Source: a virus
Virus record (IMG/VR): IMGVR_UViG_3300037549_000321
Location: 1-44,431 of that record
Strand: one strand, 5' to 3'
Length of the DNA: 44,431 nucleotides
Shown here: positions 1 through 44,431 of the stretch, piece after piece
Layout: every line of letters starts with the position of its first letter
Numbering within the stretch: the stretch's first letter is position 1
Notes under the pieces: generated by a model
Databases searched by the model: none
The model's input: only the letters and a program-made list of their open reading frames with translations
What the model was told of the DNA's origin: nothing
Position numbers and translations under genes: made by a program

Positions 1-897
1 ATGCGATATAAGACCGCCGATCTTGCTCCCCGGACCATTGCGTCGTACCAAAGCGACTTCCGAACCTTCCAGGCCTGGTGCCAGGCTGCGGGACGGGTTG
101 CGCTGCCGGCGTCGGCCGATACGGTAGAACTCTACGTCACCGATCTGATCGGCAGAGGGCGCAAGATCACGACGGCGGAACGGCACGCGATGGGCATTAA
201 ACACGCACATCGGGAAGCCGGCCAGGCGAGCCCTTGCGGTGCAGGGTTCGGGGAACTGCTGGCCGGCGCGCGGCGCACGCTGTGCCAGATGCCGGCACAG
301 AAGGAGGCCATCGGGCTGGCAGACCTCAAGGCGATGGTCAAGGCCACGGGCGGCGGATCTCCCATTGCGTTGCGCGACTCGGCGCTGCTGCTGTTCGGAT
401 GGGCCACGGCGCTGCGACGGTCGAATCTGGCGACACTGCGGCTGGAGCATTTGACGTTTACGCCGAAGGGCATCGTGGTGTGGATCGACCACGAGAAGCA
501 GGATCGCCAGGGCGTAGGCAGGAAGTTGGCGGTGCCGTTCGGAAAGCACAAGTGCATGTGTCCGGTGCGCGCTGTTCAGCGCTGGCTTGTAGTGCGCGGC
601 GATGGGCCAGGCCCGCTCTTCTGCCGGGTGATGCGCGGACACGTCAAGCTCAAAGCGATTCTGGGCAATCGCGTGGCGCAGATCGTGCAGGAGGCGGCCG
701 CGCGGGTGGGGTTCGACCGGCGGCGCTACGGGGCGCACAGCCTGCGCGCGGGGCTGGCCACCGAAGGACTGGAGCGTGGGGTCAACGAGGTGATGATTGC
801 CCAGCAGACCGGACATCGATCGCTCGAGACGCTCCGGATTTACCTGCGATCGCGCGATCCATTCCGCGGAAATGCGGTCCTCGAAATCGGGATGTAA
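1..897 (+). CDS. Tyrosine recombinase (phage-type integrase)
   Basis: A 298-residue tyrosine recombinase that would cut and rejoin attachment sites to integrate or excise the element. Residues 1-95 look like the SAM-like core-binding domain; the rest is the catalytic domain. Visible catalytic residues are Arg139 or Arg140 in ALRRSNL, His246 and Arg249 in HSLRAG, His272 in TGHRS and the nucleophile Tyr281 in the YLRSRDPF stretch, so the active site looks complete. The ATG is the first base of the window, so an upstream in-frame start cannot be excluded, but the length fits a complete small integrase. It reads toward the phage late operon and has a divergently oriented regulator downstream. No att site was identified. 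Confidence 0.93.
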   Translation: MRYKTADLAPRTIASYQSDFRTFQAWCQAAGRVALPASADTVELYVTDLIGRGRKITTAERHAMGIKHAHREAGQASPCGAGFGELLAGARRTLCQMPAQKEAIGLADLKAMVKATGGGSPIALRDSALLLFGWATALRRSNLATLRLEHLTFTPKGIVVWIDHEKQDRQGVGRKLAVPFGKHKCMCPVRAVQRWLVVRGDGPGPLFCRVMRGHVKLKAILGNRVAQIVQEAAARVGFDRRRYGAHSLRAGLATEGLERGVNEVMIAQQTGHRSLETLRIYLRSRDPFRGNAVLEIGM

Positions 898-1320
898 GAG
901 CTTTGCCGTTTCCACTCCTGCAACGGAGCATCGAGCGCCGGCCGCGGTTGCAGAGGACGTTTGGGACGCCCACGCGACCGGCTCTCGGTTTCGTCGATCC
1001 CGCTGGCCAGCGGGAACACTCTCAGGATAGCGGAGCAGGACTTCCGGCGTATGGTTTTCTTGGCAGGGAGTGGGGACGGTTTGAATTTCAGGAGTGCGGT
1101 GGTGCGCGGATTCGAGTATTCTTATAGAGGCGAATTGCACAAAAGCATTGCAGGGCCGGGTGTTTCCTTCCTCAGGCCAACCTCCCCGGCCCTGATTTCC
1201 TTTGTTTCTTTTCTTACGACAGAGACCAGCTTACTCCCCAGCAGGGTTCCTTGGGTCAAAGAAGACACTCCACGGACAATTCAGACACTGTCCGGCGTCT
1301 GCCGGAATTGTCGGAATGAG
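898..1320. other. Intergenic region behind the integrase
   Basis: About 420 bases with no convincing gene; the rightward open frame at 961-1359 has no family resemblance and runs against the regulator gene. It holds the hairpin at 1151-1194 and a second interrupted inverted repeat just beyond the regulator's stop: GACAATTC at 1275-1282 pairs with GAATTGTC at 1305-1312, with an inner AGAC/GTCT pair. The second lacks a T tract. It could be a weak transcript end or protein-binding site for the converging genes. Confidence 0.6.
1151..1194 (+). terminator. Possible terminator downstream of the integrase
   Basis: CAGGGCCGGG at 1151-1160 pairs perfectly with CCCGGCCCTG at 1185-1194 (10 base pairs, 24-base loop), followed by a pyrimidine-rich stretch with several T runs (1195-1225). 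The long loop is unusual for an intrinsic terminator, so this is only a candidate. Confidence 0.4.
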
Positions 1321-1665
1321 CTAGGCGGCGATGATGCGCATGGCCTGGCAGTAGGGTGAATCGCAGGCGCAGCCTGGCGGATGGAGGCCCAGCTCACAGG
1401 TGGCATCCCGGTGCAAGCACTCGGGATGTTGAAGCGCCCAGACGATGATCTGGTGGCGGCTGGTGACGCCTGTTTTGCGGGCGATGCCGAGGATGCGTGT
1501 GTGGATGGTGCCGACGGCGAGCTCGAGCACTTCGGCAATCTCTTTGGGGGATTGCCCGGCGATGACCAGGTGGACGATTTGACGTTCGCGCCGGGCTAAC
1601 TTGAGTGGCTTTCTTCGCAGTGTTTCCTTTCTACCTATAGGTGATTTTAAGTACAAGAAAATCAA
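1321..1665 (-). CDS. Small LuxR-type HTH protein with a cysteine-rich tail
   Basis: A 114-residue protein whose middle (about residues 24-80) is a LuxR/GerE-type helix-turn-helix: LARRERQIVHLVIAGQSPKE, then EVLELAVGTIHTRI. There is no receiver or ligand-binding domain, so it is a stand-alone DNA binder, probably a transcription regulator. The last 30 residues contain five cysteines (spacings 6, 8, 1 and 4) and a few histidines, which could bind a metal; this is inference. No ATG or GTG is available in frame before the HTH; TTG at 1665 is the longest start and a second TTG lies three codons later. It sits next to the integrase, where a lysogeny regulator is common, and diverges from the late operon. 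Confidence 0.75.
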   Translation of the reverse strand: MIFLYLKSPIGRKETLRRKPLKLARRERQIVHLVIAGQSPKEIAEVLELAVGTIHTRILGIARKTGVTSRHQIIVWALQHPECLHRDATCELGLHPPGCACDSPYCQAMRIIAA

Positions 1666-1714
1666 CTATCTATGCAGAAATGCACCATTCCCCTTTTTTG
1701 TTGAACAACACACC
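1666..1714. promoter_or_regulatory. AT-rich divergent control region
   Basis: This short spacer, with the neighbouring 1625-1665, is markedly AT-rich (TTTTAAG, TTTTTTGTTGAAC) in an otherwise very GC-rich window and separates the leftward regulator from the first gene of the rightward operon. It is the natural place for promoters of both, but I could not pick a convincing -35/-10 pair. Confidence 0.4.
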
Positions 1715-2188
1715 ATGGAGTCAATGGAACCTCCGGTGTTGGTGCCAAAGCCGCTTTCCGCCGCGGCGCGGAAGCAGATAGTGGACGAGTTTGGGGAGTG
1801 CGACCGGAAACTGCGGCTATGGGCGCCACAGCGGAATCCGCACCAGGCGCGGCATGACGAGCTGGAGGCGGAGATCCTCAGTTGGTCGAAGGACGACGCC
1901 GCGGACCAGTCCCAGATTATTTGCGGGAAGGTCTACCAGGTAGAAGTGTCGGCGCGCGGATTCAAGCGCACCTTCACCGCGGCGGCGCAGGCGAAGGCCT
2001 TCGAGTTACTGAAGAAGGTGCAGGGGCTGGACCTGATGCAGTTCTTCAGCATCACGCTGGCCGGGGCGAAGGCGCATCTGGGGAACGCATTCCTGGAAGA
2101 GAACGTGCCAAGCCTGCAGACGGGACCGCGCACAGTCGGGGTAGTGCCGCGGGCGCAAGCGGGGGCCAACACGAGGAAGGTGGCATAG
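1715..2188 (+). CDS. Hypothetical protein opening the late operon
   Basis: A 157-residue protein of unknown function. The open frame begins at 1601, but residues before the ATG at 1715 are encoded by the AT-rich control region, so I take ATG 1715 (MESMEPPV) as start; ATG 1724 is an alternative. Residues 10-60 are charged and helical with DDAADQSQ; residues 65-110 (GKVYQVEVSARGFKRTFTAA) look like a beta-rich segment followed by helices. No family recognised. It is the first gene of a long rightward series with very short spacers, so it is probably co-transcribed with the packaging genes. Confidence 0.7.
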   Translation: MESMEPPVLVPKPLSAAARKQIVDEFGECDRKLRLWAPQRNPHQARHDELEAEILSWSKDDAADQSQIICGKVYQVEVSARGFKRTFTAAAQAKAFELLKKVQGLDLMQFFSITLAGAKAHLGNAFLEENVPSLQTGPRTVGVVPRAQAGANTRKVA

Positions 2189-2194
2189 CAGGTT

Positions 2195-2416
2195 ATGGCG
2201 AACATGCAGATGGAGCGGGTGGAGAGCAGCAACGTGAAGGCCATCGGTTACGATGCGGCCGCGGAGACGATGAGGGTGGAATTCGCCAACGGTGGGGCGT
2301 ACGACTTCAGCGGTGTTTCGGCGGAGAAACACGCGGACTTCCTGGCAGCCGATTCGAAGGGCAAGCACTTCCACAAGCACATACGGGGCGCGCACCCGTC
2401 CAGGAAGGTGGCGTGA
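2195..2416 (+). CDS. KTSC-domain protein
   Basis: A 73-residue protein matching the small KTSC domain: V-x-SS-x-V-x-x-IGYD near residues 9-20, then a beta pair (RVEFANGGAYDFSGVS) and the closing helix with HADFLAADSKGKHF. KTSC proteins are small single-domain proteins seen in phages and bacteria and sometimes fused to lysyl-tRNA synthetase-like or other enzymes; their job is not settled, with nucleic-acid binding suggested. It starts six bases after the upstream stop and its TGA overlaps the next ATG. Confidence 0.85.
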   Translation: MANMQMERVESSNVKAIGYDAAAETMRVEFANGGAYDFSGVSAEKHADFLAADSKGKHFHKHIRGAHPSRKVA

Positions 2417-2670
2417 TGCAGGTGGCCAACTACATCACGGCGGGGTTCGCTTTCTTGTCGACGGTGATTCTGGGACTGATCGGGTGGGGATTGCGAGCGC
2501 AGATCGATCTACTGCGCAGTGAGTTCCACCTGGCACTTAGTAACTCCGAGGTCCGATTCTTCCAACTGGTGAATGGGACTTACGTACGGAAGGAAATGAT
2601 GGACCTACGCCTGGCTCACTGCCCGATCTGCCAGGCGCAGCGGATGGAGCGCGTCGAGAAGGCGGCTTGA
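2416..2670 (+). CDS. Small single-pass membrane protein
   Basis: An 84-residue protein starting at an ATG that overlaps the KTSC stop (TGATG). Residues 6-26 (ITAGFAFLSTVILGLIGWGL) form one transmembrane helix; the remainder is polar and ends with HCPICQ and a short basic helix. One membrane span plus a cytoplasmic tail would fit a holin-like or spanin-like lysis protein, but nothing specific supports this and the CxxC pair is not typical of holins. A membrane accessory protein of unknown role is the safe reading. Confidence 0.75.
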   Translation: MQVANYITAGFAFLSTVILGLIGWGLRAQIDLLRSEFHLALSNSEVRFFQLVNGTYVRKEMMDLRLAHCPICQAQRMERVEKAA

Positions 2671-2671
2671 G

Positions 2672-3118
2672 GTGCCGACCGGTACCAGGGCCGGCAAAGA
2701 GAGCAAGCGGCGGACGGTAGCGGGCGGGGTGATTGCGGGCAAGGGGACGCAGGCGATCGCGGCGGCGGCGGGATGCCAGCCGCGGTACGTGCAGCGGCTG
2801 GCCAGCGAACCGGAGACGCAAGTACTGATCACCGCCATGCTGGCGCCGCAACGGGAGCGGCTGGCGAAGATGGCGCAGAAGGCCGTCAACGCGGTGGAGA
2901 AGGCTCTGATTGCACGGAAGACGGATCTCTCCGACCACATCGTGAGACTGCGGGCGGTGGAGCGCTACGGCGAGTTGCTGGCACTGGCGCAGGGGAAGCC
3001 GCGGGAAGCGGCGGGCGACGGGGTGCAGGTGACGTGGGAGCAGTTCACGCTGATGTACGAGCGGCGGACGACGCAGTTGGCAGGCGGAAGCGCCTGCCCC
3101 ACGGGCGGCGTGGTATGA
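2672..3118 (+). CDS. Terminase small subunit-like HTH protein
   Basis: A 148-residue protein from GTG 2672. Residues 15-45 (GGVIAGKGTQAIAAAAGCQP, then RYVQRLASEPETQ) resemble the N-terminal DNA-binding helix-turn-helix of phage terminase small subunits, and residues 50-105 are long charged helices suited to oligomerisation. Such proteins recognise the packaging site and hand DNA to the large terminase, encoded about 1 kb downstream. The C-terminal residues LAGGSACPTGG are encoded by an inserted hairpin repeat (3079-3102), so the natural tail may have been altered. Family call rests on fold pattern and context. Confidence 0.6.
   Translation: MPTGTRAGKESKRRTVAGGVIAGKGTQAIAAAAGCQPRYVQRLASEPETQVLITAMLAPQRERLAKMAQKAVNAVEKALIARKTDLSDHIVRLRAVERYGELLALAQGKPREAAGDGVQVTWEQFTLMYERRTTQLAGGSACPTGGVV
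3079..3102. repeat. Stem-plus-CCCAC hairpin repeat, copy 1 (in-frame)
   Basis: GGCAGGCG (3079-3086), loop GAAG, CGCCTGCC (3091-3098), then CCAC. It shares its layout (perfect inverted repeat ending in CCCAC) with 12065-12090 and 38784-38815. Here it lies inside the reading frame of the terminase-small-like gene and adds about eight residues near its end. Confidence 0.7.
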
Positions 3119-3711
3119 CGCGGGCGCGGCGGGAGCGGCTGATCCTGGACAACATGCAGGTGGTGCGCAAGATTGCGCGGCAGGTGTCGCGTAAGTTCGC
3201 GGCGCACTTGCGCCTCGAGGACTTTGAGGCAGACGGGTACGTGGGACTCTGCACGGCGGCGCGCCGGTGCCGGAAGGTTTCCACGTTTCCGCAGTTCGCG
3301 TACTTTGCCATTCGGGGGGCGATGATCACGGCGCATCGGCGGAAGGCGTACCGGGAGGACCTGAACCCGTCGCTAGACAGCATGGCGAGCACGCGCGGTT
3401 CCGAGCAGTTGTGTCTGGAGTCTCACCTGGCACACGAGAGCTCCGGCGATACCAACATCAACATTGGGGCGCGAGATCTGGGGCCGCTGCCCGACGAGCT
3501 GGCGGCGCGGCGTGAGCTGGAGGCCTTCGCGGCGGCGGCGATCGCGCTGCTGCCGGAGGATGAACGATTCGTGATCGGCCAGGCGCTGGGCGGGGTGAAG
3601 CTGGTGGAGATTGCGGCGGCGCGGCAGCGCTCGGCGACGTGGGCGCGGGGGAAGCTGGCGGCGGCGCGGGAGAAGGTGACGGCGGCGGTGGACCTGGGGA
3701 AGGCGGCGTGA
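3115..3711 (+). CDS. Sigma-70 family (phage sigma-like) protein
   Basis: A 198-residue RNA polymerase sigma-like protein; ATG 3115 overlaps the previous stop. Residues 8-75 match sigma region 2 (VVRKIARQVSRKFAAHLRLE, DFEADGYVGL, then FPQFAYFAIRGAMITAHRR, the usual core-binding and -10 recognition helices). Residues 140-190 match region 4 (LLPEDERFVIGQALGGVKLV, then a helix-turn-helix with ATWARGKLAAAREKV). The linker is non-conserved. It could direct host RNA polymerase to phage late promoters, or serve as a DNA-binding packaging accessory. It is embedded in the packaging module between small and large terminase genes. Confidence 0.82.
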   Translation: MTRARRERLILDNMQVVRKIARQVSRKFAAHLRLEDFEADGYVGLCTAARRCRKVSTFPQFAYFAIRGAMITAHRRKAYREDLNPSLDSMASTRGSEQLCLESHLAHESSGDTNINIGARDLGPLPDELAARRELEAFAAAAIALLPEDERFVIGQALGGVKLVEIAAARQRSATWARGKLAAAREKVTAAVDLGKAA

Positions 3712-3842
3712 TGTGGCTGCTGGATGGAGCGGACGAGTGGGATGTGTGGGACGCCTGGGCATTGCCGTGTTGGAGGAAGAGGAGCAAACGTGGAAAGCAT
3801 CGTATCGAGAGTGTTCCAGCCGGATGCCGCGCAGTGCTGTGA
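3711..3842 (+). CDS. Short hypothetical ORF
   Basis: A 43-codon frame whose ATG overlaps the sigma-like gene's stop (TGATG), the coupling style of this operon. The first half is tryptophan- and aspartate-rich (LLDGADEWDVWDAWALPCW), the second basic. It overlaps the next gene by 53 bases. No family recognised; it may be a real coupled small protein or chance. Confidence 0.35.
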   Translation: MWLLDGADEWDVWDAWALPCWRKRSKRGKHRIESVPAGCRAVL

Positions 3843-4062
3843 GGCTTGCGTATTCGGGCGGGGAGAGCACGCGGCGTGGTGCCGTTTCATTACGCTGGAT
3901 TGTCCGTTGTGCGCGGGGACGCGGCTCCGCTTTGACCGGGTGGCGGACCCGAGTAGGGAGCGCGCAGCGTGCGCTGTGTGCGGACGGGAATTCGCTCTGC
4001 GCTGTCCGGACCCGATTACCGTGGAGATCGTCGGGTGGGTTGGCTTCGGATTGGCACCCTAA
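3790..4062 (+). CDS. Small zinc-ribbon protein
   Basis: A 90-residue protein with three cysteine pairs: CCEAC near residue 16, DCPLC near 40 and ACAVC near 62, plus further Cys/His, indicating one or two zinc ribbons. I chose GTG 3790 because GGAAGAGGAG ends five bases before it, a strong ribosome-binding site; an ATG at 3724 is in frame but would overlap more and lacks such a site. It lies directly before the large terminase, which starts at the next base. Function unknown; nucleic-acid or protein binding is the usual role. Confidence 0.7.
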   Translation: MESIVSRVFQPDAAQCCEACVFGRGEHAAWCRFITLDCPLCAGTRLRFDRVADPSRERAACAVCGREFALRCPDPITVEIVGWVGFGLAP

Positions 4063-5787
4063 GTGAACCCGGAGCAGATCTTTCACGGGTTCCAGGATCA
4101 TGCGCAGTTCTGCAGGGAGTCGCTGATCGTTGAAGCGGAAGACAAGCGCCTGGTGCCGATGGTGCTGGGCCCGGGACAGCTTCGATTGCGCGAGGGAATC
4201 GCGCGGCAACGCAAGCTGGGTGTGCCGGTGCGGATCATCTACCTGAAGAGCCGGCGGATTCAGGCCACCACGGGGACGGCGGCGGAGTTCTTCCACCAGA
4301 CGGCCTTTCAGGCCGGCGTACACACCGTGGTGCTGGCGCACGATGCGGTGAGCACGGAGAACATCTTCCGAATCTACGACCGCTTTCACAGCAAGTACAA
4401 GGCATTCGCCGGCGCGATCCGGCTACCGGCATCGCGCGTGCTCGCGGACCGGATCTACTACGAGTACGGGGACGATCCCGAGAGCAGTTTTATCCAGATC
4501 CACACGGCGGGCAACGTCGATTTCGGGCGGTCGTTTCGTATTACCAATGTCCACTTCAGCGAGTTCCCCTACTACGACCATCCGGGGGCGACGCTGACGG
4601 CGGTGATGTCGGCGGTGCCGAAGCTGCCGGAGACGTGCGCGGTGATCGAGGGGACGGCGAAGACTATCGGCGACGACTTTCACAAGGCGTGGCAGCAGGC
4701 GATGGATCCGGCGTCGGCGTCGGAATGGCTGGGGCTGTTCATGGGGTGGTGGGAGCATCCCAGCAATCGTATGCCGCTGGTGGTGCCGGCGGATAAGTTC
4801 CAGGGGAGTCTGAGCCGCGAGGAAGTGGAGTTGATGGGGCGGTACGGGCTGGGCCTGGAGCAGATGGCCTGGCGGCGGTGGACGATTGCCAACGACTGCC
4901 TGGGGGACATGCAGCGTTTCCGGCGGGAGCATCCGGCGACGCCGGAAGAGGCCTTCATGGCCAGCTCGCGGAACCGGTTCAGTATTCCGCACATTCAGCG
5001 GATGCCGATCCAGCGGGAGCCGGCGTGCGGCGAGCTGGCGCTGGAAGACGTGGGGCAAGAGAAGCGCATGGTGTTCCTCCCGAACCAGCAGGGGACGGGC
5101 GCGGTGCGAATCTGGCGGCGGCCGGAGAAGGGGCGGCTGTACGTGGTGGGGGCGGACTGTGCGCAGGGGCTGGATATTTCGGAGGGGCAGGGGGAGACCA
5201 ATCCGGACTGGAGTGTGGGGCAGGTGTTGGACCGCGACACGGGGGAGCAGTGCGCGGTGTTGCGGGCGCGGATGATGCCGGGGGAGACGGGGCGATACGT
5301 GGCGCTGTTGTGCCGGTTCTACAACATGGCGCAGCTGTGCGGGGAGCGGAACCCGGGCGGCGGCGGGGTCAGCATGCTGGAAGCGGTGCTGAACACGGAT
5401 TATCCGGCGGGGCTGATTTATCACCGGCCGGTGAATCCGGAGCAGGATCCGCAGGTGCGCGGGGACAAGATCGGGTGGGACACGAGCGGGGTGAGCCGGC
5501 CTATTCTGATCTCGCTACTCGACGAGCTGCTCCGGCAGATGGCCATCACGATCCACGATCCGATTACGCAGCAGGAATTACTGACGTTCATCATCAAGGC
5601 GAATGGCAAGGCGGAGCACCAGAGCGGGTGCCATGACGACACGGTGATTTCGCTGGCACTGGCGTGTATTGCGATCACACGGATGCCGCGGCCGCGGCCG
5701 CCGGAGACCAGGGCGGCGCCGGAGGTGAGGAAGTATGGGGGCGCGGGCGAAACAGAGAGTAGAGGCACACGTGTCAGGTTGCGATAA
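4063..5787 (+). CDS. Terminase large subunit
   Basis: The 574-residue packaging motor that hydrolyses ATP to pump DNA into the prohead and cuts the concatemer. The N-terminal ATPase has the Walker A-like YLKSRRIQATTG near residues 58-69 and Walker B with acidic catalytic pair Ser166-Glu167 in NVHFSEF. The C-terminal RNase H-like nuclease shows Asp365 in VVGADCAQGLD, Asp384-region acids and His524-Asp525-Asp526 in CHDDTVISLALA. It begins at GTG 4063, abutting the upstream stop without a clear ribosome-binding site, so translation is probably coupled. The last 50 bases overlap the next gene. Length and motif order fit a full-length enzyme. Confidence 0.94.
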   Translation: MNPEQIFHGFQDHAQFCRESLIVEAEDKRLVPMVLGPGQLRLREGIARQRKLGVPVRIIYLKSRRIQATTGTAAEFFHQTAFQAGVHTVVLAHDAVSTENIFRIYDRFHSKYKAFAGAIRLPASRVLADRIYYEYGDDPESSFIQIHTAGNVDFGRSFRITNVHFSEFPYYDHPGATLTAVMSAVPKLPETCAVIEGTAKTIGDDFHKAWQQAMDPASASEWLGLFMGWWEHPSNRMPLVVPADKFQGSLSREEVELMGRYGLGLEQMAWRRWTIANDCLGDMQRFRREHPATPEEAFMASSRNRFSIPHIQRMPIQREPACGELALEDVGQEKRMVFLPNQQGTGAVRIWRRPEKGRLYVVGADCAQGLDISEGQGETNPDWSVGQVLDRDTGEQCAVLRARMMPGETGRYVALLCRFYNMAQLCGERNPGGGGVSMLEAVLNTDYPAGLIYHRPVNPEQDPQVRGDKIGWDTSGVSRPILISLLDELLRQMAITIHDPITQQELLTFIIKANGKAEHQSGCHDDTVISLALACIAITRMPRPRPPETRAAPEVRKYGGAGETESRGTRVRLR

Positions 5788-6061
5788 CAGTCCGGAGTTG
5801 AGAGCTCGGCTGCGGGGGAGTCCGCGGCAGGAGAGACGGGTGCACGACTTCAACAACAGGCTGGTGGCGTATGCGTGCGCGGTGCAGGATGCGGACAGCC
5901 GGCTGGCGGGGTTCTACGCCGGCGAGCTGACCGGGATGTACTGCGAGGCGATGGATGGCAATCGTAATCAGGAAAAGCCGCAAGGGGCTGCTGCACAAGA
6001 AGCTGGGGGTGGCGCCGGGCGCGGCGATTCCGGCGGGGCGGCTGGCGGAGGCGCTGGATAG
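5735..6061 (+). CDS. Hypothetical protein overlapping terminase
   Basis: A 108-codon frame from ATG 5735, preceded by GGAGGTGAGGAAGT, a good ribosome-binding site inside the terminase end. Residues 38-75 (RVHDFNNRLVAYACAVQDAD, then RLAGFYAGELTG) look like real helical protein; the last 35 residues are Gly/Ala/Gln-rich and simply shadow the next gene, which it overlaps by 107 bases. Either the overlap is real or the original stop has been lost. No family recognised. Confidence 0.5.
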   Translation: MGARAKQRVEAHVSGCDNSPELRARLRGSPRQERRVHDFNNRLVAYACAVQDADSRLAGFYAGELTGMYCEAMDGNRNQEKPQGAAAQEAGGGAGRGDSGGAAGGGAG

Positions 6062-6125
6062 TAAGTCGGCGAGTCTGCGGCGCGAGGCGCAGTTCGCCAA
6101 GAACGCTGAGAGCTGGAAGAAGTGA
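5955..6125 (+). CDS. Conserved small basic phage protein
   Basis: A 56-residue basic protein (MAIVIRKSRKGLLHKKLGV, then IPAGRLAEALDSKSASLRRE and QFAKNAESWKK). The pattern KSRKGLLHKKLGV ... IP...L..A..SKS..LRREA.FA.NA..W is, to my recollection, a small conserved protein of many tailed phages, usually found near the terminase and portal genes, of unknown function. It starts at the second of two staggered ATGs (5951 and 5955) and ends before a cluster of dispersed repeats. The conserved pattern argues that this frame, not the overlapping one, is under selection here. Confidence 0.8.
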   Translation: MAIVIRKSRKGLLHKKLGVAPGAAIPAGRLAEALDSKSASLRREAQFAKNAESWKK

Positions 6126-6130
6126 ATTCG

Positions 6131-6160
6131 ACGCAGAGACGCGGGAAGCGAGAAGCAGAG
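6131..6160. repeat. GCAGAG-type spacer repeat, copy 1 (degenerate)
   Basis: ACGCAGAGACGCGGGAAGC followed by GAGAAGCAGAG. This is a short, decayed member of the purine-rich GCAGAGACGCAGAG family seen at 13037, 17128, 18061, 18798 and 25834, here placed directly before another repeat family. Confidence 0.6.
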
Positions 6161-6202
6161 TCCGAGCTTCGCTCGGATGCACAAGGCGGAGCCTTATGCC
6201 AC
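6161..6202. repeat. Double-hairpin repeat, copy A
   Basis: A 42-base element identical at 40 positions to 20863-20904. It holds two small hairpins: TCCGAG-CTTCG-CTCGGA and AAGGC-GGA-GCCTT. Its end contains ATG (6196), in frame with the following gene, so the repeat offers an alternative start codon upstream of the likely original one at 6214. Confidence 0.8.
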
Positions 6203-6213
6203 TCGGAGGGGAT

Positions 6214-6507
6214 ATGGAAGGGATCGACATTCAGAGTATCGTGCGGCAGGTGATGCGCGAGGAGCACCAGAAGCAAGAACAGGAAGACATCGACGAGCGG
6301 GAACTGGCGCGCACGTGCGGCCGGCAGGTATACGCCGCGGAGTTGGTGGAATTCCTGGGCGAAGTCTCGGCGGCGGGGACGGAAGCGCTACTGCGGCTGC
6401 TGGGTGGCCCGGAAGTGCCGAGTAAGGCCACGTGCGCAGATGTGGGCTCGGCGACTCGTTTACTGCGCGAGTCGGCTAAAGCGCTGGCGAGAACTGGCGG
6501 GCGATGA
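6214..6507 (+). CDS. Hypothetical protein before the portal gene
   Basis: A 97-residue, mostly helical protein; residues 1-30 are very charged (VMREEHQKQEQEDIDERE) and residues 45-70 are leucine-rich. I prefer ATG 6214, preceded by CGGAGGGGAT, over the in-frame ATG 6196 that lies inside the dispersed repeat. Its last four bases overlap the portal start (ATGA), showing translational coupling. Function unknown. Confidence 0.65.
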   Translation: MEGIDIQSIVRQVMREEHQKQEQEDIDERELARTCGRQVYAAELVEFLGEVSAAGTEALLRLLGGPEVPSKATCADVGSATRLLRESAKALARTGGR

Positions 6508-8714
6508 CGCAGCAGGATTTCCAGTTAAAGTGGCCGGAAGCGGAGTTATCGCGCCTGGCGAACCGGGTGCAGATCGACTACCGCTCCGCGCTGGCCGATC
6601 ACAACAAGCGGATGGCGCGGTGGCGCGAGTACTATCGGCGGTGGCGGTGCGCGACGGATCCGCCGGCGATGGGGGAAGAGGCGGCGAGCAATGTGCCGGT
6701 GCCCTATATCCGCTGGAACATCCTGACTAAGTGGGCCAAGGAGATGGACTCACTGTTCGGGGACGATGCGGAGATCGTGGCCGTGCCGGTGGGCGCCAGC
6801 GACTATAAGCGCGACAAGAAGATTGGGCGGTACATGACCTGGCGCGTTTTCAACTCCATGAAGTTGATCAAGGCGTTCTGTGTCTTCGTGCAGCGGAAGC
6901 TGTTGTTCGGGAGATCGATCGCGTACTCGCCATGGAAGCGCGACACGTTCCAGGTGCTGAACCCGGCCAGGGAGTATCAGCCGGAGGACGTGGTCGATTA
7001 CGAAGGGCCGGACTTCATCCCGCAGTGGCCGGACGACATCATTGTGCCGTGCGAGGAAGTGGCCACGATCCACGAGTTCAGCTATGTGATCCGCAAGTAC
7101 CGGCCGACGCCGGACCAGCTCTTGCAGGGCGAAGCGGATGGGAAGTACCAGGGGATCACAAAGAACTGGGAAAAGATCGTGCAGATGGCCCAGCGCGGCC
7201 GGCAGCGGGAGCCGGAAGGCGATGAGGTCAAGCGCGAGGCGGACCAGGCGGAGGGGCTGCAATACGAGCGGCCGCAATCGGCTGGGGAGTCGCTGCTGGT
7301 GCTGGAGTGGTACGGACGCTGGCGGCCGCTGAAGAAGGGACCGCGCGGCGGGATGGCCTCCGCCGGCGAGTACGACGTGAAGGCGCGCGAGATGCGCCAG
7401 AAAGAGTATGTGGTCCGATACCTGTGGGATCTGAACATGGTGATCGGGCTGCAGGACCTGCAGGAGCTCTATCCGACGAAGAAGAACCGGCGGCCGTTTG
7501 TGGAGAGCGCCATGATGGCGGACGGCACTTACTGGTCTCCGGGCATGGCGGAGATGCTGATCGACCTGGAAGACGAGCTGCGGGTGAATCACAACCAGGC
7601 GACGGAGGCGGGGGAGTTCGCGCTATGTCCTCCGGTGGGGTACCGGCCGGCGTCGGGACTGACTCCCGAGACCATCCGGTTGGAGCCGAAGATGGCGATC
7701 CCGATGGACAACCCGGATAAGGATCTGCGGCAGATCCAGATCCACGCCGATATGGCGATCGCGCAGTGGAAAGAGCAGTGCGTCCTGGCCTATGGCGAGA
7801 AACTGACCGGGATGGGCGACTTACAGATGGGCCGGCAGTCGGATAGGCCGAACGCGCCACGGACCGGGGTGCAGACCACTCAGTTACTGGAAGAGGGGAA
7901 CGTCAGGATCAGTCTGGACACGAAGGTGCTGGCCGACGATATGGCGGGGGTGCTGGCGCACTTCTGGGATCTGGAGTATATGTTCTCTCCGGAACAGACG
8001 TTCTTCCGGGTAACGGAAGAGGACGCCGACGGGGCGTTCGAGGTGAACAACGGGGCCAGCATGCTGAGCATTGAGGACCGCGATGGGCGGTACGATTTCC
8101 GGCTACAGTTCGCGAATTCGCAGTGGAGCAAGGAAGCCGATAAGCAGAAGACGCTGGCGCGCTACCAGCTCAACCTGCAGAATCCGCTGATCATGAACAA
8201 TCCGGTGGCGCTATGGGAAGTGACACGGGAGGCGAACGAGGCGCTGGGGTTCCAAGACTTCGCCAGTATTGTGCCGAGGCCTCCGCAGCCAGATATCTCA
8301 ATCGATCCGAAAGAGGAGTGGATCAGTCTGCTGCATGGGGAAGAGATCCACGTCAATCCGCAGGATAACGACCAGCTCCACTTACTGCGTCACATGAAGG
8401 ATCTGAAGGCGGCGGAGACGGATCCCAACGGGGACGTGGAGGCGCAACACAAGCTGGTGGCGCACTACCACGATCACATTCTGCAATTGCAGCAGAAGAA
8501 ATTGCAGCAGGCGGTGGTGGAGCAGGCGGTGCAGGCGGCCGCGCAACTGGCGGGTGGGGGCGGGGCGCCTGGAGGTGGGGCGCCTGGAGGTGGCCCTGGG
8601 GCGATGCCTCAGGGGTTGTTCGGCGGGACGCAACAGACAGAGCCGCCGGGGAATCCGATGGCGACGGGGCCGTACGTCTATAGCGGCCATCCCGAGGTTC
8701 TTCACGAATCATGA
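6504..8714 (+). CDS. Portal protein
   Basis: A 736-residue protein at the portal position, right after the terminase block. Residues 1-110 contain a long helical stretch with YRSALADHNKRMARWREYY and VPVPYIRWNILTKWAKE, typical of the large portals of short-tailed phages; the middle is mixed alpha/beta (NPAREYQPEDVVDYEGPDF), and the long helices near 590-680 would form the barrel/crown. The C-terminus is Gly/Pro/Gln-rich with a doubled GGGAPGG segment from a short tandem repeat. The dodecameric portal sits at one capsid vertex and is the DNA channel and motor docking site. Length fits P22-like/large podovirus portals. Identification is from context and overall pattern. Confidence 0.85.
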   Translation: MTQQDFQLKWPEAELSRLANRVQIDYRSALADHNKRMARWREYYRRWRCATDPPAMGEEAASNVPVPYIRWNILTKWAKEMDSLFGDDAEIVAVPVGASDYKRDKKIGRYMTWRVFNSMKLIKAFCVFVQRKLLFGRSIAYSPWKRDTFQVLNPAREYQPEDVVDYEGPDFIPQWPDDIIVPCEEVATIHEFSYVIRKYRPTPDQLLQGEADGKYQGITKNWEKIVQMAQRGRQREPEGDEVKREADQAEGLQYERPQSAGESLLVLEWYGRWRPLKKGPRGGMASAGEYDVKAREMRQKEYVVRYLWDLNMVIGLQDLQELYPTKKNRRPFVESAMMADGTYWSPGMAEMLIDLEDELRVNHNQATEAGEFALCPPVGYRPASGLTPETIRLEPKMAIPMDNPDKDLRQIQIHADMAIAQWKEQCVLAYGEKLTGMGDLQMGRQSDRPNAPRTGVQTTQLLEEGNVRISLDTKVLADDMAGVLAHFWDLEYMFSPEQTFFRVTEEDADGAFEVNNGASMLSIEDRDGRYDFRLQFANSQWSKEADKQKTLARYQLNLQNPLIMNNPVALWEVTREANEALGFQDFASIVPRPPQPDISIDPKEEWISLLHGEEIHVNPQDNDQLHLLRHMKDLKAAETDPNGDVEAQHKLVAHYHDHILQLQQKKLQQAVVEQAVQAAAQLAGGGGAPGGGAPGGGPGAMPQGLFGGTQQTEPPGNPMATGPYVYSGHPEVLHES

Positions 8715-8753
8715 CTTTGAGTCGCAGTCTTGCCTTAAGGCGGGGGTGAAGAC

Positions 8754-8951
8754 ATGTTCTTAGTGCGGTACCTGGTGCAGTGCGTGAAGTGCCAAGCGGA
8801 GGCCACGCTGAGGACTCTGCGGGCGCCCTTTCCCGGGTTTGTTCCGACGCTGCCAGACGGGTGGCATGAAGGTGCGGCTGGATGCTTCTACTGTCCGCGG
8901 CATACGGTCACCGTCAGTACGACGGTTACGGTGGATGGGGTGGTGCAATGA
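8754..8951 (+). CDS. Small cysteine-pair protein
   Basis: A 65-residue protein with CVKC at residues 10-13 and CFYCPRH near 44-50, a typical minimal zinc ribbon, followed by a beta-rich threonine/valine tail (TVTVSTTVTVDG). ATG 8754 follows a 39-base spacer after the portal, with GGGGGTGAAGAC upstream. It overlaps the next gene by four bases. Function unknown; one of many CxxC proteins in this element. Confidence 0.7.
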   Translation: MFLVRYLVQCVKCQAEATLRTLRAPFPGFVPTLPDGWHEGAAGCFYCPRHTVTVSTTVTVDGVVQ

Positions 8952-9205
8952 ACGTCAAACCGGCGGCGCGGCATGAGCGGAGCGAGGCGGAGCGGTTCGC
9001 GGCTATGGTGGCATCGCCGGCGTTCCTGGCGTTGCGGGGACGGATGGAGGCGGCGCTCGAGCGGGAGCGGCTGGCGTGCGAGCGGGCGGACGGCGACGTG
9101 GAGTTGCGGCGGGCGCAGGGGGCAGTGAGCGCGCTGCGCACGATGCTGGGGCTGCCGAAGGTGATGTTGGCGGAAATGGAAAAGGGGGCGAATCGGAAAG
9201 TATGA
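8948..9205 (+). CDS. Small coiled-coil protein
   Basis: An 85-residue, highly charged helical protein (MEAALERERLACERADGDVE, then LRRAQGAVSALRTMLGL). The ATG overlaps the upstream stop (ATGA) and its own stop overlaps the following start, so the three small genes here are coupled. Composition suggests a coiled coil; no family recognised. Confidence 0.65.
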   Translation: MNVKPAARHERSEAERFAAMVASPAFLALRGRMEAALERERLACERADGDVELRRAQGAVSALRTMLGLPKVMLAEMEKGANRKV

Positions 9206-9438
9206 ATCCAAAATTCCTGGCTATTGGCCAACTGATCGTGAACGCGGTGCACATTGTTTCGGTGGATCTGCGGAGCCCCGGGACGGCACACCTTCAACTG
9301 TCGAGCGGCAACGTGTATACGTTTGTGGCCGATGAGGCGGCGGCGGTGGCCGCGTTCTTCAAGGCTATCGACTCGGCGGGAACGGAGCCGGGGACGCTCC
9401 CTGACGGTCGCGGCTCGGATGGCTCCTCGCCGGCATGA
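9202..9438 (+). CDS. Small hypothetical protein with repeat-derived tail
   Basis: A 78-residue protein. Residues 1-57 form a plausible small alpha/beta fold (FLAIGQLIVNAVHIVSVDLR, then YTFVADEAAAVAAFFKAI). Residues 62-75, TEPGTLPDGRGSDGSS, are encoded by a dispersed host-type repeat (9396-9420) read in frame, so the original protein probably ended around residue 60. Start and stop overlap the neighbours by four bases. Confidence 0.65.
   Translation: MNPKFLAIGQLIVNAVHIVSVDLRSPGTAHLQLSSGNVYTFVADEAAAVAAFFKAIDSAGTEPGTLPDGRGSDGSSPA
9396..9420. repeat. LPDGRGSD-coding repeat, copy 1
   Basis: GCTCCCTGACGGTCGCGGCT followed by CGGAT, 25 bases, identical to 31446-31470 and 23/25 identical to 14751-14775. 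Read in frame it encodes Leu-Pro-Asp-Gly-Arg-Gly-Ser-Asp. I recall such peptides in many acidobacterial proteins. Confidence 0.85.
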
Positions 9439-9785
9439 GCGGCCTGGCTGTTGGGATCCGCTGCTCGTACTGCTCGAAGCAGCGGCCGGAGTTCCGGGTC
9501 CACCGTATGGCGAGCGGGCAGGTGATCTGCGACGACTGCCTGGAGTGGCACCAACACGCGCTGGAGTTTTTGGGGGGCGGCATGCCGCGGGGATGCCAGG
9601 AGTGCGGGGTGAGCTGGGAGTTTCTGCGCGATTCGACGCCAGGTGACGAAGTAAGAATATACGTGGTCCCGAAAGACGGGATCCTGCAGGTGCTGTGCGC
9701 TGAATGCGTCAGGGCGTACGTGCCGAAGAGGGCCGACCTGTACATGGGGACGAAGTTCGGGAGCGAGGTTTTGAAGATCGCATGA
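9435..9785 (+). CDS. Zinc-finger protein
   Basis: A 116-residue protein with three cysteine pairs: CSYC (residues 10-13), CDDC (33-36) and CQEC (55-58), plus CAEC near 93. The arrangement suggests two zinc ribbons separated by a short helix (LEWHQHALEFL). The C-terminus (KRADLYMGTKFGSEVLK) is basic. The frame overlaps genes on both sides by four bases. Role unknown; it lies between portal and scaffold genes. Confidence 0.7.
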   Translation: MSGLAVGIRCSYCSKQRPEFRVHRMASGQVICDDCLEWHQHALEFLGGGMPRGCQECGVSWEFLRDSTPGDEVRIYVVPKDGILQVLCAECVRAYVPKRADLYMGTKFGSEVLKIA

Positions 9786-10570
9786 GTACCAACGTAGTAG
9801 TGCCAGGGACTCCGCCGCCTGCAGCGGCGGCAGTACCACCGCCAGCGGCCGCGGGGCCGACGGCCGCCGAAGTGGCGGCATTGAAGGCCGAACTGGAGAC
9901 CAGCAAGGCGCAGGCGGCGGAACAGGAGCGCACGGCTCGGTTCTGGTACGACAAGGCGAAGGCGGGTACGGAGAAGCCGGCGCCGGCAGCCGCGGCGGCG
10001 GAAGATCCGGAGCCGGATGTGCTGGACCTGATCACCTCGAAGGGCGCCAAGGGATTGGCGGCCATGCTCAAGAAACAGGGATTCGTGAGCGCGGCGGAAG
10101 TGGATGCCAAGGTCAACGAGAAAGCGGCACAAATCACCAGCGAGGCGCAGTTGCTGAAAGAGTACCCGGACCTGGGCGACCCGAAGTCGGAGTTCTTCCA
10201 GGCCACGGCGGGATTCTATGGCGAGCTCAAGAAGGAAGGCGTCCCGGAGCGCACGGCCATGAAGGTGGCGGCACAGCAGGCCAGGCTGGCGGGAATCGAG
10301 TCGGGGAAGATCCAGACGCCGGCGCAGAAGACGGCGGCCGACGCGGCCAAGCGCGCGGAGGAACGGGCAGCGCGGGCAGCGGCAGGGGCTGGGGATCGCG
10401 GGGGACGCGGGGCGACGGAAGAGGACGACGACACGCCGACGGACGATGAGCGGCGGGCAATTCAGCGGTTGGCCGATGCGCTGGAAATCCCTCTGGATAA
10501 GGCCGAAGAACGGTACAAGGCGCGCGCCAAGAAGGGCGTGAATGTTGCCGTGAAGATCGGGGGCAGGTAA
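9782..10570 (+). CDS. Putative scaffolding protein
   Basis: A 262-residue protein placed between portal and capsid genes. It begins with a Pro/Ala-rich disordered stretch (residues 5-30), continues with a coiled coil (AAEVAALKAELETSKAQAAE), a central helical domain with EYPDLGDPKSEFFQATAGFY, and ends with a highly charged helix and basic tail (KAEERYKARAKKGVNVAVK). Low-complexity, helical, charged proteins at this place are usually capsid assembly scaffolds that shape the prohead and then leave. ATG 9782 overlaps the upstream stop. No sequence signature makes this certain. Confidence 0.7.
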   Translation: MSTNVVVPGTPPPAAAAVPPPAAAGPTAAEVAALKAELETSKAQAAEQERTARFWYDKAKAGTEKPAPAAAAAEDPEPDVLDLITSKGAKGLAAMLKKQGFVSAAEVDAKVNEKAAQITSEAQLLKEYPDLGDPKSEFFQATAGFYGELKKEGVPERTAMKVAAQQARLAGIESGKIQTPAQKTAADAAKRAEERAARAAAGAGDRGGRGATEEDDDTPTDDERRAIQRLADALEIPLDKAEERYKARAKKGVNVAVKIGGR

Positions 10571-10573
10571 GCG

Positions 10574-11500
10574 ATGCCACGAGCGGCGGGATGGCGCAAG
10601 AAGTTGGACGATCCGGTGCAGGCCATGAACGAGAAGCTGCTGGCCGACAGGGTGGAGCGGATTGAGAAAGCGCGGCCGGTGGGAGTGGATCTGGATCTTG
10701 GGCTGAAGCCGAAGCCGGCGGAGAACGCAGTGGAGTTCCTGGCCGACGAATTCGACCGGCGGGCGTTCGGCGACCAGGTGGCCACGATCAAGCGGATTAT
10801 CTGGGGACCGGATCCGCTGGTGGATCAGTGTCCGGAGTTGCGGGCGGCGCTGGACGAGCACGGCCTGGAGGATTACGCGGCCGCGGCGGCGGAAGCCATA
10901 CGGCGGCTGGGGAGCAAGGCGGTGCCGAATCCGCTGATGCAGCGATCGCTGGCCGGCGCCATTACGCGGTTCGGGAAAGAGGCGGTGGCGGATGCCTTCG
11001 CGGCGCGGATTCTGCGGATTCCGTTCCGGGAAGTGGAGATCGATGCCAGCGACACGCTGGACATGGACGTGATGGGCAGCAGCGTACTGACGGAGTGTAT
11101 CCAGCAGAACGAGCGGCCGGGGATGGCGTACCGTTTCTTCTCGCAGGGGTGTTTGGACCGCTACGGGTGGCGCGGGTACACGCCGGTGAAGCTGGGGAAC
11201 GGCGACATCGTCCACGCGGGGACGCTATTGCTGGGAGAGATCACGCTGGCGCGGTTGGATGCCAAGCGGGAGCGGCTGGCGCGGGCGGCGGACGAGGCGC
11301 TGGACGGCATCGCGGATGCGCAGCAGGCCGGGCAGGAACAGGAATTGCGGAGCTTGCGGAACGACGGCTACCGGGTGGACGGCATCGCACCGCTACAGGT
11401 AGGCGAGCGGACGGCGTACCCGGGTGTAGAGAATTCGGGGTACGACGGGCACGCCGGCGTGCAGTTGAGTCAGGAGAACGTGGGGGGAATAAATGGCTAA
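10574..11500 (+). CDS. Hypothetical structural/assembly protein
   Basis: A 308-residue protein of unknown family between scaffold and capsid genes. Residues 1-60 are basic and helical, 60-150 contain several alanine-rich helices, and 150-230 include IPFREVEIDASDTLDMDVMG and a beta segment WRGYTPVKLGNGDIVHAGTL. The C-terminal 35 residues are glycine- and tyrosine-rich. Position suggests a head-associated protein. It starts three bases after the previous stop, with GGGGGCAGG upstream, and overlaps the next gene by eight bases. Confidence 0.7.
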   Translation: MPRAAGWRKKLDDPVQAMNEKLLADRVERIEKARPVGVDLDLGLKPKPAENAVEFLADEFDRRAFGDQVATIKRIIWGPDPLVDQCPELRAALDEHGLEDYAAAAAEAIRRLGSKAVPNPLMQRSLAGAITRFGKEAVADAFAARILRIPFREVEIDASDTLDMDVMGSSVLTECIQQNERPGMAYRFFSQGCLDRYGWRGYTPVKLGNGDIVHAGTLLLGEITLARLDAKRERLARAADEALDGIADAQQAGQEQELRSLRNDGYRVDGIAPLQVGERTAYPGVENSGYDGHAGVQLSQENVGGING

Positions 11501-12053
11501 CAACAACAGTGTTTTCGGGTTTCTGCCGATCGGGCGCGACGGGGGCGGACCGTGGTCTGTGGTGGAGTACGCCAAGGCGGCGGCACACACGCAGGCTCTG
11601 TTCCGCGGCGACATCGTGAGCAAGGCGGCCGTGTCGGTGGTATCGCCCTTCGCGGGGCTGCCGGTGCCGGGCATCACGAGCCTGCAGAACGGCTCCCCGG
11701 GAAGCACGCTGTGGCTGGGGGCGAACCTGAATTTCGGAGCCGCGGCGACGGCTACATTGCAGTACGTGGCGGACGACCCCAGCACGGTGTTCATTGGGCA
11801 GGGGAACGACAACACGAGTCTGACGGTGGCGGCGGCGGCGGGAAAGAACGTCAACCTGGTGACGGGGACGGGGAACGCGACGACGAAGCAGAGCACGATG
11901 AGCTTCGCGTCGGGGTCGCTGGCGACGACGGCGGGCCTGGATCTGCGGGTGTTGCGGCTGTTCAACCGGCCGGACAACGCCGAAGGCGCGTACGCGATTT
12001 TGGAAGTTCTGATTATCAAGCACTCGAAGACGCAGGGAAGCGCGGGTGTGTAG
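11493..12053 (+). CDS. Putative head decoration protein
   Basis: A 186-residue protein immediately before the major capsid gene. It is rich in Gly, Ala, Thr and Ser and mostly beta (ATLQYVADDPSTVFIGQGND, DNTSLTVAAAAGKNVNLVTG), with a short hydrophobic end AYAILEVLIIKHS. Small beta proteins next to the capsid gene commonly decorate and stabilise the capsid surface, which is the inferred role. A hairpin repeat separates it from the capsid gene. Confidence 0.6.
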   Translation: MANNNSVFGFLPIGRDGGGPWSVVEYAKAAAHTQALFRGDIVSKAAVSVVSPFAGLPVPGITSLQNGSPGSTLWLGANLNFGAAATATLQYVADDPSTVFIGQGNDNTSLTVAAAAGKNVNLVTGTGNATTKQSTMSFASGSLATTAGLDLRVLRLFNRPDNAEGAYAILEVLIIKHSKTQGSAGV

Positions 12054-12064
12054 TTAGGAAAACA

Positions 12065-12090
12065 GGGACAGGCCGGGAGGCCTGTCCCAC
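12065..12090. repeat. Stem-plus-CCCAC hairpin repeat, copy 2
   Basis: GGGACAGGCC (12065-12074), tetraloop GGGA, GGCCTGTCCC (12079-12088), then AC. A perfect ten-pair stem without a T tract, in the short gap before the capsid gene. Besides being a dispersed repeat it could act as an mRNA-stabilising or processing hairpin for the highly expressed capsid transcript. Confidence 0.8.
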
Positions 12091-12108
12091 AAGACTGAGG
12101 GGGGCCTT

Positions 12109-13029
12109 ATGTATTTGCGCACGTCCGTACCGGATCTCTACATGCAGACGATGCTGCCTGCCATCGATGAGATCGTGCAGGAGAAGTATGCCCGTTGGCC
12201 GACACAGTACACGGAAATCTTCCGCATGCGGACGACGACCCGGGGAATCGAGCAGACCACGGAAGTGACCGGGTTCGGTCAAATGGCGGTGGTGCCGGAA
12301 AACTCCGGAGTGCCGTACACCACGCCGCTGCCCGGGTTGAGCAAGACCTACCTGACGGCGCAGTACGCCATGGGGTTCAAGGTGTCGCGCCTGGCGAAGG
12401 ACGACGACCGGCACGGGACGGTGGCGAAGTTCGCCGGCTCGCTGGGGAAATCGGCGGCGGAAACGAAGGAAGTGGTGCACGCCGGCGTGTTCAACACGGG
12501 GTTCACCGCGACGGTGGGACCGGACGGCCTGGCGCTGTTCAACACGGCGCATCCGTTGATGGGCGGGCGCACGCGCACCAACCGGGCGGCGGCGGCCAGC
12601 GATCCGGACATGACGTCGATCGGCCTGGCGCTGACGGACATGCGGCTGCAGATCGACCAGACGGGCAAGAAACTGCGGCTGCCGGCGCGGAAGGCGATCT
12701 TCCCGCCACAGTTGGAATTCGCGGCCGCGCAGTACCTGGGCGGAGTGGACGATCCGTCGACGGCCAACCGGGCAATCAATCCGTTCAAGCGGCGCAGTGG
12801 TCTGCCGAGCTTCGATAGCTGGATGATCTGGGACTACCTGACGGATCCGCACGCCTGGTTCCTGGAAGCGGACGTGGCCGACACGGAGCTGCGGAGCTAC
12901 GAGCACGAAGCGTTCAACACGATCCACGATGTGGACTTCGATACGCGGAGTTTGAAGACGGCGGGCTGGATGCGGTTCGGTTGCGGGTTCAACGGCGACG
13001 CGGGGATTTACGGGGTTCCGAGCAGCTAG
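12109..13029 (+). CDS. Major capsid protein
   Basis: A 306-residue protein at the capsid position after the scaffold and decoration-like genes. Residues 1-60 form the N-terminal arm and early helices (PDLYMQTMLPAIDEIVQEKY), 75-115 resemble the extended loop region, and LALFNTAHPLMGG near residues 143-155 resembles the FxxxHP-type turn of Mu gpT-like capsid proteins. The C-terminus returns to a beta/helix core (TLxx-like SLKTAGWMRFGCGFNGDAGI). An HK97 fold is inferred; hundreds of copies would build the head. ATG 12109 follows GAGGGGGGCC. A GCAGAG-type spacer repeat lies directly downstream. Confidence 0.85.
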   Translation: MYLRTSVPDLYMQTMLPAIDEIVQEKYARWPTQYTEIFRMRTTTRGIEQTTEVTGFGQMAVVPENSGVPYTTPLPGLSKTYLTAQYAMGFKVSRLAKDDDRHGTVAKFAGSLGKSAAETKEVVHAGVFNTGFTATVGPDGLALFNTAHPLMGGRTRTNRAAAASDPDMTSIGLALTDMRLQIDQTGKKLRLPARKAIFPPQLEFAAAQYLGGVDDPSTANRAINPFKRRSGLPSFDSWMIWDYLTDPHAWFLEADVADTELRSYEHEAFNTIHDVDFDTRSLKTAGWMRFGCGFNGDAGIYGVPSS

Positions 13030-13036
13030 AGGGATG

Positions 13037-13090
13037 CGATTCCCCGGAGAGACGCAAAGGCGCTGAGATCAGCGCAGAGAAGTAAGAGGA
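13037..13090. repeat. GCAGAG-type spacer repeat, copy 2
   Basis: GCGATTCCCCGGAGAGACGC, then AAAGGCGCTGAGATCAGCGC and AGAGAAGTAAGAGG. It fills almost the whole gap after the capsid gene, and its purine-rich end AAGAGGAG provides the ribosome-binding site of the next gene six bases before ATG 13097. Confidence 0.8.
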
Positions 13091-13096
13091 GCGAGC

Positions 13097-13651
13097 ATGT
13101 TCAAAATAACGCAGCTCACGCAATTGCTGCTGAAGGCCGCCAAATCGACCGAGACGGCGCCATTTCTGCAGTGCCAGAACTCGGCGAAGAGCGTGCTGTT
13201 CAATGTCAATGTGGATGGCTCGATTGCCATATCGGGTGCAACCAAGGTACAGGAGTACGTGGTGCAGGTGCCGCTGACGGCGGCACAGATCATCGCCATG
13301 TACACCACTCCGGTGACGATTCTGCCGGCGCCGGCGGCGGGCACGGCGATCCTGGTGAGCCAGATCGCGGTGGAGCTGGACCTGACGGCTACGGCATTCA
13401 CGGGCGGCGGGGTGGTGCACTTCTACTACCACGGGCAAACGGCGGAGATCATGGCGCAGACGATTGCGGCGGCGACGGTCAACGGAGGCACGGGGCAATC
13501 GATCTACATTCTGGAACCGGTGCAGACGGCCGGCGGGAGTGTGGTGACGCCGGCGGTGGGCATCGACATCACGAATGCGAGCGGCGTGTTCGCCACGGGC
13601 ACAGGGACGGCGAAGGTGACAGTTTGGTATTCGCTGGTGACGCTGGGTTAG
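13097..13651 (+). CDS. Structural protein, beta-rich
   Basis: A 184-residue protein of unknown family. A short N-terminal helix (LTQLLLKAAK) is followed by beta strands and alanine/threonine-rich loops (VSQIAVELDLTATAFTGGGV, VHFYYHGQTAEIMA). Its position behind the capsid gene and composition suggest a virion component such as a vertex or fibre protein. The start is defined by the strong AGAGGAG site delivered by the upstream repeat. Confidence 0.65.
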   Translation: MFKITQLTQLLLKAAKSTETAPFLQCQNSAKSVLFNVNVDGSIAISGATKVQEYVVQVPLTAAQIIAMYTTPVTILPAPAAGTAILVSQIAVELDLTATAFTGGGVVHFYYHGQTAEIMAQTIAAATVNGGTGQSIYILEPVQTAGGSVVTPAVGIDITNASGVFATGTGTAKVTVWYSLVTLG

Positions 13652-13654
13652 TAA

Positions 13655-14038
13655 GTGCCTAATTTAAAGACAAGTCGAGTCCTATTGCCGAGCCTGGCTC
13701 GGGCGGCGAGCACGGCATCCTCGATCCAGACGGACCAGAGCGCGAGTGCGCTGCGGTTGTTCCTGGACATCACGGTGGTGCCTGGCACGGGCGGGCTCTA
13801 CGTGGTGTTGCGCGGCTATGACCGGATCAGCGGCAATGCCGTGGAGCTGACGCAAGGCGGGGATGCGGTAAACCAGATCGGCACCTATGCGTACGAGGTG
13901 GGACTGTGTCCGGATCCGCCATTCGGGAATCTGCGCGACGCCGCGAGCCGCAGTATCCCGTACCAGTGGGACGCCCAAGTGAAGCACCTGGACGGGAGTA
14001 CGTACACGTATTCGCTGAGCGCGGAGATCGTGCTCTAA
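13655..14038 (+). CDS. Hypothetical structural protein
   Basis: A 127-residue beta-rich protein from GTG 13655, three bases after the previous stop. The segment ALRLFLDITVVPGTGGLYVV and the end LDGSTYTYSLSAEIVL look like edge strands of a beta sandwich. It resembles small neck or decoration proteins in style only; no family recognised. Confidence 0.65.
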   Translation: MPNLKTSRVLLPSLARAASTASSIQTDQSASALRLFLDITVVPGTGGLYVVLRGYDRISGNAVELTQGGDAVNQIGTYAYEVGLCPDPPFGNLRDAASRSIPYQWDAQVKHLDGSTYTYSLSAEIVL

Positions 14039-14051
14039 GGGGGGAAAGTTC

Positions 14052-14705
14052 ATGGACTACTCAGGAATTCGAATCGGGCCGCAGACACTGGCCGACGGCG
14101 TGGCGCAGGCCTTCTGCCGCGGCACGAAGGAAGCCGCGGCGATTGGCGCTAACCTCAACGGGTTTTATGAAGAGGCGAACGTGCGCGGGCAATTGTTCAC
14201 GCTGGTGCAACCTCTGACGGGGACGGGAATTGCGGCGGGGCACATTGTGGGCGCGGCGGCAGCGGCCAACACGCAATTCGCGGTGTTCAATCCGCTGAAC
14301 AGCGGCAAGAACCTGGCGCTGATCGAGTTTGCCATGGCGGTGGTTTCGGGGACGTTTCCGGCCGGGCCGTGCGTGCACGGCTACATTCCGAACATCCCGA
14401 CGTTAGCGGCTTCGGGGACGCCCATCTCCAACATCATGGGCGGTGGGGCGGCCTCGGTGGCCCGATGCTACGTGTCGAGCGCGGGCGCGGCATTGACGGG
14501 CGGCCTGGCTCCGGTGGGGCACAAGCTCTCGAACTTCGGATCGACGGCCACGGTGCAGGCTTCGCCTTACCTGGTGGGCACCATCGAGTACCTGGACGGC
14601 AAGCTGATTGTGCCGCCGGGTGTGGGTTGGGTTCCGATGTTCAGCGCGGCCGGGACGAACTGCCTGCTGGGCTGGTCGCTGACCTGGCGCGAGGTGTCGA
14701 TCTAA
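14052..14705 (+). CDS. Hypothetical structural protein
   Basis: A 217-residue Ala/Gly-rich protein (ATG 14052, upstream AAGGGGGGAAAG). Strands such as NLALIEFAMAVVSGTF and YLVGTIEYLDGKLIVPPGVG and the end LLGWSLTWREVSI suggest a beta-barrel virion protein. Unknown family; coupled by a 13-base gap to the preceding gene. Confidence 0.65.
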   Translation: MDYSGIRIGPQTLADGVAQAFCRGTKEAAAIGANLNGFYEEANVRGQLFTLVQPLTGTGIAAGHIVGAAAAANTQFAVFNPLNSGKNLALIEFAMAVVSGTFPAGPCVHGYIPNIPTLAASGTPISNIMGGGAASVARCYVSSAGAALTGGLAPVGHKLSNFGSTATVQASPYLVGTIEYLDGKLIVPPGVGWVPMFSAAGTNCLLGWSLTWREVSI

Positions 14706-14722
14706 CGGGCGAATAGAGAAGA

Positions 14723-16162
14723 GTGAGAGCTCTTCGGCTTACTCTTCTGTGCTCCCTCACGGTCGCGGCTCTGATGGGGCAGTCTGTCATCGTCAAGCCT
14801 CCAGTGCTGCCGCGGGGGAGCGCGTTCCAGTGTCCGGCGCACCAGGTGCTAGTCGGCACGACCTTCAGCACGGGGATCTGTGTCCAACTGAATTACACCG
14901 ACCTGGCGGGAGTGAATCCAGGCGGCACCGGCGGGGGCGGCGGCAGCAGTCCTCCGTACATTTCCTCGCTCATCGCTGGCCCGGACTCTACCAAGACGAT
15001 AAGCGGAGCGACGCACGGGTTCGCCAGTGCTGCGCTGCTGGTGGGCATCTATGACAATGCGTCGCCGCGGAACGCGATTCTGGCGGGGTGGACGGTGAAC
15101 CCATCGACGTACGATGTGGTGATTTATTTCGCGGCGCCGCAGAGCAATTACTACGTGGTGATTAATGGCGGGGTGGGTCCGCAAGGAGCGGCAGGGATCG
15201 TCGGGCCAGCGGGTGCGGCCGGCGCTACAGGCGCGGCAGGGGCGACGGGTCCTCAGGGGACGACCGGGGCGAGTGGAGCGACTGGGGCGAGTGGTGCGGC
15301 TGGCCAGGGTGTACCTACAGGGGGCGCCAGCGGGCAGGTGCTAAGTAAGATCGACGGCACCAATTACAACACGCAGTGGGTCAACCAGACCAGCGGATCG
15401 GCCACGAACGGGACTAATGGGCAGGGGCTGACCTCGAACGGATCGGGAGGGTACGGCACGCCGGTCACGCTGGCGGCGAGCGCGACGACGGACGCGACGA
15501 ACGCGGGCAACATCGGGAGCGGGACGCTAGGGGCGGGGCGGCTGCCGGCGCCGACGAGCTCGACGTTGGGCGGAGTGAAGTCGCTGGCATCGGCGTCCCA
15601 TCAATTTCTGACGCAGATCGGCACGGATGGGACTGTGAGCCAGGCGCAACCGGCGGCGAGCGATGTGAGCGGCCTGGCGGCGAGTGCGACGACGGACGCG
15701 ACGAACGCGAGCAACATCGGCAGCGGGACGCTGGCCAACGCACGGCTGGCCGCGACCGAAGTGACGAAAACTGTCTGCATCGTGATCGGCAGCAACAACG
15801 CGGGGACGCCACTGGCGGATGCGGATCTGGGGCCGCAGTCGAGGCAGTACCTGGTGAACTCAGCACGCACCCTGGTAGAGATCACGGTGGCGGCGGATAA
15901 TGGCACACCGCAGCTCATCCTGGGGCGGAGCCGGGCGGGGTCGATTGTGAACCTGACGTCGGCGGCGCTGGCCACGGCCGCGAGCGGCGGCATTGCCTGC
16001 TCTAAGACGGGCGCAACCACCGGACTGGACGGCACTACCACATGCAGCGGCACGCTGCAAAACACGAGCCTGAATGCCGGCGATTGGATCACGTTGGTGT
16101 CCGGGACGGCGGGCGGCGTGGCGAACGAAGTAACGGCGTGCCTGACCGGGACGGTGAACTGA
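14723..16162 (+). CDS. Collagen-like fibre protein with signal-peptide-like start
   Basis: A 479-residue protein. Residues 1-21 (RALRLTLLCSLTVAALMGQS region) look like a Sec signal peptide; part of this is encoded by a dispersed repeat (14751-14775). Residues 70-150 form a beta domain ending GPQG, then 153-198 are about fifteen collagen-type Gly-X-Y triplets. A shaft with two near-identical ASATTDATNAGNIGSGTL segments (about 250 and 319) follows, a pattern common in phage tail fibres, and a C-terminal beta domain with four cysteines closes it. It is probably a trimeric fibre or surface protein. GTG 14723 is the start used; a start after the hydrophobic stretch would remove the apparent signal. 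Confidence 0.75.
   Translation: MRALRLTLLCSLTVAALMGQSVIVKPPVLPRGSAFQCPAHQVLVGTTFSTGICVQLNYTDLAGVNPGGTGGGGGSSPPYISSLIAGPDSTKTISGATHGFASAALLVGIYDNASPRNAILAGWTVNPSTYDVVIYFAAPQSNYYVVINGGVGPQGAAGIVGPAGAAGATGAAGATGPQGTTGASGATGASGAAGQGVPTGGASGQVLSKIDGTNYNTQWVNQTSGSATNGTNGQGLTSNGSGGYGTPVTLAASATTDATNAGNIGSGTLGAGRLPAPTSSTLGGVKSLASASHQFLTQIGTDGTVSQAQPAASDVSGLAASATTDATNASNIGSGTLANARLAATEVTKTVCIVIGSNNAGTPLADADLGPQSRQYLVNSARTLVEITVAADNGTPQLILGRSRAGSIVNLTSAALATAASGGIACSKTGATTGLDGTTTCSGTLQNTSLNAGDWITLVSGTAGGVANEVTACLTGTVN
14751..14775. repeat. LPDGRGSD-type repeat, copy 2 (different reading frame)
   Basis: GCTCCCTCACGGTCGCGGCT followed by CTGAT, 23/25 identical to 9396-9420. Here the gene reads it in another frame, giving Ser-Leu-Thr-Val-Ala-Ala-Leu-Met, the hydrophobic core of the fibre protein's apparent signal peptide. 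Confidence 0.8.
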
Positions 16163-16163
16163 C

Positions 16164-17117
16164 ATGACCTGGGGACAACTGCGGTTTCAGTTACAGCAAA
16201 GCGCCGGGCCTGGCCTAGCGCTCGACTTACTGGACGAATGGCTGAACAGCCGCTACGAGCAGGTGCTGGCGGCGACGGACTGGACCGGGCGCAAGACGCA
16301 CGTGACCATCGAGACGCAGGCGGCGTATCAGTCGGCGGCAGACACGGTGACGGTGACGGTGGGGTCGGCGAGCGTGACGGGGAGCGGCACGGCGTGGACT
16401 GGTGCGCTGGTGGGACAGCGGCTCTATCGGCCGGGCGACGAGGTGGTTTACACGGTGGCGGCGGTGGCCGACGGGACGCACCTGACGCTGGACCGGACCT
16501 ATGAGGGCAATGGCGCGGACGCGGCGGGGACGGTGTACGGCGGGGCTGCCTATGTGCTGATGCAGAACGTGTACGCGTTGCCGGTGGATTGCGAGTCGGT
16601 GACCAGCATCCTGGATCCGGTGAGCGGGTTCCCCCTGGCGGAGTTGAGCAAGGCGCAGATGGATGCTTCGGCGGGACCGCGGACGCTGCTAGCCGATCCG
16701 GGAGCGTACGCGCTCTACGACGACACCAGCCAGGCTGCGGGAGATCCGGTGTTGCACCAAGTGGAGTTCTATCCGCCTCCGTTATATGCGCGGGGCATGA
16801 TTGTGGCCTATGCCTGCGCTGCCACCGGCTTCGACGGGACGAGTGTGGGGAGTTCGCCACTGCCGTTTGTGAGCACGGCGGTGCTATTGAACGGAGTGCG
16901 GGCGGATATTGCCATGCACCAGGGGCAGCTGCCGAAAGCAGTGGTCTACGAGAAGAAGTTTGGGGAAGAGTTGGAGCGGCTGCTGATGGTGGATCACGCG
17001 CGGCGGCGCGGTCCGGTGGCGCTTACTGTGGCGGGGCGCTTCACACGACACCGGTTGGCGCGGACACAACGCGGGCTGGGGAATTACTGGGGGCCGGGCC
17101 AGGGCGGTCCGAACTGA
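16164..17117 (+). CDS. Adaptor-like protein, paralogue 1
   Basis: A 317-residue protein starting MTWGQLR, ATG 16164 overlapping-adjacent to the upstream stop. A helical start (residues 5-45) with LLDEWLNSRYEQVLAATDW is followed by a small beta domain, VTVTVGSASVTGSGTAW, and then YEG and QNVYALPVDC motifs. The layout resembles head-to-tail adaptor proteins of short-tailed phages, which form a ring under the portal. The next gene is a clear paralogue: same MTWGQ start, same GSAS(V/I).G.GT.W and LDR.YEG...Q.VY.LP motifs. Adaptor role is inferred from position and pattern. Confidence 0.7.
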   Translation: MTWGQLRFQLQQSAGPGLALDLLDEWLNSRYEQVLAATDWTGRKTHVTIETQAAYQSAADTVTVTVGSASVTGSGTAWTGALVGQRLYRPGDEVVYTVAAVADGTHLTLDRTYEGNGADAAGTVYGGAAYVLMQNVYALPVDCESVTSILDPVSGFPLAELSKAQMDASAGPRTLLADPGAYALYDDTSQAAGDPVLHQVEFYPPPLYARGMIVAYACAATGFDGTSVGSSPLPFVSTAVLLNGVRADIAMHQGQLPKAVVYEKKFGEELERLLMVDHARRRGPVALTVAGRFTRHRLARTQRGLGNYWGPGQGGPN

Positions 17118-17127
17118 CGGGGAAAGG

Positions 17128-17190
17128 GCGATTCCCCGCAGAGACGCAGGGACGCTGAGATAAGCGCAGAGAAGCAGGAACGAAGAGGAA
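17128..17190. repeat. GCAGAG-type spacer repeat, copy 3
   Basis: GCGATTCCCCGCAGAGACGC, then AGGGACGCTGAGATAAGCGC and AGAGAAGCAGGAACGAAGAG. It makes up nearly the entire 80-base gap between the two adaptor paralogues and ends in AAGAGGAAAG, the probable ribosome-binding site for ATG 17198. Confidence 0.85.
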
Positions 17191-17197
17191 AGATGCT

Positions 17198-18058
17198 ATG
17201 ACTTGGGGGCAGATTCGGTTACAGGCGCAGAAGTGGGCGACGGCGGTGGATTTGGATGTGCTCGACCAGGCCATCCAGGCGAGGTACTCGACGATCCTGG
17301 ACCGGATGCCGTGGAAGGCTCTGGACAAAGCGGCGACTATCCAGACAGTCGGAGTGTATGCCACCGGGACCGTGGCGGTGACGGCGGGATCGGCCTCGAT
17401 TGTGGGGACGGGGACGAACTGGGTGACCGGGCAGACGGGCATGAGCGTGCGTTTCGGGCTGGATGCGCAGAGCTACGTGTTCAGCTGGCTGACGGGGACG
17501 ACGGGCACGCTGGACCGGCCGTATGAGGGGACGAACGCGGCGGCGTCGGCGTACTACTTGTTCCAGTCGGTCTATCCGCTGCCGGCGGATTTGAAAATTC
17601 TGCTGGAGGTGAACAACATCCGCGGCAATTTCCCATTGCGGCCGTATACGCAGAGCGATCTGAACATGCTGTATCCGAGCCGGCCGGCGTTCGGGGAGCC
17701 GTTCATCTATTCGATGGCGGCGGACAACTCGGCCACGCCTCCGTTGCACCAGGTGGAGCTGTACCTGATTCCGCAGTTCGCGGCGGGGTACTCGATCCGC
17801 TACACGCAGAATCCGCCGATGTTCGATCCGACGGTGACGACGGCGAGTCCGTTGCCGTGGATTCCGCAGCAGGTGCTGGTGAACGGGGTGCGGAGCGACG
17901 TGCTGGCATTCGCCAAAGACTATGAAGGGATGAAGGCCTTCGAGGGGATGTTCCAGGACGGGTTGGAAGAGATGGTGCGAGTGGAGCTGCACCGGCAATC
18001 GAATGCGCGGACGAGCGAGGCGGCGCGGTACGACAATCCGACCGGGGGTAAGGGGTAG
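17198..18058 (+). CDS. Adaptor-like protein, paralogue 2
   Basis: A 286-residue paralogue of the preceding protein: MTWGQIR start, VTAGSASIVGTGTNW, LDRPYEG, LFQSVYPLPADL and a C-terminal helix with FAKDYEGMKAFEGMFQDGLE replacing the other copy's KAVVYEKKFGEELERLL. Overall similarity is clear but far from identical, so the duplication is old or one copy was acquired. It could be a second ring protein in the neck or have replaced the first. GCAGAG-type repeats sit on both sides of this gene. Confidence 0.72.
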   Translation: MTWGQIRLQAQKWATAVDLDVLDQAIQARYSTILDRMPWKALDKAATIQTVGVYATGTVAVTAGSASIVGTGTNWVTGQTGMSVRFGLDAQSYVFSWLTGTTGTLDRPYEGTNAAASAYYLFQSVYPLPADLKILLEVNNIRGNFPLRPYTQSDLNMLYPSRPAFGEPFIYSMAADNSATPPLHQVELYLIPQFAAGYSIRYTQNPPMFDPTVTTASPLPWIPQQVLVNGVRSDVLAFAKDYEGMKAFEGMFQDGLEEMVRVELHRQSNARTSEAARYDNPTGGKG

Positions 18059-18060
18059 GG

Positions 18061-18135
18061 GGGCGATTCCCCGCAGAGGCGCAGAGATCGCAGAGATAAG
18101 CGCAGAGAAGCAAGAAGGCAGAGGAAGCAGAGAAG
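18061..18135. repeat. GCAGAG-type spacer repeat, copy 4
   Basis: GGGCGATTCCCCGCAGAGGC, then GCAGAGATCGCAGAGATAAG and CGCAGAGAAGCAAGAAGGCA, with an extra AGAGGAAGCAGAGAAGA end. It fills the gap completely and contributes the purine-rich leader of the GTG 18137 gene. Confidence 0.85.
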
Positions 18136-18136
18136 A

Positions 18137-18829
18137 GTGCAGCTCTCGGACATGTACGGGCGGGTCTCACAGAGGCTGAACGAAGGGGCGGCGGGGCCTG
18201 TTTTCTATCCGGTGAGTGAGATTGTGGCGCGGCTGAACGAGGCCAACCGTTTCTTTGTGCTGCTGACGTTGGGGCTGGAAGCGACGGGGGCCTGGACGAT
18301 TCCGGCGGCGACGGCATGCCACCACATGCTGACCTACTTCGCGGATTGGATTGTGCCGCTGCGCATCGCGCTGGTATCGGGGGCGAAGGTGCGACCGGCG
18401 CAGATCGAGGAACTGACGGGGATCAATCCGGGGTGGATGAGCACGCCGGGGACGCCGTCGCGCTACGCGAGCGAGGGGTGCGATTTCATTGCGCTGGATC
18501 GGCAGCCGGCGGCGCCCTTGGTGGTGAATGTGATTTATGCGCGGGCGCCACTGCCTCTGATTTCGGATGCGGATGCGCCGGAGGTGCCGGCGGAATATCA
18601 TTCGCGGCTGGTGGACTACGCCGTGTACGGGATGCGGCAGGGGGAAGGTGGCCAGGAGTTTGAGAAGAGCTTGCGGTACTTCGACAGCTTCCTGGATGGG
18701 GCGCAGCATTACGGGGAGTATGTGAGATCGCGGAATCTGGGCGGACGGTATGATGCGGTGCCGTTCGAGCTGAGTAAGTTGGACCGGAAACAGTTGCTCA
18801 ACGCAGAGACGCAGAGAGCGCAGAGATAA
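18137..18829 (+). CDS. Adaptor/neck-like protein
   Basis: A 230-residue protein from GTG 18137. The start VQLSDMYGRVSQRLNEG, then SEIVARLNEANRFFVLLTLG, resembles the helical beginning of short-tailed-phage adaptor proteins; a beta domain (CDFIALDRQPAAPLVVNVIY) and a C-terminal helix (YHSRLVDYAVYGMRQGEGGQ, FEKSLRYFDSFLDG) follow in the same order as in the two genes upstream. The last eight residues NAETQRAQR come from an inserted GCAGAG repeat, so the original stop has probably been displaced. Function inferred from layout. Confidence 0.65.
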   Translation: MQLSDMYGRVSQRLNEGAAGPVFYPVSEIVARLNEANRFFVLLTLGLEATGAWTIPAATACHHMLTYFADWIVPLRIALVSGAKVRPAQIEELTGINPGWMSTPGTPSRYASEGCDFIALDRQPAAPLVVNVIYARAPLPLISDADAPEVPAEYHSRLVDYAVYGMRQGEGGQEFEKSLRYFDSFLDGAQHYGEYVRSRNLGGRYDAVPFELSKLDRKQLLNAETQRAQR

Positions 18830-18853
18830 GCGCAGAGAAGCAGGGACGGGAGA
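18798..18853. repeat. GCAGAG-type spacer repeat, copy 5 (overlaps a gene end)
   Basis: CTCAACGCAGAGACGCAGAG, then AGCGCAGAGATAAGCGCAGA and GAAGCAGGGACGGGAG. Its first third encodes the C-terminus of the preceding protein and supplies its TAA stop; its end carries GGGAGAG before ATG 18861. Confidence 0.85.
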
Positions 18854-18860
18854 GTAAGAG

Positions 18861-20186
18861 ATGGCGTTATCGACGATTGCGATTACACAGGGCACGGGGA
18901 CGCCGGTGACGGTGGACACTTCCGCCGGCGGAGACATGCAGGTGGTGAAGCTGGCCGAGAGTGTGCTGGGCTCGAACGCCCTGATCCCCGCCAGTGCAGC
19001 TACCGGGCTGCTGGTGAACGTGGGAACGCCGGCGGTGACGCAGAGCGGGGCGTGGAATGTCGGGGTGGTCACATCGATCACGAATGCGGTGACGGTGGCG
19101 GGGACGGTGGCTATCAGCGGGACGCCGGCGGTGGCGCAGAGCGGCACGTGGACGGTGGCGATCTCCGGGACGGCTACGGTGGCGGGGACGGTGGCCATCT
19201 CTGGGACGGCCGCCGTGACGCAGAGCGGGGTGTGGAACGTCGGGACGGTGACCACCATTACGAATACGGTGACGGTGGCGGGGACGGTGGCCATCTCGGG
19301 GACGCCGACGATTCAGGGGACGGTGACGGGGAACCAGGGGACGGCGGCGGCGGTAGCGGCCGCGTGGCCGATCAAGCTGACCGATGCCACGAATACGAGT
19401 GCGCTACAGAACGTGGGCGGGATCTACGCGCTGCCGGTGAAGGTGCTGGCACAGACGGGCGGCGGGTACTCGCAGGTGGACAAGACGGCGTACACCGAGG
19501 GAACGTTTGCGGTGGAAGTGATTGGCGGGGTGTACAACGATGCGTTTGCGGGGTCGCCGGCGGCGGGGCAGGCCTCGGTGCTGCGGATCACGGCGCAGCG
19601 CGGGGCGCATGTCAATCTGCGGCGGAACGATGGGACGGAGATCGGGACGAGCACCACGCCACTGGTAATCGTCGGAAACACGGGCGGAAACGTGCCAGTC
19701 CAGGGGACAGTGACGGCGAACCAGGGGACGCCTACGAACTGGGCTTTCAATGTGGTGCAGATCGGCGGCGCGGCGGTGGTGACGGCGGCGGCCGGCGTGC
19801 AGCAGGTCGGCATTGTGAGCGGGGCCGGAGTCCCGTTCTCGGCGGCGGCGCCGCTGCCGGTGGCGGTTGCGCCCAGCACGGGGTTCTGGAAGGCGGCGGT
19901 TACCTACGCGGCGAGCCAGACGGATCAGTCGATCCACACGCCGGCGGGCGGAAAGACGGCGTACGTGGAGGGCATCATCATCACGGTTACAGCCGTGGGG
20001 GTGTTGAAGGTCTACGACCAGACGAACGCCGCGGCGGGCATGATCTTCCAAGGGTCGCCGATTCTGGGCACGGTAGTAATCACTCCACATCGGCCGATTC
20101 CGCTGTCGGCGGTCAACAACATTCTGCGCTACAGCACTGGCACGGCGGCGACTGGCGATATCACGGCCTGGGGCTACGAGGTTTAG
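18861..20186 (+). CDS. Repeat-rich beta protein, probably tail fibre or virion surface
   Basis: A 441-residue protein. Residues 55-160 consist of imperfect tandem units of the type VTVAGTVAISGTPAV.QSGTW(N/T)V, a low-complexity beta pattern typical of extended virion fibres; some bases of the units are near-identical. Residues 175-440 are a mixed beta domain (GGYSQVDKTAYTEGTFAVEV) ending in the segment TGDITAWGYEV. Repeats could recombine, so length may vary among strains. No enzyme motif seen. ATG 18861 follows a repeat-derived GGGAGAG site. Confidence 0.7.
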   Translation: MALSTIAITQGTGTPVTVDTSAGGDMQVVKLAESVLGSNALIPASAATGLLVNVGTPAVTQSGAWNVGVVTSITNAVTVAGTVAISGTPAVAQSGTWTVAISGTATVAGTVAISGTAAVTQSGVWNVGTVTTITNTVTVAGTVAISGTPTIQGTVTGNQGTAAAVAAAWPIKLTDATNTSALQNVGGIYALPVKVLAQTGGGYSQVDKTAYTEGTFAVEVIGGVYNDAFAGSPAAGQASVLRITAQRGAHVNLRRNDGTEIGTSTTPLVIVGNTGGNVPVQGTVTANQGTPTNWAFNVVQIGGAAVVTAAAGVQQVGIVSGAGVPFSAAAPLPVAVAPSTGFWKAAVTYAASQTDQSIHTPAGGKTAYVEGIIITVTAVGVLKVYDQTNAAAGMIFQGSPILGTVVITPHRPIPLSAVNNILRYSTGTAATGDITAWGYEV

Positions 20187-20189
20187 CTT

Positions 20190-20852
20190 GTGCTGCTGCT
20201 GATTATTCCGCAGGGGACCGCGGCCAGCGGGCTCGACCTGGCGAACGCGCTGGGGGACGTGCTCTATCGGCTGGGGTTCCAGGGGGTGGCGGACATCACA
20301 GGCGGAGCGGACCAGTATGTGACGGTGGCGGAGTTATACCAGTGGGCGGACGAAGGGGCTAAGAAGCTGTCGTATGCGGCGGGGGTGTTTGTGACGGTGG
20401 ACACGTCGATCACCGTGGCCTCGCCCACGGCGGTTTACGCGCTGCCGGGCACGCACGTGTTCACGCTGATGGCGGCCTTGGCTGGGGTGCCGCTGCGCAT
20501 CACTCCGGTGCGCGAGCTGGAGGCGCTGGACGCGACGTGGCCGGCCACCAGCGGACCGGCTACACGGTGTTCATTCGACGCCGGCGCGGTGGGGGTTGTG
20601 ACGCTGTACCCGCTGCCCACGGTGGGTGGAACGCTGGCGCAGATCTGCCAGGAGTTTCCGGCGACGATCGCGCAGGGGAGCTCGACGCTCGGGCTGCCCA
20701 CGGTGATGCAGGACTACTTCTCTTACGCAATGATGGCGGGGGCGCGGGGGAAAGAGAGCGACGCGGCTATGCCTGAGATGGCGGCTCACTTCGAGGAGCG
20801 GATGAAGCTGTACGAGCAGGTGGCCCGGGAGCTTTGGGGGCGGGGGCAGTAG
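20190..20852 (+). CDS. Adaptor/neck-like protein
   Basis: A 220-residue protein from GTG 20190, three bases after the previous stop. It opens with a hydrophobic run, then helical VTVAELYQWADEGAKKLSYA, a beta domain (TVDTSITVASPTAVYALPGT) and a C-terminal helix (FEERMKLYEQVARELWGRG). This helix-beta-helix order is shared with 16164, 17198 and 18137, so it may be a fourth member of the neck group. Family assignment is uncertain. A double-hairpin repeat follows at once. Confidence 0.6.
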   Translation: MLLLIIPQGTAASGLDLANALGDVLYRLGFQGVADITGGADQYVTVAELYQWADEGAKKLSYAAGVFVTVDTSITVASPTAVYALPGTHVFTLMAALAGVPLRITPVRELEALDATWPATSGPATRCSFDAGAVGVVTLYPLPTVGGTLAQICQEFPATIAQGSSTLGLPTVMQDYFSYAMMAGARGKESDAAMPEMAAHFEERMKLYEQVARELWGRGQ

Positions 20853-20862
20853 GGAGCCGTCG

Positions 20863-20904
20863 TCCGAGCTGCGCTTGGATGCACAAGGCGGAGCCTTATG
20901 CCAC
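20863..20904. repeat. Double-hairpin repeat, copy B
   Basis: 40 of 42 bases match 6161-6202. The two differences lie in the first hairpin (loop T to G, stem C to T) and keep the RNA stem as a G-U pair. As in copy A it ends with an ATG (20898), but here that frame runs only 60 codons and the real gene starts at GTG 20926. Confidence 0.8.
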
Positions 20905-20925
20905 AAGGCGGCGAATTAGGGGGTA

Positions 20926-23900
20926 GTGGGCTACCAGCGAAAAGAACTCCAGATTCTGGGCGGCGGGTTCAACCTATTGCCGCCTGGCGACAAGACACCG
21001 AAGACGGACTACTTATTGGCGCAGAATTGGCGCGTCGACCGGGTGGGGAAGCTGGTGTCGCGGTACGGGTACACTCCTAAATTCAGCTTTATTGGACCGG
21101 GGTGGGCGCATTCAGCCGCGGTGTACGGCGGGGTGGACGGGCTCTATTTCATCGGCGCCAGTGGGGGCCTGTACCTTCTGGCCGGCGCCGTGGTGACGAG
21201 CGTTAGCGGGGGTTTCGACGGCAATCGCCTCGCCATGGTGCCGATGAATGGCCGGATGTGGGTGATGAACCGCTGGCAGACGGGCCAATTCGACCCGGTG
21301 GCGCGCGTCTACCAGCCGTGGAGCGTCATCGCGGCTCCTCCGAGCGGTTGTGTGGCGGCGGCGGGCGCGGCGGATGCGGGCGGACCGAACGGGACAGGGG
21401 CGGCGGCATACAGCTTCTACGTCACTTTCGTGACAGCCGATCTGTCCATGGAGAGCAATCCTTCTCCGGTGTCCGTGCTGGCGGGTGGGGCCGTGGGCGG
21501 CATCGACCTGGCGTCTCAAGATCCGATTTTGACGGGCATCCCGATCAGCGGCGCCCTGCATCGGAATATCTACGCGACGGGCGGGACGCTGGGCCAGGCG
21601 TACCTGGTGGCGACGATCAACGACAGCACTACAACGGCGGTGACGTTCAACGATACGGATCACGCGGCGAACCCGGGTTCGCTCGAGCTGGAGGCCTGGA
21701 GCGATCTGTCGGCGACGAATAACGGCGTGGTGATGCCCACGGACAACGATCCGGCGCCGTTGGGGACGGGGATGGTGGGGCCGTACTTCGGGCGGCTGAT
21801 CGCGTGGAGCACGGTGGGGGCAGTCAACCGGCTGTTCTGGACGAATCCGGAGACACCGCAATACTGGCCCGGGGCGGCGGACCCAGCGGTGGGCAACTGG
21901 GTGAACGTGGGGATGGATGGCGAGGAGATCGTGTGGTGCACGATGCACACCAACGTCCTGGTGATCTATAAAGAGAGATCGATCTGGCGGCTGGTGGGGG
22001 ATCCGGACACGGGATACCTGGAGCAGCTCTCCGATGGCATGGGCCTGGTGAACGCCTACGCGGTGGCCTCGGCTGGGGCGGTGGATTATTTCGTGGGGCC
22101 GAACGGGCTCTACCGGAACAACCTGGACAGCATACAGGACATCAGCGGGGGGATCCGGCCGTTGTTCGATTCGCGGCTGACCAACAGCGGGCCTATGACG
22201 CCGCCTGGCCAGATCCTGCCGGGCTCATCTTTCCTGACGAATTCGGTGGATTGTTACCACGTGGCTCTCGGCTATGCGCTAGGGAAGCTGTACGTGGCAT
22301 TTCAGGAAGTTCCGATGACGTGGGGGACGACTTCGACGGGGCCGATGCTGGTGTACCACGAGGCGGACCAACGCTGGATGTATCACCGCAACGGCCTGGC
22401 CACGATCGGGTTCCAGGGCTTCCTCTTCGATGGGGTGGAGATGGTGGGGTTGACTGGGAACGGCCAGAACATGACCGCGGGCTGGAACGTGGACGATTTC
22501 GGGGGGCGCTGGGCGCAGGACGGCACGGCGGATTGGTCGCAGGCCATCGAATGCGTCTACCAGTCGCACTACGAGGACGCGGGCCTGCAGGACAACCAGA
22601 AGTGCTGGCTCGAGGTGGTGGTGGATATCGAGCTGGCCGGCGACACGGCGCTGGTGTACGCGGGCTACGACAACGGGACGGTGGCGCTGGCGCAGGTGGG
22701 GGCGGGCATCACGGGGAGCGGACGGCAATCGGTGAGCCTGCCGTTGGGGACGGATGGGACGCTGGCCAGGAACATTTCCGTAGCGGTGTATTGCCTGGCG
22801 AATCATCCGGTGACGGTTCACAACGTCTACCTGTACTACTACGAAGAGGCGCGGCTGGCGGTGGCGGCGAGCACGCTGCCGACCGACCTGGGCTCGGCGA
22901 AGGTGAAGCAGTGCAAGGAGCTGCAACTGGACATCAACCCATCGGGCGGGGCGGTGGGAGTGAATGTGTATTCCGACCTGCCGGGGAACCAACTGGCGGT
23001 GCGGCAGACGCCCACGGTGGCCACGGCGGCGGGGCGGGCGGTGTGGAAGTACCCATTCCCGGTGACGGAGGGTTTCCTGTGGCGGCTGGCGCTGACGGCG
23101 ACCGGGGGACCGTTCCGGCTGTATTCGGCGCGCCTGCTGATGCGCACGGTGGGCGTGTATGTGGAGGCGTACGAGGCGGCGGGCGGGTTCGTATGGGACT
23201 CGATGGAGCTGAGCTTCGAGAGCGGCATCACGCATATCACGAAGGCGTTTCAGATTGCGCTGGCGGCATTGCCGATCAAGCGGTTTCGCGAGATCTCACT
23301 GACCATCGACACCTTCAACGCGGCGGTCACGGTGACGTTTTTGACCGACCTGCCGGGGAACGCGCAGGCGGGGCGCTGGGGTACCACGATCAACACGGGG
23401 ACAGCGGGGCGGCGGTTCGTGCGGCTACCACTGCCGGCGGGGACGGCGGCGCCGATCGAGGGGCGGCTGTGCCGGCTGCAATTGTCGGGCACCTCGAAGT
23501 TCGTGCTGTACGAGGCGTCGGTGGAGACGCTGGCGGTGGGAGTGTACATCGAAGCGTACGAAGCGGCGAATGGAGCGGTCTACGATTCGCGGGAGATGGA
23601 CTTCGGGACGCCGGCGATGAAAGAGGCGCGGGAGATCGAGCTGGACCTGGAGATGGTGGGGCCCGGCGTGGTGCAGGCGGCGGTGTTGAGCGATTTCTCG
23701 CCCACCTACACGGGGACGGCGACGCCGGCGGGACGGCAGAAGGTGATGATCCCGCTGACGGTGAACGCGGCGCTGGATCAGTTCGTAGAGGGGCGGATGC
23801 TGCGCCTGATCCTGAGCGGGAGCGTGGCCTTCCGGCTGTACGGCGCACGGATCAGGGTGAGGCCCTTTGGGCAATACCTGACGGGGTATGAAACGCAGGC

Positions 23901-25128
23901 CGGGGCGCTGTGGGACAGCACGGAGCTGGACCTGGGCAGTCCGAATGTGAAGCAGTTCCGCGAGGTGGAGCTGGACCTGTGGGCGTATGGCGCTTACACG
24001 GTGACGGTGTACACCAATCTGCCTGGGGGGCAGATGGCGTCGCGGGTGGTCTCGAGCCAGGCGGCGACCGTGGGACGGACGAAGGTACACATCCCGCTGC
24101 CACAAGGCAACGTGCCGGACAACTACATCTTCGGGCACCTGGTGCGGGTGACCATCACCAGCTCGGGAGCGGCGGTGAAGCTGTTTGGGGCGCACATCGA
24201 CCAGCTGGCGATCGGCGTGTATGTGGAGAGCTACGAGGCGGGGCAGGGGTCGGTGTGGGACTCGCTGGCGAGCGATTTGGGAAGCCCGAGCGATAAGACT
24301 TTCGACGAGCTGCGGTTCGAGACGGACACGGACGGGGCGGCCTGGGTGACGGTCTACACGGATCTGCCGGGAGAGAGCTTCACGAGCAAAGGGCGATTTC
24401 CGCTGACGTGGGGGGCGACGTCGCGGCACTTTGCGACGGTGCCGCTGCCGGCAGGCGTGGAAGGGCGGAGCGTGCGCCTGGTGGTATCGAGCGCGGCGGG
24501 GTTCCGGCTCTACAAGGCACAGGTGCGGGCGGCGCAAGTGGGGCGGTACCTATGCGCGCAGACGCCGGCGGGCAACGACGCGCTGACCACGCTGGAGTTC
24601 GATTTCCGGAGCGAGCGCCGGAAGCTGTATCACAAACTCGAGATCGACCTGAGGGCGGACTTCCCGGTGAACCTGGTGGTGCTGACGGAGCAGAGCGGGC
24701 AACTGGCGCAGGTGTACACGAAGCTGCTGTCTACGCCGAGTGGGCGGGCGCCAGTGAGCGTGGTGTTGCCGCCGGGGATTCGCGGGCGGCTGCTGCGGGT
24801 GGCGCTGACGGGCGGCCCGGCGCGGGTGTACCACGTACGCGTGTGGACGCGGCCGGTGAATGAGCCGGCGGCGCAGTGGAAGTGGGAAGACTATCCGCTG
24901 GAGGAAAGCGACGTGCTGCCGAAGTGGGCGGACCTGCCACTGGAGGCGACGGCGCCAGGGTTCAGTTGGGCGGACCTGGGGGTGGAACCGACGAAGCCGG
25001 AGTGGGCATGGGCGCCGTTCCCAGTGACTCCCACGGAGCCGCAGTGGTGGTGGGCGAAGGTGCTGAGCGTGGAAGAGACGCCGGACACGTGGACCTGGGT
25101 GGACGTGCCATTCGAGGTGACGGGGTGA
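20926..25128 (+). CDS. Large tail protein with six tandem beta repeats and Trp-rich end
   Basis: A 1400-residue protein (GTG 20926, preceded by TTAGGGGG). Residues 1-560 are beta-rich with recurring short blade-like units (GPYFGRLIAWSTVGAVNRLF, VNVGMDGEEIVWCTMHTNVL) that resemble the propeller-like tail hub or stopper proteins of short-tailed phages. From about 639 to 1313 there are six diverged repeats of 105-130 residues, starting near 639, 742, 870, 981, 1096 and 1205; each begins with a V(Y/F).E(A/S)YEA...WDS.EL-type line and contains (T/S)(D/N)LPG. The final 86 residues are strikingly tryptophan-rich. It is probably the main tail/receptor-facing structural protein. Confidence 0.78.
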   Translation: MGYQRKELQILGGGFNLLPPGDKTPKTDYLLAQNWRVDRVGKLVSRYGYTPKFSFIGPGWAHSAAVYGGVDGLYFIGASGGLYLLAGAVVTSVSGGFDGNRLAMVPMNGRMWVMNRWQTGQFDPVARVYQPWSVIAAPPSGCVAAAGAADAGGPNGTGAAAYSFYVTFVTADLSMESNPSPVSVLAGGAVGGIDLASQDPILTGIPISGALHRNIYATGGTLGQAYLVATINDSTTTAVTFNDTDHAANPGSLELEAWSDLSATNNGVVMPTDNDPAPLGTGMVGPYFGRLIAWSTVGAVNRLFWTNPETPQYWPGAADPAVGNWVNVGMDGEEIVWCTMHTNVLVIYKERSIWRLVGDPDTGYLEQLSDGMGLVNAYAVASAGAVDYFVGPNGLYRNNLDSIQDISGGIRPLFDSRLTNSGPMTPPGQILPGSSFLTNSVDCYHVALGYALGKLYVAFQEVPMTWGTTSTGPMLVYHEADQRWMYHRNGLATIGFQGFLFDGVEMVGLTGNGQNMTAGWNVDDFGGRWAQDGTADWSQAIECVYQSHYEDAGLQDNQKCWLEVVVDIELAGDTALVYAGYDNGTVALAQVGAGITGSGRQSVSLPLGTDGTLARNISVAVYCLANHPVTVHNVYLYYYEEARLAVAASTLPTDLGSAKVKQCKELQLDINPSGGAVGVNVYSDLPGNQLAVRQTPTVATAAGRAVWKYPFPVTEGFLWRLALTATGGPFRLYSARLLMRTVGVYVEAYEAAGGFVWDSMELSFESGITHITKAFQIALAALPIKRFREISLTIDTFNAAVTVTFLTDLPGNAQAGRWGTTINTGTAGRRFVRLPLPAGTAAPIEGRLCRLQLSGTSKFVLYEASVETLAVGVYIEAYEAANGAVYDSREMDFGTPAMKEAREIELDLEMVGPGVVQAAVLSDFSPTYTGTATPAGRQKVMIPLTVNAALDQFVEGRMLRLILSGSVAFRLYGARIRVRPFGQYLTGYETQAGALWDSTELDLGSPNVKQFREVELDLWAYGAYTVTVYTNLPGGQMASRVVSSQAATVGRTKVHIPLPQGNVPDNYIFGHLVRVTITSSGAAVKLFGAHIDQLAIGVYVESYEAGQGSVWDSLASDLGSPSDKTFDELRFETDTDGAAWVTVYTDLPGESFTSKGRFPLTWGATSRHFATVPLPAGVEGRSVRLVVSSAAGFRLYKAQVRAAQVGRYLCAQTPAGNDALTTLEFDFRSERRKLYHKLEIDLRADFPVNLVVLTEQSGQLAQVYTKLLSTPSGRAPVSVVLPPGIRGRLLRVALTGGPARVYHVRVWTRPVNEPAAQWKWEDYPLEESDVLPKWADLPLEATAPGFSWADLGVEPTKPEWAWAPFPVTPTEPQWWWAKVLSVEETPDTWTWVDVPFEVTG

Positions 25129-25337
25129 GGGCGGTGCGATTGGGGGTGTTGGGCCTGGTGCTGGCGGCGGGGACGGGCGCGCGGCCGGACTGCCGCGACC
25201 TGGTGAAGCGGTGGAACCTATTCGCCGAGGATGCCAACCGTTATGTGAAGGGATTGGATGGCGGCATTGTGGATGCGCCGTTAAGGGCGCGGCTGCCGGC
25301 GGAATGGGCGGCGGTGATTCGCTGTGAGTGCTGGTAG
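25125..25337 (+). CDS. Small secreted or anchored protein
   Basis: A 70-residue protein; GTG 25125 overlaps the previous stop. Residues 1-20 (RAVRLGVLGLVLAAGTGA region) look like a signal peptide or membrane anchor, followed by PDCRDLVKRWNLFAEDANRY and an end with VIRCECW. A small exported protein in a phage tail operon could belong to lysis or cell-surface modification, but no lipobox or known motif is present. Unknown function. Confidence 0.55.
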   Translation: MRAVRLGVLGLVLAAGTGARPDCRDLVKRWNLFAEDANRYVKGLDGGIVDAPLRARLPAEWAAVIRCECW

Positions 25338-25826
25338 ATGAGGACCACGGGGCCTAAGCTGCCGGCGATCGCGGCGACGGATTTGCAGACGGTGGTGGCG
25401 GCGGTGAACGACCGGCTGCGGCGAATCGAGACGCTGACGACGGCGCCGGCGGCCGCCGCGACGTCGGGGGGCGCGAGCGCGGCGGCCGCGGCGGGGACGA
25501 GCGGGACGGGGCAACTGATTCTGTATAAGCCGGGGATCCTGGGGATACAGAGTTCGGCGACGCCCTTGGTATCGCTGCCGGCGGACCAGACGCCTACGGC
25601 CTTGGTGGTGATGCTGGGGCGAGCGCCGGTGGGTGGGCCTCTGACGGTCGCAGTGACGGCGGGGGGGAGTGCGGTGGGCGGCGTGACTCTGCCGGAGGGC
25701 GCGACTACGGGGACGGTGGGCGCGGGGCTGAGTAAGATTCCGGCGAACTCGATTGTGGTGGTGGCGATCACGGAAGTGGGGCTGACGTTTCCGGGGGCGG
25801 ATTTGACGGTGATGGTGAGGTTCTAG
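25338..25826 (+). CDS. Hypothetical virion-associated protein
   Basis: A 162-residue protein starting directly after the upstream stop. Residues 8-35 are a helix (ATDLQTVVAAVNDRLRRIET), then an Ala/Ser/Gly-rich linker (37-57) and a beta domain (TALVVMLGRAPVGGPLTVAV, NSIVVVAITEVGLTF). A trimerising helix followed by a beta head would suit a small fibre tip or connector. No family recognised. Confidence 0.62.
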   Translation: MRTTGPKLPAIAATDLQTVVAAVNDRLRRIETLTTAPAAAATSGGASAAAAAGTSGTGQLILYKPGILGIQSSATPLVSLPADQTPTALVVMLGRAPVGGPLTVAVTAGGSAVGGVTLPEGATTGTVGAGLSKIPANSIVVVAITEVGLTFPGADLTVMVRF

Positions 25827-25833
25827 AATGCTG

Positions 25834-25898
25834 TTCAACGCAGAGACGCAGAGAACGCAGAGATAAGCGCAGAGAAGCAAGAGGCGGAGAGACAGCAG
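25834..25898. repeat. GCAGAG-type spacer repeat, copy 6
   Basis: TTCAACGCAGAGACGCAGAG, then AACGCAGAGATAAGCGCAGA and GAAGCAAGAGGCGGAGAGAC. It fills the 73-base gap and ends in GGCGGAGAGACAGCA directly before GTG 25900, supplying its ribosome-binding site. Very similar to copy 5. Confidence 0.88.
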
Positions 25899-25899
25899 A

Positions 25900-28647
25900 G
25901 TGGAACAGATCTACAAGCTGCAACCGGACCGGACGATGCACTTGCAGGGGTTCGACGGGTATGGGTGTACGGCGGCTTTGTGGGGGGCGTCGGGCGACGG
26001 GTTCACGGTGTCTGGGGTGTGGGGGCAGCAGGACGATTTTGTGGTGCTGGTGCTGTGGGACGCGGATTGCTTCTTTGAGCATCCACGGTTCAAGTATTTG
26101 CCGGACTTCGATTTCTCTGGGATCACGCTAAGTTACACGGAGACGCGGCCGGGGTGCGTGCCGATGGATTCGACGTTGTACCCGTGGATCGACTGGGCGT
26201 ACTTGAATATTCTGGGGGCCGATGGAGTGGAGCGCCAGGTCCGGCTGCTGGACTATGCGGCCGCGGTGGGTGGATATACGGACGCCACGGTGCAGTTTGA
26301 GCTGCAGGGGACGCCGACGACGGGCGACTACATTGAGCTGGCCTGGCTGGATCAACATTTCAATTACCAGTTGGTGGGGACGGACACGCTGGAGACGGCG
26401 CTTGGATTCCTGGCGGCGACGATCATGGCGAATCAAGCGAGAGGATCGGTGAGCGCGGTGGCCAGCGGGACGATGATCGTGCTGACCTACGACAATGCGC
26501 CGGGAGCGAATGGCAACCGGATCGGCGTCTATGGGACGGTCCACGGCGCGGGGACGGAAGGGTGGACGCCGGCGGCGAGCAGTTTTGGCGGCGGGGTATC
26601 GCCGGGGCAGTGGACGATTACGCTGCCTTTTGACAGCTTGGTGGATACGGCCGGCGCGGCGGTGCCGACGACGATTCAGAAGATGTGGTTGACTCTGGCG
26701 CCAGAGATACAGGGCGGCGGCGGTTTTGCGCGCAGCGAGTTTGCGTTCGTGGTGACGGACTGGACAGTGACGGACGCCAATGGGACGCGGGCACTACAGG
26801 TGGCGGGGCCGGGGTCGGTGCGGATGGAGGACTACGACCGCTGGGTGGGGCGGAGCGGATTCTGGGAGGCGGCGCCGGCGAACTGGTGGAGTCAGGGATC
26901 GGCCATCCGGGCGGCGGCGGCCGGGGCGAAGTTGACGATTGAGACGCACTGCCAGAGCGTCCACGACATCTACGTGGGGACGTTGCTGGACGTGAATTGC
27001 GGGATTGTGTCGGCGAGCCTGGACGGCGGGGCGGCGGTGACGTTGGACTGCTACGGGAGCGGGATTGTGACGCGGCGGCTGTTGTTCGCGGGCGTGGCGG
27101 CGGGGGCGCACTCGGTTGGGATCACCTTGACGGGTAATAAGAACGCGAGCAGCGGAGGGTGGTATTTCTACTTCGATTTCCTGGAGTGCGCGGTGCGGAG
27201 CGACGTGCCGGACGCGGCGGTGGTGATGAGCGACGTTTCGGCGGCCATCGACTACGACACGGATCACGGCTACAAGCTGAGTCCGCAGCGGCTGATGAAT
27301 CTGTTCGACAAGCTGGGATTCGCCGGGCCGATGAACGAATACGTGGGGGTGTTCTGGTGGCCACAGCGGACGCTCTACGGGAGCACGTACGCGGCGGGCA
27401 CGATTGTGTTTGGTGGGCAGCCGGAGTTCGGGAAGGTCACCTCGATCACGCTGGCCGAGACGGCCATCACGCATCTAAATCTGATTGGCGACACGGCGGC
27501 GAGCATTGCGACGTGTTTCGCTCTGCTGGTGAACCAGGGATCGACGGCGGTCTGGGCAGAGGCCAACGGCGCCGTGTTGACGTTGACGGCGCGGGCTTGG
27601 GGGCCGAACTACGAGTTGGCGCTGGCGTGCGCGACGAACAGCACCCAGTTCAACGCGGCGGTGACGCCGTTGACGGGGGGCGTCCCCGGCACGTGGGGTG
27701 TGGATCCGGCGGCGAACGTCATCATGAACCGGGCGGCGATAGACTGGCACGTGGATTTCTATGCGGAGGTGGCGAAGCGGGGGATGGCGGTTACGTCGTC
27801 GCTTTCGATGGAACTGGTGAATCCGCCGGGCGCGTGGGCGGCACTGTTTGGGGACGGGACGGCGGTGACGACGGCGACGGGATTCGGGACGCTGAATAGC
27901 ACGCAGTGCGCGCCTGGGATGGCGGCTTTCTTGGCGTACCAGACGGCGGCATTCCAGATATTGGCGGAGTTGCAGGCCGCGGCGGGGTTGACGCCGAGCC
28001 TGCAATTCGGCGAGTTTCTGTGGTGGTACTTTGCGGGGCCTGGCACATCGGGAATGGCCTATTATGACGCCGAAACGGTGGCGGCGGCAACGCTCGAGCT
28101 GGGGCGGCCGCTGGCGGCGTTTCTGACACCGAATGACGACCCTGGGGTGAACGGGTACGCGGATGCGCAGTTTCTGCGGGCGCGGCTGCGGGACCATGCG
28201 CAAGCGATCCGGGCAGCGGTGCAGGTGGCATTTCCGGGGACGGTGTTTGAGGCGCTGTACCCCTACGACGTGAACTATCCGCGGGTGTATGGGCCGAATA
28301 AGCTGGGCGGGCGATTGAATCACTACGTGAACACGCCGCCGGAGTGGATGAACCCGGGGGCGGGGTTTCTGGAGGGGATGAAGACGGAGGCTCTGGACTT
28401 TGCGAGTGGGACGCGGAGCCTGGACCTGTGCGCGGAGGCGATCCGGCTGGCGGTGGGGTGGGGGTGGCCAGTGGCGCGGGTGGGGTACCTGGTGGCGCTG
28501 TTCAATGGCGGATGCCCGTGGCAGTACGACCTGGCGCTGGGGCGGACGGCGCAGGTTCCGGCGGTGATTCTGTGGGCTTTGGACCACGTGTGTTTGTTCG
28601 GCTGGGCGCCGTGGGAGGAATTGGCGCCTGGTGTCGAATCAATGTAG
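25900..28647 (+). CDS. Large tail protein with possible TIM-barrel region
   Basis: A 915-residue protein (GTG 25900). Residues 1-310 are beta domains with many Trp/Tyr (GYGCTAALWGASGDGFTVSG). Residues 315-440 look like a carbohydrate-binding-type jelly roll (GIVSASLDGGAAVTLDCYGS, AGAHSVGITLTGNK). From about 455 on, WHVDFYAEVAKRGMAVTSSL, LQFGEFLWWYFAG, a D-A-E motif, AAFLTPNDD and VFEALYPYDVNYPRVYG alternate strands and helices like a glycoside-hydrolase-type TIM barrel. I recall TIM-barrel tail proteins in some phage tails; here it may be a structural barrel or a surface-glycan hydrolase. Catalytic acids cannot be assigned with confidence (Glu in QFGEF is a candidate). Confidence 0.65.
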   Translation: MEQIYKLQPDRTMHLQGFDGYGCTAALWGASGDGFTVSGVWGQQDDFVVLVLWDADCFFEHPRFKYLPDFDFSGITLSYTETRPGCVPMDSTLYPWIDWAYLNILGADGVERQVRLLDYAAAVGGYTDATVQFELQGTPTTGDYIELAWLDQHFNYQLVGTDTLETALGFLAATIMANQARGSVSAVASGTMIVLTYDNAPGANGNRIGVYGTVHGAGTEGWTPAASSFGGGVSPGQWTITLPFDSLVDTAGAAVPTTIQKMWLTLAPEIQGGGGFARSEFAFVVTDWTVTDANGTRALQVAGPGSVRMEDYDRWVGRSGFWEAAPANWWSQGSAIRAAAAGAKLTIETHCQSVHDIYVGTLLDVNCGIVSASLDGGAAVTLDCYGSGIVTRRLLFAGVAAGAHSVGITLTGNKNASSGGWYFYFDFLECAVRSDVPDAAVVMSDVSAAIDYDTDHGYKLSPQRLMNLFDKLGFAGPMNEYVGVFWWPQRTLYGSTYAAGTIVFGGQPEFGKVTSITLAETAITHLNLIGDTAASIATCFALLVNQGSTAVWAEANGAVLTLTARAWGPNYELALACATNSTQFNAAVTPLTGGVPGTWGVDPAANVIMNRAAIDWHVDFYAEVAKRGMAVTSSLSMELVNPPGAWAALFGDGTAVTTATGFGTLNSTQCAPGMAAFLAYQTAAFQILAELQAAAGLTPSLQFGEFLWWYFAGPGTSGMAYYDAETVAAATLELGRPLAAFLTPNDDPGVNGYADAQFLRARLRDHAQAIRAAVQVAFPGTVFEALYPYDVNYPRVYGPNKLGGRLNHYVNTPPEWMNPGAGFLEGMKTEALDFASGTRSLDLCAEAIRLAVGWGWPVARVGYLVALFNGGCPWQYDLALGRTAQVPAVILWALDHVCLFGWAPWEELAPGVESM

Positions 28648-28774
28648 CAGGGCCCGGCATGGTGGCGCGGGAGAGCCGTGCACAGTGCTTTTCGATCGGT
28701 TCAGCACGCATGAAACACCGGGTCTTGCAATGACGGGTTGTTGGCGAATAAGGAAGTGGAGACGAAAACCAACC
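28648..28774. other. Gap without a gene
   Basis: A 127-base spacer, long for this operon. I see no convincing gene, terminator or family repeat; there is a short GC-rich inverted stretch near the start (GGGCCCGG). The following ATG 28775 lacks a close ribosome-binding site, with GGAAGTGGAGACG located about 10-20 bases upstream. Confidence 0.4.
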
Positions 28775-29023
28775 ATGCCATCTTTAAACGATGCAATCAC
28801 CGCGGTAGAGCAGGGCCTGACGGCCTATAGCACCGCATCCACACAGACCAGCAACGACCAGGCCGCGGCCAGCGCGCTGCAGGCGAAGTTGGACGGGGCA
28901 ACGGCGCAAGTGTCCACCGATCAGCAGGCCCAGGCGGCCGTGGCGGTTACGCTGAATGCCGCCCTGGATTCGCTGAGCGCCTCGGCACTGGCAGCCAAGA
29001 TACCGGCGCCGCCGGTGGCGTGA
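28775..29023 (+). CDS. Small coiled-coil protein
   Basis: An 82-residue, alanine- and glutamine-rich, all-helical protein (AITAVEQGLTAYSTASTQTS, then ALQAKLDGATAQVSTDQQAQ) with a proline-rich end. It looks like a coiled-coil virion or assembly protein. The open frame extends upstream to 28631, but the preceding codons cover the spacer; ATG 28775 gives the coherent protein. Its stop overlaps the following GTG. Confidence 0.6.
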   Translation: MPSLNDAITAVEQGLTAYSTASTQTSNDQAAASALQAKLDGATAQVSTDQQAQAAVAVTLNAALDSLSASALAAKIPAPPVA

Positions 29024-29892
29024 AGCCGCAACTGGAATTGATCGATCCGTTCCCGAACTGGGCCTGGCCGCAAGTCTGGGCCTGGCTGGAACCCATAGCG
29101 CACCTGGTGGGGGACGACTTCAGTCCGAAGACAATCGAGCAGTATGTCGAATACTCCATTAGGGCCTCGGAGCGAGGCCGGGTGATGGGTATAGGGGACG
29201 GGGGCAAACTATGTGGCGCGGTGATGTTCGAGCGGGCCAGTCCGGTGATGGCCATCATGCACGTGCTGTTCGCGCCGTGGTACCGGGGATCGAAGCGCAA
29301 GTGCGAGGCGTCGCGGTTGGCCTGCGGGCGGCTGTTCGAGACGACGGAGACGCTGAAGATTCTGGGGCTGGTGCCGGCGGACAATCGGGCGGCGATTGCG
29401 CTTGCCGTGCGCGGAGGCGCCCAAGTGGAAGGGGTACTGCGGAGCCACTCGGTGCGCGGGGGCAAGGCCATCGACGTGGTGGCGGTGGGGATAACGAAAG
29501 AGGAGTTCGCACATGGGATTGAACTTCGGCGGACAGAGCGCGCAGCAGTCGGCCAGCACGTCGGGCACGAGCAACTCGACGAGCACGCCTACGTACACGA
29601 GCGACCAGTCGGGGTTGCAGACTATGTTGAGCAGCCTCTTCAAGACGCTGATGCCGGCGGCGACGTCGGGGAGCATCTCGCCGAATGTGCAGGCGATGCA
29701 AACGGCGGGAGCGGACCAGATCAACAAGACCTCGGCGGGGCTGGGGGACCGCATGCAGAAGTTCCTGGCACAGCGCGGATTCGGGTCCAGCGGGACATCG
29801 GGAAAAGTGGCGCTGCAGGGCGAGTTGGGCAGGGAAAGCGCGCTGGGGGCAAACGCCAGCGCGGCAAGCGGGTTACAGCTCCAACAAAATAG
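29020..29892 (+). CDS. GNAT acetyltransferase-like protein with overlapping tail
   Basis: Residues 1-165 look like a small acetyltransferase of the GNAT type found in tail/assembly regions of phages: a beta pair with GKLCGAVMFERASPVMAIMH, VLFAPWYRGSKRKCEASRLA (the acetyl-CoA-binding-like turn and helix) and ILGLVPADNRAAIALAVRGG (the N-x-x-A-x-x-hxxxxGF-like motif). Beyond residue 165 the frame continues for 125 codons entirely inside the next gene and has shadow-like composition (Gly, Asp, Arg, Gln). So the functional protein is probably about 165-170 residues and its stop has been lost, or the overlap is genuine. GTG 29020 overlaps the upstream stop. Confidence 0.6.
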   Translation: MKPQLELIDPFPNWAWPQVWAWLEPIAHLVGDDFSPKTIEQYVEYSIRASERGRVMGIGDGGKLCGAVMFERASPVMAIMHVLFAPWYRGSKRKCEASRLACGRLFETTETLKILGLVPADNRAAIALAVRGGAQVEGVLRSHSVRGGKAIDVVAVGITKEEFAHGIELRRTERAAVGQHVGHEQLDEHAYVHERPVGVADYVEQPLQDADAGGDVGEHLAECAGDANGGSGPDQQDLGGAGGPHAEVPGTARIRVQRDIGKSGAAGRVGQGKRAGGKRQRGKRVTAPTK

Positions 29893-30031
29893 CACGATGC
29901 TGGCGGACGCTCTGGCAATGGCCTATGCCAATCCGGGCGCGGTGAAGAGCGGGACGGACAGCGGGACGTCGAGCGGGACTAGCAGTGGAAGCAACTGGGG
30001 GGCGAGCGCGGCAGCGGCGTTCGGATTCTGA
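29513..30031 (+). CDS. Putative internal virion/assembly protein
   Basis: A 172-residue protein (ATG 29513 with GAGGAG seven bases upstream). It is Ser/Thr/Gly/Gln-rich at both ends with a helical middle (QTMLSSLFKTLMPAATSGSI, LGDRMQKFLAQRGFGSSGTS). Such low-complexity helical proteins before a giant internal protein are often ejected internal virion proteins. It overlaps the acetyltransferase-like frame by 380 bases and couples to the next gene through TGATG. Confidence 0.68.
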   Translation: MGLNFGGQSAQQSASTSGTSNSTSTPTYTSDQSGLQTMLSSLFKTLMPAATSGSISPNVQAMQTAGADQINKTSAGLGDRMQKFLAQRGFGSSGTSGKVALQGELGRESALGANASAASGLQLQQNSTMLADALAMAYANPGAVKSGTDSGTSSGTSSGSNWGASAAAAFGF

Positions 30032-31299
30032 TGGGCGGCTTTCATATGGGATTTGGCGGGAGCCCCTCGGCGGCGGGGGCGGTGCTCGACAACATCCGGT
30101 CGACCATCGCGCAGCGAGCTCAGTTACAGCAGCAACAGCAGCAGCAGGGGCTGAAGGACCAGTTCGAAACGGAGCTGAAGCTGCGCAAGGACGGCTACAC
30201 GCCGTACATGCAGCGGGGCGCTACTGAATCGAGCGGCCTGGTGCATCGCGATCCGCAACCAGGCGTGGACCCGAGCCAGGTCATCACAGATCATTTCGGC
30301 CGCCAGTGGGTAGCGCCGGCGCCGAAGGCGGACGCGACCCCGCAGCAGGCGTATACGGACCTGGCGGGAGCGTTGGACAAGGGCGGCCAGACGGTGCAGG
30401 GTGGGACCATCTACGCTCCCGGGGGCGCGCAACAGGAGCAGCAGGCGCAGGCCAGCCTGATAGGGGCGCATGTGCCGGTACCGGACGCGGGCCGAGTGCT
30501 GACGCCTCCGGGCAGCCAGCAGAGCGTATACATGCCGACTGGCGAGGAGAAGGCAGCGGCGAGCCTGCGCGAGAAACTGGCGGCGACCGCGGCGACGCCG
30601 GGCACTCCCCACGTGGATACGGAGCACTTTTCACAACCGGTGATTATCGATCCGAAGAGCGGGAAGGCTACGGCGATCGCGCTGCCGCCGGAGGTGACGC
30701 ATTACGGGCCGGCGGACAAGGGGGACAAGTACTCCTACCACCCGATCACGGACGACGGGGGGAAGGTGACCGTGCTGCGCACCGGCGACGCAGGCTCCCA
30801 GATCTGGAACGGGAAGGAGTGGGCGGCGGCGCCTGCCGGCGCGGCCATCGGCGCCAGGCGGAAGGATCCGGATGAGGCGGGGGCCGCGCGGGTGGACCGG
30901 GCGGAGGCGAAGAAGCAAGCGGGGGTGGACGCCGCGCAGAAGCAGATCGACGTGTACCAGAAGCAGGAAGAAGAACAGCACGCGCTGCGCACGGCGTACG
31001 GGCAGGCCTCGGCGGTGGCGGACGGACAGCCGGTGATCGACCCGAAGACGCACCAGACGGTGGCGATGAATGCGGCGCGCCGGACCTACTACAAGCAGCA
31101 GTACGAGGCGGCGACGGCGCAGGTGGGGCGGCTGCAGGAGACGCAGAAGAAGGTGCTGGGGCGATTCGGCGGCGGGGATGCGGGTGGGGCGGCGGCGGCT
31201 TCGGCGCCGGATCCACGGAAGAGTTACGTGCAGGGCGAGACGTACGGCGGGAAGAAGTATCTGGGCGGGGATCCGAACGCGCCGCAGAGCTGGCAGTAG
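30031..31299 (+). CDS. Putative internal virion protein
   Basis: A 422-residue protein. A glycine-rich start and a poly-glutamine helix (residues 30-40) are followed by a beta-turn-rich central part (PVIIDPKSGKATAIALPPEV, DGGKVTVLRTGDAGSQIWNG) and long charged helices from 280 to 370 (RVDRAEAKKQAGVDAAQKQI, then DVYQKQEEEQHALRTAYG). It ends in a Gly/Lys-rich tail. Placement just before the giant polyvalent gene suggests an internal protein ejected with DNA. ATG 30031 overlaps the upstream stop; ATG 30046 is an alternative. Confidence 0.65.
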   Translation: MGGFHMGFGGSPSAAGAVLDNIRSTIAQRAQLQQQQQQQGLKDQFETELKLRKDGYTPYMQRGATESSGLVHRDPQPGVDPSQVITDHFGRQWVAPAPKADATPQQAYTDLAGALDKGGQTVQGGTIYAPGGAQQEQQAQASLIGAHVPVPDAGRVLTPPGSQQSVYMPTGEEKAAASLREKLAATAATPGTPHVDTEHFSQPVIIDPKSGKATAIALPPEVTHYGPADKGDKYSYHPITDDGGKVTVLRTGDAGSQIWNGKEWAAAPAGAAIGARRKDPDEAGAARVDRAEAKKQAGVDAAQKQIDVYQKQEEEQHALRTAYGQASAVADGQPVIDPKTHQTVAMNAARRTYYKQQYEAATAQVGRLQETQKKVLGRFGGGDAGGAAAASAPDPRKSYVQGETYGGKKYLGGDPNAPQSWQ

Positions 31300-31305
31300 G
31301 TTCCC

Positions 31306-34300
31306 ATGGGGAGCACATTCGTACCACCGCGCCTGGATCAGTGGGAGCCGGCGAAGCCAGCGTTGCCTGACGGTCGGGGTTCGGTCAGCGCGTCGGGATT
31401 CGTGCCTCCGGCGCCGGATTCGTGGGAACCGACGAAGAAGCAGACGCTCCCTGACGGTCGCGGCTCGGATATGGGGGCGCCGGTTCGGCTGTCGGACCAG
31501 TTGCCGGCCCCTGACGACGTGGTGCGGCAGGCGACGGTAGCGGCGCGGGCGATTGTGGATGTGGCCACGCGGCCAGGGCCGGCGCGGGTGCCCTCTCTGC
31601 CTGTGCCGTGGGAACTGAGTTTACAGCAGCCGAACCCAAATGCTCACGGGCCTGGCTGGATCACCGGCAAAGACCAAACCGATATTCCGCAGCAGATCCT
31701 GGACATGACTGCGGGTGGCATTGGAAAGCTGGCGCAGGGTGTGGAGCAGATGGCGGAGCCAGGCGGCCGCCAGAAGGCCGGCGGTCTGCACCAGGTCATC
31801 TCGGGCGGATTCGAGGCGGCGACGCCGGCGATGGTGGCGGGCGGGATCGCGGCGCCGCTCAAGACGGCCGTCGTAGTGGGTGCGGCGATGGCGGCGCAGA
31901 AGGGTACGGAAGTGGGGCTCAAGTACCTGGGTCTGCCGCGGGAGTACTCCGAAGTGGCCGGCGACCTGGTCGGGTTGGTGGCGGCGGCCGTGGCGCACGG
32001 GAAGCTGAGCAGGCCGGCGATCCGCGACACCATCGAGCCGGTGCTGAAAGAGCGGGCTGCCAAGAAGGCGGCGGCGCCGGCGGAACAGCAGTACACGAGC
32101 ACGGGGGAGCCAGTGGGTGGGGGATTCACGCCGCCGCGGCCGGACCAGTGGGAACCAAAGGGGGAGAGCACAAATGCCGAAACGAAAGGTAAGCAAGCCG
32201 GGACACCGGGGCAGCCTGTTACAGGCGCTGGAGCAGAGCAGCCAGGATCAGCAGTCGGACAAGCGGATGTTGCCGCGCAGGCCTCCGGCGCCGAAGGGCA
32301 AGTAGGGGGCGGCGTCCCTGGTGACGAGCTCTACGGCCGGGCCGTGGCGGAAGCGCGGGAGATGACTTCGGCCATTCCGGGCGGCCTGGTGAGAAAGCTG
32401 GGGATCAGTAACGCTCAAGCGGTACAGCTAATCGCCAGGATGAAGGCGGATAAGGTCCTCGACCAATCCGGCCGTCCTCTGGACGAGGGCGGGAACCTGA
32501 TTTTCAGGTATCAGACGAGAACGGGGGCAGGATCGATTCAGACGCCGGAATTCGGGCCGGACGGTAAGCCGCTACGTGCGGCGACGGCACCCAGTGGCTC
32601 ACCGGGTGAGCCTGCGAAGGGAACGCCTTACGACACGCCGGAGATCGTGGCGGCGCGGGCGCGAGCGGCGGCGATTCCGCGGACCAATCTGATTAAAACC
32701 CCGGAGCGGCAAGCGCTACGCAGCGACGCGGAGAGCCAGGTTTATAAGCCAGAGGGGGTAGAGAAAGGTAGGCAGGCGTACCTGTTCATAGGGAATCCGG
32801 GTTCGGGTAAGTCCACCCTTGCCGAGCGACTGGCCACGGAGACGCATAGCCTGGTGGTGGATTCGGATCCTATCAAGAAGCTGCTGCCAGAGTATGGAAA
32901 CGGTGAAGGCGCCGGGGCGGTACACGATGAATCGTCGGATATTGCCGACAAGGTTCTGGGGCGCGCGAGGGCTGAGGGGCTGAACATAGTCCACCCCATT
33001 TTGGGTCGGAATATCGAGAAGGTGCGCGGACTGCGCGACGAACTCCAGGCGGATGGTTACGACGTTCACCTGGTGCACGTCGATCTGCCAATTGAGAAGG
33101 CGGCGGGGCGGGTGGTGACGCGTTTTCAGGAGGGTGGGCCTTTTGTCGATCCTGCGTTCGTAACCAATGAAATCAAGGGTTCGGCGAAGGCGAACTATGA
33201 TACACTGGAGTCAGAAGGGGGCTTCAAGTCTTATGCCGAATTCTCTAACGACGTCCCCCGCGGAGCCGATCCCCGCTTTGTCGGAGGAAGAGGCTTTGAA
33301 GCGTTACCTGGCCTACAATCCGTACGACGAGGATCACGACCGGACAGTGGCGTACCTGCGCAACGAGCGCCTGGCGCGGGAAGCAGCCAAGCAGAAGGCC
33401 CCGCCGGCAGCGGAACCCCAGCAGGAAACCCCGCAGCAGCCCCAATGGACGGCGGAGCAGTTGGCGCGGTGGACGCCGGAGCAGTTGGAGAAAGGGGCGC
33501 GGTTCAGGCGGATGCTGGTGCAGGCCCGCGACGCGTACCTGGAGAAAACACGGATATCCCCACGCCCGGCAACACCGGGGACATCCACGCCCGATACGAA
33601 GTCCGCGAGCTAGCGGACGTACAGCCATCGCACAACGGGCAGACCTTTTCCGCCAATCCAAAGTACGGACACCGGAACGAGCGCGACTACTCCAAGCCTG
33701 AGAACCAGCAGCGGGTGATCGAGAATTCGAGCGAAGAGCGCTTCAATCCGCGGTACCACATCACCGATAATCCAGACGCCACGAATGGGCCGATTGTGGT
33801 GGACGAGGCGGGGAACGCGCTGGGCGGGAACAGCCGCGCCATGATGCTGCAGCGGGTGTACGGGCGCGACGCCGCGGGCGCGGCGGCTTACCGGGGACTG
33901 CTGGAGAAGCGAGCGGGGCAATTCGGCATCGACCCTGAAGCAGTGCGCGGGATGAAGCAGCCGGTGCTGGTGCGGGTGGTGTCGAATGCGGAGCTGGCCT
34001 CGGTGCCGGACGGGGCGGCCGGGATCATTCGCAGAACCAATATCAGCGGGACTGCGGCGCTCAGCGCGAGCGAGCGGGCAGCGGCGGATGCGAGGCAATT
34101 GCACCCGGACCTGGTGCAGCATATCGCCGACTCTATCGAGGCGGCCGGGCCTAGCGCCACGCTGAACGACGCGCTGACGGGAAAGAGCGGCACGGCGATA
34201 GTGAACCGGCTGATTGCGGAGGGATTCTTCAGCGAGCAGGAACGGCCGGCGCTGATGGACGGCAAGACGGGCGCGGTGACGCAGTTGGCGAAGGACCGGA

Positions 34301-37080
34301 TCGGCAAGGCGCTAGTCGGGCAGTTCTTCCGCGATTCGGACCAGATTGCGCGGACGCCGGCGGCGATCAGGGGGAAGCTGGAGCGGGTGGCGGCGCCCCT
34401 GGCGAAGGTGCAGGGCAATGCGGACTGGGATCTGACGCCGGCGATTCGCGAGGCGGTGGACCTGGTGGAGTACGCCAGTGCGCACGGAATTAAGAATCTG
34501 GGCGATGTGGTGGCGCAACAGAGCATGTTTGGGGACACGCCTTGGAAAAGCGACGCGGTGACATTGGCGGGGTGGCTGCGGGACGCCAAACCGAATGACC
34601 TGGTGTCGGCGGTGCGGGGATATGTGGGCGACCGGGAGCCCACGATGTTCGGCGAGACGACTCCGGAGGCGGCATTCAGACAGCACTTCGGAGGGGAGAA
34701 GGCGGCGCGCGGGGGTGGCTCACCAGGTGGGCCTGTGGGAGGAGCTCCGGTTGCCGGACCTGGCGGCCAGGTGGCTGGTGGCCAGCCAGTGGCGGAGGAC
34801 GTGCCACCGCCGCCGCCGGCGCCGGGGCCGGTGACGCAGTTTCTGAAAGAGGAAACCGGGACCAGTTTGGTGGGGGCGATTCTGAAGGCGGACGCGAAAG
34901 AGGCGCTGGCGCTGAAGGCGAAGCGCGACGCGGCGCTGGGGGAGATGGAGAAGGCGAAAGCCACGCCGGGACAGCAGAAGTTCGGCGAGAAGACGATCCA
35001 ATACTTCACCGGGGAGCGGGACTTGTGGGGCGCGCGGGTGAACCAGGTGATCGGGCGGCTGCGCAAGCTGGTGCCGGATCCGGTGGAGCAGGAAGCGCTC
35101 TCGCTGATGCGCGACTTCAAGGGGAAGAGGGCGGAGCTGGTGCAGTTCCTGGAGGGGACGCATCCGGCTTTCAACGAGCTGGACAGCAACACGCCGCTGA
35201 TGCGGGGCGGCCCGGGCTCGGAGTACGCGACGGCGATGGAGCGCATACAGCAGTTGCGGCCGGCGATTCTGAAGGCGCTGGATCCGACGCCGCGCATGCT
35301 GGAAGCCGATGAGGTGTTGAGCACGATCGCGGCGGGGACGCTGAAGGAAGGGCAACGGCTGGGGATCCTGGAGAGCCGTTGGACGCCGGAGCAATATAAC
35401 CCGCACATCCTGCACCCGAAGGGCGAAGGCGAGCTGCCGACGCAGCCGGCGGGGGACAGGATGGGGAAGGCCATCGGCGGGAAGATGGGGCGGTACTTCG
35501 CATTCGCCGAGACGCGCGAGTTTCCAACGCTGCTGGACGCGGTGGTGAATAACTACCGGCCCAAGACGCTGAATGCGTTCGATGCGTTCACGATCCACGG
35601 GGATAAGTTTGCCACGGCGCGGGCGACGCACTTACTGACCACTCAGTTAGCCGACTCGGGGATGGGTAAGTGGGGAGTGAGGGAGCGGGCGCCGGAAGGA
35701 TGGGAACCGCTGGCGGCGCACTCGACGGAGTTCCGCAACCTGGTGGGATACACCGATCAGGAAGGCCTGCCGGCGGCGGCGGAGCAGCGGTTATTCGTGC
35801 CGCGGTTCATCAGCGACGCGCTGCGGCCGATCACGGATCCGGATTACATGGGGCGGATCCCGTTGTTCCGCGGGATGCGGATGACGCAGGCGTACCAGAA
35901 GACGGTGCAGTTGGGGCTGAGCTTCTTCCACGCGTACACGGAGAACCTCATGAGCCTGGCGAACTCGGGGCCGGTGGGGTGGGCGAAGGCCTTGCGAGCG
36001 GACCGGGACAGTCCGGAGTTTCTGCGGAGCGAGCGGGACATGATTGCGCACGGGGGGACGTCGGCGATTCAGGGGCGGACTTACGAGGCGTACCGGGCGC
36101 TGGAGCCGGGGTCGATTCCGACGTGGAGCGATATCTGGCGGCGGGCGCCGGTGGTTCACCAGATGGACCAGGTGGCGGGGAAGATCACGGACTTCACTTT
36201 CGGGAATCTGCAGCGGCGATTCAAGGTGACGGACTACGAGCTGCACGCGGCCGGGTGGCTGGCGAAGCATCCGGAGGCGACGGCGGCGGAGACGGCGGCG
36301 GCGAAGCACTCGATCACGAAAGAGCTGAATGCGGTGTATGGCGGGCTGAACGCGGAGAACCTGGGGGTGAGCCGGGCGAGCACGGAAGTGGCGCGGGCGC
36401 TGATGCTGGCGCCGGACTGGACGTTCAGCAACGTATTCAACGTGAAGTACGCGTTGGAGCGGGGGACGCCGGCGGGGAGCATGGCGCGGATGTTCTGGCT
36501 GCGGACGACGGTGGGCGGCCTGGCGGCGACGCAGGCGATGAGCCTGATGCTATCGGGGAGGACCTCGAAGAATCCGACGCAGGTGTATTTTGGGCGGGAT
36601 CGGGACGGCAACGAGATCTACCAGAACGTGTTCTTCAAGGGCGCCGGCGGGGATGCGATCAACCTGATTCACAACGTGGGGGACTACGGGGCGGTGGAGG
36701 GCCTGGCGCGGAGTCTGGCGGGGAAGGCGGCGCCGATCCCTCGAGCGGCCTTGCAGGTGGCGACGAACCGGGACTACCTGGGGCGGCCGATGGTGCCGCA
36801 GGGAATGAATCCGATTGCGGGGACGGTGCGGGGCGCGGTGAAGACGGGGGCGGCGCTATTGCCGGTGCCGTTCACGGTGAGCAATCTGCACGATATGCTG
36901 TTGGGCCCGGAGGCGGGGAAGTACAGCGTACCGGAGTTTCTGACGACGACGTTCAGCGGGAATCCGCCGCGGCACATGCCACCGGAGGGGATGCGGCACG
37001 GGCGGAACGGGGAGATGGTGGAGAAGCCGTACCGGGAGCCTCGGGGGATCTGGGACCAGATGGTGAGCGGACGGCCTTAA
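31306..37080 (+). CDS. Giant polyvalent phage protein: FtsK-gamma-like, zeta kinase and DdrB/ParB-like domains
   Basis: A 1924-codon frame. Residues 1-60 and about 275-285 carry three copies of F(V/T)PP..D.WEP; two LPDGRGS(D/V) repeat inserts lie between the first two. Residues 338-400 resemble the FtsK gamma winged helix (LYGRAVAEAREMTSAIPGGL, then LVRKLGISNAQAVQLIARMK). Residues 480-660 are a zeta-toxin-type kinase: Walker A GNPGSGKST at 496, VVDSDPIKKLLPEY, HDESSDIADKVL, HLVHVDLPIEKAAGRVVTRF. Residues 762-1133 match the DdrB/ParB-like domain (YEVRELADVQPSHNG, GGNSRAMML near 840). Residues 1185-1924 are a long helical region of the kind found in large injected polyvalent proteins. Two stretches appear to code in frame +2 (32174-32305, 33233-33613). 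Such proteins are thought to enter the cell with phage DNA. Confidence 0.85.
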   Translation: MGSTFVPPRLDQWEPAKPALPDGRGSVSASGFVPPAPDSWEPTKKQTLPDGRGSDMGAPVRLSDQLPAPDDVVRQATVAARAIVDVATRPGPARVPSLPVPWELSLQQPNPNAHGPGWITGKDQTDIPQQILDMTAGGIGKLAQGVEQMAEPGGRQKAGGLHQVISGGFEAATPAMVAGGIAAPLKTAVVVGAAMAAQKGTEVGLKYLGLPREYSEVAGDLVGLVAAAVAHGKLSRPAIRDTIEPVLKERAAKKAAAPAEQQYTSTGEPVGGGFTPPRPDQWEPKGESTNAETKGKQAGTPGQPVTGAGAEQPGSAVGQADVAAQASGAEGQVGGGVPGDELYGRAVAEAREMTSAIPGGLVRKLGISNAQAVQLIARMKADKVLDQSGRPLDEGGNLIFRYQTRTGAGSIQTPEFGPDGKPLRAATAPSGSPGEPAKGTPYDTPEIVAARARAAAIPRTNLIKTPERQALRSDAESQVYKPEGVEKGRQAYLFIGNPGSGKSTLAERLATETHSLVVDSDPIKKLLPEYGNGEGAGAVHDESSDIADKVLGRARAEGLNIVHPILGRNIEKVRGLRDELQADGYDVHLVHVDLPIEKAAGRVVTRFQEGGPFVDPAFVTNEIKGSAKANYDTLESEGGFKSYAEFSNDVPRGADPRFVGGRGFEALPGLQSVRRGSRPDSGVPAQRAPGAGSSQAEGPAGSGTPAGNPAAAPMDGGAVGAVDAGAVGERGAVQADAGAGPRRVPGENTDIPTPGNTGDIHARYEVRELADVQPSHNGQTFSANPKYGHRNERDYSKPENQQRVIENSSEERFNPRYHITDNPDATNGPIVVDEAGNALGGNSRAMMLQRVYGRDAAGAAAYRGLLEKRAGQFGIDPEAVRGMKQPVLVRVVSNAELASVPDGAAGIIRRTNISGTAALSASERAAADARQLHPDLVQHIADSIEAAGPSATLNDALTGKSGTAIVNRLIAEGFFSEQERPALMDGKTGAVTQLAKDRIGKALVGQFFRDSDQIARTPAAIRGKLERVAAPLAKVQGNADWDLTPAIREAVDLVEYASAHGIKNLGDVVAQQSMFGDTPWKSDAVTLAGWLRDAKPNDLVSAVRGYVGDREPTMFGETTPEAAFRQHFGGEKAARGGGSPGGPVGGAPVAGPGGQVAGGQPVAEDVPPPPPAPGPVTQFLKEETGTSLVGAILKADAKEALALKAKRDAALGEMEKAKATPGQQKFGEKTIQYFTGERDLWGARVNQVIGRLRKLVPDPVEQEALSLMRDFKGKRAELVQFLEGTHPAFNELDSNTPLMRGGPGSEYATAMERIQQLRPAILKALDPTPRMLEADEVLSTIAAGTLKEGQRLGILESRWTPEQYNPHILHPKGEGELPTQPAGDRMGKAIGGKMGRYFAFAETREFPTLLDAVVNNYRPKTLNAFDAFTIHGDKFATARATHLLTTQLADSGMGKWGVRERAPEGWEPLAAHSTEFRNLVGYTDQEGLPAAAEQRLFVPRFISDALRPITDPDYMGRIPLFRGMRMTQAYQKTVQLGLSFFHAYTENLMSLANSGPVGWAKALRADRDSPEFLRSERDMIAHGGTSAIQGRTYEAYRALEPGSIPTWSDIWRRAPVVHQMDQVAGKITDFTFGNLQRRFKVTDYELHAAGWLAKHPEATAAETAAAKHSITKELNAVYGGLNAENLGVSRASTEVARALMLAPDWTFSNVFNVKYALERGTPAGSMARMFWLRTTVGGLAATQAMSLMLSGRTSKNPTQVYFGRDRDGNEIYQNVFFKGAGGDAINLIHNVGDYGAVEGLARSLAGKAAPIPRAALQVATNRDYLGRPMVPQGMNPIAGTVRGAVKTGAALLPVPFTVSNLHDMLLGPEAGKYSVPEFLTTTFSGNPPRHMPPEGMRHGRNGEMVEKPYREPRGIWDQMVSGRP
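31362..31386. repeat. LPDGRGSD-coding repeat, copy 3 (diverged)
   Basis: CGTTGCCTGACGGTCGGGGT followed by TCGGT, a diverged member of the family (changes at both ends and the Arg/Gly codons), read in frame as Leu-Pro-Asp-Gly-Arg-Gly-Ser-Val within the giant protein. Confidence 0.65.
31446..31470. repeat. LPDGRGSD-coding repeat, copy 4
   Basis: Identical over 25 bases to 9396-9420 and in frame (Leu-Pro-Asp-Gly-Arg-Gly-Ser-Asp). It lies 84 bases from copy 3; the intervening sequence repeats the F-V-P-P..D.W-E-P motif, suggesting a local duplication. Confidence 0.85.
32174..32305 (+). CDS. Nested small basic protein (frame +2)
   Basis: A 43-codon ORF inside the giant frame but in frame +2: MPKRKVSKPGHRGSLLQALE, then QSSQDQQSDK and a proline/lysine-rich end. 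GGGGGAGAG lies seven bases before its ATG, a good ribosome-binding site. By hand count 36 of 43 codons end in G or C, against 21 of 42 in the overlapping giant frame, so this frame carries the coding signal of the region. The product would be a small basic peptide of unknown function. Confidence 0.5.
   Translation: MPKRKVSKPGHRGSLLQALEQSSQDQQSDKRMLPRRPPAPKGK
32596..32612. repeat. Short palindrome GGCTCACC-G-GGTGAGCC
   Basis: An eight-base perfect inverted repeat with a one-base loop, in the linker between the FtsK-gamma-like and zeta domains. A related but imperfect copy (GGCTCACCAGGTGGGCC) lies near 34715-34731 in another linker of the same gene, suggesting a dispersed element tolerated in linkers. 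Confidence 0.5.
33233..33613 (+). CDS. Nested protein behind the zeta domain (frame +2)
   Basis: A 126-codon ORF from ATG 33233 overlapping the end of the zeta domain and the linker before the DdrB/ParB-like domain. The product is protein-like: LSEEEALKRYLAYNPYDEDH, YLRNERLAREAAKQK, then WTAEQLARWTPEQLEKGARF. By hand count over 80 codons from 33302, 69 end in G or C, against 37 of 80 in the giant frame for the same bases, so frame +2 is almost certainly the selected frame here. AGAAGGGGG lies about ten bases upstream. Its place directly behind a zeta-type kinase makes an immunity or partner protein possible, but this is only inference; no epsilon antitoxin similarity is seen. Confidence 0.65.
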   Translation: MPNSLTTSPAEPIPALSEEEALKRYLAYNPYDEDHDRTVAYLRNERLAREAAKQKAPPAAEPQQETPQQPQWTAEQLARWTPEQLEKGARFRRMLVQARDAYLEKTRISPRPATPGTSTPDTKSAS

Positions 37081-37086
37081 GCGGGG

Positions 37087-37368
37087 CTATTCGGCGGGCG
37101 GGGGGACACGGAAGGAAACGGTCTCCGGGCCAAGATCCCGCATCCATTCGAGGATCGTACCGAGGGTCTGAATCCGGTCTTTTAGCCCGGCATTGAAGCT
37201 GTGGTGACAGACGGGGCACTCGGTGAGGCCTGGGACGGCGAGCCCCTCCCTGGTTTGGATTCGGGTGGTGAAGTCGAGCGTGGTTACCGTCTTGCACTGA
37301 TCGCATTTGACGGCCAGGCGGTGAAGGTCGGCGACGGGGACTACGAGTTCACGAAGCAGGGCGCACAT
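37087..37368 (-). CDS. Zinc-ribbon protein
   Basis: A 93-residue protein on the opposite strand, ending seven bases from the giant gene's stop. CDQC near residue 22 and CPVCHH near 52 frame a zinc ribbon; the remainder is helical (KDRIQTLGTILEWMRDLGP). ATG start with a fair upstream context. It seems to be a stand-alone gene; convergent orientation marks the end of the late operon, although I see no clear terminator between the two. Confidence 0.72.
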   Translation of the reverse strand: MCALLRELVVPVADLHRLAVKCDQCKTVTTLDFTTRIQTREGLAVPGLTECPVCHHSFNAGLKDRIQTLGTILEWMRDLGPETVSFRVPPPAE

Positions 37369-37437
37369 GATTCAGTATGGCTCCGTCAGCGGGTTCCTTC
37401 CAGAAGGGCCGTCGCCGAAGAGCTACGATGAGAGCGG

Positions 37438-37614
37438 ATGGAAAGCGCGCTGATTCTCGCGGACCGGATTCTGCAGGTGATCCGCGAGTCGGGAGCCAAT
37501 AAAGTAGAGGCTTTGTGTGCGTTGGAAGTCGCGCACAAGGTTCTGCCGTCGGTCGATGAGATGAGCTTCAGTCGCCCTGCCGAGTCCGAGGGCCAGACGG
37601 CGGTTGATTCCTGA
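37438..37614 (+). CDS. Short hypothetical protein
   Basis: A 58-codon frame, MESALILADRILQVIRESGA, then NKVEALCALEVAHKVLPSVD and a polar end. The helical, aliphatic composition looks natural. Upstream is GATGAGAGCGG. Its end overlaps the converging short ORF at 37568-37732 by 47 bases; one of the two may be spurious. Confidence 0.45.
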   Translation: MESALILADRILQVIRESGANKVEALCALEVAHKVLPSVDEMSFSRPAESEGQTAVDS

Positions 37615-37732
37615 TGCCTTCCGGAAATGCGTGCTGGCCGACGCGGGCCAGGGTGGTCAGTGAGGCAGCGATGTCGGCCAGATGCTTCTCCATCTCGATG
37701 AGTACCTGGTACAACTTGTCGTTCTGATCCAT
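37568..37732 (-). CDS. Short hypothetical protein, end of leftward operon
   Basis: A 54-codon frame, MDQNDKLYQVLIEMEKHLAD, then IAASLTTLARVG and a polar, proline-rich end. GGAG lies seven bases upstream of the ATG, and the gene follows 33 bases behind 37766-38047 in the same direction, so it is probably the third member of that operon. It resembles small coiled-coil proteins; function unknown. Confidence 0.5.
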   Translation of the reverse strand: MDQNDKLYQVLIEMEKHLADIAASLTTLARVGQHAFPEGIRNQPPSGPRTRQGD

Positions 37733-37765
37733 CTCTCTACTCCTCGGCGGTAATCGCCTTCTCTA

Positions 37766-38047
37766 TCATTTCGGGCGGGGGTTGCGGAGGAGTTCGCCGA
37801 TGGCGGAGACGAGTTTGTCAACGCGCTCGTCGAGGGCGTGATCGCGCTCTCGGCTGCGCTGGTCAACGGCGCTCATGCGCTCGCCCAATTCACGGAAGCG
37901 CTTGTCGGTCTCGCGGAAACTCTCCTCGGTTTTGATCTGGGCTTCGGTGAGCAGGACCAGAACGTCGTCCAGTTTGGTTTGCTTCTCGGCGAGTACTCCC
38001 ATGAGGTTCTCCAAACGGGCGACGCGGGTGTTGATGGTCTCGGGCAT
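37766..38047 (-). CDS. Coiled-coil protein
   Basis: A 93-residue, nearly all-helical protein with heptad-like spacing: TRVARLENLMGVLAEKQTKL, DDVLVLLTEAQIKTEESFRE, then TDKRFRELGERMSAVDQRSR. Similar proteins of the type LDDVLV.L.EAQIKTEE.F.ETD.RF are, as I recall, frequent in acidobacterial and other genomes and of unknown function. Its ATG overlaps the upstream stop by one base (TGATG), so it is co-translated with the basic protein. Confidence 0.8.
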   Translation of the reverse strand: MPETINTRVARLENLMGVLAEKQTKLDDVLVLLTEAQIKTEESFRETDKRFRELGERMSAVDQRSRERDHALDERVDKLVSAIGELLRNPRPK

Positions 38048-38262
38048 CAGATGACTCCTTGAGTTTTCTTGGCGGGCCGCTTCGACTTGGTGAGCGCCGT
38101 CTTCTTAGCCTTCGGCTTGCCCCAGCGGACCAACGCCCCAGCCTTTGCTAGAGCGGTCCGTTCCGCCGGCGAAAGCATCGCTGCGCCCTTTGGGACCTTC
38201 TTGCTGCCACCGATACTGCCGATCATAGCCAGGTACTTACTCACCGGGTCGCGTTTAGCCAT
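38047..38262 (-). CDS. Small basic KGG-like protein
   Basis: A 71-residue basic protein, MAKRDPVSKYLAMIGSIGGS, KKVPKGAAMLSPAERTALAK, then a lysine-rich tail KPKAKKTALTKSKRPAKK that looks like a nucleic-acid-binding tail. The GGSKKVPKG part resembles Lys-Gly-Gly stress-protein-type motifs. I take ATG 38262 rather than the upstream non-ATG extension, because the promoter region lies there. The likely -10 box is so close that the mRNA may be leaderless. Candidate regulator or DNA-bending protein, unproven. Confidence 0.72.
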   Translation of the reverse strand: MAKRDPVSKYLAMIGSIGGSKKVPKGAAMLSPAERTALAKAGALVRWGKPKAKKTALTKSKRPAKKTQGVI

Positions 38263-38268
38263 GCCTCT

Positions 38269-38297
38269 ACCATAAGCGGTAAACAGGATTTTTGCAA
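38269..38297 (-). promoter_or_regulatory. Leftward promoter candidate
   Basis: Reading leftward, TTGCAA (38297-38292), a 17-base spacer and TATGGT (38274-38269). The spacer contains CTGTTTAC. The ATG at 38262 follows only six bases after the -10 box, which suggests a leaderless transcript. Sigma-70-like by pattern only. Confidence 0.5.
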
Positions 38298-38337
38298 CTG
38301 GGGCGAACAATTATCCTTGATTCTATAAGCTGTTTAC
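38279..38337. promoter_or_regulatory. Paired operator candidate
   Basis: GTAAACAG (38279-38286) and CTGTTTAC (38330-38337) form a perfect eight-base inverted repeat 43 bases apart. Each half lies in the -35/-10 spacer of one of the two divergent promoters, and both read CTGTTTAC in the direction of transcription. This fits one DNA-binding protein acting on both promoters. Confidence 0.5.
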
Positions 38338-38345
38338 TGCATACT
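38317..38345 (+). promoter_or_regulatory. Rightward promoter candidate
   Basis: TTGATT (38317-38322), a 17-base spacer containing CTGTTTAC, and CATACT (38340-38345). GAGGG lies about nine bases before ATG 38365 and would be the ribosome-binding site. Confidence 0.5.
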
Positions 38346-38364
38346 GAAACTGAGGGATTCCGAG

Positions 38365-39018
38365 ATGGATGGACAGCGAGATGTGGTGGCATTCGAGGTG
38401 GGCAAGCCGGTGGAGGTGGCGCTGATGTATGGGCAGGGGAAGCCCGTGCAGGGGCTGAACGGCGGCCGGATGATGTTCAGCCTGGTGGATGGGCGGGTGA
38501 TGTTCCTTGATCTGGAGCCGGCGCGGCAGGTGAGCGCGCTGGGGATAAAGGCGCGGGAGCCATTCTTCATTGCGAAGTACCGGCGCGATGGGAAGTTTGA
38601 GTGGAACGCGTGGCTGGCTCCCGAAGCGGAGAAGGGGCGGGCGTTGGGGGATGCGCGGGCGGCGGGGGACACCTGTACGGAGCGGAAGCTGGAGAGGTCG
38701 ATCGAGCGAACGCGGGCGGCGGTGATTGGGGCGCTGCCGGCGCTGGCCAGCGGGCGGGCGCCGGCGGCGCCGCTGGTGGTGGCGACAGACGACAAAAGGC
38801 GATCGTCTGTCCCACTTGTTGCGAGCGGGTCGCGGATGCCGCTACAGGGGTGGGCTTTGTTTCTGCTGGCGGAGACGCGGCAGATGATCGATGTGTATGC
38901 GGCGGCGGCGCTGTATGCGGAGCAGGAGCACGGTGGTAAGGTCAAGCGCCTGGAGGTGTTGGCGATGATGCTGACGGGGTTTATGAAGGGGAAGAAAGGC
39001 GGACCGAATGTTGCCTAG
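38365..39018 (+). CDS. Hypothetical protein with repeat insertion
   Basis: A 217-residue protein heading the rightward group. Residues 1-75 form a beta-rich domain (VAFEVGKPVEVALMYGQGKP, RVMFLDLEPARQVSALGIKA) that I recall from acidobacterial phage-like regions without a known role. Residues 90-135 are helical; 138-152 (VATDDKRRSSVPLVASG) are encoded by a stem-plus-CCCAC repeat read in frame; the C-terminus is helical with METRQMIDVYAAAALYAEQE-like composition and a basic end. It may be a DNA-associated early protein; unproven. Confidence 0.7.
   Translation: MDGQRDVVAFEVGKPVEVALMYGQGKPVQGLNGGRMMFSLVDGRVMFLDLEPARQVSALGIKAREPFFIAKYRRDGKFEWNAWLAPEAEKGRALGDARAAGDTCTERKLERSIERTRAAVIGALPALASGRAPAAPLVVATDDKRRSSVPLVASGSRMPLQGWALFLLAETRQMIDVYAAAALYAEQEHGGKVKRLEVLAMMLTGFMKGKKGGPNVA
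38784..38815. repeat. Stem-plus-CCCAC hairpin repeat, copy 3 (in-frame)
   Basis: GACAGACGA (38784-38792), ten-base loop, TCGTCTGTC (38803-38811), then CCAC. Nine-pair perfect stem inside the reading frame of the 217-residue protein. Confidence 0.75.
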
Positions 39019-39172
39019 CGAAGAGGACCTGAGAAAACTGACGTCGACGGAGCTCGAGAAGCTCCTGGCCGACGCCGCCCAGATCCTGGAGGAGCGGGAA
39101 TGGGCACGGGAGAAGCGCCGGTCTGCCGTCCGCGCCGGCAAAGGGGACCCGGGCCCGAGGTGCCGGTCATGA
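39008..39172 (+). CDS. Short charged helical protein
   Basis: A 54-codon frame (MLPSEEDLRKLTSTELEKLL, then ADAAQILEEREWAREKRRSA). It overlaps the upstream gene by 11 bases and the next by four (ATGA), a coupling pattern typical of real small phage genes. All-helical and charged; function unknown. Confidence 0.6.
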   Translation: MLPSEEDLRKLTSTELEKLLADAAQILEEREWAREKRRSAVRAGKGDPGPRCRS

Positions 39173-39516
39173 TTTGGATGCTGATGCTGGTATTAACGTG
39201 GGACCGTCAGCGGGCGCTGGGCCCCAACCGGATCCTGGTGGCACAGCAGGCCCAGGCGATGGAAGTGCGGGCGCAGCATCGCGAGATTGAGCGCGTTCAG
39301 CCGGCGAGCCGGCTGACTCCGGAAGAGGAAAAGCTGCACGCGCGGTTCAGGGCGTTTTGGCTCGGCGAGTGTCGAAGTACGGAGCATGAACCCCAGTGTC
39401 GCGGCGAAGACTCCGGCGCCCCCTTGGCTGTTGAGCGGGAAACACAAGCATGCACGGATTGTGGAGGACGCGGAGCGGACGGACCTGGCGGGGATTGCCC
39501 TGGTGCTGGCCGATGA
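39169..39516 (+). CDS. Hypothetical protein with N-terminal hydrophobic stretch
   Basis: A 115-codon frame from ATG 39169, overlapping the upstream stop. Residues 1-11 (MIWMLMLVLTW) are hydrophobic, followed by a charged helix (VAQQAQAMEVRAQHREIERV) and LTPEEEKLHARFRAFWLGEC. From 39386 on it overlaps the next gene by 131 bases and becomes Gly/Asp/Cys-rich, so the last 40 residues may not be meaningful. Possibly a small membrane-anchored protein. Confidence 0.5.
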   Translation: MIWMLMLVLTWDRQRALGPNRILVAQQAQAMEVRAQHREIERVQPASRLTPEEEKLHARFRAFWLGECRSTEHEPQCRGEDSGAPLAVERETQACTDCGGRGADGPGGDCPGAGR

Positions 39517-40030
39517 GAGCTGCAGCTACTGCTTCGGGAGCGGGTGTGTCGGGATTTACGAGGCCAAGCGGGTCTGCAATTGCGTGTACCGGCGCATCGC
39601 GCGGGAGTGCCTGGCGCGGTACCGGCGGATCCGGGCGACTGGCCCATGGGGGTGGGGTGGCATCCAGCGGACCAGGTCGGGGCGTCTGGTGCGCGGCTTC
39701 ATTGATTCGGAATTCGTAGTGGAGATCGAGCTCTGTGCGCGGCGCGTGCTGACGGGGACGGAGCTGCGGTTGTTTGAGATGTACGAGCTAGGGGCCGGTT
39801 GGGAGTGGCAGGAGTGCGCGCGGGTGCTGCGCATGGATCGGGGGAATTTCTTCCACGCGGTCTACGCCGTGGAGCGGAAGCTGGGCAAGGCGTTCTCCAG
39901 CGCGGGACCGTGGGGGCTGTTCCCCATGCGCCGCTATTTCGGCGGAGGGGTTGACGAGGCGCAGATCGGCCGGCCGATGGGGAGAACCGGACTCACGTGG
40001 CGCGAGGATGAGAAGTCAGCACTGGGGTGA
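39386..40030 (+). CDS. Zinc-finger plus sigma4-like HTH protein
   Basis: A 214-residue protein. Residues 47-66 carry a DnaJ-type cysteine cluster (CSYCFGSGCVGIYEAKRVCN, then C). Residues 125-175 (LRLFEMYELGAGWEWQECAR, VLRMDRGNFFHAVYAVERKL) look like a helix-turn-helix of the sigma region 4 type, followed by a PWGLFPMRRYFGG segment. A zinc finger with such a helix-turn-helix recalls late antiterminator (Q-like) regulators of lambdoid phages, and it lies at the end of the early group; this is inference. Confidence 0.65.
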   Translation: MNPSVAAKTPAPPWLLSGKHKHARIVEDAERTDLAGIALVLADESCSYCFGSGCVGIYEAKRVCNCVYRRIARECLARYRRIRATGPWGWGGIQRTRSGRLVRGFIDSEFVVEIELCARRVLTGTELRLFEMYELGAGWEWQECARVLRMDRGNFFHAVYAVERKLGKAFSSAGPWGLFPMRRYFGGGVDEAQIGRPMGRTGLTWREDEKSALG

Positions 40031-40049
40031 TGGGCGAATAATTGGAAGC

Positions 40050-40703
40050 ATGAACTGTGCGATCTACGCTCGGGTGTCTACGACGGACCAGAACTGCGCG
40101 CTGCAATTGAGCGAGCTGCGCACCTATGTGAAGGCGCGGGGGTGGGCGAACGCAGGGGAGTACGTGGACACGGGATGGAGCGGGGCGAAGGCGTCGCGGC
40201 CGGAGTTGGACCGGTTGATGGAGGATGCACGGAAGCGCAAGGTGGACTGCATCCTGGTGTGGAAGCTGGACCGGTGGGGGCGGTCGGTATCGAACCTGCT
40301 GAGCAGTCTGCACGAATTAGCGGGGCTCGGGGTGCGGTGGATCGCGGTGACGCAGAACCTGGACACGGACGAAGCGAACCCGGTGGGGCGGCTGCTGCTG
40401 CACATCCTGGCGTCGGTGGCGGAGTTCGAGCGCACCATGATCTCGGAGCGGACGAAAGCGGGGGTGGCGATCGCGCGGGCGAAGGGGAAGCACTGCGGGC
40501 GCCCTTGGAAGGTATTCCGGCGGGACCTGGCGGAGTCGCTGCGGGATAGCGGGCTGAGTTGGCGGGCGATCGAGAAGAAGCTGGGAGTCAATCAGGCGAC
40601 GATCCGGCTGGCAGTGGCGAAGCGCAAAGCCGAGCGGAAAGCCGCGAAAAAGCCCAAAAAAGCGGTGTGTAATAAGCCTATCGCAAAGGGCCCTCGTAGG
40701 TAG
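40050..40703 (+). CDS. Small serine recombinase (resolvase/invertase type)
   Basis: A 217-residue serine recombinase. Ser10 in YARVSTTDQN is the nucleophile; the conserved arginine-bearing helix LVWKLDRWGRSV (near 70-80), the region EFERTMISERTKAG and the C-terminal helix-turn-helix (DSGLSWRAIEKKLGVNQATI) follow in family order, with a lysine-rich tail. I chose ATG 40050 (MNCAIYARVS); the longer upstream frame lies in the preceding gene. Such enzymes invert, resolve or integrate DNA. A 9-base inverted repeat lies directly downstream and is a candidate site. This is the second recombinase in the element. Confidence 0.92.
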   Translation: MNCAIYARVSTTDQNCALQLSELRTYVKARGWANAGEYVDTGWSGAKASRPELDRLMEDARKRKVDCILVWKLDRWGRSVSNLLSSLHELAGLGVRWIAVTQNLDTDEANPVGRLLLHILASVAEFERTMISERTKAGVAIARAKGKHCGRPWKVFRRDLAESLRDSGLSWRAIEKKLGVNQATIRLAVAKRKAERKAAKKPKKAVCNKPIAKGPRR

Positions 40704-40759
40704 TACAAACCAAAAACAGGCGGGTGGCAATTCCGGATGTGAGGAATGTTGTCGGTTTC

Positions 40760-40815
40760 CGCACACCGTGGCGCGTGCATGGCGTACACGATATACAGAG
40801 TGCGCGCGGTGTGCG
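40760..40815. repeat. Inverted repeat next to the recombinase gene
   Basis: CGCACACCG (40760-40768) and CGGTGTGCG (40807-40815) are a perfect nine-base inverted repeat around a 38-base centre that contains the AT-rich ACGATATACAGAG. Size and position would suit a recombinase crossover or binding site, but could also be an RNA structure. Confidence 0.5.
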
Positions 40816-40841
40816 AGGGATGCGTCGCGCGCACGGCGGGG

Positions 40842-40860
40842 CGGCCCCTTGGGCCGTTTT
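40842..40860 (+). terminator. Intrinsic terminator of the recombinase group
   Basis: CGGCCC (40842-40847), loop CTT, GGGCCG (40851-40856), followed by TTTT. It ends rightward transcription; the leftward side lacks a T tract. Confidence 0.7.
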
Positions 40861-40872
40861 GGGACGGGTTTC

Positions 40873-41139
40873 TCACGCGAGGGGCGGCAGGTTGTGATCG
40901 GGGTAGGGGATGTTCTTGGCATGGCAGATGCAGGCCAGGCAGACCTTGGGCCAGCCGCGGCGCTCTACGTCCGCGGCGGCTGTGGTCTCCATCACCATGT
41001 CTTCACCGCATTCGCTGCACGGGAAGACGCTGAACTCCAGGTGCGCCAGATCGAGGGCTTCGCGGAGGACTGGATCGGTGAGGAGGAGGAGATCCCAGTC
41101 GCTCTTGCGGGCGCCGGCGGCGACGTAGCGGTTACTCAT
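40873..41139 (-). CDS. Small zinc-finger protein
   Basis: An 88-residue protein, last gene of the leftward operon. CSEC (near 41) and CLAC (near 68) with further Cys/His form a zinc ribbon around the segment EDMVMETTAAADVERRGWPK; the N-terminus is helical (DPVLREALDLAHLEFSVF). It overlaps its upstream neighbour by eight bases. Function unknown. Confidence 0.72.
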   Translation of the reverse strand: MSNRYVAAGARKSDWDLLLLTDPVLREALDLAHLEFSVFPCSECGEDMVMETTAAADVERRGWPKVCLACICHAKNIPYPDHNLPPLA

Positions 41140-41320
41140 GGGTGGCCGCCGGCGCGGTGGATGCGTCGCGGCGGCGGGCGTGTTTTGTGCAGTACGTCGT
41201 CAACGTCACCGATCTACTGCCGTCCGCTCTGGAGACGGTGCGTATGCGGAGTGTGGCTGCCGGCGAGTGGCACCGGTAGCAGACTCCGTAACGAATTGAC
41301 CGCCAGGTGGTCTCAGTCAT
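41132..41320 (-). CDS. Small zinc-finger protein
   Basis: A 62-residue protein from ATG 41320 (TETTWRSIRYGVCYRCHSPA, then beta strands and TYCTKHARRR). CYRC and C..H suggest a zinc-binding site; the segment is basic. The frame also offers ATG 41347, but neither has a close ribosome-binding site; the inner start limits overlap to eight bases, like its neighbours. Confidence 0.62.
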   Translation of the reverse strand: MTETTWRSIRYGVCYRCHSPAATLRIRTVSRADGSRSVTLTTYCTKHARRRDASTAPAATHE

Positions 41321-41597
41321 GGGGCCTATAAATCTCCGGCGCGTCATGGAACCGGTGGCAGGCGCCGCAGTAGCGCTGCTGGACGTCGTGAGGATTGTGG
41401 GAGACGGCGCCGCAAGTGAGGCACATGATCGCGGTTTTGCGGTTCACCAGAAGGTAGGGGACTTCGGAGGCGACGATGTCGCGGGCCAGGGGGAGGCAGA
41501 AGGAGCGACCAATGTCGCCGAGGAAGGCGCTGGGGGCAGGGCCGACCTGTCTTAGCATTTGGCGGACGAGCTCTTCGACTATTTCTTGTCGCGTCAT
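41313..41597 (-). CDS. Zinc-ribbon protein
   Basis: A 94-residue protein with a helical start (RQEIVEELVRQMLRQVG) and a C-terminal ribbon CLTC near 59 and CGAC near 77 with several histidines (HNPHDVQQRYCGACHRFHD). It starts two bases after the excisionase-like gene ends. Probably a nucleic-acid-binding accessory protein; no family assigned. Confidence 0.7.
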   Translation of the reverse strand: MTRQEIVEELVRQMLRQVGPAPSAFLGDIGRSFCLPLARDIVASEVPYLLVNRKTAIMCLTCGAVSHNPHDVQQRYCGACHRFHDAPEIYRPHD

Positions 41598-41599
41598 GG

Positions 41600-42091
41600 C
41601 TATTCCGACGATTCCGGCAGCAGATTGACAGTGTCGAGATCCAGCCTGCGGACCTTGAGGGAGCGATCCCGAAGCGCGGGGAGGTTCCCATCGCGGATGA
41701 GACGGCGTAGGAAGGCCATGGAGAGGCCCGTGTAGGCGCTCGCCTGGGGGAGGGTGAGGTAGAGAGGCACCGGCGACGGCAGGGGCGTAGAGAGCCTGTT
41801 TTCGACGGCGCCGGCAATCCGGTCCAGCACCAGGGTGAGGACGTCGGCCGACGGCGCCGGCGGCCGCGTGGCGACGGACGTGTTTTGCGGCGGCATGACG
41901 TGGGGCGGGATGGCGGCCAGGCGGTCGATGTCTGCCGGGTTGTACACAACCTCCGGTTTCAGTCCTTTGCGCGGGCGGTTGCGGCGCTCGGGACCTTCGC
42001 CTCTATCGCACATGCGATCCAGGGTGCGTTCGCAGACGGCCAGGCGCGCGGCGGCGTCGGGTTTAGTGAGCCAGGTGGAGAGATCGATCAT
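41600..42091 (-). CDS. Excisionase-like protein with two HTH domains
   Basis: A 163-residue protein. Residues 6-60 (LTKPDAAARLAVCERTLDRM, then NPADIDRLAAI) look like a MerR/excisionase-type winged helix, and residues 110-155 (LTLPQASAYTGLSMAFLRRL, IRDGNLPALRDRSLKVRRLD) are a second one of the helix-turn-helix 17 type. Between them is a linker. Single-domain proteins of this kind control recombination direction or act as repressors; two domains would allow binding of two adjacent sites. ATG 42091 overlaps the upstream stop by four bases. Confidence 0.75.
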   Translation of the reverse strand: MIDLSTWLTKPDAAARLAVCERTLDRMCDRGEGPERRNRPRKGLKPEVVYNPADIDRLAAIPPHVMPPQNTSVATRPPAPSADVLTLVLDRIAGAVENRLSTPLPSPVPLYLTLPQASAYTGLSMAFLRRLIRDGNLPALRDRSLKVRRLDLDTVNLLPESSE

Positions 42092-42345
42092 ACTGCCTCC
42101 CGCTGGCTGGACCAGCGCCGGTACTCTTCGAGCAGGGTGGCCGCGGTGGCGACGCGGTCACAATGGTGGTCCCAGCTTTGCGCGCTCCATTCCTTGCCGG
42201 TATGCCAGGATATCCAGTCGAGCAGCTCGCGCTGCAGCAGGCCGCGAGCGCGCGTGATGGCCACGAGCTGGGGGGCGAGGGCGGGCGGGCCGCCGGCGTC
42301 GATGAGGGCTTCGGCTACACGGGTTTCGTCGTCGTCGGGTGTCAT
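42088..42345 (-). CDS. Hypothetical small protein
   Basis: An 85-residue, helical, acidic protein (TPDDDETRVAEALIDAGGPP, then AITRARGLLQRELLDWISWH) with several Trp in the second half. AGGAGG lies five bases before ATG 42345, which sets the start; the longer frame upstream is inside the HNH gene. Unknown function. Confidence 0.68.
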   Translation of the reverse strand: MTPDDDETRVAEALIDAGGPPALAPQLVAITRARGLLQRELLDWISWHTGKEWSAQSWDHHCDRVATAATLLEEYRRWSSQREAV

Positions 42346-42665
42346 GAGGCCTCCTGTAAGAGCATGGCGAGGATGGGTCGAGCGGCGTCTTTGCGCTCGA
42401 TTCGCGTTTGGCGGCACTTGCGTGCCCAGTCGGTGTAGTCCACCGCTTTATGGCAGCGGTGGCAGAGTATGGCGATGTTGCTGTCGCCGATGTCGGCGGG
42501 GTTGCCGTTGAGGTGGGCGCCTTCGAGGGAGCTGCGGAGGCCTGTGGGACGGTCGGGGAGGGCGCAGCGCTCGCACTCGTGGCCGGCGCGGGTGAGGGCG
42601 GCGGGGCGGGTGATAGTGCGCCAGGTGTAGCCGTAGTGGCGGCGGAGGTCGGGACGGATCGGCAT
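42342..42665 (-). CDS. HNH endonuclease-like protein
   Basis: A 107-residue protein with an HNH/McrA-type metal site: CERC near 36-39, EGAHLNGNPADIGDSN near 53-68 and CHRCH near 74-78. It begins MPIRPDLRRHYGYTWRTITR at ATG 42665. HNH proteins nick or cut DNA and in phages often assist packaging or recombination. The usual AHH motif is here GAH-L-N, so the catalytic His cannot be named with certainty. Confidence 0.8.
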   Translation of the reverse strand: MPIRPDLRRHYGYTWRTITRPAALTRAGHECERCALPDRPTGLRSSLEGAHLNGNPADIGDSNIAILCHRCHKAVDYTDWARKCRQTRIERKDAARPILAMLLQEAS

Positions 42666-42865
42666 CAGACGCACCTGGAGCAGAGTGTGGGCGTGGCCCA
42701 TACGCAGCCGCCGGGGCAGGGGTTTTCGTCGCAGCAGCCGCAGTTCTGGCAGTGCGGGCCGTCGCAGGTGCAAGGGGCTGGGTCCTCGGTGAAGTCGTTG
42801 CCGAAGCCGTCGGTGAAGTCTCCGTAGTCGGCAGCCAGGCCGCTGTAATCCTCGGCGTCAAACAT
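42665..42865 (-). CDS. Cysteine-rich phage zinc-finger protein, paralogue 1
   Basis: A 66-residue protein with an acidic start (MFDAEDYSGLAADYGDFTDG) and a dense cysteine region: CTCDGPHCQNCGCCDENPCP, then GGCVW and LCSRC at the end. The pattern C..CGC.D..PCP.GC.W....LC..C is shared with 43404-43700. I recall similar cysteine-rich motifs ending in W...LC..C in other phages. Overlaps neighbours by 1 and 8 bases. Confidence 0.7.
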   Translation of the reverse strand: MFDAEDYSGLAADYGDFTDGFGNDFTEDPAPCTCDGPHCQNCGCCDENPCPGGCVWATPTLCSRCV

Positions 42866-43259
42866 GGCGCGCCTCCCTGGCCTCTTGCATTTCCCGCGCG
42901 ATTGCGTCTTCGAAGTACTCCACCACTTCGCGCCAGGCCTGGCGCATGGGCTCGGGCAGATGTTCGAAGGCCTCCGGGGCGCCACGTAGCCCGCGGTGTG
43001 CCCAGATCTCGTAGGCCGTCCGCGCCTGCTGCTCCCGGCGTGCCTGCAATATCTGGCGTTGCCTCTGGCACTCTGTGCGGCGTTCCGCCGCGAGTAAGGC
43101 GTTGTGATTGCACACCGAGCAGGTGACGCGATCCTCGGGTACGGTTGCGAACTTAACCTTCGTGCGTCCGCAGAAGGCAACCGGGGCGCCGGCGGCGACG
43201 GACAAATGCACGGTGGCTGGCCGCTTGCCTCGGGTGATCGGGATCGGCTTAGGCGACAT
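42858..43259 (-). CDS. Zinc-binding helical protein
   Basis: A 133-residue protein. Residues 1-45 (VHLSVAAGAPVAFCGRTKVK) and CSVCNHN near 50 place three to four metal ligands in a small beta unit; residues 55-130 are long helices (RTECQRQRQILQARREQQAR, YFEDAIAREMQEAREAR). AGGAG precedes ATG 43259 by about seven bases. Function unknown. Confidence 0.68.
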   Translation of the reverse strand: MSPKPIPITRGKRPATVHLSVAAGAPVAFCGRTKVKFATVPEDRVTCSVCNHNALLAAERRTECQRQRQILQARREQQARTAYEIWAHRGLRGAPEAFEHLPEPMRQAWREVVEYFEDAIAREMQEAREARHV

Positions 43260-43407
43260 GGGCATTCTCCTTTTCGTGCTCCAACACGGCAAACGGCACG
43301 CATTTTTCGCATGCGTAGAACTCGACCAGCACGATGGGCGGGCCTTGCTTCTCGCCGATGAGCCGCCAGACGGCGGGTTTACCGCAGACCCAGCATGTCT
43401 CGTTCAT
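43249..43407 (-). CDS. Small zinc-ribbon protein
   Basis: A 52-residue protein (MNETCWVCGKPAVWRLIGEK, then FYACEKCVPFAVLEHEKEN). CWVC and CEKC form a simple zinc ribbon. GGAGGAAAT precedes ATG 43407. It overlaps both neighbours by 4-11 bases, as is usual in this operon. Confidence 0.7.
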   Translation of the reverse strand: MNETCWVCGKPAVWRLIGEKQGPPIVLVEFYACEKCVPFAVLEHEKENAHVA

Positions 43408-43700
43408 GCCATTTCCTCCAGGGGTTGCGCCGCTGCCTGGACAGCGCCCATCACCGCTGTGCGCGCGCAGCGCTTGGCCGCACGGCAGACGCGTACACCG
43501 TCTTCGTAGAGGTAGTCATTGGACGTTAGGAACTTGCGGCCGCAGGCGGCGCAGAAGCAGGCGGTGCAGTGCGTCAGAGTGCGGTCGCTCCAGCCGCAAC
43601 CGTCCGGGCAGGGGGAGAGGTCGGTGCAGCCGCAGGCGCGGCAGCGGCCGCGCGGGAGTTGGTTCACGGGATCTACGGTGGCGTACTTGCGTTCACGCAT
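43404..43700 (-). CDS. Cysteine-rich phage zinc-finger protein, paralogue 2
   Basis: A 98-residue protein. CRACGCTDLSPCPDGCGWSD, then THCTACFCAACGRKFL, gives at least eight cysteines, with the same CGC.D..PCP.GC.W core as 42665-42865 plus an extra CAAC pair. The C-terminus is helical (AAKRCARTAVMGAVQAAAQP). ATG 43700 has AGGAGA six bases upstream. Probably a nucleic-acid or protein-binding zinc protein. Confidence 0.72.
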   Translation of the reverse strand: MRERKYATVDPVNQLPRGRCRACGCTDLSPCPDGCGWSDRTLTHCTACFCAACGRKFLTSNDYLYEDGVRVCRAAKRCARTAVMGAVQAAAQPLEEMA

Positions 43701-44007
43701 AGGGTTCTCCTTTCGTGGGTTTGGTGTCATAGGCTGGGTCGTTCCCCAGCTCCATCAATTCGGCGTGGGCGGGGTAGCCGTCGTCACGCACGCGGTCGAT
43801 AATGCCGTCGATAATGCCGCGGGCAGCTTCGGCGGAGGGTCCGGTATTGCCGGGGTGGCGGAGGGCCAGTTGCAGGTTGGCCACCAGCGTCAGCAGCATG
43901 AGCATGTTGAGGTGGAGTGGTAGGACGTAGTCGGCCGGGCGCTCGGCCTCGAGGCGGCGGATCAGCGTGGCTTGGCGGGCGCGGGCAAAGGCGTCGGGGT
44001 CAGGCAT
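43693..44007 (-). CDS. Hypothetical helical protein
   Basis: A 104-residue protein from ATG 44007 (AGGAGG about eight bases upstream). PDPDAFARARQATLIRRLEA, then YVLPLHLNMLMLLTLVANLQ and GIIDGIIDRVRDDGYP are helical, with a hydrophobic central helix. No family recognised. Confidence 0.65.
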   Translation of the reverse strand: MPDPDAFARARQATLIRRLEAERPADYVLPLHLNMLMLLTLVANLQLALRHPGNTGPSAEAARGIIDGIIDRVRDDGYPAHAELMELGNDPAYDTKPTKGEPYA

Positions 44008-44431
44008 CGGAGTGGCCTCCTGGGGAGGCAGCGCGGACCGTCTCCGCCAGCTCGGGGAACTGGGCCAGTGTCTCCGCCCGGCCTTCCTCGCTGTACTCGT
44101 GCCAGTGCTCGCGATGGTAGGTAAGATGGCTCTCCCTGCGTTCGCGCTCGAGCTCCGCGTTTCTTTGTACGGTTTGCCGGGCTTCGTGGAGGGTCGCGCC
44201 GGTGCACATCTTGGGAACGTGTTTGATGAGCAGACCAACGACGCTGGCGATTTTGCCGGTCTTGATCTGCTGGCGGGCGGCGGTGAGCTTGGTGCGGGCG
44301 AGTTCGACGATCTCCGGGCCGGTGACGGTCTTGTCGACGGCGAGGCAGCCAGTCACCAGGCGCTGGGCAGCATCGTCGTCAATCCCCAGGTTCTCGGTCA
44401 CCAGGTGAACGGCGGCGGCGGCGTTTTCCAT
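44000..44431 (-). CDS. Probable replication-protein C-terminal part
   Basis: A 143-codon frame whose ATG is the last base triplet of the window, so an upstream extension is possible. LTAARQQIKTGKIASVVGLL, then IKHVPKMCTGATL resembles the conserved C-terminal stretch (I.N..G.L...VP...) of phage replication initiators of the helix-turn-helix type; the remainder is charged helices (QRNAELERERRESHLTYHRE). It heads, or ends a gene at the head of, the tightly overlapping leftward operon. Moderate to low certainty about function. Confidence 0.55.
   Translation of the reverse strand: MENAAAAVHLVTENLGIDDDAAQRLVTGCLAVDKTVTGPEIVELARTKLTAARQQIKTGKIASVVGLLIKHVPKMCTGATLHEARQTVQRNAELERERRESHLTYHREHWHEYSEEGRAETLAQFPELAETVRAASPGGHSDA

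What the first reader, a model, noticed from the sequence alone, without database searches (positions are those of the whole stretch)
32320..34705. Zeta-toxin kinase domain fused between an FtsK-gamma-like helix and a DdrB/ParB-like domain in an injected-type phage protein
The motifs are visible in one reading frame: DELYGRAVAEAREM...LVRKLGISNAQAVQLIARMK (FtsK gamma-like), GNPGSGKST with VVDSDPIKKLLPEY and HVDLPIEKAAGRVVTRF (zeta kinase), and YEVRELADVQPSHNG with GGNSRAMML (DdrB/ParB-like). Polyvalent proteins combining toxin, ParB and DNA-binding modules are known as a class; a zeta kinase acting on UDP-sugars at the moment of infection, next to a chromosome-reading FtsK-gamma-like helix, is an unusual mix. 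By eye GC3 is about 70% in the zeta part against about 85% around it, suggesting separate acquisition.
Basis: partly seen in the sequence, partly recalled or inferred. Interest (0 to 1): 0.8.

Follow-up and report, generated by a model that had tools for sequence, protein, structure and literature searches.

The report
Swappable zeta-kinase module in phage protein
A soil-phage gene encodes a giant multi-domain protein, probably carried in the virus particle and injected into bacteria, in which a toxin-type kinase sits in a slot that sister phages fill with other domains; the kinase lacks residues that the classic cell-wall-attacking toxin needs, so it probably acts on something else or is weakened.

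Summary
The protein is real: one 1924-aa ORF (31306-37080 +). Zeta_toxin (53 bits, cut-off 22) and ddrB-ParB (56 bits, cut-off 28) are clearly present; the FtsK-gamma match is sub-threshold (15.4 versus 30.6 bits), so only a probable winged helix. AlphaFold gives a confident zeta fold (pLDDT 93), best PDB matches epsilon/zeta toxins. It is a polyvalent protein in the sense of Iyer et al. 2017, who already list zeta-like kinases, DdrB-ParB and FtsK wHTH as modules; zeta+ParB is annotated in Halovirus HCTV-5. New here: (1) orthologues keep the N-terminal, ParB and C-terminal parts, but the segment holding the kinase (residues 263-722) is exchanged: histidine phosphatase in one, no kinase in others. 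The GC3 dip fits that slot. (2) The kinase belongs to a supported phage clade (21 of 42 sampled) without zeta's Thr118, nearly all with Pro for Glu116, residues zeta/PezT toxins need; the window copy alone also lacks the Arg171 equivalent (Pro; Arg in 41/42). The "UDP-sugar kinase at infection" reading is therefore weakly supported. Best explanation: an exchangeable, probably virion-injected zeta-fold module with an altered acceptor, or a partly decayed one. New variant of a known kind; moderate interest.

The parts
31306..37080 (+). 1924-aa polyvalent-type protein ORF, last large gene of the virion-structure block
   Evidence: upstream genes match terminase, portal, head, tail and tail-sheath families
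31318..31350 (+). N-terminal short repeat copy 1 (FVPPRLDQWEP)
   Evidence: copies 2 and 3 at 31399-31431 and 32125-32157
31345..32091 (+). N-terminal part conserved in orthologues L002, L003, L005 (residues 14-262; 39-48% identity, only part of it in L005), with hydrophobic Gly/Ala-rich stretches
32092..33471 (+). Slot A (residues 263-722): exchanged among orthologues; low GC3 (0.64, z -7.6)
32320..32466 (+). Probable winged helix resembling FtsK gamma (sub-threshold)
32602..33414 (+). Kinase cassette shared with L022 (residues 433-703, 41% identity), wider than the kinase fold itself
32659..33300 (+). Zeta-toxin-fold P-loop kinase domain (residues 452-665); K502, D521 and R606 kept; P564, L566 and P612 replace Glu116, Thr118 and Arg171 of S. 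pyogenes zeta
33574..33981 (+). ddrB-like ParB domain (residues 757-892) with the conserved GGNSR motif
33982..34701 (+). Region after ParB conserved in all close orthologues (to residue 1132)
34702..34902 (+). Slot B (residues 1133-1199): short linker here; a PBECR1-like nuclease in L005 and a zeta kinase in L016 lie at this position
34903..37077 (+). Conserved C-terminal part (residues 1200-1924; 45-59% identity in L002-L005), no known family

Best explanation
The ORF encodes a polyvalent protein that is made with the virion genes, packaged, and injected with the DNA (packaging and injection inferred from context). A fixed backbone (N-terminal part, DdrB-type ParB nucleotide/DNA-acting domain, conserved C-terminal part) carries exchangeable effector modules in two slots. 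In this phage slot A holds a zeta-fold kinase with a probable small winged helix in front of it. The kinase belongs to a phage clade that keeps the ATP side of zeta (Walker lysine, catalytic aspartate, first arginine) but has lost the acceptor-side Glu116/Thr118 pair, so it most likely phosphorylates another small molecule or nucleic acid end (or hydrolyses ATP) early in infection to favour the phage, rather than poisoning cell-wall synthesis through UDP-GlcNAc. The window copy also lacks the Arg171 equivalent, so its activity may be weak. Shown: domains, fold, slot exchange, residue losses, clade. Inferred: virion packaging, injection, substrate, benefit.
For: Domains over threshold; confident zeta fold, best PDB hits epsilon/zeta; profile hit to zeta E 1.8e-21. 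Backbone shared with L002-L006 (ParB part 64-75% identical) while slot A differs: His_Phos_1 36.8 bits in L003, a kinase-free shared segment in L002/L004, almost nothing in L005; slot B holds zeta in L016 (48.7 bits) and a near-threshold PBECR1 in L005. GC3 dip matches slot A. Same order zeta then ddrB-ParB in L022, where the kinase cassette is 41% but the ParB stretch only about 29% identical to the window, as expected of module exchange. Other fusions L025, L255, L073, L070, L016. Residue map: K502, D521, R606 invariant in 42 kinases; Thr118 column 20 T versus 22 V/L/I; 21 no-Thr sequences cluster at 97/86, and at 97/78 without the motif columns. Zeta D67, E116, R158, R171 are each essential (PMC6356619) and PezT T118V is non-toxic (PMC3062530).
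Against: No proteomics of this or any relative was available, so packaging and injection are inference. The residue mapping rests on sequence and profile alignments, not on an inspected superposition. An altered substrate is argued from lost contacts only; no acceptor is identified. The lost Arg171 equivalent could mean that this copy is simply inactive. The slot sample is small (about 11 backbone relatives), all from metagenomic phage contigs, some incomplete.
Confidence: 0.6

Rival explanations
1. Classic zeta action: the injected kinase phosphorylates UDP-GlcNAc (or UDP-MurNAc precursors) and weakens peptidoglycan to help DNA entry or lysis, as Iyer et al. proposed for zeta domains in polyvalent and MuF proteins.
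For: Zeta fold and best PDB match are UNAG kinases; D67, K46 and R158 equivalents kept; published proposal (PMC5512222).
Against: Glu116 and Thr118 equivalents are Pro and Leu, and Arg171 is Pro, each essential or toxicity-determining in zeta/PezT; zeta relatives, one annotated as zeta+ParB, occur in haloarchaeal viruses whose hosts lack peptidoglycan (host fact from general knowledge); no epsilon antitoxin family in the record.
Confidence: 0.12
2. The kinase domain in this phage is a decaying or pseudo-enzyme module that now serves only as a spacer, ATP sensor or protein-binding part.
For: Only sequence of 42 with Pro instead of Arg at the Arg171 column; its branch is about twice that of its nearest relative L022 (0.9-1.0 versus 0.4); low GC3 segment.
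Against: ORF intact; Walker A, catalytic Asp and R158 equivalents kept; fold predicted at pLDDT 93; clade-wide loss of E116/T118 is shared by many intact proteins and so is not decay.
Confidence: 0.22
3. Intracellular, non-injected late protein: an assembly or host-takeover factor made during the lytic phase, not carried in virions.
For: No direct evidence of packaging; the gene follows structural genes but no proteomics was found for these phages.
Against: DdrB of phage P1 is found in the head (PMC5512222); relatives of the kinase are fused to MuF and portal domains.
Confidence: 0.2

Closest known systems
Polyvalent proteins of phages with DdrB-like ParB domains (Iyer et al. 2017, PMC5512222)
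   Same: Multi-domain late-gene product with ddrB-ParB next to enzyme modules; zeta-like kinases and FtsK wHTH are listed as modules; domain reshuffling is described
   Different: The paper text places zeta kinases in conjugative elements and MuF fusions; this exact slot exchange and the Glu116/Thr118-less kinase clade are not mentioned in the passages read
Halovirus HCTV-5 gp114 (annotated zeta toxin and ParB nuclease domain protein)
   Same: Zeta kinase N-terminal to a ParB domain in a large protein coded upstream of the major capsid protein
   Different: Haloarchaeal virus; kinase about 32% identical; its ParB domain is not called by the ddrB-ParB model
L022 polyvalent protein (IMGVR_UViG_3300028024_000002)
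   Same: Same order, zeta then ddrB-ParB; kinase cassette 41% identical over residues 433-703; same P-x-[VL]-G clade
   Different: ParB only about 29% identical; keeps Arg at the Arg171 column; shorter protein, other backbone
Epsilon/zeta and PezT toxins (1gvn, 3q8x, 2p5t)
   Same: Fold; Walker A lysine, catalytic aspartate, R158 equivalent
   Different: Stand-alone toxin with antitoxin; E116, T118 and R171 equivalents not kept here; no epsilon family in the record
AvrRxo1 (zeta-fold NAD 3'-kinase)
   Same: Precedent for a zeta-fold kinase lacking the UNAG motif and acting on a nucleotide instead (PMC5087710)
   Different: Type III effector of a plant pathogen; only a profile-level match (E 2e-10); no evidence that the phage domain uses NAD

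Membership tests
Zeta toxin (UNAG kinase) fold family | Pfam Zeta_toxin match over cut-off | tested here: met
   53.1 versus 22.3 bits
Zeta toxin (UNAG kinase) fold family | Zeta-type P-loop kinase fold | tested here: met
   AF2 pLDDT 92.9; Foldseek best hits 3q8x, 1gvn, 2p5t
Functional UNAG-phosphorylating zeta toxin | Catalytic/ATP residues K46, D67, R158 | tested here: met
   K502, D521, R606; 42/42 in the alignment
Functional UNAG-phosphorylating zeta toxin | E116 and T118 (Mg/UNAG contacts) and R171 | tested here: not met
   P564, L566, P612 (requirement)
Functional UNAG-phosphorylating zeta toxin | Cognate epsilon antitoxin | tested here: not met
   no Epsilon_antitox match in the record; record may be a fragment
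Functional UNAG-phosphorylating zeta toxin | UNAG phosphorylation or toxicity | not testable with these tools
   needs biochemistry
DdrB-like ParB domain | Pfam ddrB-ParB over cut-off and the conserved arginine motif | tested here: met
   55.6 versus 27.6 bits; G-N-x-R columns invariant in 13 sequences
FtsK gamma domain | Pfam FtsK_gamma over cut-off | tested here: not met
   15.4 versus 30.6 bits
FtsK gamma domain | Winged-helix structure like 2ve8/2ve9 | tested here: inconclusive
   single-sequence model pLDDT 68, three helices plus short strands; top 8 Foldseek hits are FtsK gamma but E 0.6 or worse, probability 0.16 or less
Polyvalent protein of a phage | Several conflict-type domains in one polypeptide, coded by the late/virion gene block | tested here: met
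Polyvalent protein of a phage | Packaged in the virion and injected | not testable with these tools
   needs virion proteomics

The most novel reading that the evidence does not exclude
Phages carry a distinct clade of virion-delivered zeta-fold kinases (P-x-[VLI]-G in place of the [DE]-x-T motif) that have switched acceptor substrate away from UDP-amino sugars, and they swap this module in and out of a fixed DdrB-ParB injection backbone as host conflicts demand.
Probability: 0.35. Interest if true: 0.65.

Novelty: new variant of a known kind. Interest (0 to 1): 0.42.

Why it matters
Zeta domains in phage virion proteins have been proposed to act on the cell wall. The clade found here lacks residues needed for that, so many phage 'zeta toxin' annotations may be wrong about substrate, and the question becomes testable with one purified domain and a panel of acceptors. 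The orthologue set also offers a clean natural experiment on module exchange: same backbone, different effector in the same slot.

Tried and rejected
Single-sequence scan of viral contigs with the kinase domain found no relatives; an alignment seeded with HCTV, Phrappuccino and PSS2 kinases found 80. No relative of the FtsK-gamma-like segment in viral contigs, in 22 related records or in PDB sequences. ddrB-ParB region: no match in annotated phages and none in genome contigs, so the host is not known from a prophage. LPD38 as identity of the C-terminal part: rejected (hhalign E 0.64; no Pfam hit). Epsilon antitoxin in the record: none. GC3 dip as proof of acquisition alone: not accepted, because slot A of L003 and other orthologues is also somewhat low and L022's own kinase is not low; it is used only together with slot exchange. 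A wider alignment of 13 ParB domains was too diverse to scan with.

Full report
What is there. The window is a 44,431-base viral contig (IMG/VR record) with an integrase at 1-897, a weak sigma-factor-like match at 2773-3711, large terminase at 4063-5787, portal at 6504-8714, major head protein at 12109-13029, tail fibres, structural proteins, and a non-contractile tail sheath protein at 25900-28647. The flagged stretch lies inside one ORF, 31306-37080 +, 1924 aa, at the end of this virion block.

Domains. Pfam finds Zeta_toxin (53.1 bits for the domain alone, cut-off 22.3) and ddrB-ParB (55.6 bits, cut-off 27.6); FtsK_gamma is the best match of residues 330-400 but at 15.4 bits stays far below its cut-off of 30.6. 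The Zeta_toxin model rings in every control genome, so specificity was checked separately: a profile of the window kinase and 41 phage relatives hits S. pyogenes zeta first (E 1.8e-21) and PezT third, and the AlphaFold2 model (pLDDT 92.9, pTM 0.89) has epsilon/zeta and PezT as its eight best structural matches. The kinase fold is secure. The FtsK-gamma assignment is plausible but unproven: a low-confidence single-sequence model has three helices and short strands, and its eight best Foldseek hits are all FtsK gamma structures, yet with E 0.6 or worse and probability 0.16 or less. E. coli FtsK needs R1300 and E1303 of the recognition helix to read KOPS (PMC2680272); the aligned positions here look like Gln and Ala by eye, so KOPS reading has no support.

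Exchange slots. A scan for relatives of the kinase+ParB stretch returned five contigs, and all matched only the ParB part. Their proteins are orthologues over the ParB part (64-75% identity) and, where complete, over the N-terminal and C-terminal parts, but between about residues 262 and 722 of the window they differ: L003 has a histidine phosphatase domain (His_Phos_1, 36.8 bits, cut-off 21.7), L002 and L004 share another segment without a Pfam match, L005 has almost nothing there. After the ParB part L005 holds a PBECR1-like domain (24.9 bits, just below 27.6), and the more distant L016 holds a zeta kinase (48.7 bits). GC3 in the window is 0.81 in the N-terminal part, 0.64 in slot A, 0.80 in the ParB part and 0.89 in the C-terminal part; corrected for amino-acid content the slot has z = -7.6. 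Slot A of L003 is also low (z -3.6), so part of the dip may belong to the position, not the cargo. Together the exchange and the dip support module replacement.

How common is zeta plus DdrB-ParB. The nearest kinase relative, L022 (43% identity), has the same order, zeta then ddrB-ParB; the shared cassette covers window residues 433-703 at 41%, while the ParB stretch is only about 29% identical. L025, L255, L073 and L070 also carry both domains, and L016 has a ParB part clear by homology (HMM E 5e-78) though not by the Pfam model. Halovirus HCTV-5 gp114 is annotated 'zeta toxin and ParB nuclease domain protein' and lies upstream of the capsid gene. Of 37 phage zeta proteins, 5 carry a MuF domain and 2 a portal domain. 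Of 34 further ddrB-ParB proteins, 2 carry zeta and others carry DarA_N, pyrophosphatase, lysozyme, PBECR and LPD domains. The class is therefore known and the combination recurrent; Iyer et al. list zeta-like kinases, DdrB-ParB and FtsK wHTH among polyvalent modules (PMC5512222).

What the kinase can do. In S. pyogenes zeta, D67 is the catalytic base, T118 contacts the UNAG beta-phosphate (T-to-V in PezT is non-toxic), E100 and T128 are partly dispensable, and D67, E116, R158 and R171 are each essential for toxicity and ATPase activity (PMC3062530; PMC6356619). Mapped through two HMMER alignments and a MAFFT alignment, the window has K502 (K46), D521 (D67) and R606 (R158), but P564 (E116), L566 (T118) and P612 (R171). 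The missing Thr118 is not peculiar to this copy: 22 of 42 phage kinases lack it, and 21 of them, nearly all with P-x-[VLI]-G, form a supported clade (97/86; 97/78 when the motif columns are left out). The missing Arg171 equivalent is peculiar: 41 of 42 have Arg. A zeta-fold kinase without the UNAG motif has a precedent in AvrRxo1, which does not use UNAG but phosphorylates NAD and adenine nucleotides (PMC5087710). I therefore read the clade as kinases with another acceptor, and this copy as either such a kinase with reduced activity or one on the way to decay. The acceptor is unknown.

How it most likely works. Shown: a fixed backbone with a DdrB-ParB domain and an exchangeable slot that here carries a zeta-fold kinase. 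Inferred: the protein is packaged and injected, as DdrB of P1 is packaged (PMC5512222); the ParB domain acts on nucleotides or DNA; the kinase modifies a host small molecule or nucleic acid end early in infection. The cell-wall rationale is weak because of the missing residues and because related kinases occur in viruses of haloarchaea, which have no peptidoglycan (general knowledge).

Verdict. The finding is real and well read from raw sequence, but it is a new variant of a known class. The most interesting points are the exchange slot and the kinase clade without Glu116/Thr118, not the FtsK-gamma part.

Noticed in passing
window 31318-31350, 31399-31431, 32125-32157; also L003, L005, L006, L012, L014, L017: Most orthologues have their own short N-terminal peptide repeat in 2-3 copies (window F-[VT]-P-P-x-x-D-x-W-E-P; L005 GW[ND]VV[SG]SxP; L017 DFSDA[AG][QK]FG; L014 DY[EA]ALAK[QR]AGAIS). 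Sequences differ between phages but repeat within each protein and were not found in other ORFs searched; possibly a packaging or docking tag. Unexplained.
   Followed up: partly
window 31366-31382, 31450-31466, 9400-9416: A dispersed host-type repeat (encoding PDGRGS in the ORF) sits twice in frame in the N-terminal coding region; the 20-base core is common in Acidobacteriota (Bryobacterales, Solibacter) and Planctomycetes MAGs, hinting at the host phylum.
   Followed up: partly
window 25900-28647: Non-contractile tail sheath protein (TIM-barrel_NCTSP, 59 bits) in a phage contig that also has an integrase.
   Followed up: no
window 29020-29892: Match to an acyl-CoA N-acyltransferase (GNAT-like) family and to a head-morphogenesis family, shortly upstream of the polyvalent ORF.
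   Followed up: no
window 39951-40703: Serine recombinase/DNA invertase (E 2e-53) downstream of the polyvalent gene, besides the integrase at 1-897.
   Followed up: no
L017:6621-11675: By eye a second ParB-like stretch (LPVSEIQRHD...VEGFHRAAAAKLAG) in slot B; not called by Pfam.
   Followed up: no
L012:6498-10427: By eye an ADP-ribosyltransferase-like stretch (VLYHGTSAKPFTEF...) in slot B; below Pfam reporting.
   Followed up: no

Follow-up and report, generated by a model that had tools for sequence, protein, structure and literature searches.

A conserved reading frame, probably an overprinted gene, directly before the DdrB-like ParB domain of giant phage polyvalent-type proteins

Background

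Does the linker between two enzyme-like domains of a giant phage protein also encode, in a second reading frame, a small protein of its own, and if so, which part of the giant would that protein serve? The question is raised by a virus record of 44,431 bases (IMGVR_UViG_3300037549_000321), called the window here at its full length. The window carries an integrase gene, a sigma-factor-like gene, and terminase, portal, head and tail genes, followed by an open reading frame of 1924 codons. Zeta and DdrB-like ParB domains encoded near virion genes are the make-up of phage polyvalent proteins as described in PMC5512222. The giant of the window has this make-up, with DdrB-ParB among several effector domains and the terminase, portal, head and tail genes upstream.

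We argue below that the linker just before the DdrB-like ParB domain contains an overprinted gene in the +1 frame (frame +2 of the stretch) that is real and translated, and from the sequence comparisons we put the probability of this at just under 0.9. In the proposed arrangement, both frames would be translated and under selection, and the nested gene would have its own start, usually marked by a Shine-Dalgarno (SD) sequence or, where this is missing, by a -10 box 8-9 nt before the start codon. The features of the locus are collected in Table 1.

Table 1. Features of the giant gene and of the nested reading frame in the window
Feature	Position	Strand	Remarks
Giant host gene, polyvalent-type protein, 1924 aa	31306..37080	+	Read through across the nested gene
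Zeta-toxin/AAA_33 kinase domain, giant aa 490-621	32773..33168	+	Pfam 1.9e-12
-10-like box TATGAT	33196..33201	+	31 nt before ATG 33233; overlaps TACACT 33201-33206
Shine-Dalgarno-like AAGGGGG	33215..33221	+	11 nt before ATG 33233; duplex dG -10.4
Nested ORF, 126 aa, likeliest full extent	33233..33613	+	Frame +2; ATG 33233, TAG 33611-33613; homologous ORFs in 27 other loci
Shorter alternative of the nested ORF, 105 aa	33296..33613	+	TTG 33296; GGAGG 8 nt upstream
Conserved helical core of the putative nested protein (QWTAEQLARWTPEQLEKGARFRRMLVQARDAYLEK)	33443..33553	+	Alignments, AF2, codon-position divergence
C-terminal tail of the putative nested protein	33554..33610	+	Overlaps start of conserved DdrB-ParB region; both frames conserved
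DdrB-like ParB domain, giant aa 757-892	33574..33981	+	Pfam ddrB-ParB 2.2e-13; constant neighbour of the nested gene
Frame +2 stop TAG	33611..33613	+	Created by rare giant-frame Leu codon CTA 33610-33612

The nested reading frame in the window

The original prediction was drawn from third-position base counts and the look of the two translations, and placed a separate frame +2 gene directly behind the zeta domain. The placement is correct for the window, where the Pfam match to zeta extends to residue 621 of the giant, at position 33168. A recount of the 80 codons from 33302 returns exactly the reported numbers, with 69 ending in G/C in frame +2 and 37 in the giant frame. Along the 1,924-codon gene, the excess of G/C-ending codons in frame +2 over frame 1 reaches its maximum, 34 per 80 codons, at the nested ORF, and is at most 16 per 80 codons outside 33000-33600. 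G/C at third positions (GC3) is nevertheless suggestive rather than conclusive by itself, because in shorter stretches of 40 codons it also flips in two other Gly/Ala/Pro linkers of the giant gene, at 32206-32326 and 34666-34846. The second of these linkers has a frame +2 GC3 of 0.88-0.93 and frame +2 stops in its second half; its GC3 looks like a composition effect, and is a warning against the use of GC3 alone.

Frame +2 is open in the window from 33164 to 33613, and the nested ORF lies wholly within another gene in a shifted frame. When the giant codons over the nested stretch were shuffled 1000 times, frame +2 acquired a mean of 3.7 stops, and the chance of finding none was 0.00. Start codons were picked by the analyst throughout, and ATG 33233 was chosen over TTG 33296 after the -10-like box had been seen; TTG 33296 has no such box just upstream, in contrast to ATG 33233.

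Conservation of the nested frame in related phages

A nested helical protein is predicted in the same frame, directly before a giant's DdrB-ParB domain, in 27 other phage sequences, which makes 28 loci with the window. All of these loci are on unannotated metagenomic virus contigs and are related to each other, so that p-values computed across them overstate their independence. Five IMG/VR contigs at 64-77% identity keep the giant frame open through the linker together with the same +2 ORF, of 50-67 aa, whose products align to the C-terminal half of the window protein with the consensus WTPEQLARWTPEQLEKGAR..E.LRQARD..LEKTRTSSSPAK..PS.PATKSAS. The predicted product is 50-88 aa long in the other loci measured and 126 aa in the window. 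No homologue of the first ~70 residues of the window protein was found in any relative, and the support for this part consists of base composition and the open frame only. The original prediction would have been refuted by relatives that keep the giant-frame residues but break frame +2 with stops; they conserve frame +2 instead, and the same-frame ORF kept in them backs the claim of a separate protein-coding gene overlapping the linker.

Among 24 distinct DdrB sequences, 22 including the window have the nested ORF (21 of the 23 others, by inspection), and it is absent from L034 and L041. The SHNG motif of the DdrB region follows its stop by exactly 17 nt in 16 of the 22 and by 26 nt in 4. L012 and L017 lack the usual frame +2 stop, and their ORFs enter the DdrB coding region, to +43 and +103 from the SHNG motif. 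A further sample, drawn from 80 of the 104 relatives, added 55 distinct DdrB sequences, six of them with the nested ORF. These six belong to the 10 distinct fresh loci whose DdrB identity to the query is 43-63%, and the other four of the ten (L067/L068, L074, L075, L077) are without the ORF; none of the 45 fresh loci of this sample at <= 38% DdrB identity has a match at the nested place. Conservation of the nested gene extends to giants whose DdrB domains share only about 40-50% identity. The DdrB tree has few well-supported branches.

The relationship was also tested with profiles. A profile built from seven close members was run against 6,668 six-frame segments of 24 loci and placed 11 of the 17 distant loci ahead of every unrelated segment. 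Next came L013 and L014 (E 0.1-0.17), while L022 and L023 were within the noise (E 2.6 and 2.9) and were assigned by position and eye; L034 and L041 had no match at the nested place. Because the tail included in the full profile overlaps the start of DdrB in the giant frame, itself conserved, a run with the helical core alone matters: its nine best untrained matches were all at the nested place. A second profile, of 22 members, was run on 57 fresh loci (55 distinct; 7,409 six-frame segments) from the 80 of 104 relatives. Its six best segments, in L073, L051, L072, L055, L079 and L062, all untrained, were all in frame +2 directly before DdrB, with E values from 3.5e-12 to 0.012, and the seventh match was noise (E 0.11).

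The nested frame was found only in its usual place. With the 126-aa product as query, no relatives appeared among viral contigs or phages; a relative's 62-aa ORF gave only matches of E > 1 in phages and one new contig, L020, among viral contigs. A DdrB query returned zero genome contigs and three far phage or plasmid matches, all without the nested ORF. No stand-alone copy was found in searches of viral contigs, phages, plasmids and genome contigs.

These giants seem to exchange their N-terminal and middle modules freely. In L020 (4548-8108) a P-loop, zeta-like stretch follows the DdrB domain instead of preceding it, and the nested ORF is in its usual place. The giant of L006 is 79-82% identical to that of the window in its C-terminal part and has neither a DdrB domain nor the nested ORF.

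Selection on both frames

Codon-position divergence was measured in the window and L001-L005, with positions 1/2/3 counted in the giant frame. The control DdrB region diverges by.22/.16/.52. For the nested core the values are.48/.29/.21 when frame +2 guides the alignment, which is the pattern of frame +2 coding, and.36/.29/.35 when the giant frame does. Aligned as nucleotides without guidance, and with L020 included, the sequences give.42/.30/.38, vs.23/.18/.55. The shift toward frame +2 is thus real, and is smaller without alignment guidance. Amino-acid conservation in the core is.68 in frame +2 vs.40 in the giant frame, and giant-frame residues are conserved in the tail region, so that both frames carry the conservation that is characteristic of an overprinted pair.

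The ends and the openness of the two frames point the same way. The giant's Leu codon whose second base begins the frame +2 stop is CTA or TTA in 14 of the 21 loci with Leu there, against a background of 84 of 1,139 downstream giant Leu codons (7.4%). Over the 28 loci, the giant frame has no stops across the nested gene, where ~31 are expected with frame +2 codons shuffled, and frame +2 likewise has none, where ~15 are expected with giant codons shuffled, although its freedom from stops is below significance in many single loci. Zero stops in both frames argue that the giant is translated through and that the small ORF is kept open. The suggestion that the 1924-residue frame merges several units does not survive the giant-frame count.

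Start signals and a possible promoter

SD-like sequences with a dG of -5.8 or lower precede 13 of the 21 nested starts (window excluded), compared with 11.6% of 657 control starts, the controls being other frame +2 ATG/GTG codons in the giants. In six of the seven close loci an SD stands at the start (dG -6.4 to -10.4); in the seventh, L004, a -10 box stands 8 nt ahead of the ATG. Of the 28 loci, 20 have a -10-like hexamer (score >= 6) at 4-41 nt upstream of the start, vs 8.8% of 10,862 background sites, and a strong box is absent upstream in the other 8. No sampled segment of the giant gene scores as high as the TATGAT box of the window. The p-values for these signals are indicative only, since related loci were counted as independent and the starts were picked by the analyst.

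The box is exactly 8 nt from the start in seven loci, vs 0.24% of the background; in L017 the distance is 9 nt, and a second box of L029 lies at 8 nt. In all eight loci with a box spacer of 8-9 nt the SD is weak or absent (-2.8 to +2.2), which is the arrangement of leaderless genes, with a -10 box adjoining the start and no SD. The loci with other spacers mostly have an SD, with L014, L029, L031 and L062 as exceptions. Such a near box is rare for ordinary genes on the same contigs (1 of 46 and 1 of 93, in a crude count). The boxes occupy all three codon phases of the giant, arguing that they are not a by-product of its amino acids. The window itself is not of the leaderless type, which would have a -10 box 6-9 nt before the start: its box lies 31 nt ahead of ATG 33233, and it has an SD-like stretch.

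A -10 box at 8-9 nt together with a missing SD suggests that the nested gene has its own promoter and is leaderless in some loci. Transcription would then start from a sigma70-like promoter, yielding leaderless mRNA in some of the phages, and synthesis of the nested product would not depend on the late transcript that encodes the giant protein destined for the virion. A promoter tool run over the giant gene reported no -35/-10 pair. L014 (5880-5915) contains TTGACA, 17 bases and then TATAAA overlapping the nested ATG; this promoter-like site is too close to the start to be a plausible one for making the nested ORF.

Alternative explanations

Several explanations that do without a nested gene have to be weighed. 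GC-rich Gly/Ala/Pro linkers might by themselves yield G/C third positions and few frame +2 stops, with nothing encoded, and the milder GC3 flip in two other linkers and the lack of significance in many single loci fit this idea. We consider it very unlikely in view of the higher core conservation of frame +2, the codon-position divergence that is shifted even in the unguided alignment, the hold-out profile matches, the rare Leu codon at the stop and the SD and -10 signals; the conservation, divergence and profile results contradict a pure composition artefact. Over 33300-33560 frame +2 is the more natural-looking of the two frames, which could also mean an assembly or sequencing error, or two compensating indels, with the true giant reading frame +2 here. 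However, the same two frames occur in the same register in 27 further loci, which come from many separate metagenome data sets, the stop is at the same place in most of them, and giant-frame residues are conserved in the tail. The chance of such an error is negligible, and a compensated indel is contradicted by the same two frames in the relatives. A programmed +1 frameshift would make frame +2 an alternative C-terminal end for the N-terminal part of the giant, and a fusion is geometrically possible in the window, where frame +2 is open into the end of the zeta domain. We find this scarcely probable, since a frame +2 stop lies at most 3 codons upstream of the start in L005, L012, L014, L022, L023, L043 and L044, and since the close loci have their own start signals (six with an SD, and L004 with its near box).

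Two other explanations accept the signals or the gene and read them differently. An internal promoter (or an RNA) could be the main conserved feature, serving for instance the downstream DdrB part, with the ORF as a leader peptide. The enrichment of -10 boxes in all three codon phases would be accounted for, but frame +2 is conserved at the protein level over 40-60 codons, and inspection of giant-frame translations by eye revealed no Met that is kept in the stretch from the nested core to the DdrB motif, so that this too is unlikely. The original prediction offered an immunity or partner protein of the zeta kinase. In the window the nested ORF does follow the zeta domain directly, and the N-terminal helices peculiar to the window protein begin just after that domain. 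A phmmer search (E up to 10) with the zeta segment of the window, however, found it in none of the 27 other nested-gene giants, and a P-loop motif precedes the nested gene in only L079 among them; the nested gene tracks DdrB-ParB instead. A zeta partner is thus very improbable indeed, and a frame +2 antitoxin of zeta is rejected on the same 0 of 27.

The nested protein and its possible role

The 22 nested proteins compared are free of Cys, strongly hydrophilic and mostly basic, those of the window and L002 being near neutral. The AF2 model (22 sequences) has a helix at window residues 82-107, with a pLDDT of about 94-96 in the core block, and window-specific N-terminal helices at 18-28 and 35-55. 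Its pTM is only 0.34, and for this reason we claim no fold. The protein had no usable matches in Pfam, PHROGs or PDB sequences, and Foldseek of this model (pTM 0.34) against PDB gave none.

PMC5512222 describes processed DdrB as built into the phage P1 head, and the DdrB domain as probably either a DNase regulated by NTP or a sensor of NTP. Because the nested gene is found only beside the DdrB domain, it may encode a helical partner or regulator of the DdrB-bearing giant, whether partner, inhibitor or packaging aid; we propose this tentatively as the likeliest role, at somewhat less than an even chance. Consistent with such a link, the DdrB-less giant of L006 gave no match for the nested product. 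The candidate protein might act with or upon the giant, for example by restraining its nuclease/NTPase part in the producing cell, or might instead aid its folding or packaging, and immunity or partnership toward the DdrB part is possible. The association might also be no more than a result of the physical overlap, given that a nested gene is tied to the gene that contains it. The role we rank next is that of an unrelated small regulator.

A bolder and rather doubtful version would make the promoter and nested gene a portable cassette at the joint where N-terminal domains are swapped; the host polymerase would transcribe it apart from late transcription, and its small helical product would serve the injected DdrB-ParB enzyme as antidote or chaperone. 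If this were true, the weapon-making cell would be protected, by an overprinted immunity gene inside the gene for its own effector. For the injected polyvalent proteins, which are poorly understood, the nested product is a concrete candidate for a partner.

Relation to known systems

Lambda Rz1, nested within Rz, and phiX174 E, within D, are like the window pair in that one gene lies wholly inside another in a shifted frame. Unlike these two, the nested protein is not of a lysis type by sequence (all 22 being Cys-free and strongly hydrophilic), its host gene encodes a giant polyvalent protein, and it has its own promoter-like box, of a leaderless type in some loci. PMC8227390 gives phiX174 E within D as a nested phage gene and +1 as the commonest shift among de novo internal overlaps.

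The polyvalent proteins of PMC5512222 have the same DdrB-ParB and zeta domains near virion genes, and the nested gene would be an addition in one branch; the word "overlap" has 0 occurrences in the main text of that source. We found no report of a nested gene in polyvalent proteins in the open-licence literature, where absence is weak evidence. Nested phage genes are a known kind, and it is the family, the place and the promoter arrangement that look new.

Epsilon-zeta toxin-antitoxin systems have a zeta-type kinase domain adjoining the gene of a small helical protein, and the window resembles them in having a small helical protein gene beside such a domain. Unlike epsilon, the nested gene is not accompanied by zeta in relatives (the zeta segment of the window is in 0 of the 27 others), the window protein has no Pfam match, no epsilon family occurs among the weak matches of the other members, and neither PDB sequences nor Foldseek, with the model of pTM 0.34, gave a structural match.

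In Deinococcus, leaderless genes carry TANNNT, in the form TACACT most often, ahead of the ORF by about 6-7 bp (PMC12340547), and those of Mycobacterium tuberculosis have a -10 box adjacent to the ORF (PMC3898074). Eight of the nested loci are like the Deinococcus genes in having the box near the start and no SD, but at 8-9 nt. Unlike the genes of either bacterium, they have the box inside another gene, and it is rare for other genes on the same contigs.

The nested-gene profile allows others to find further members. Gene finders usually discard ORFs nested in a longer ORF on the same strand, and for this reason conserved nested genes in tailed phages have probably been under-counted. Another overlap is seen upstream of the giant gene, where plus-strand ORFs at 29020-29892 and 29513-30031 of the window lie in different frames and overlap by 380 bases; judged by eye, the former is acetyltransferase-like and runs into the frame of the latter.
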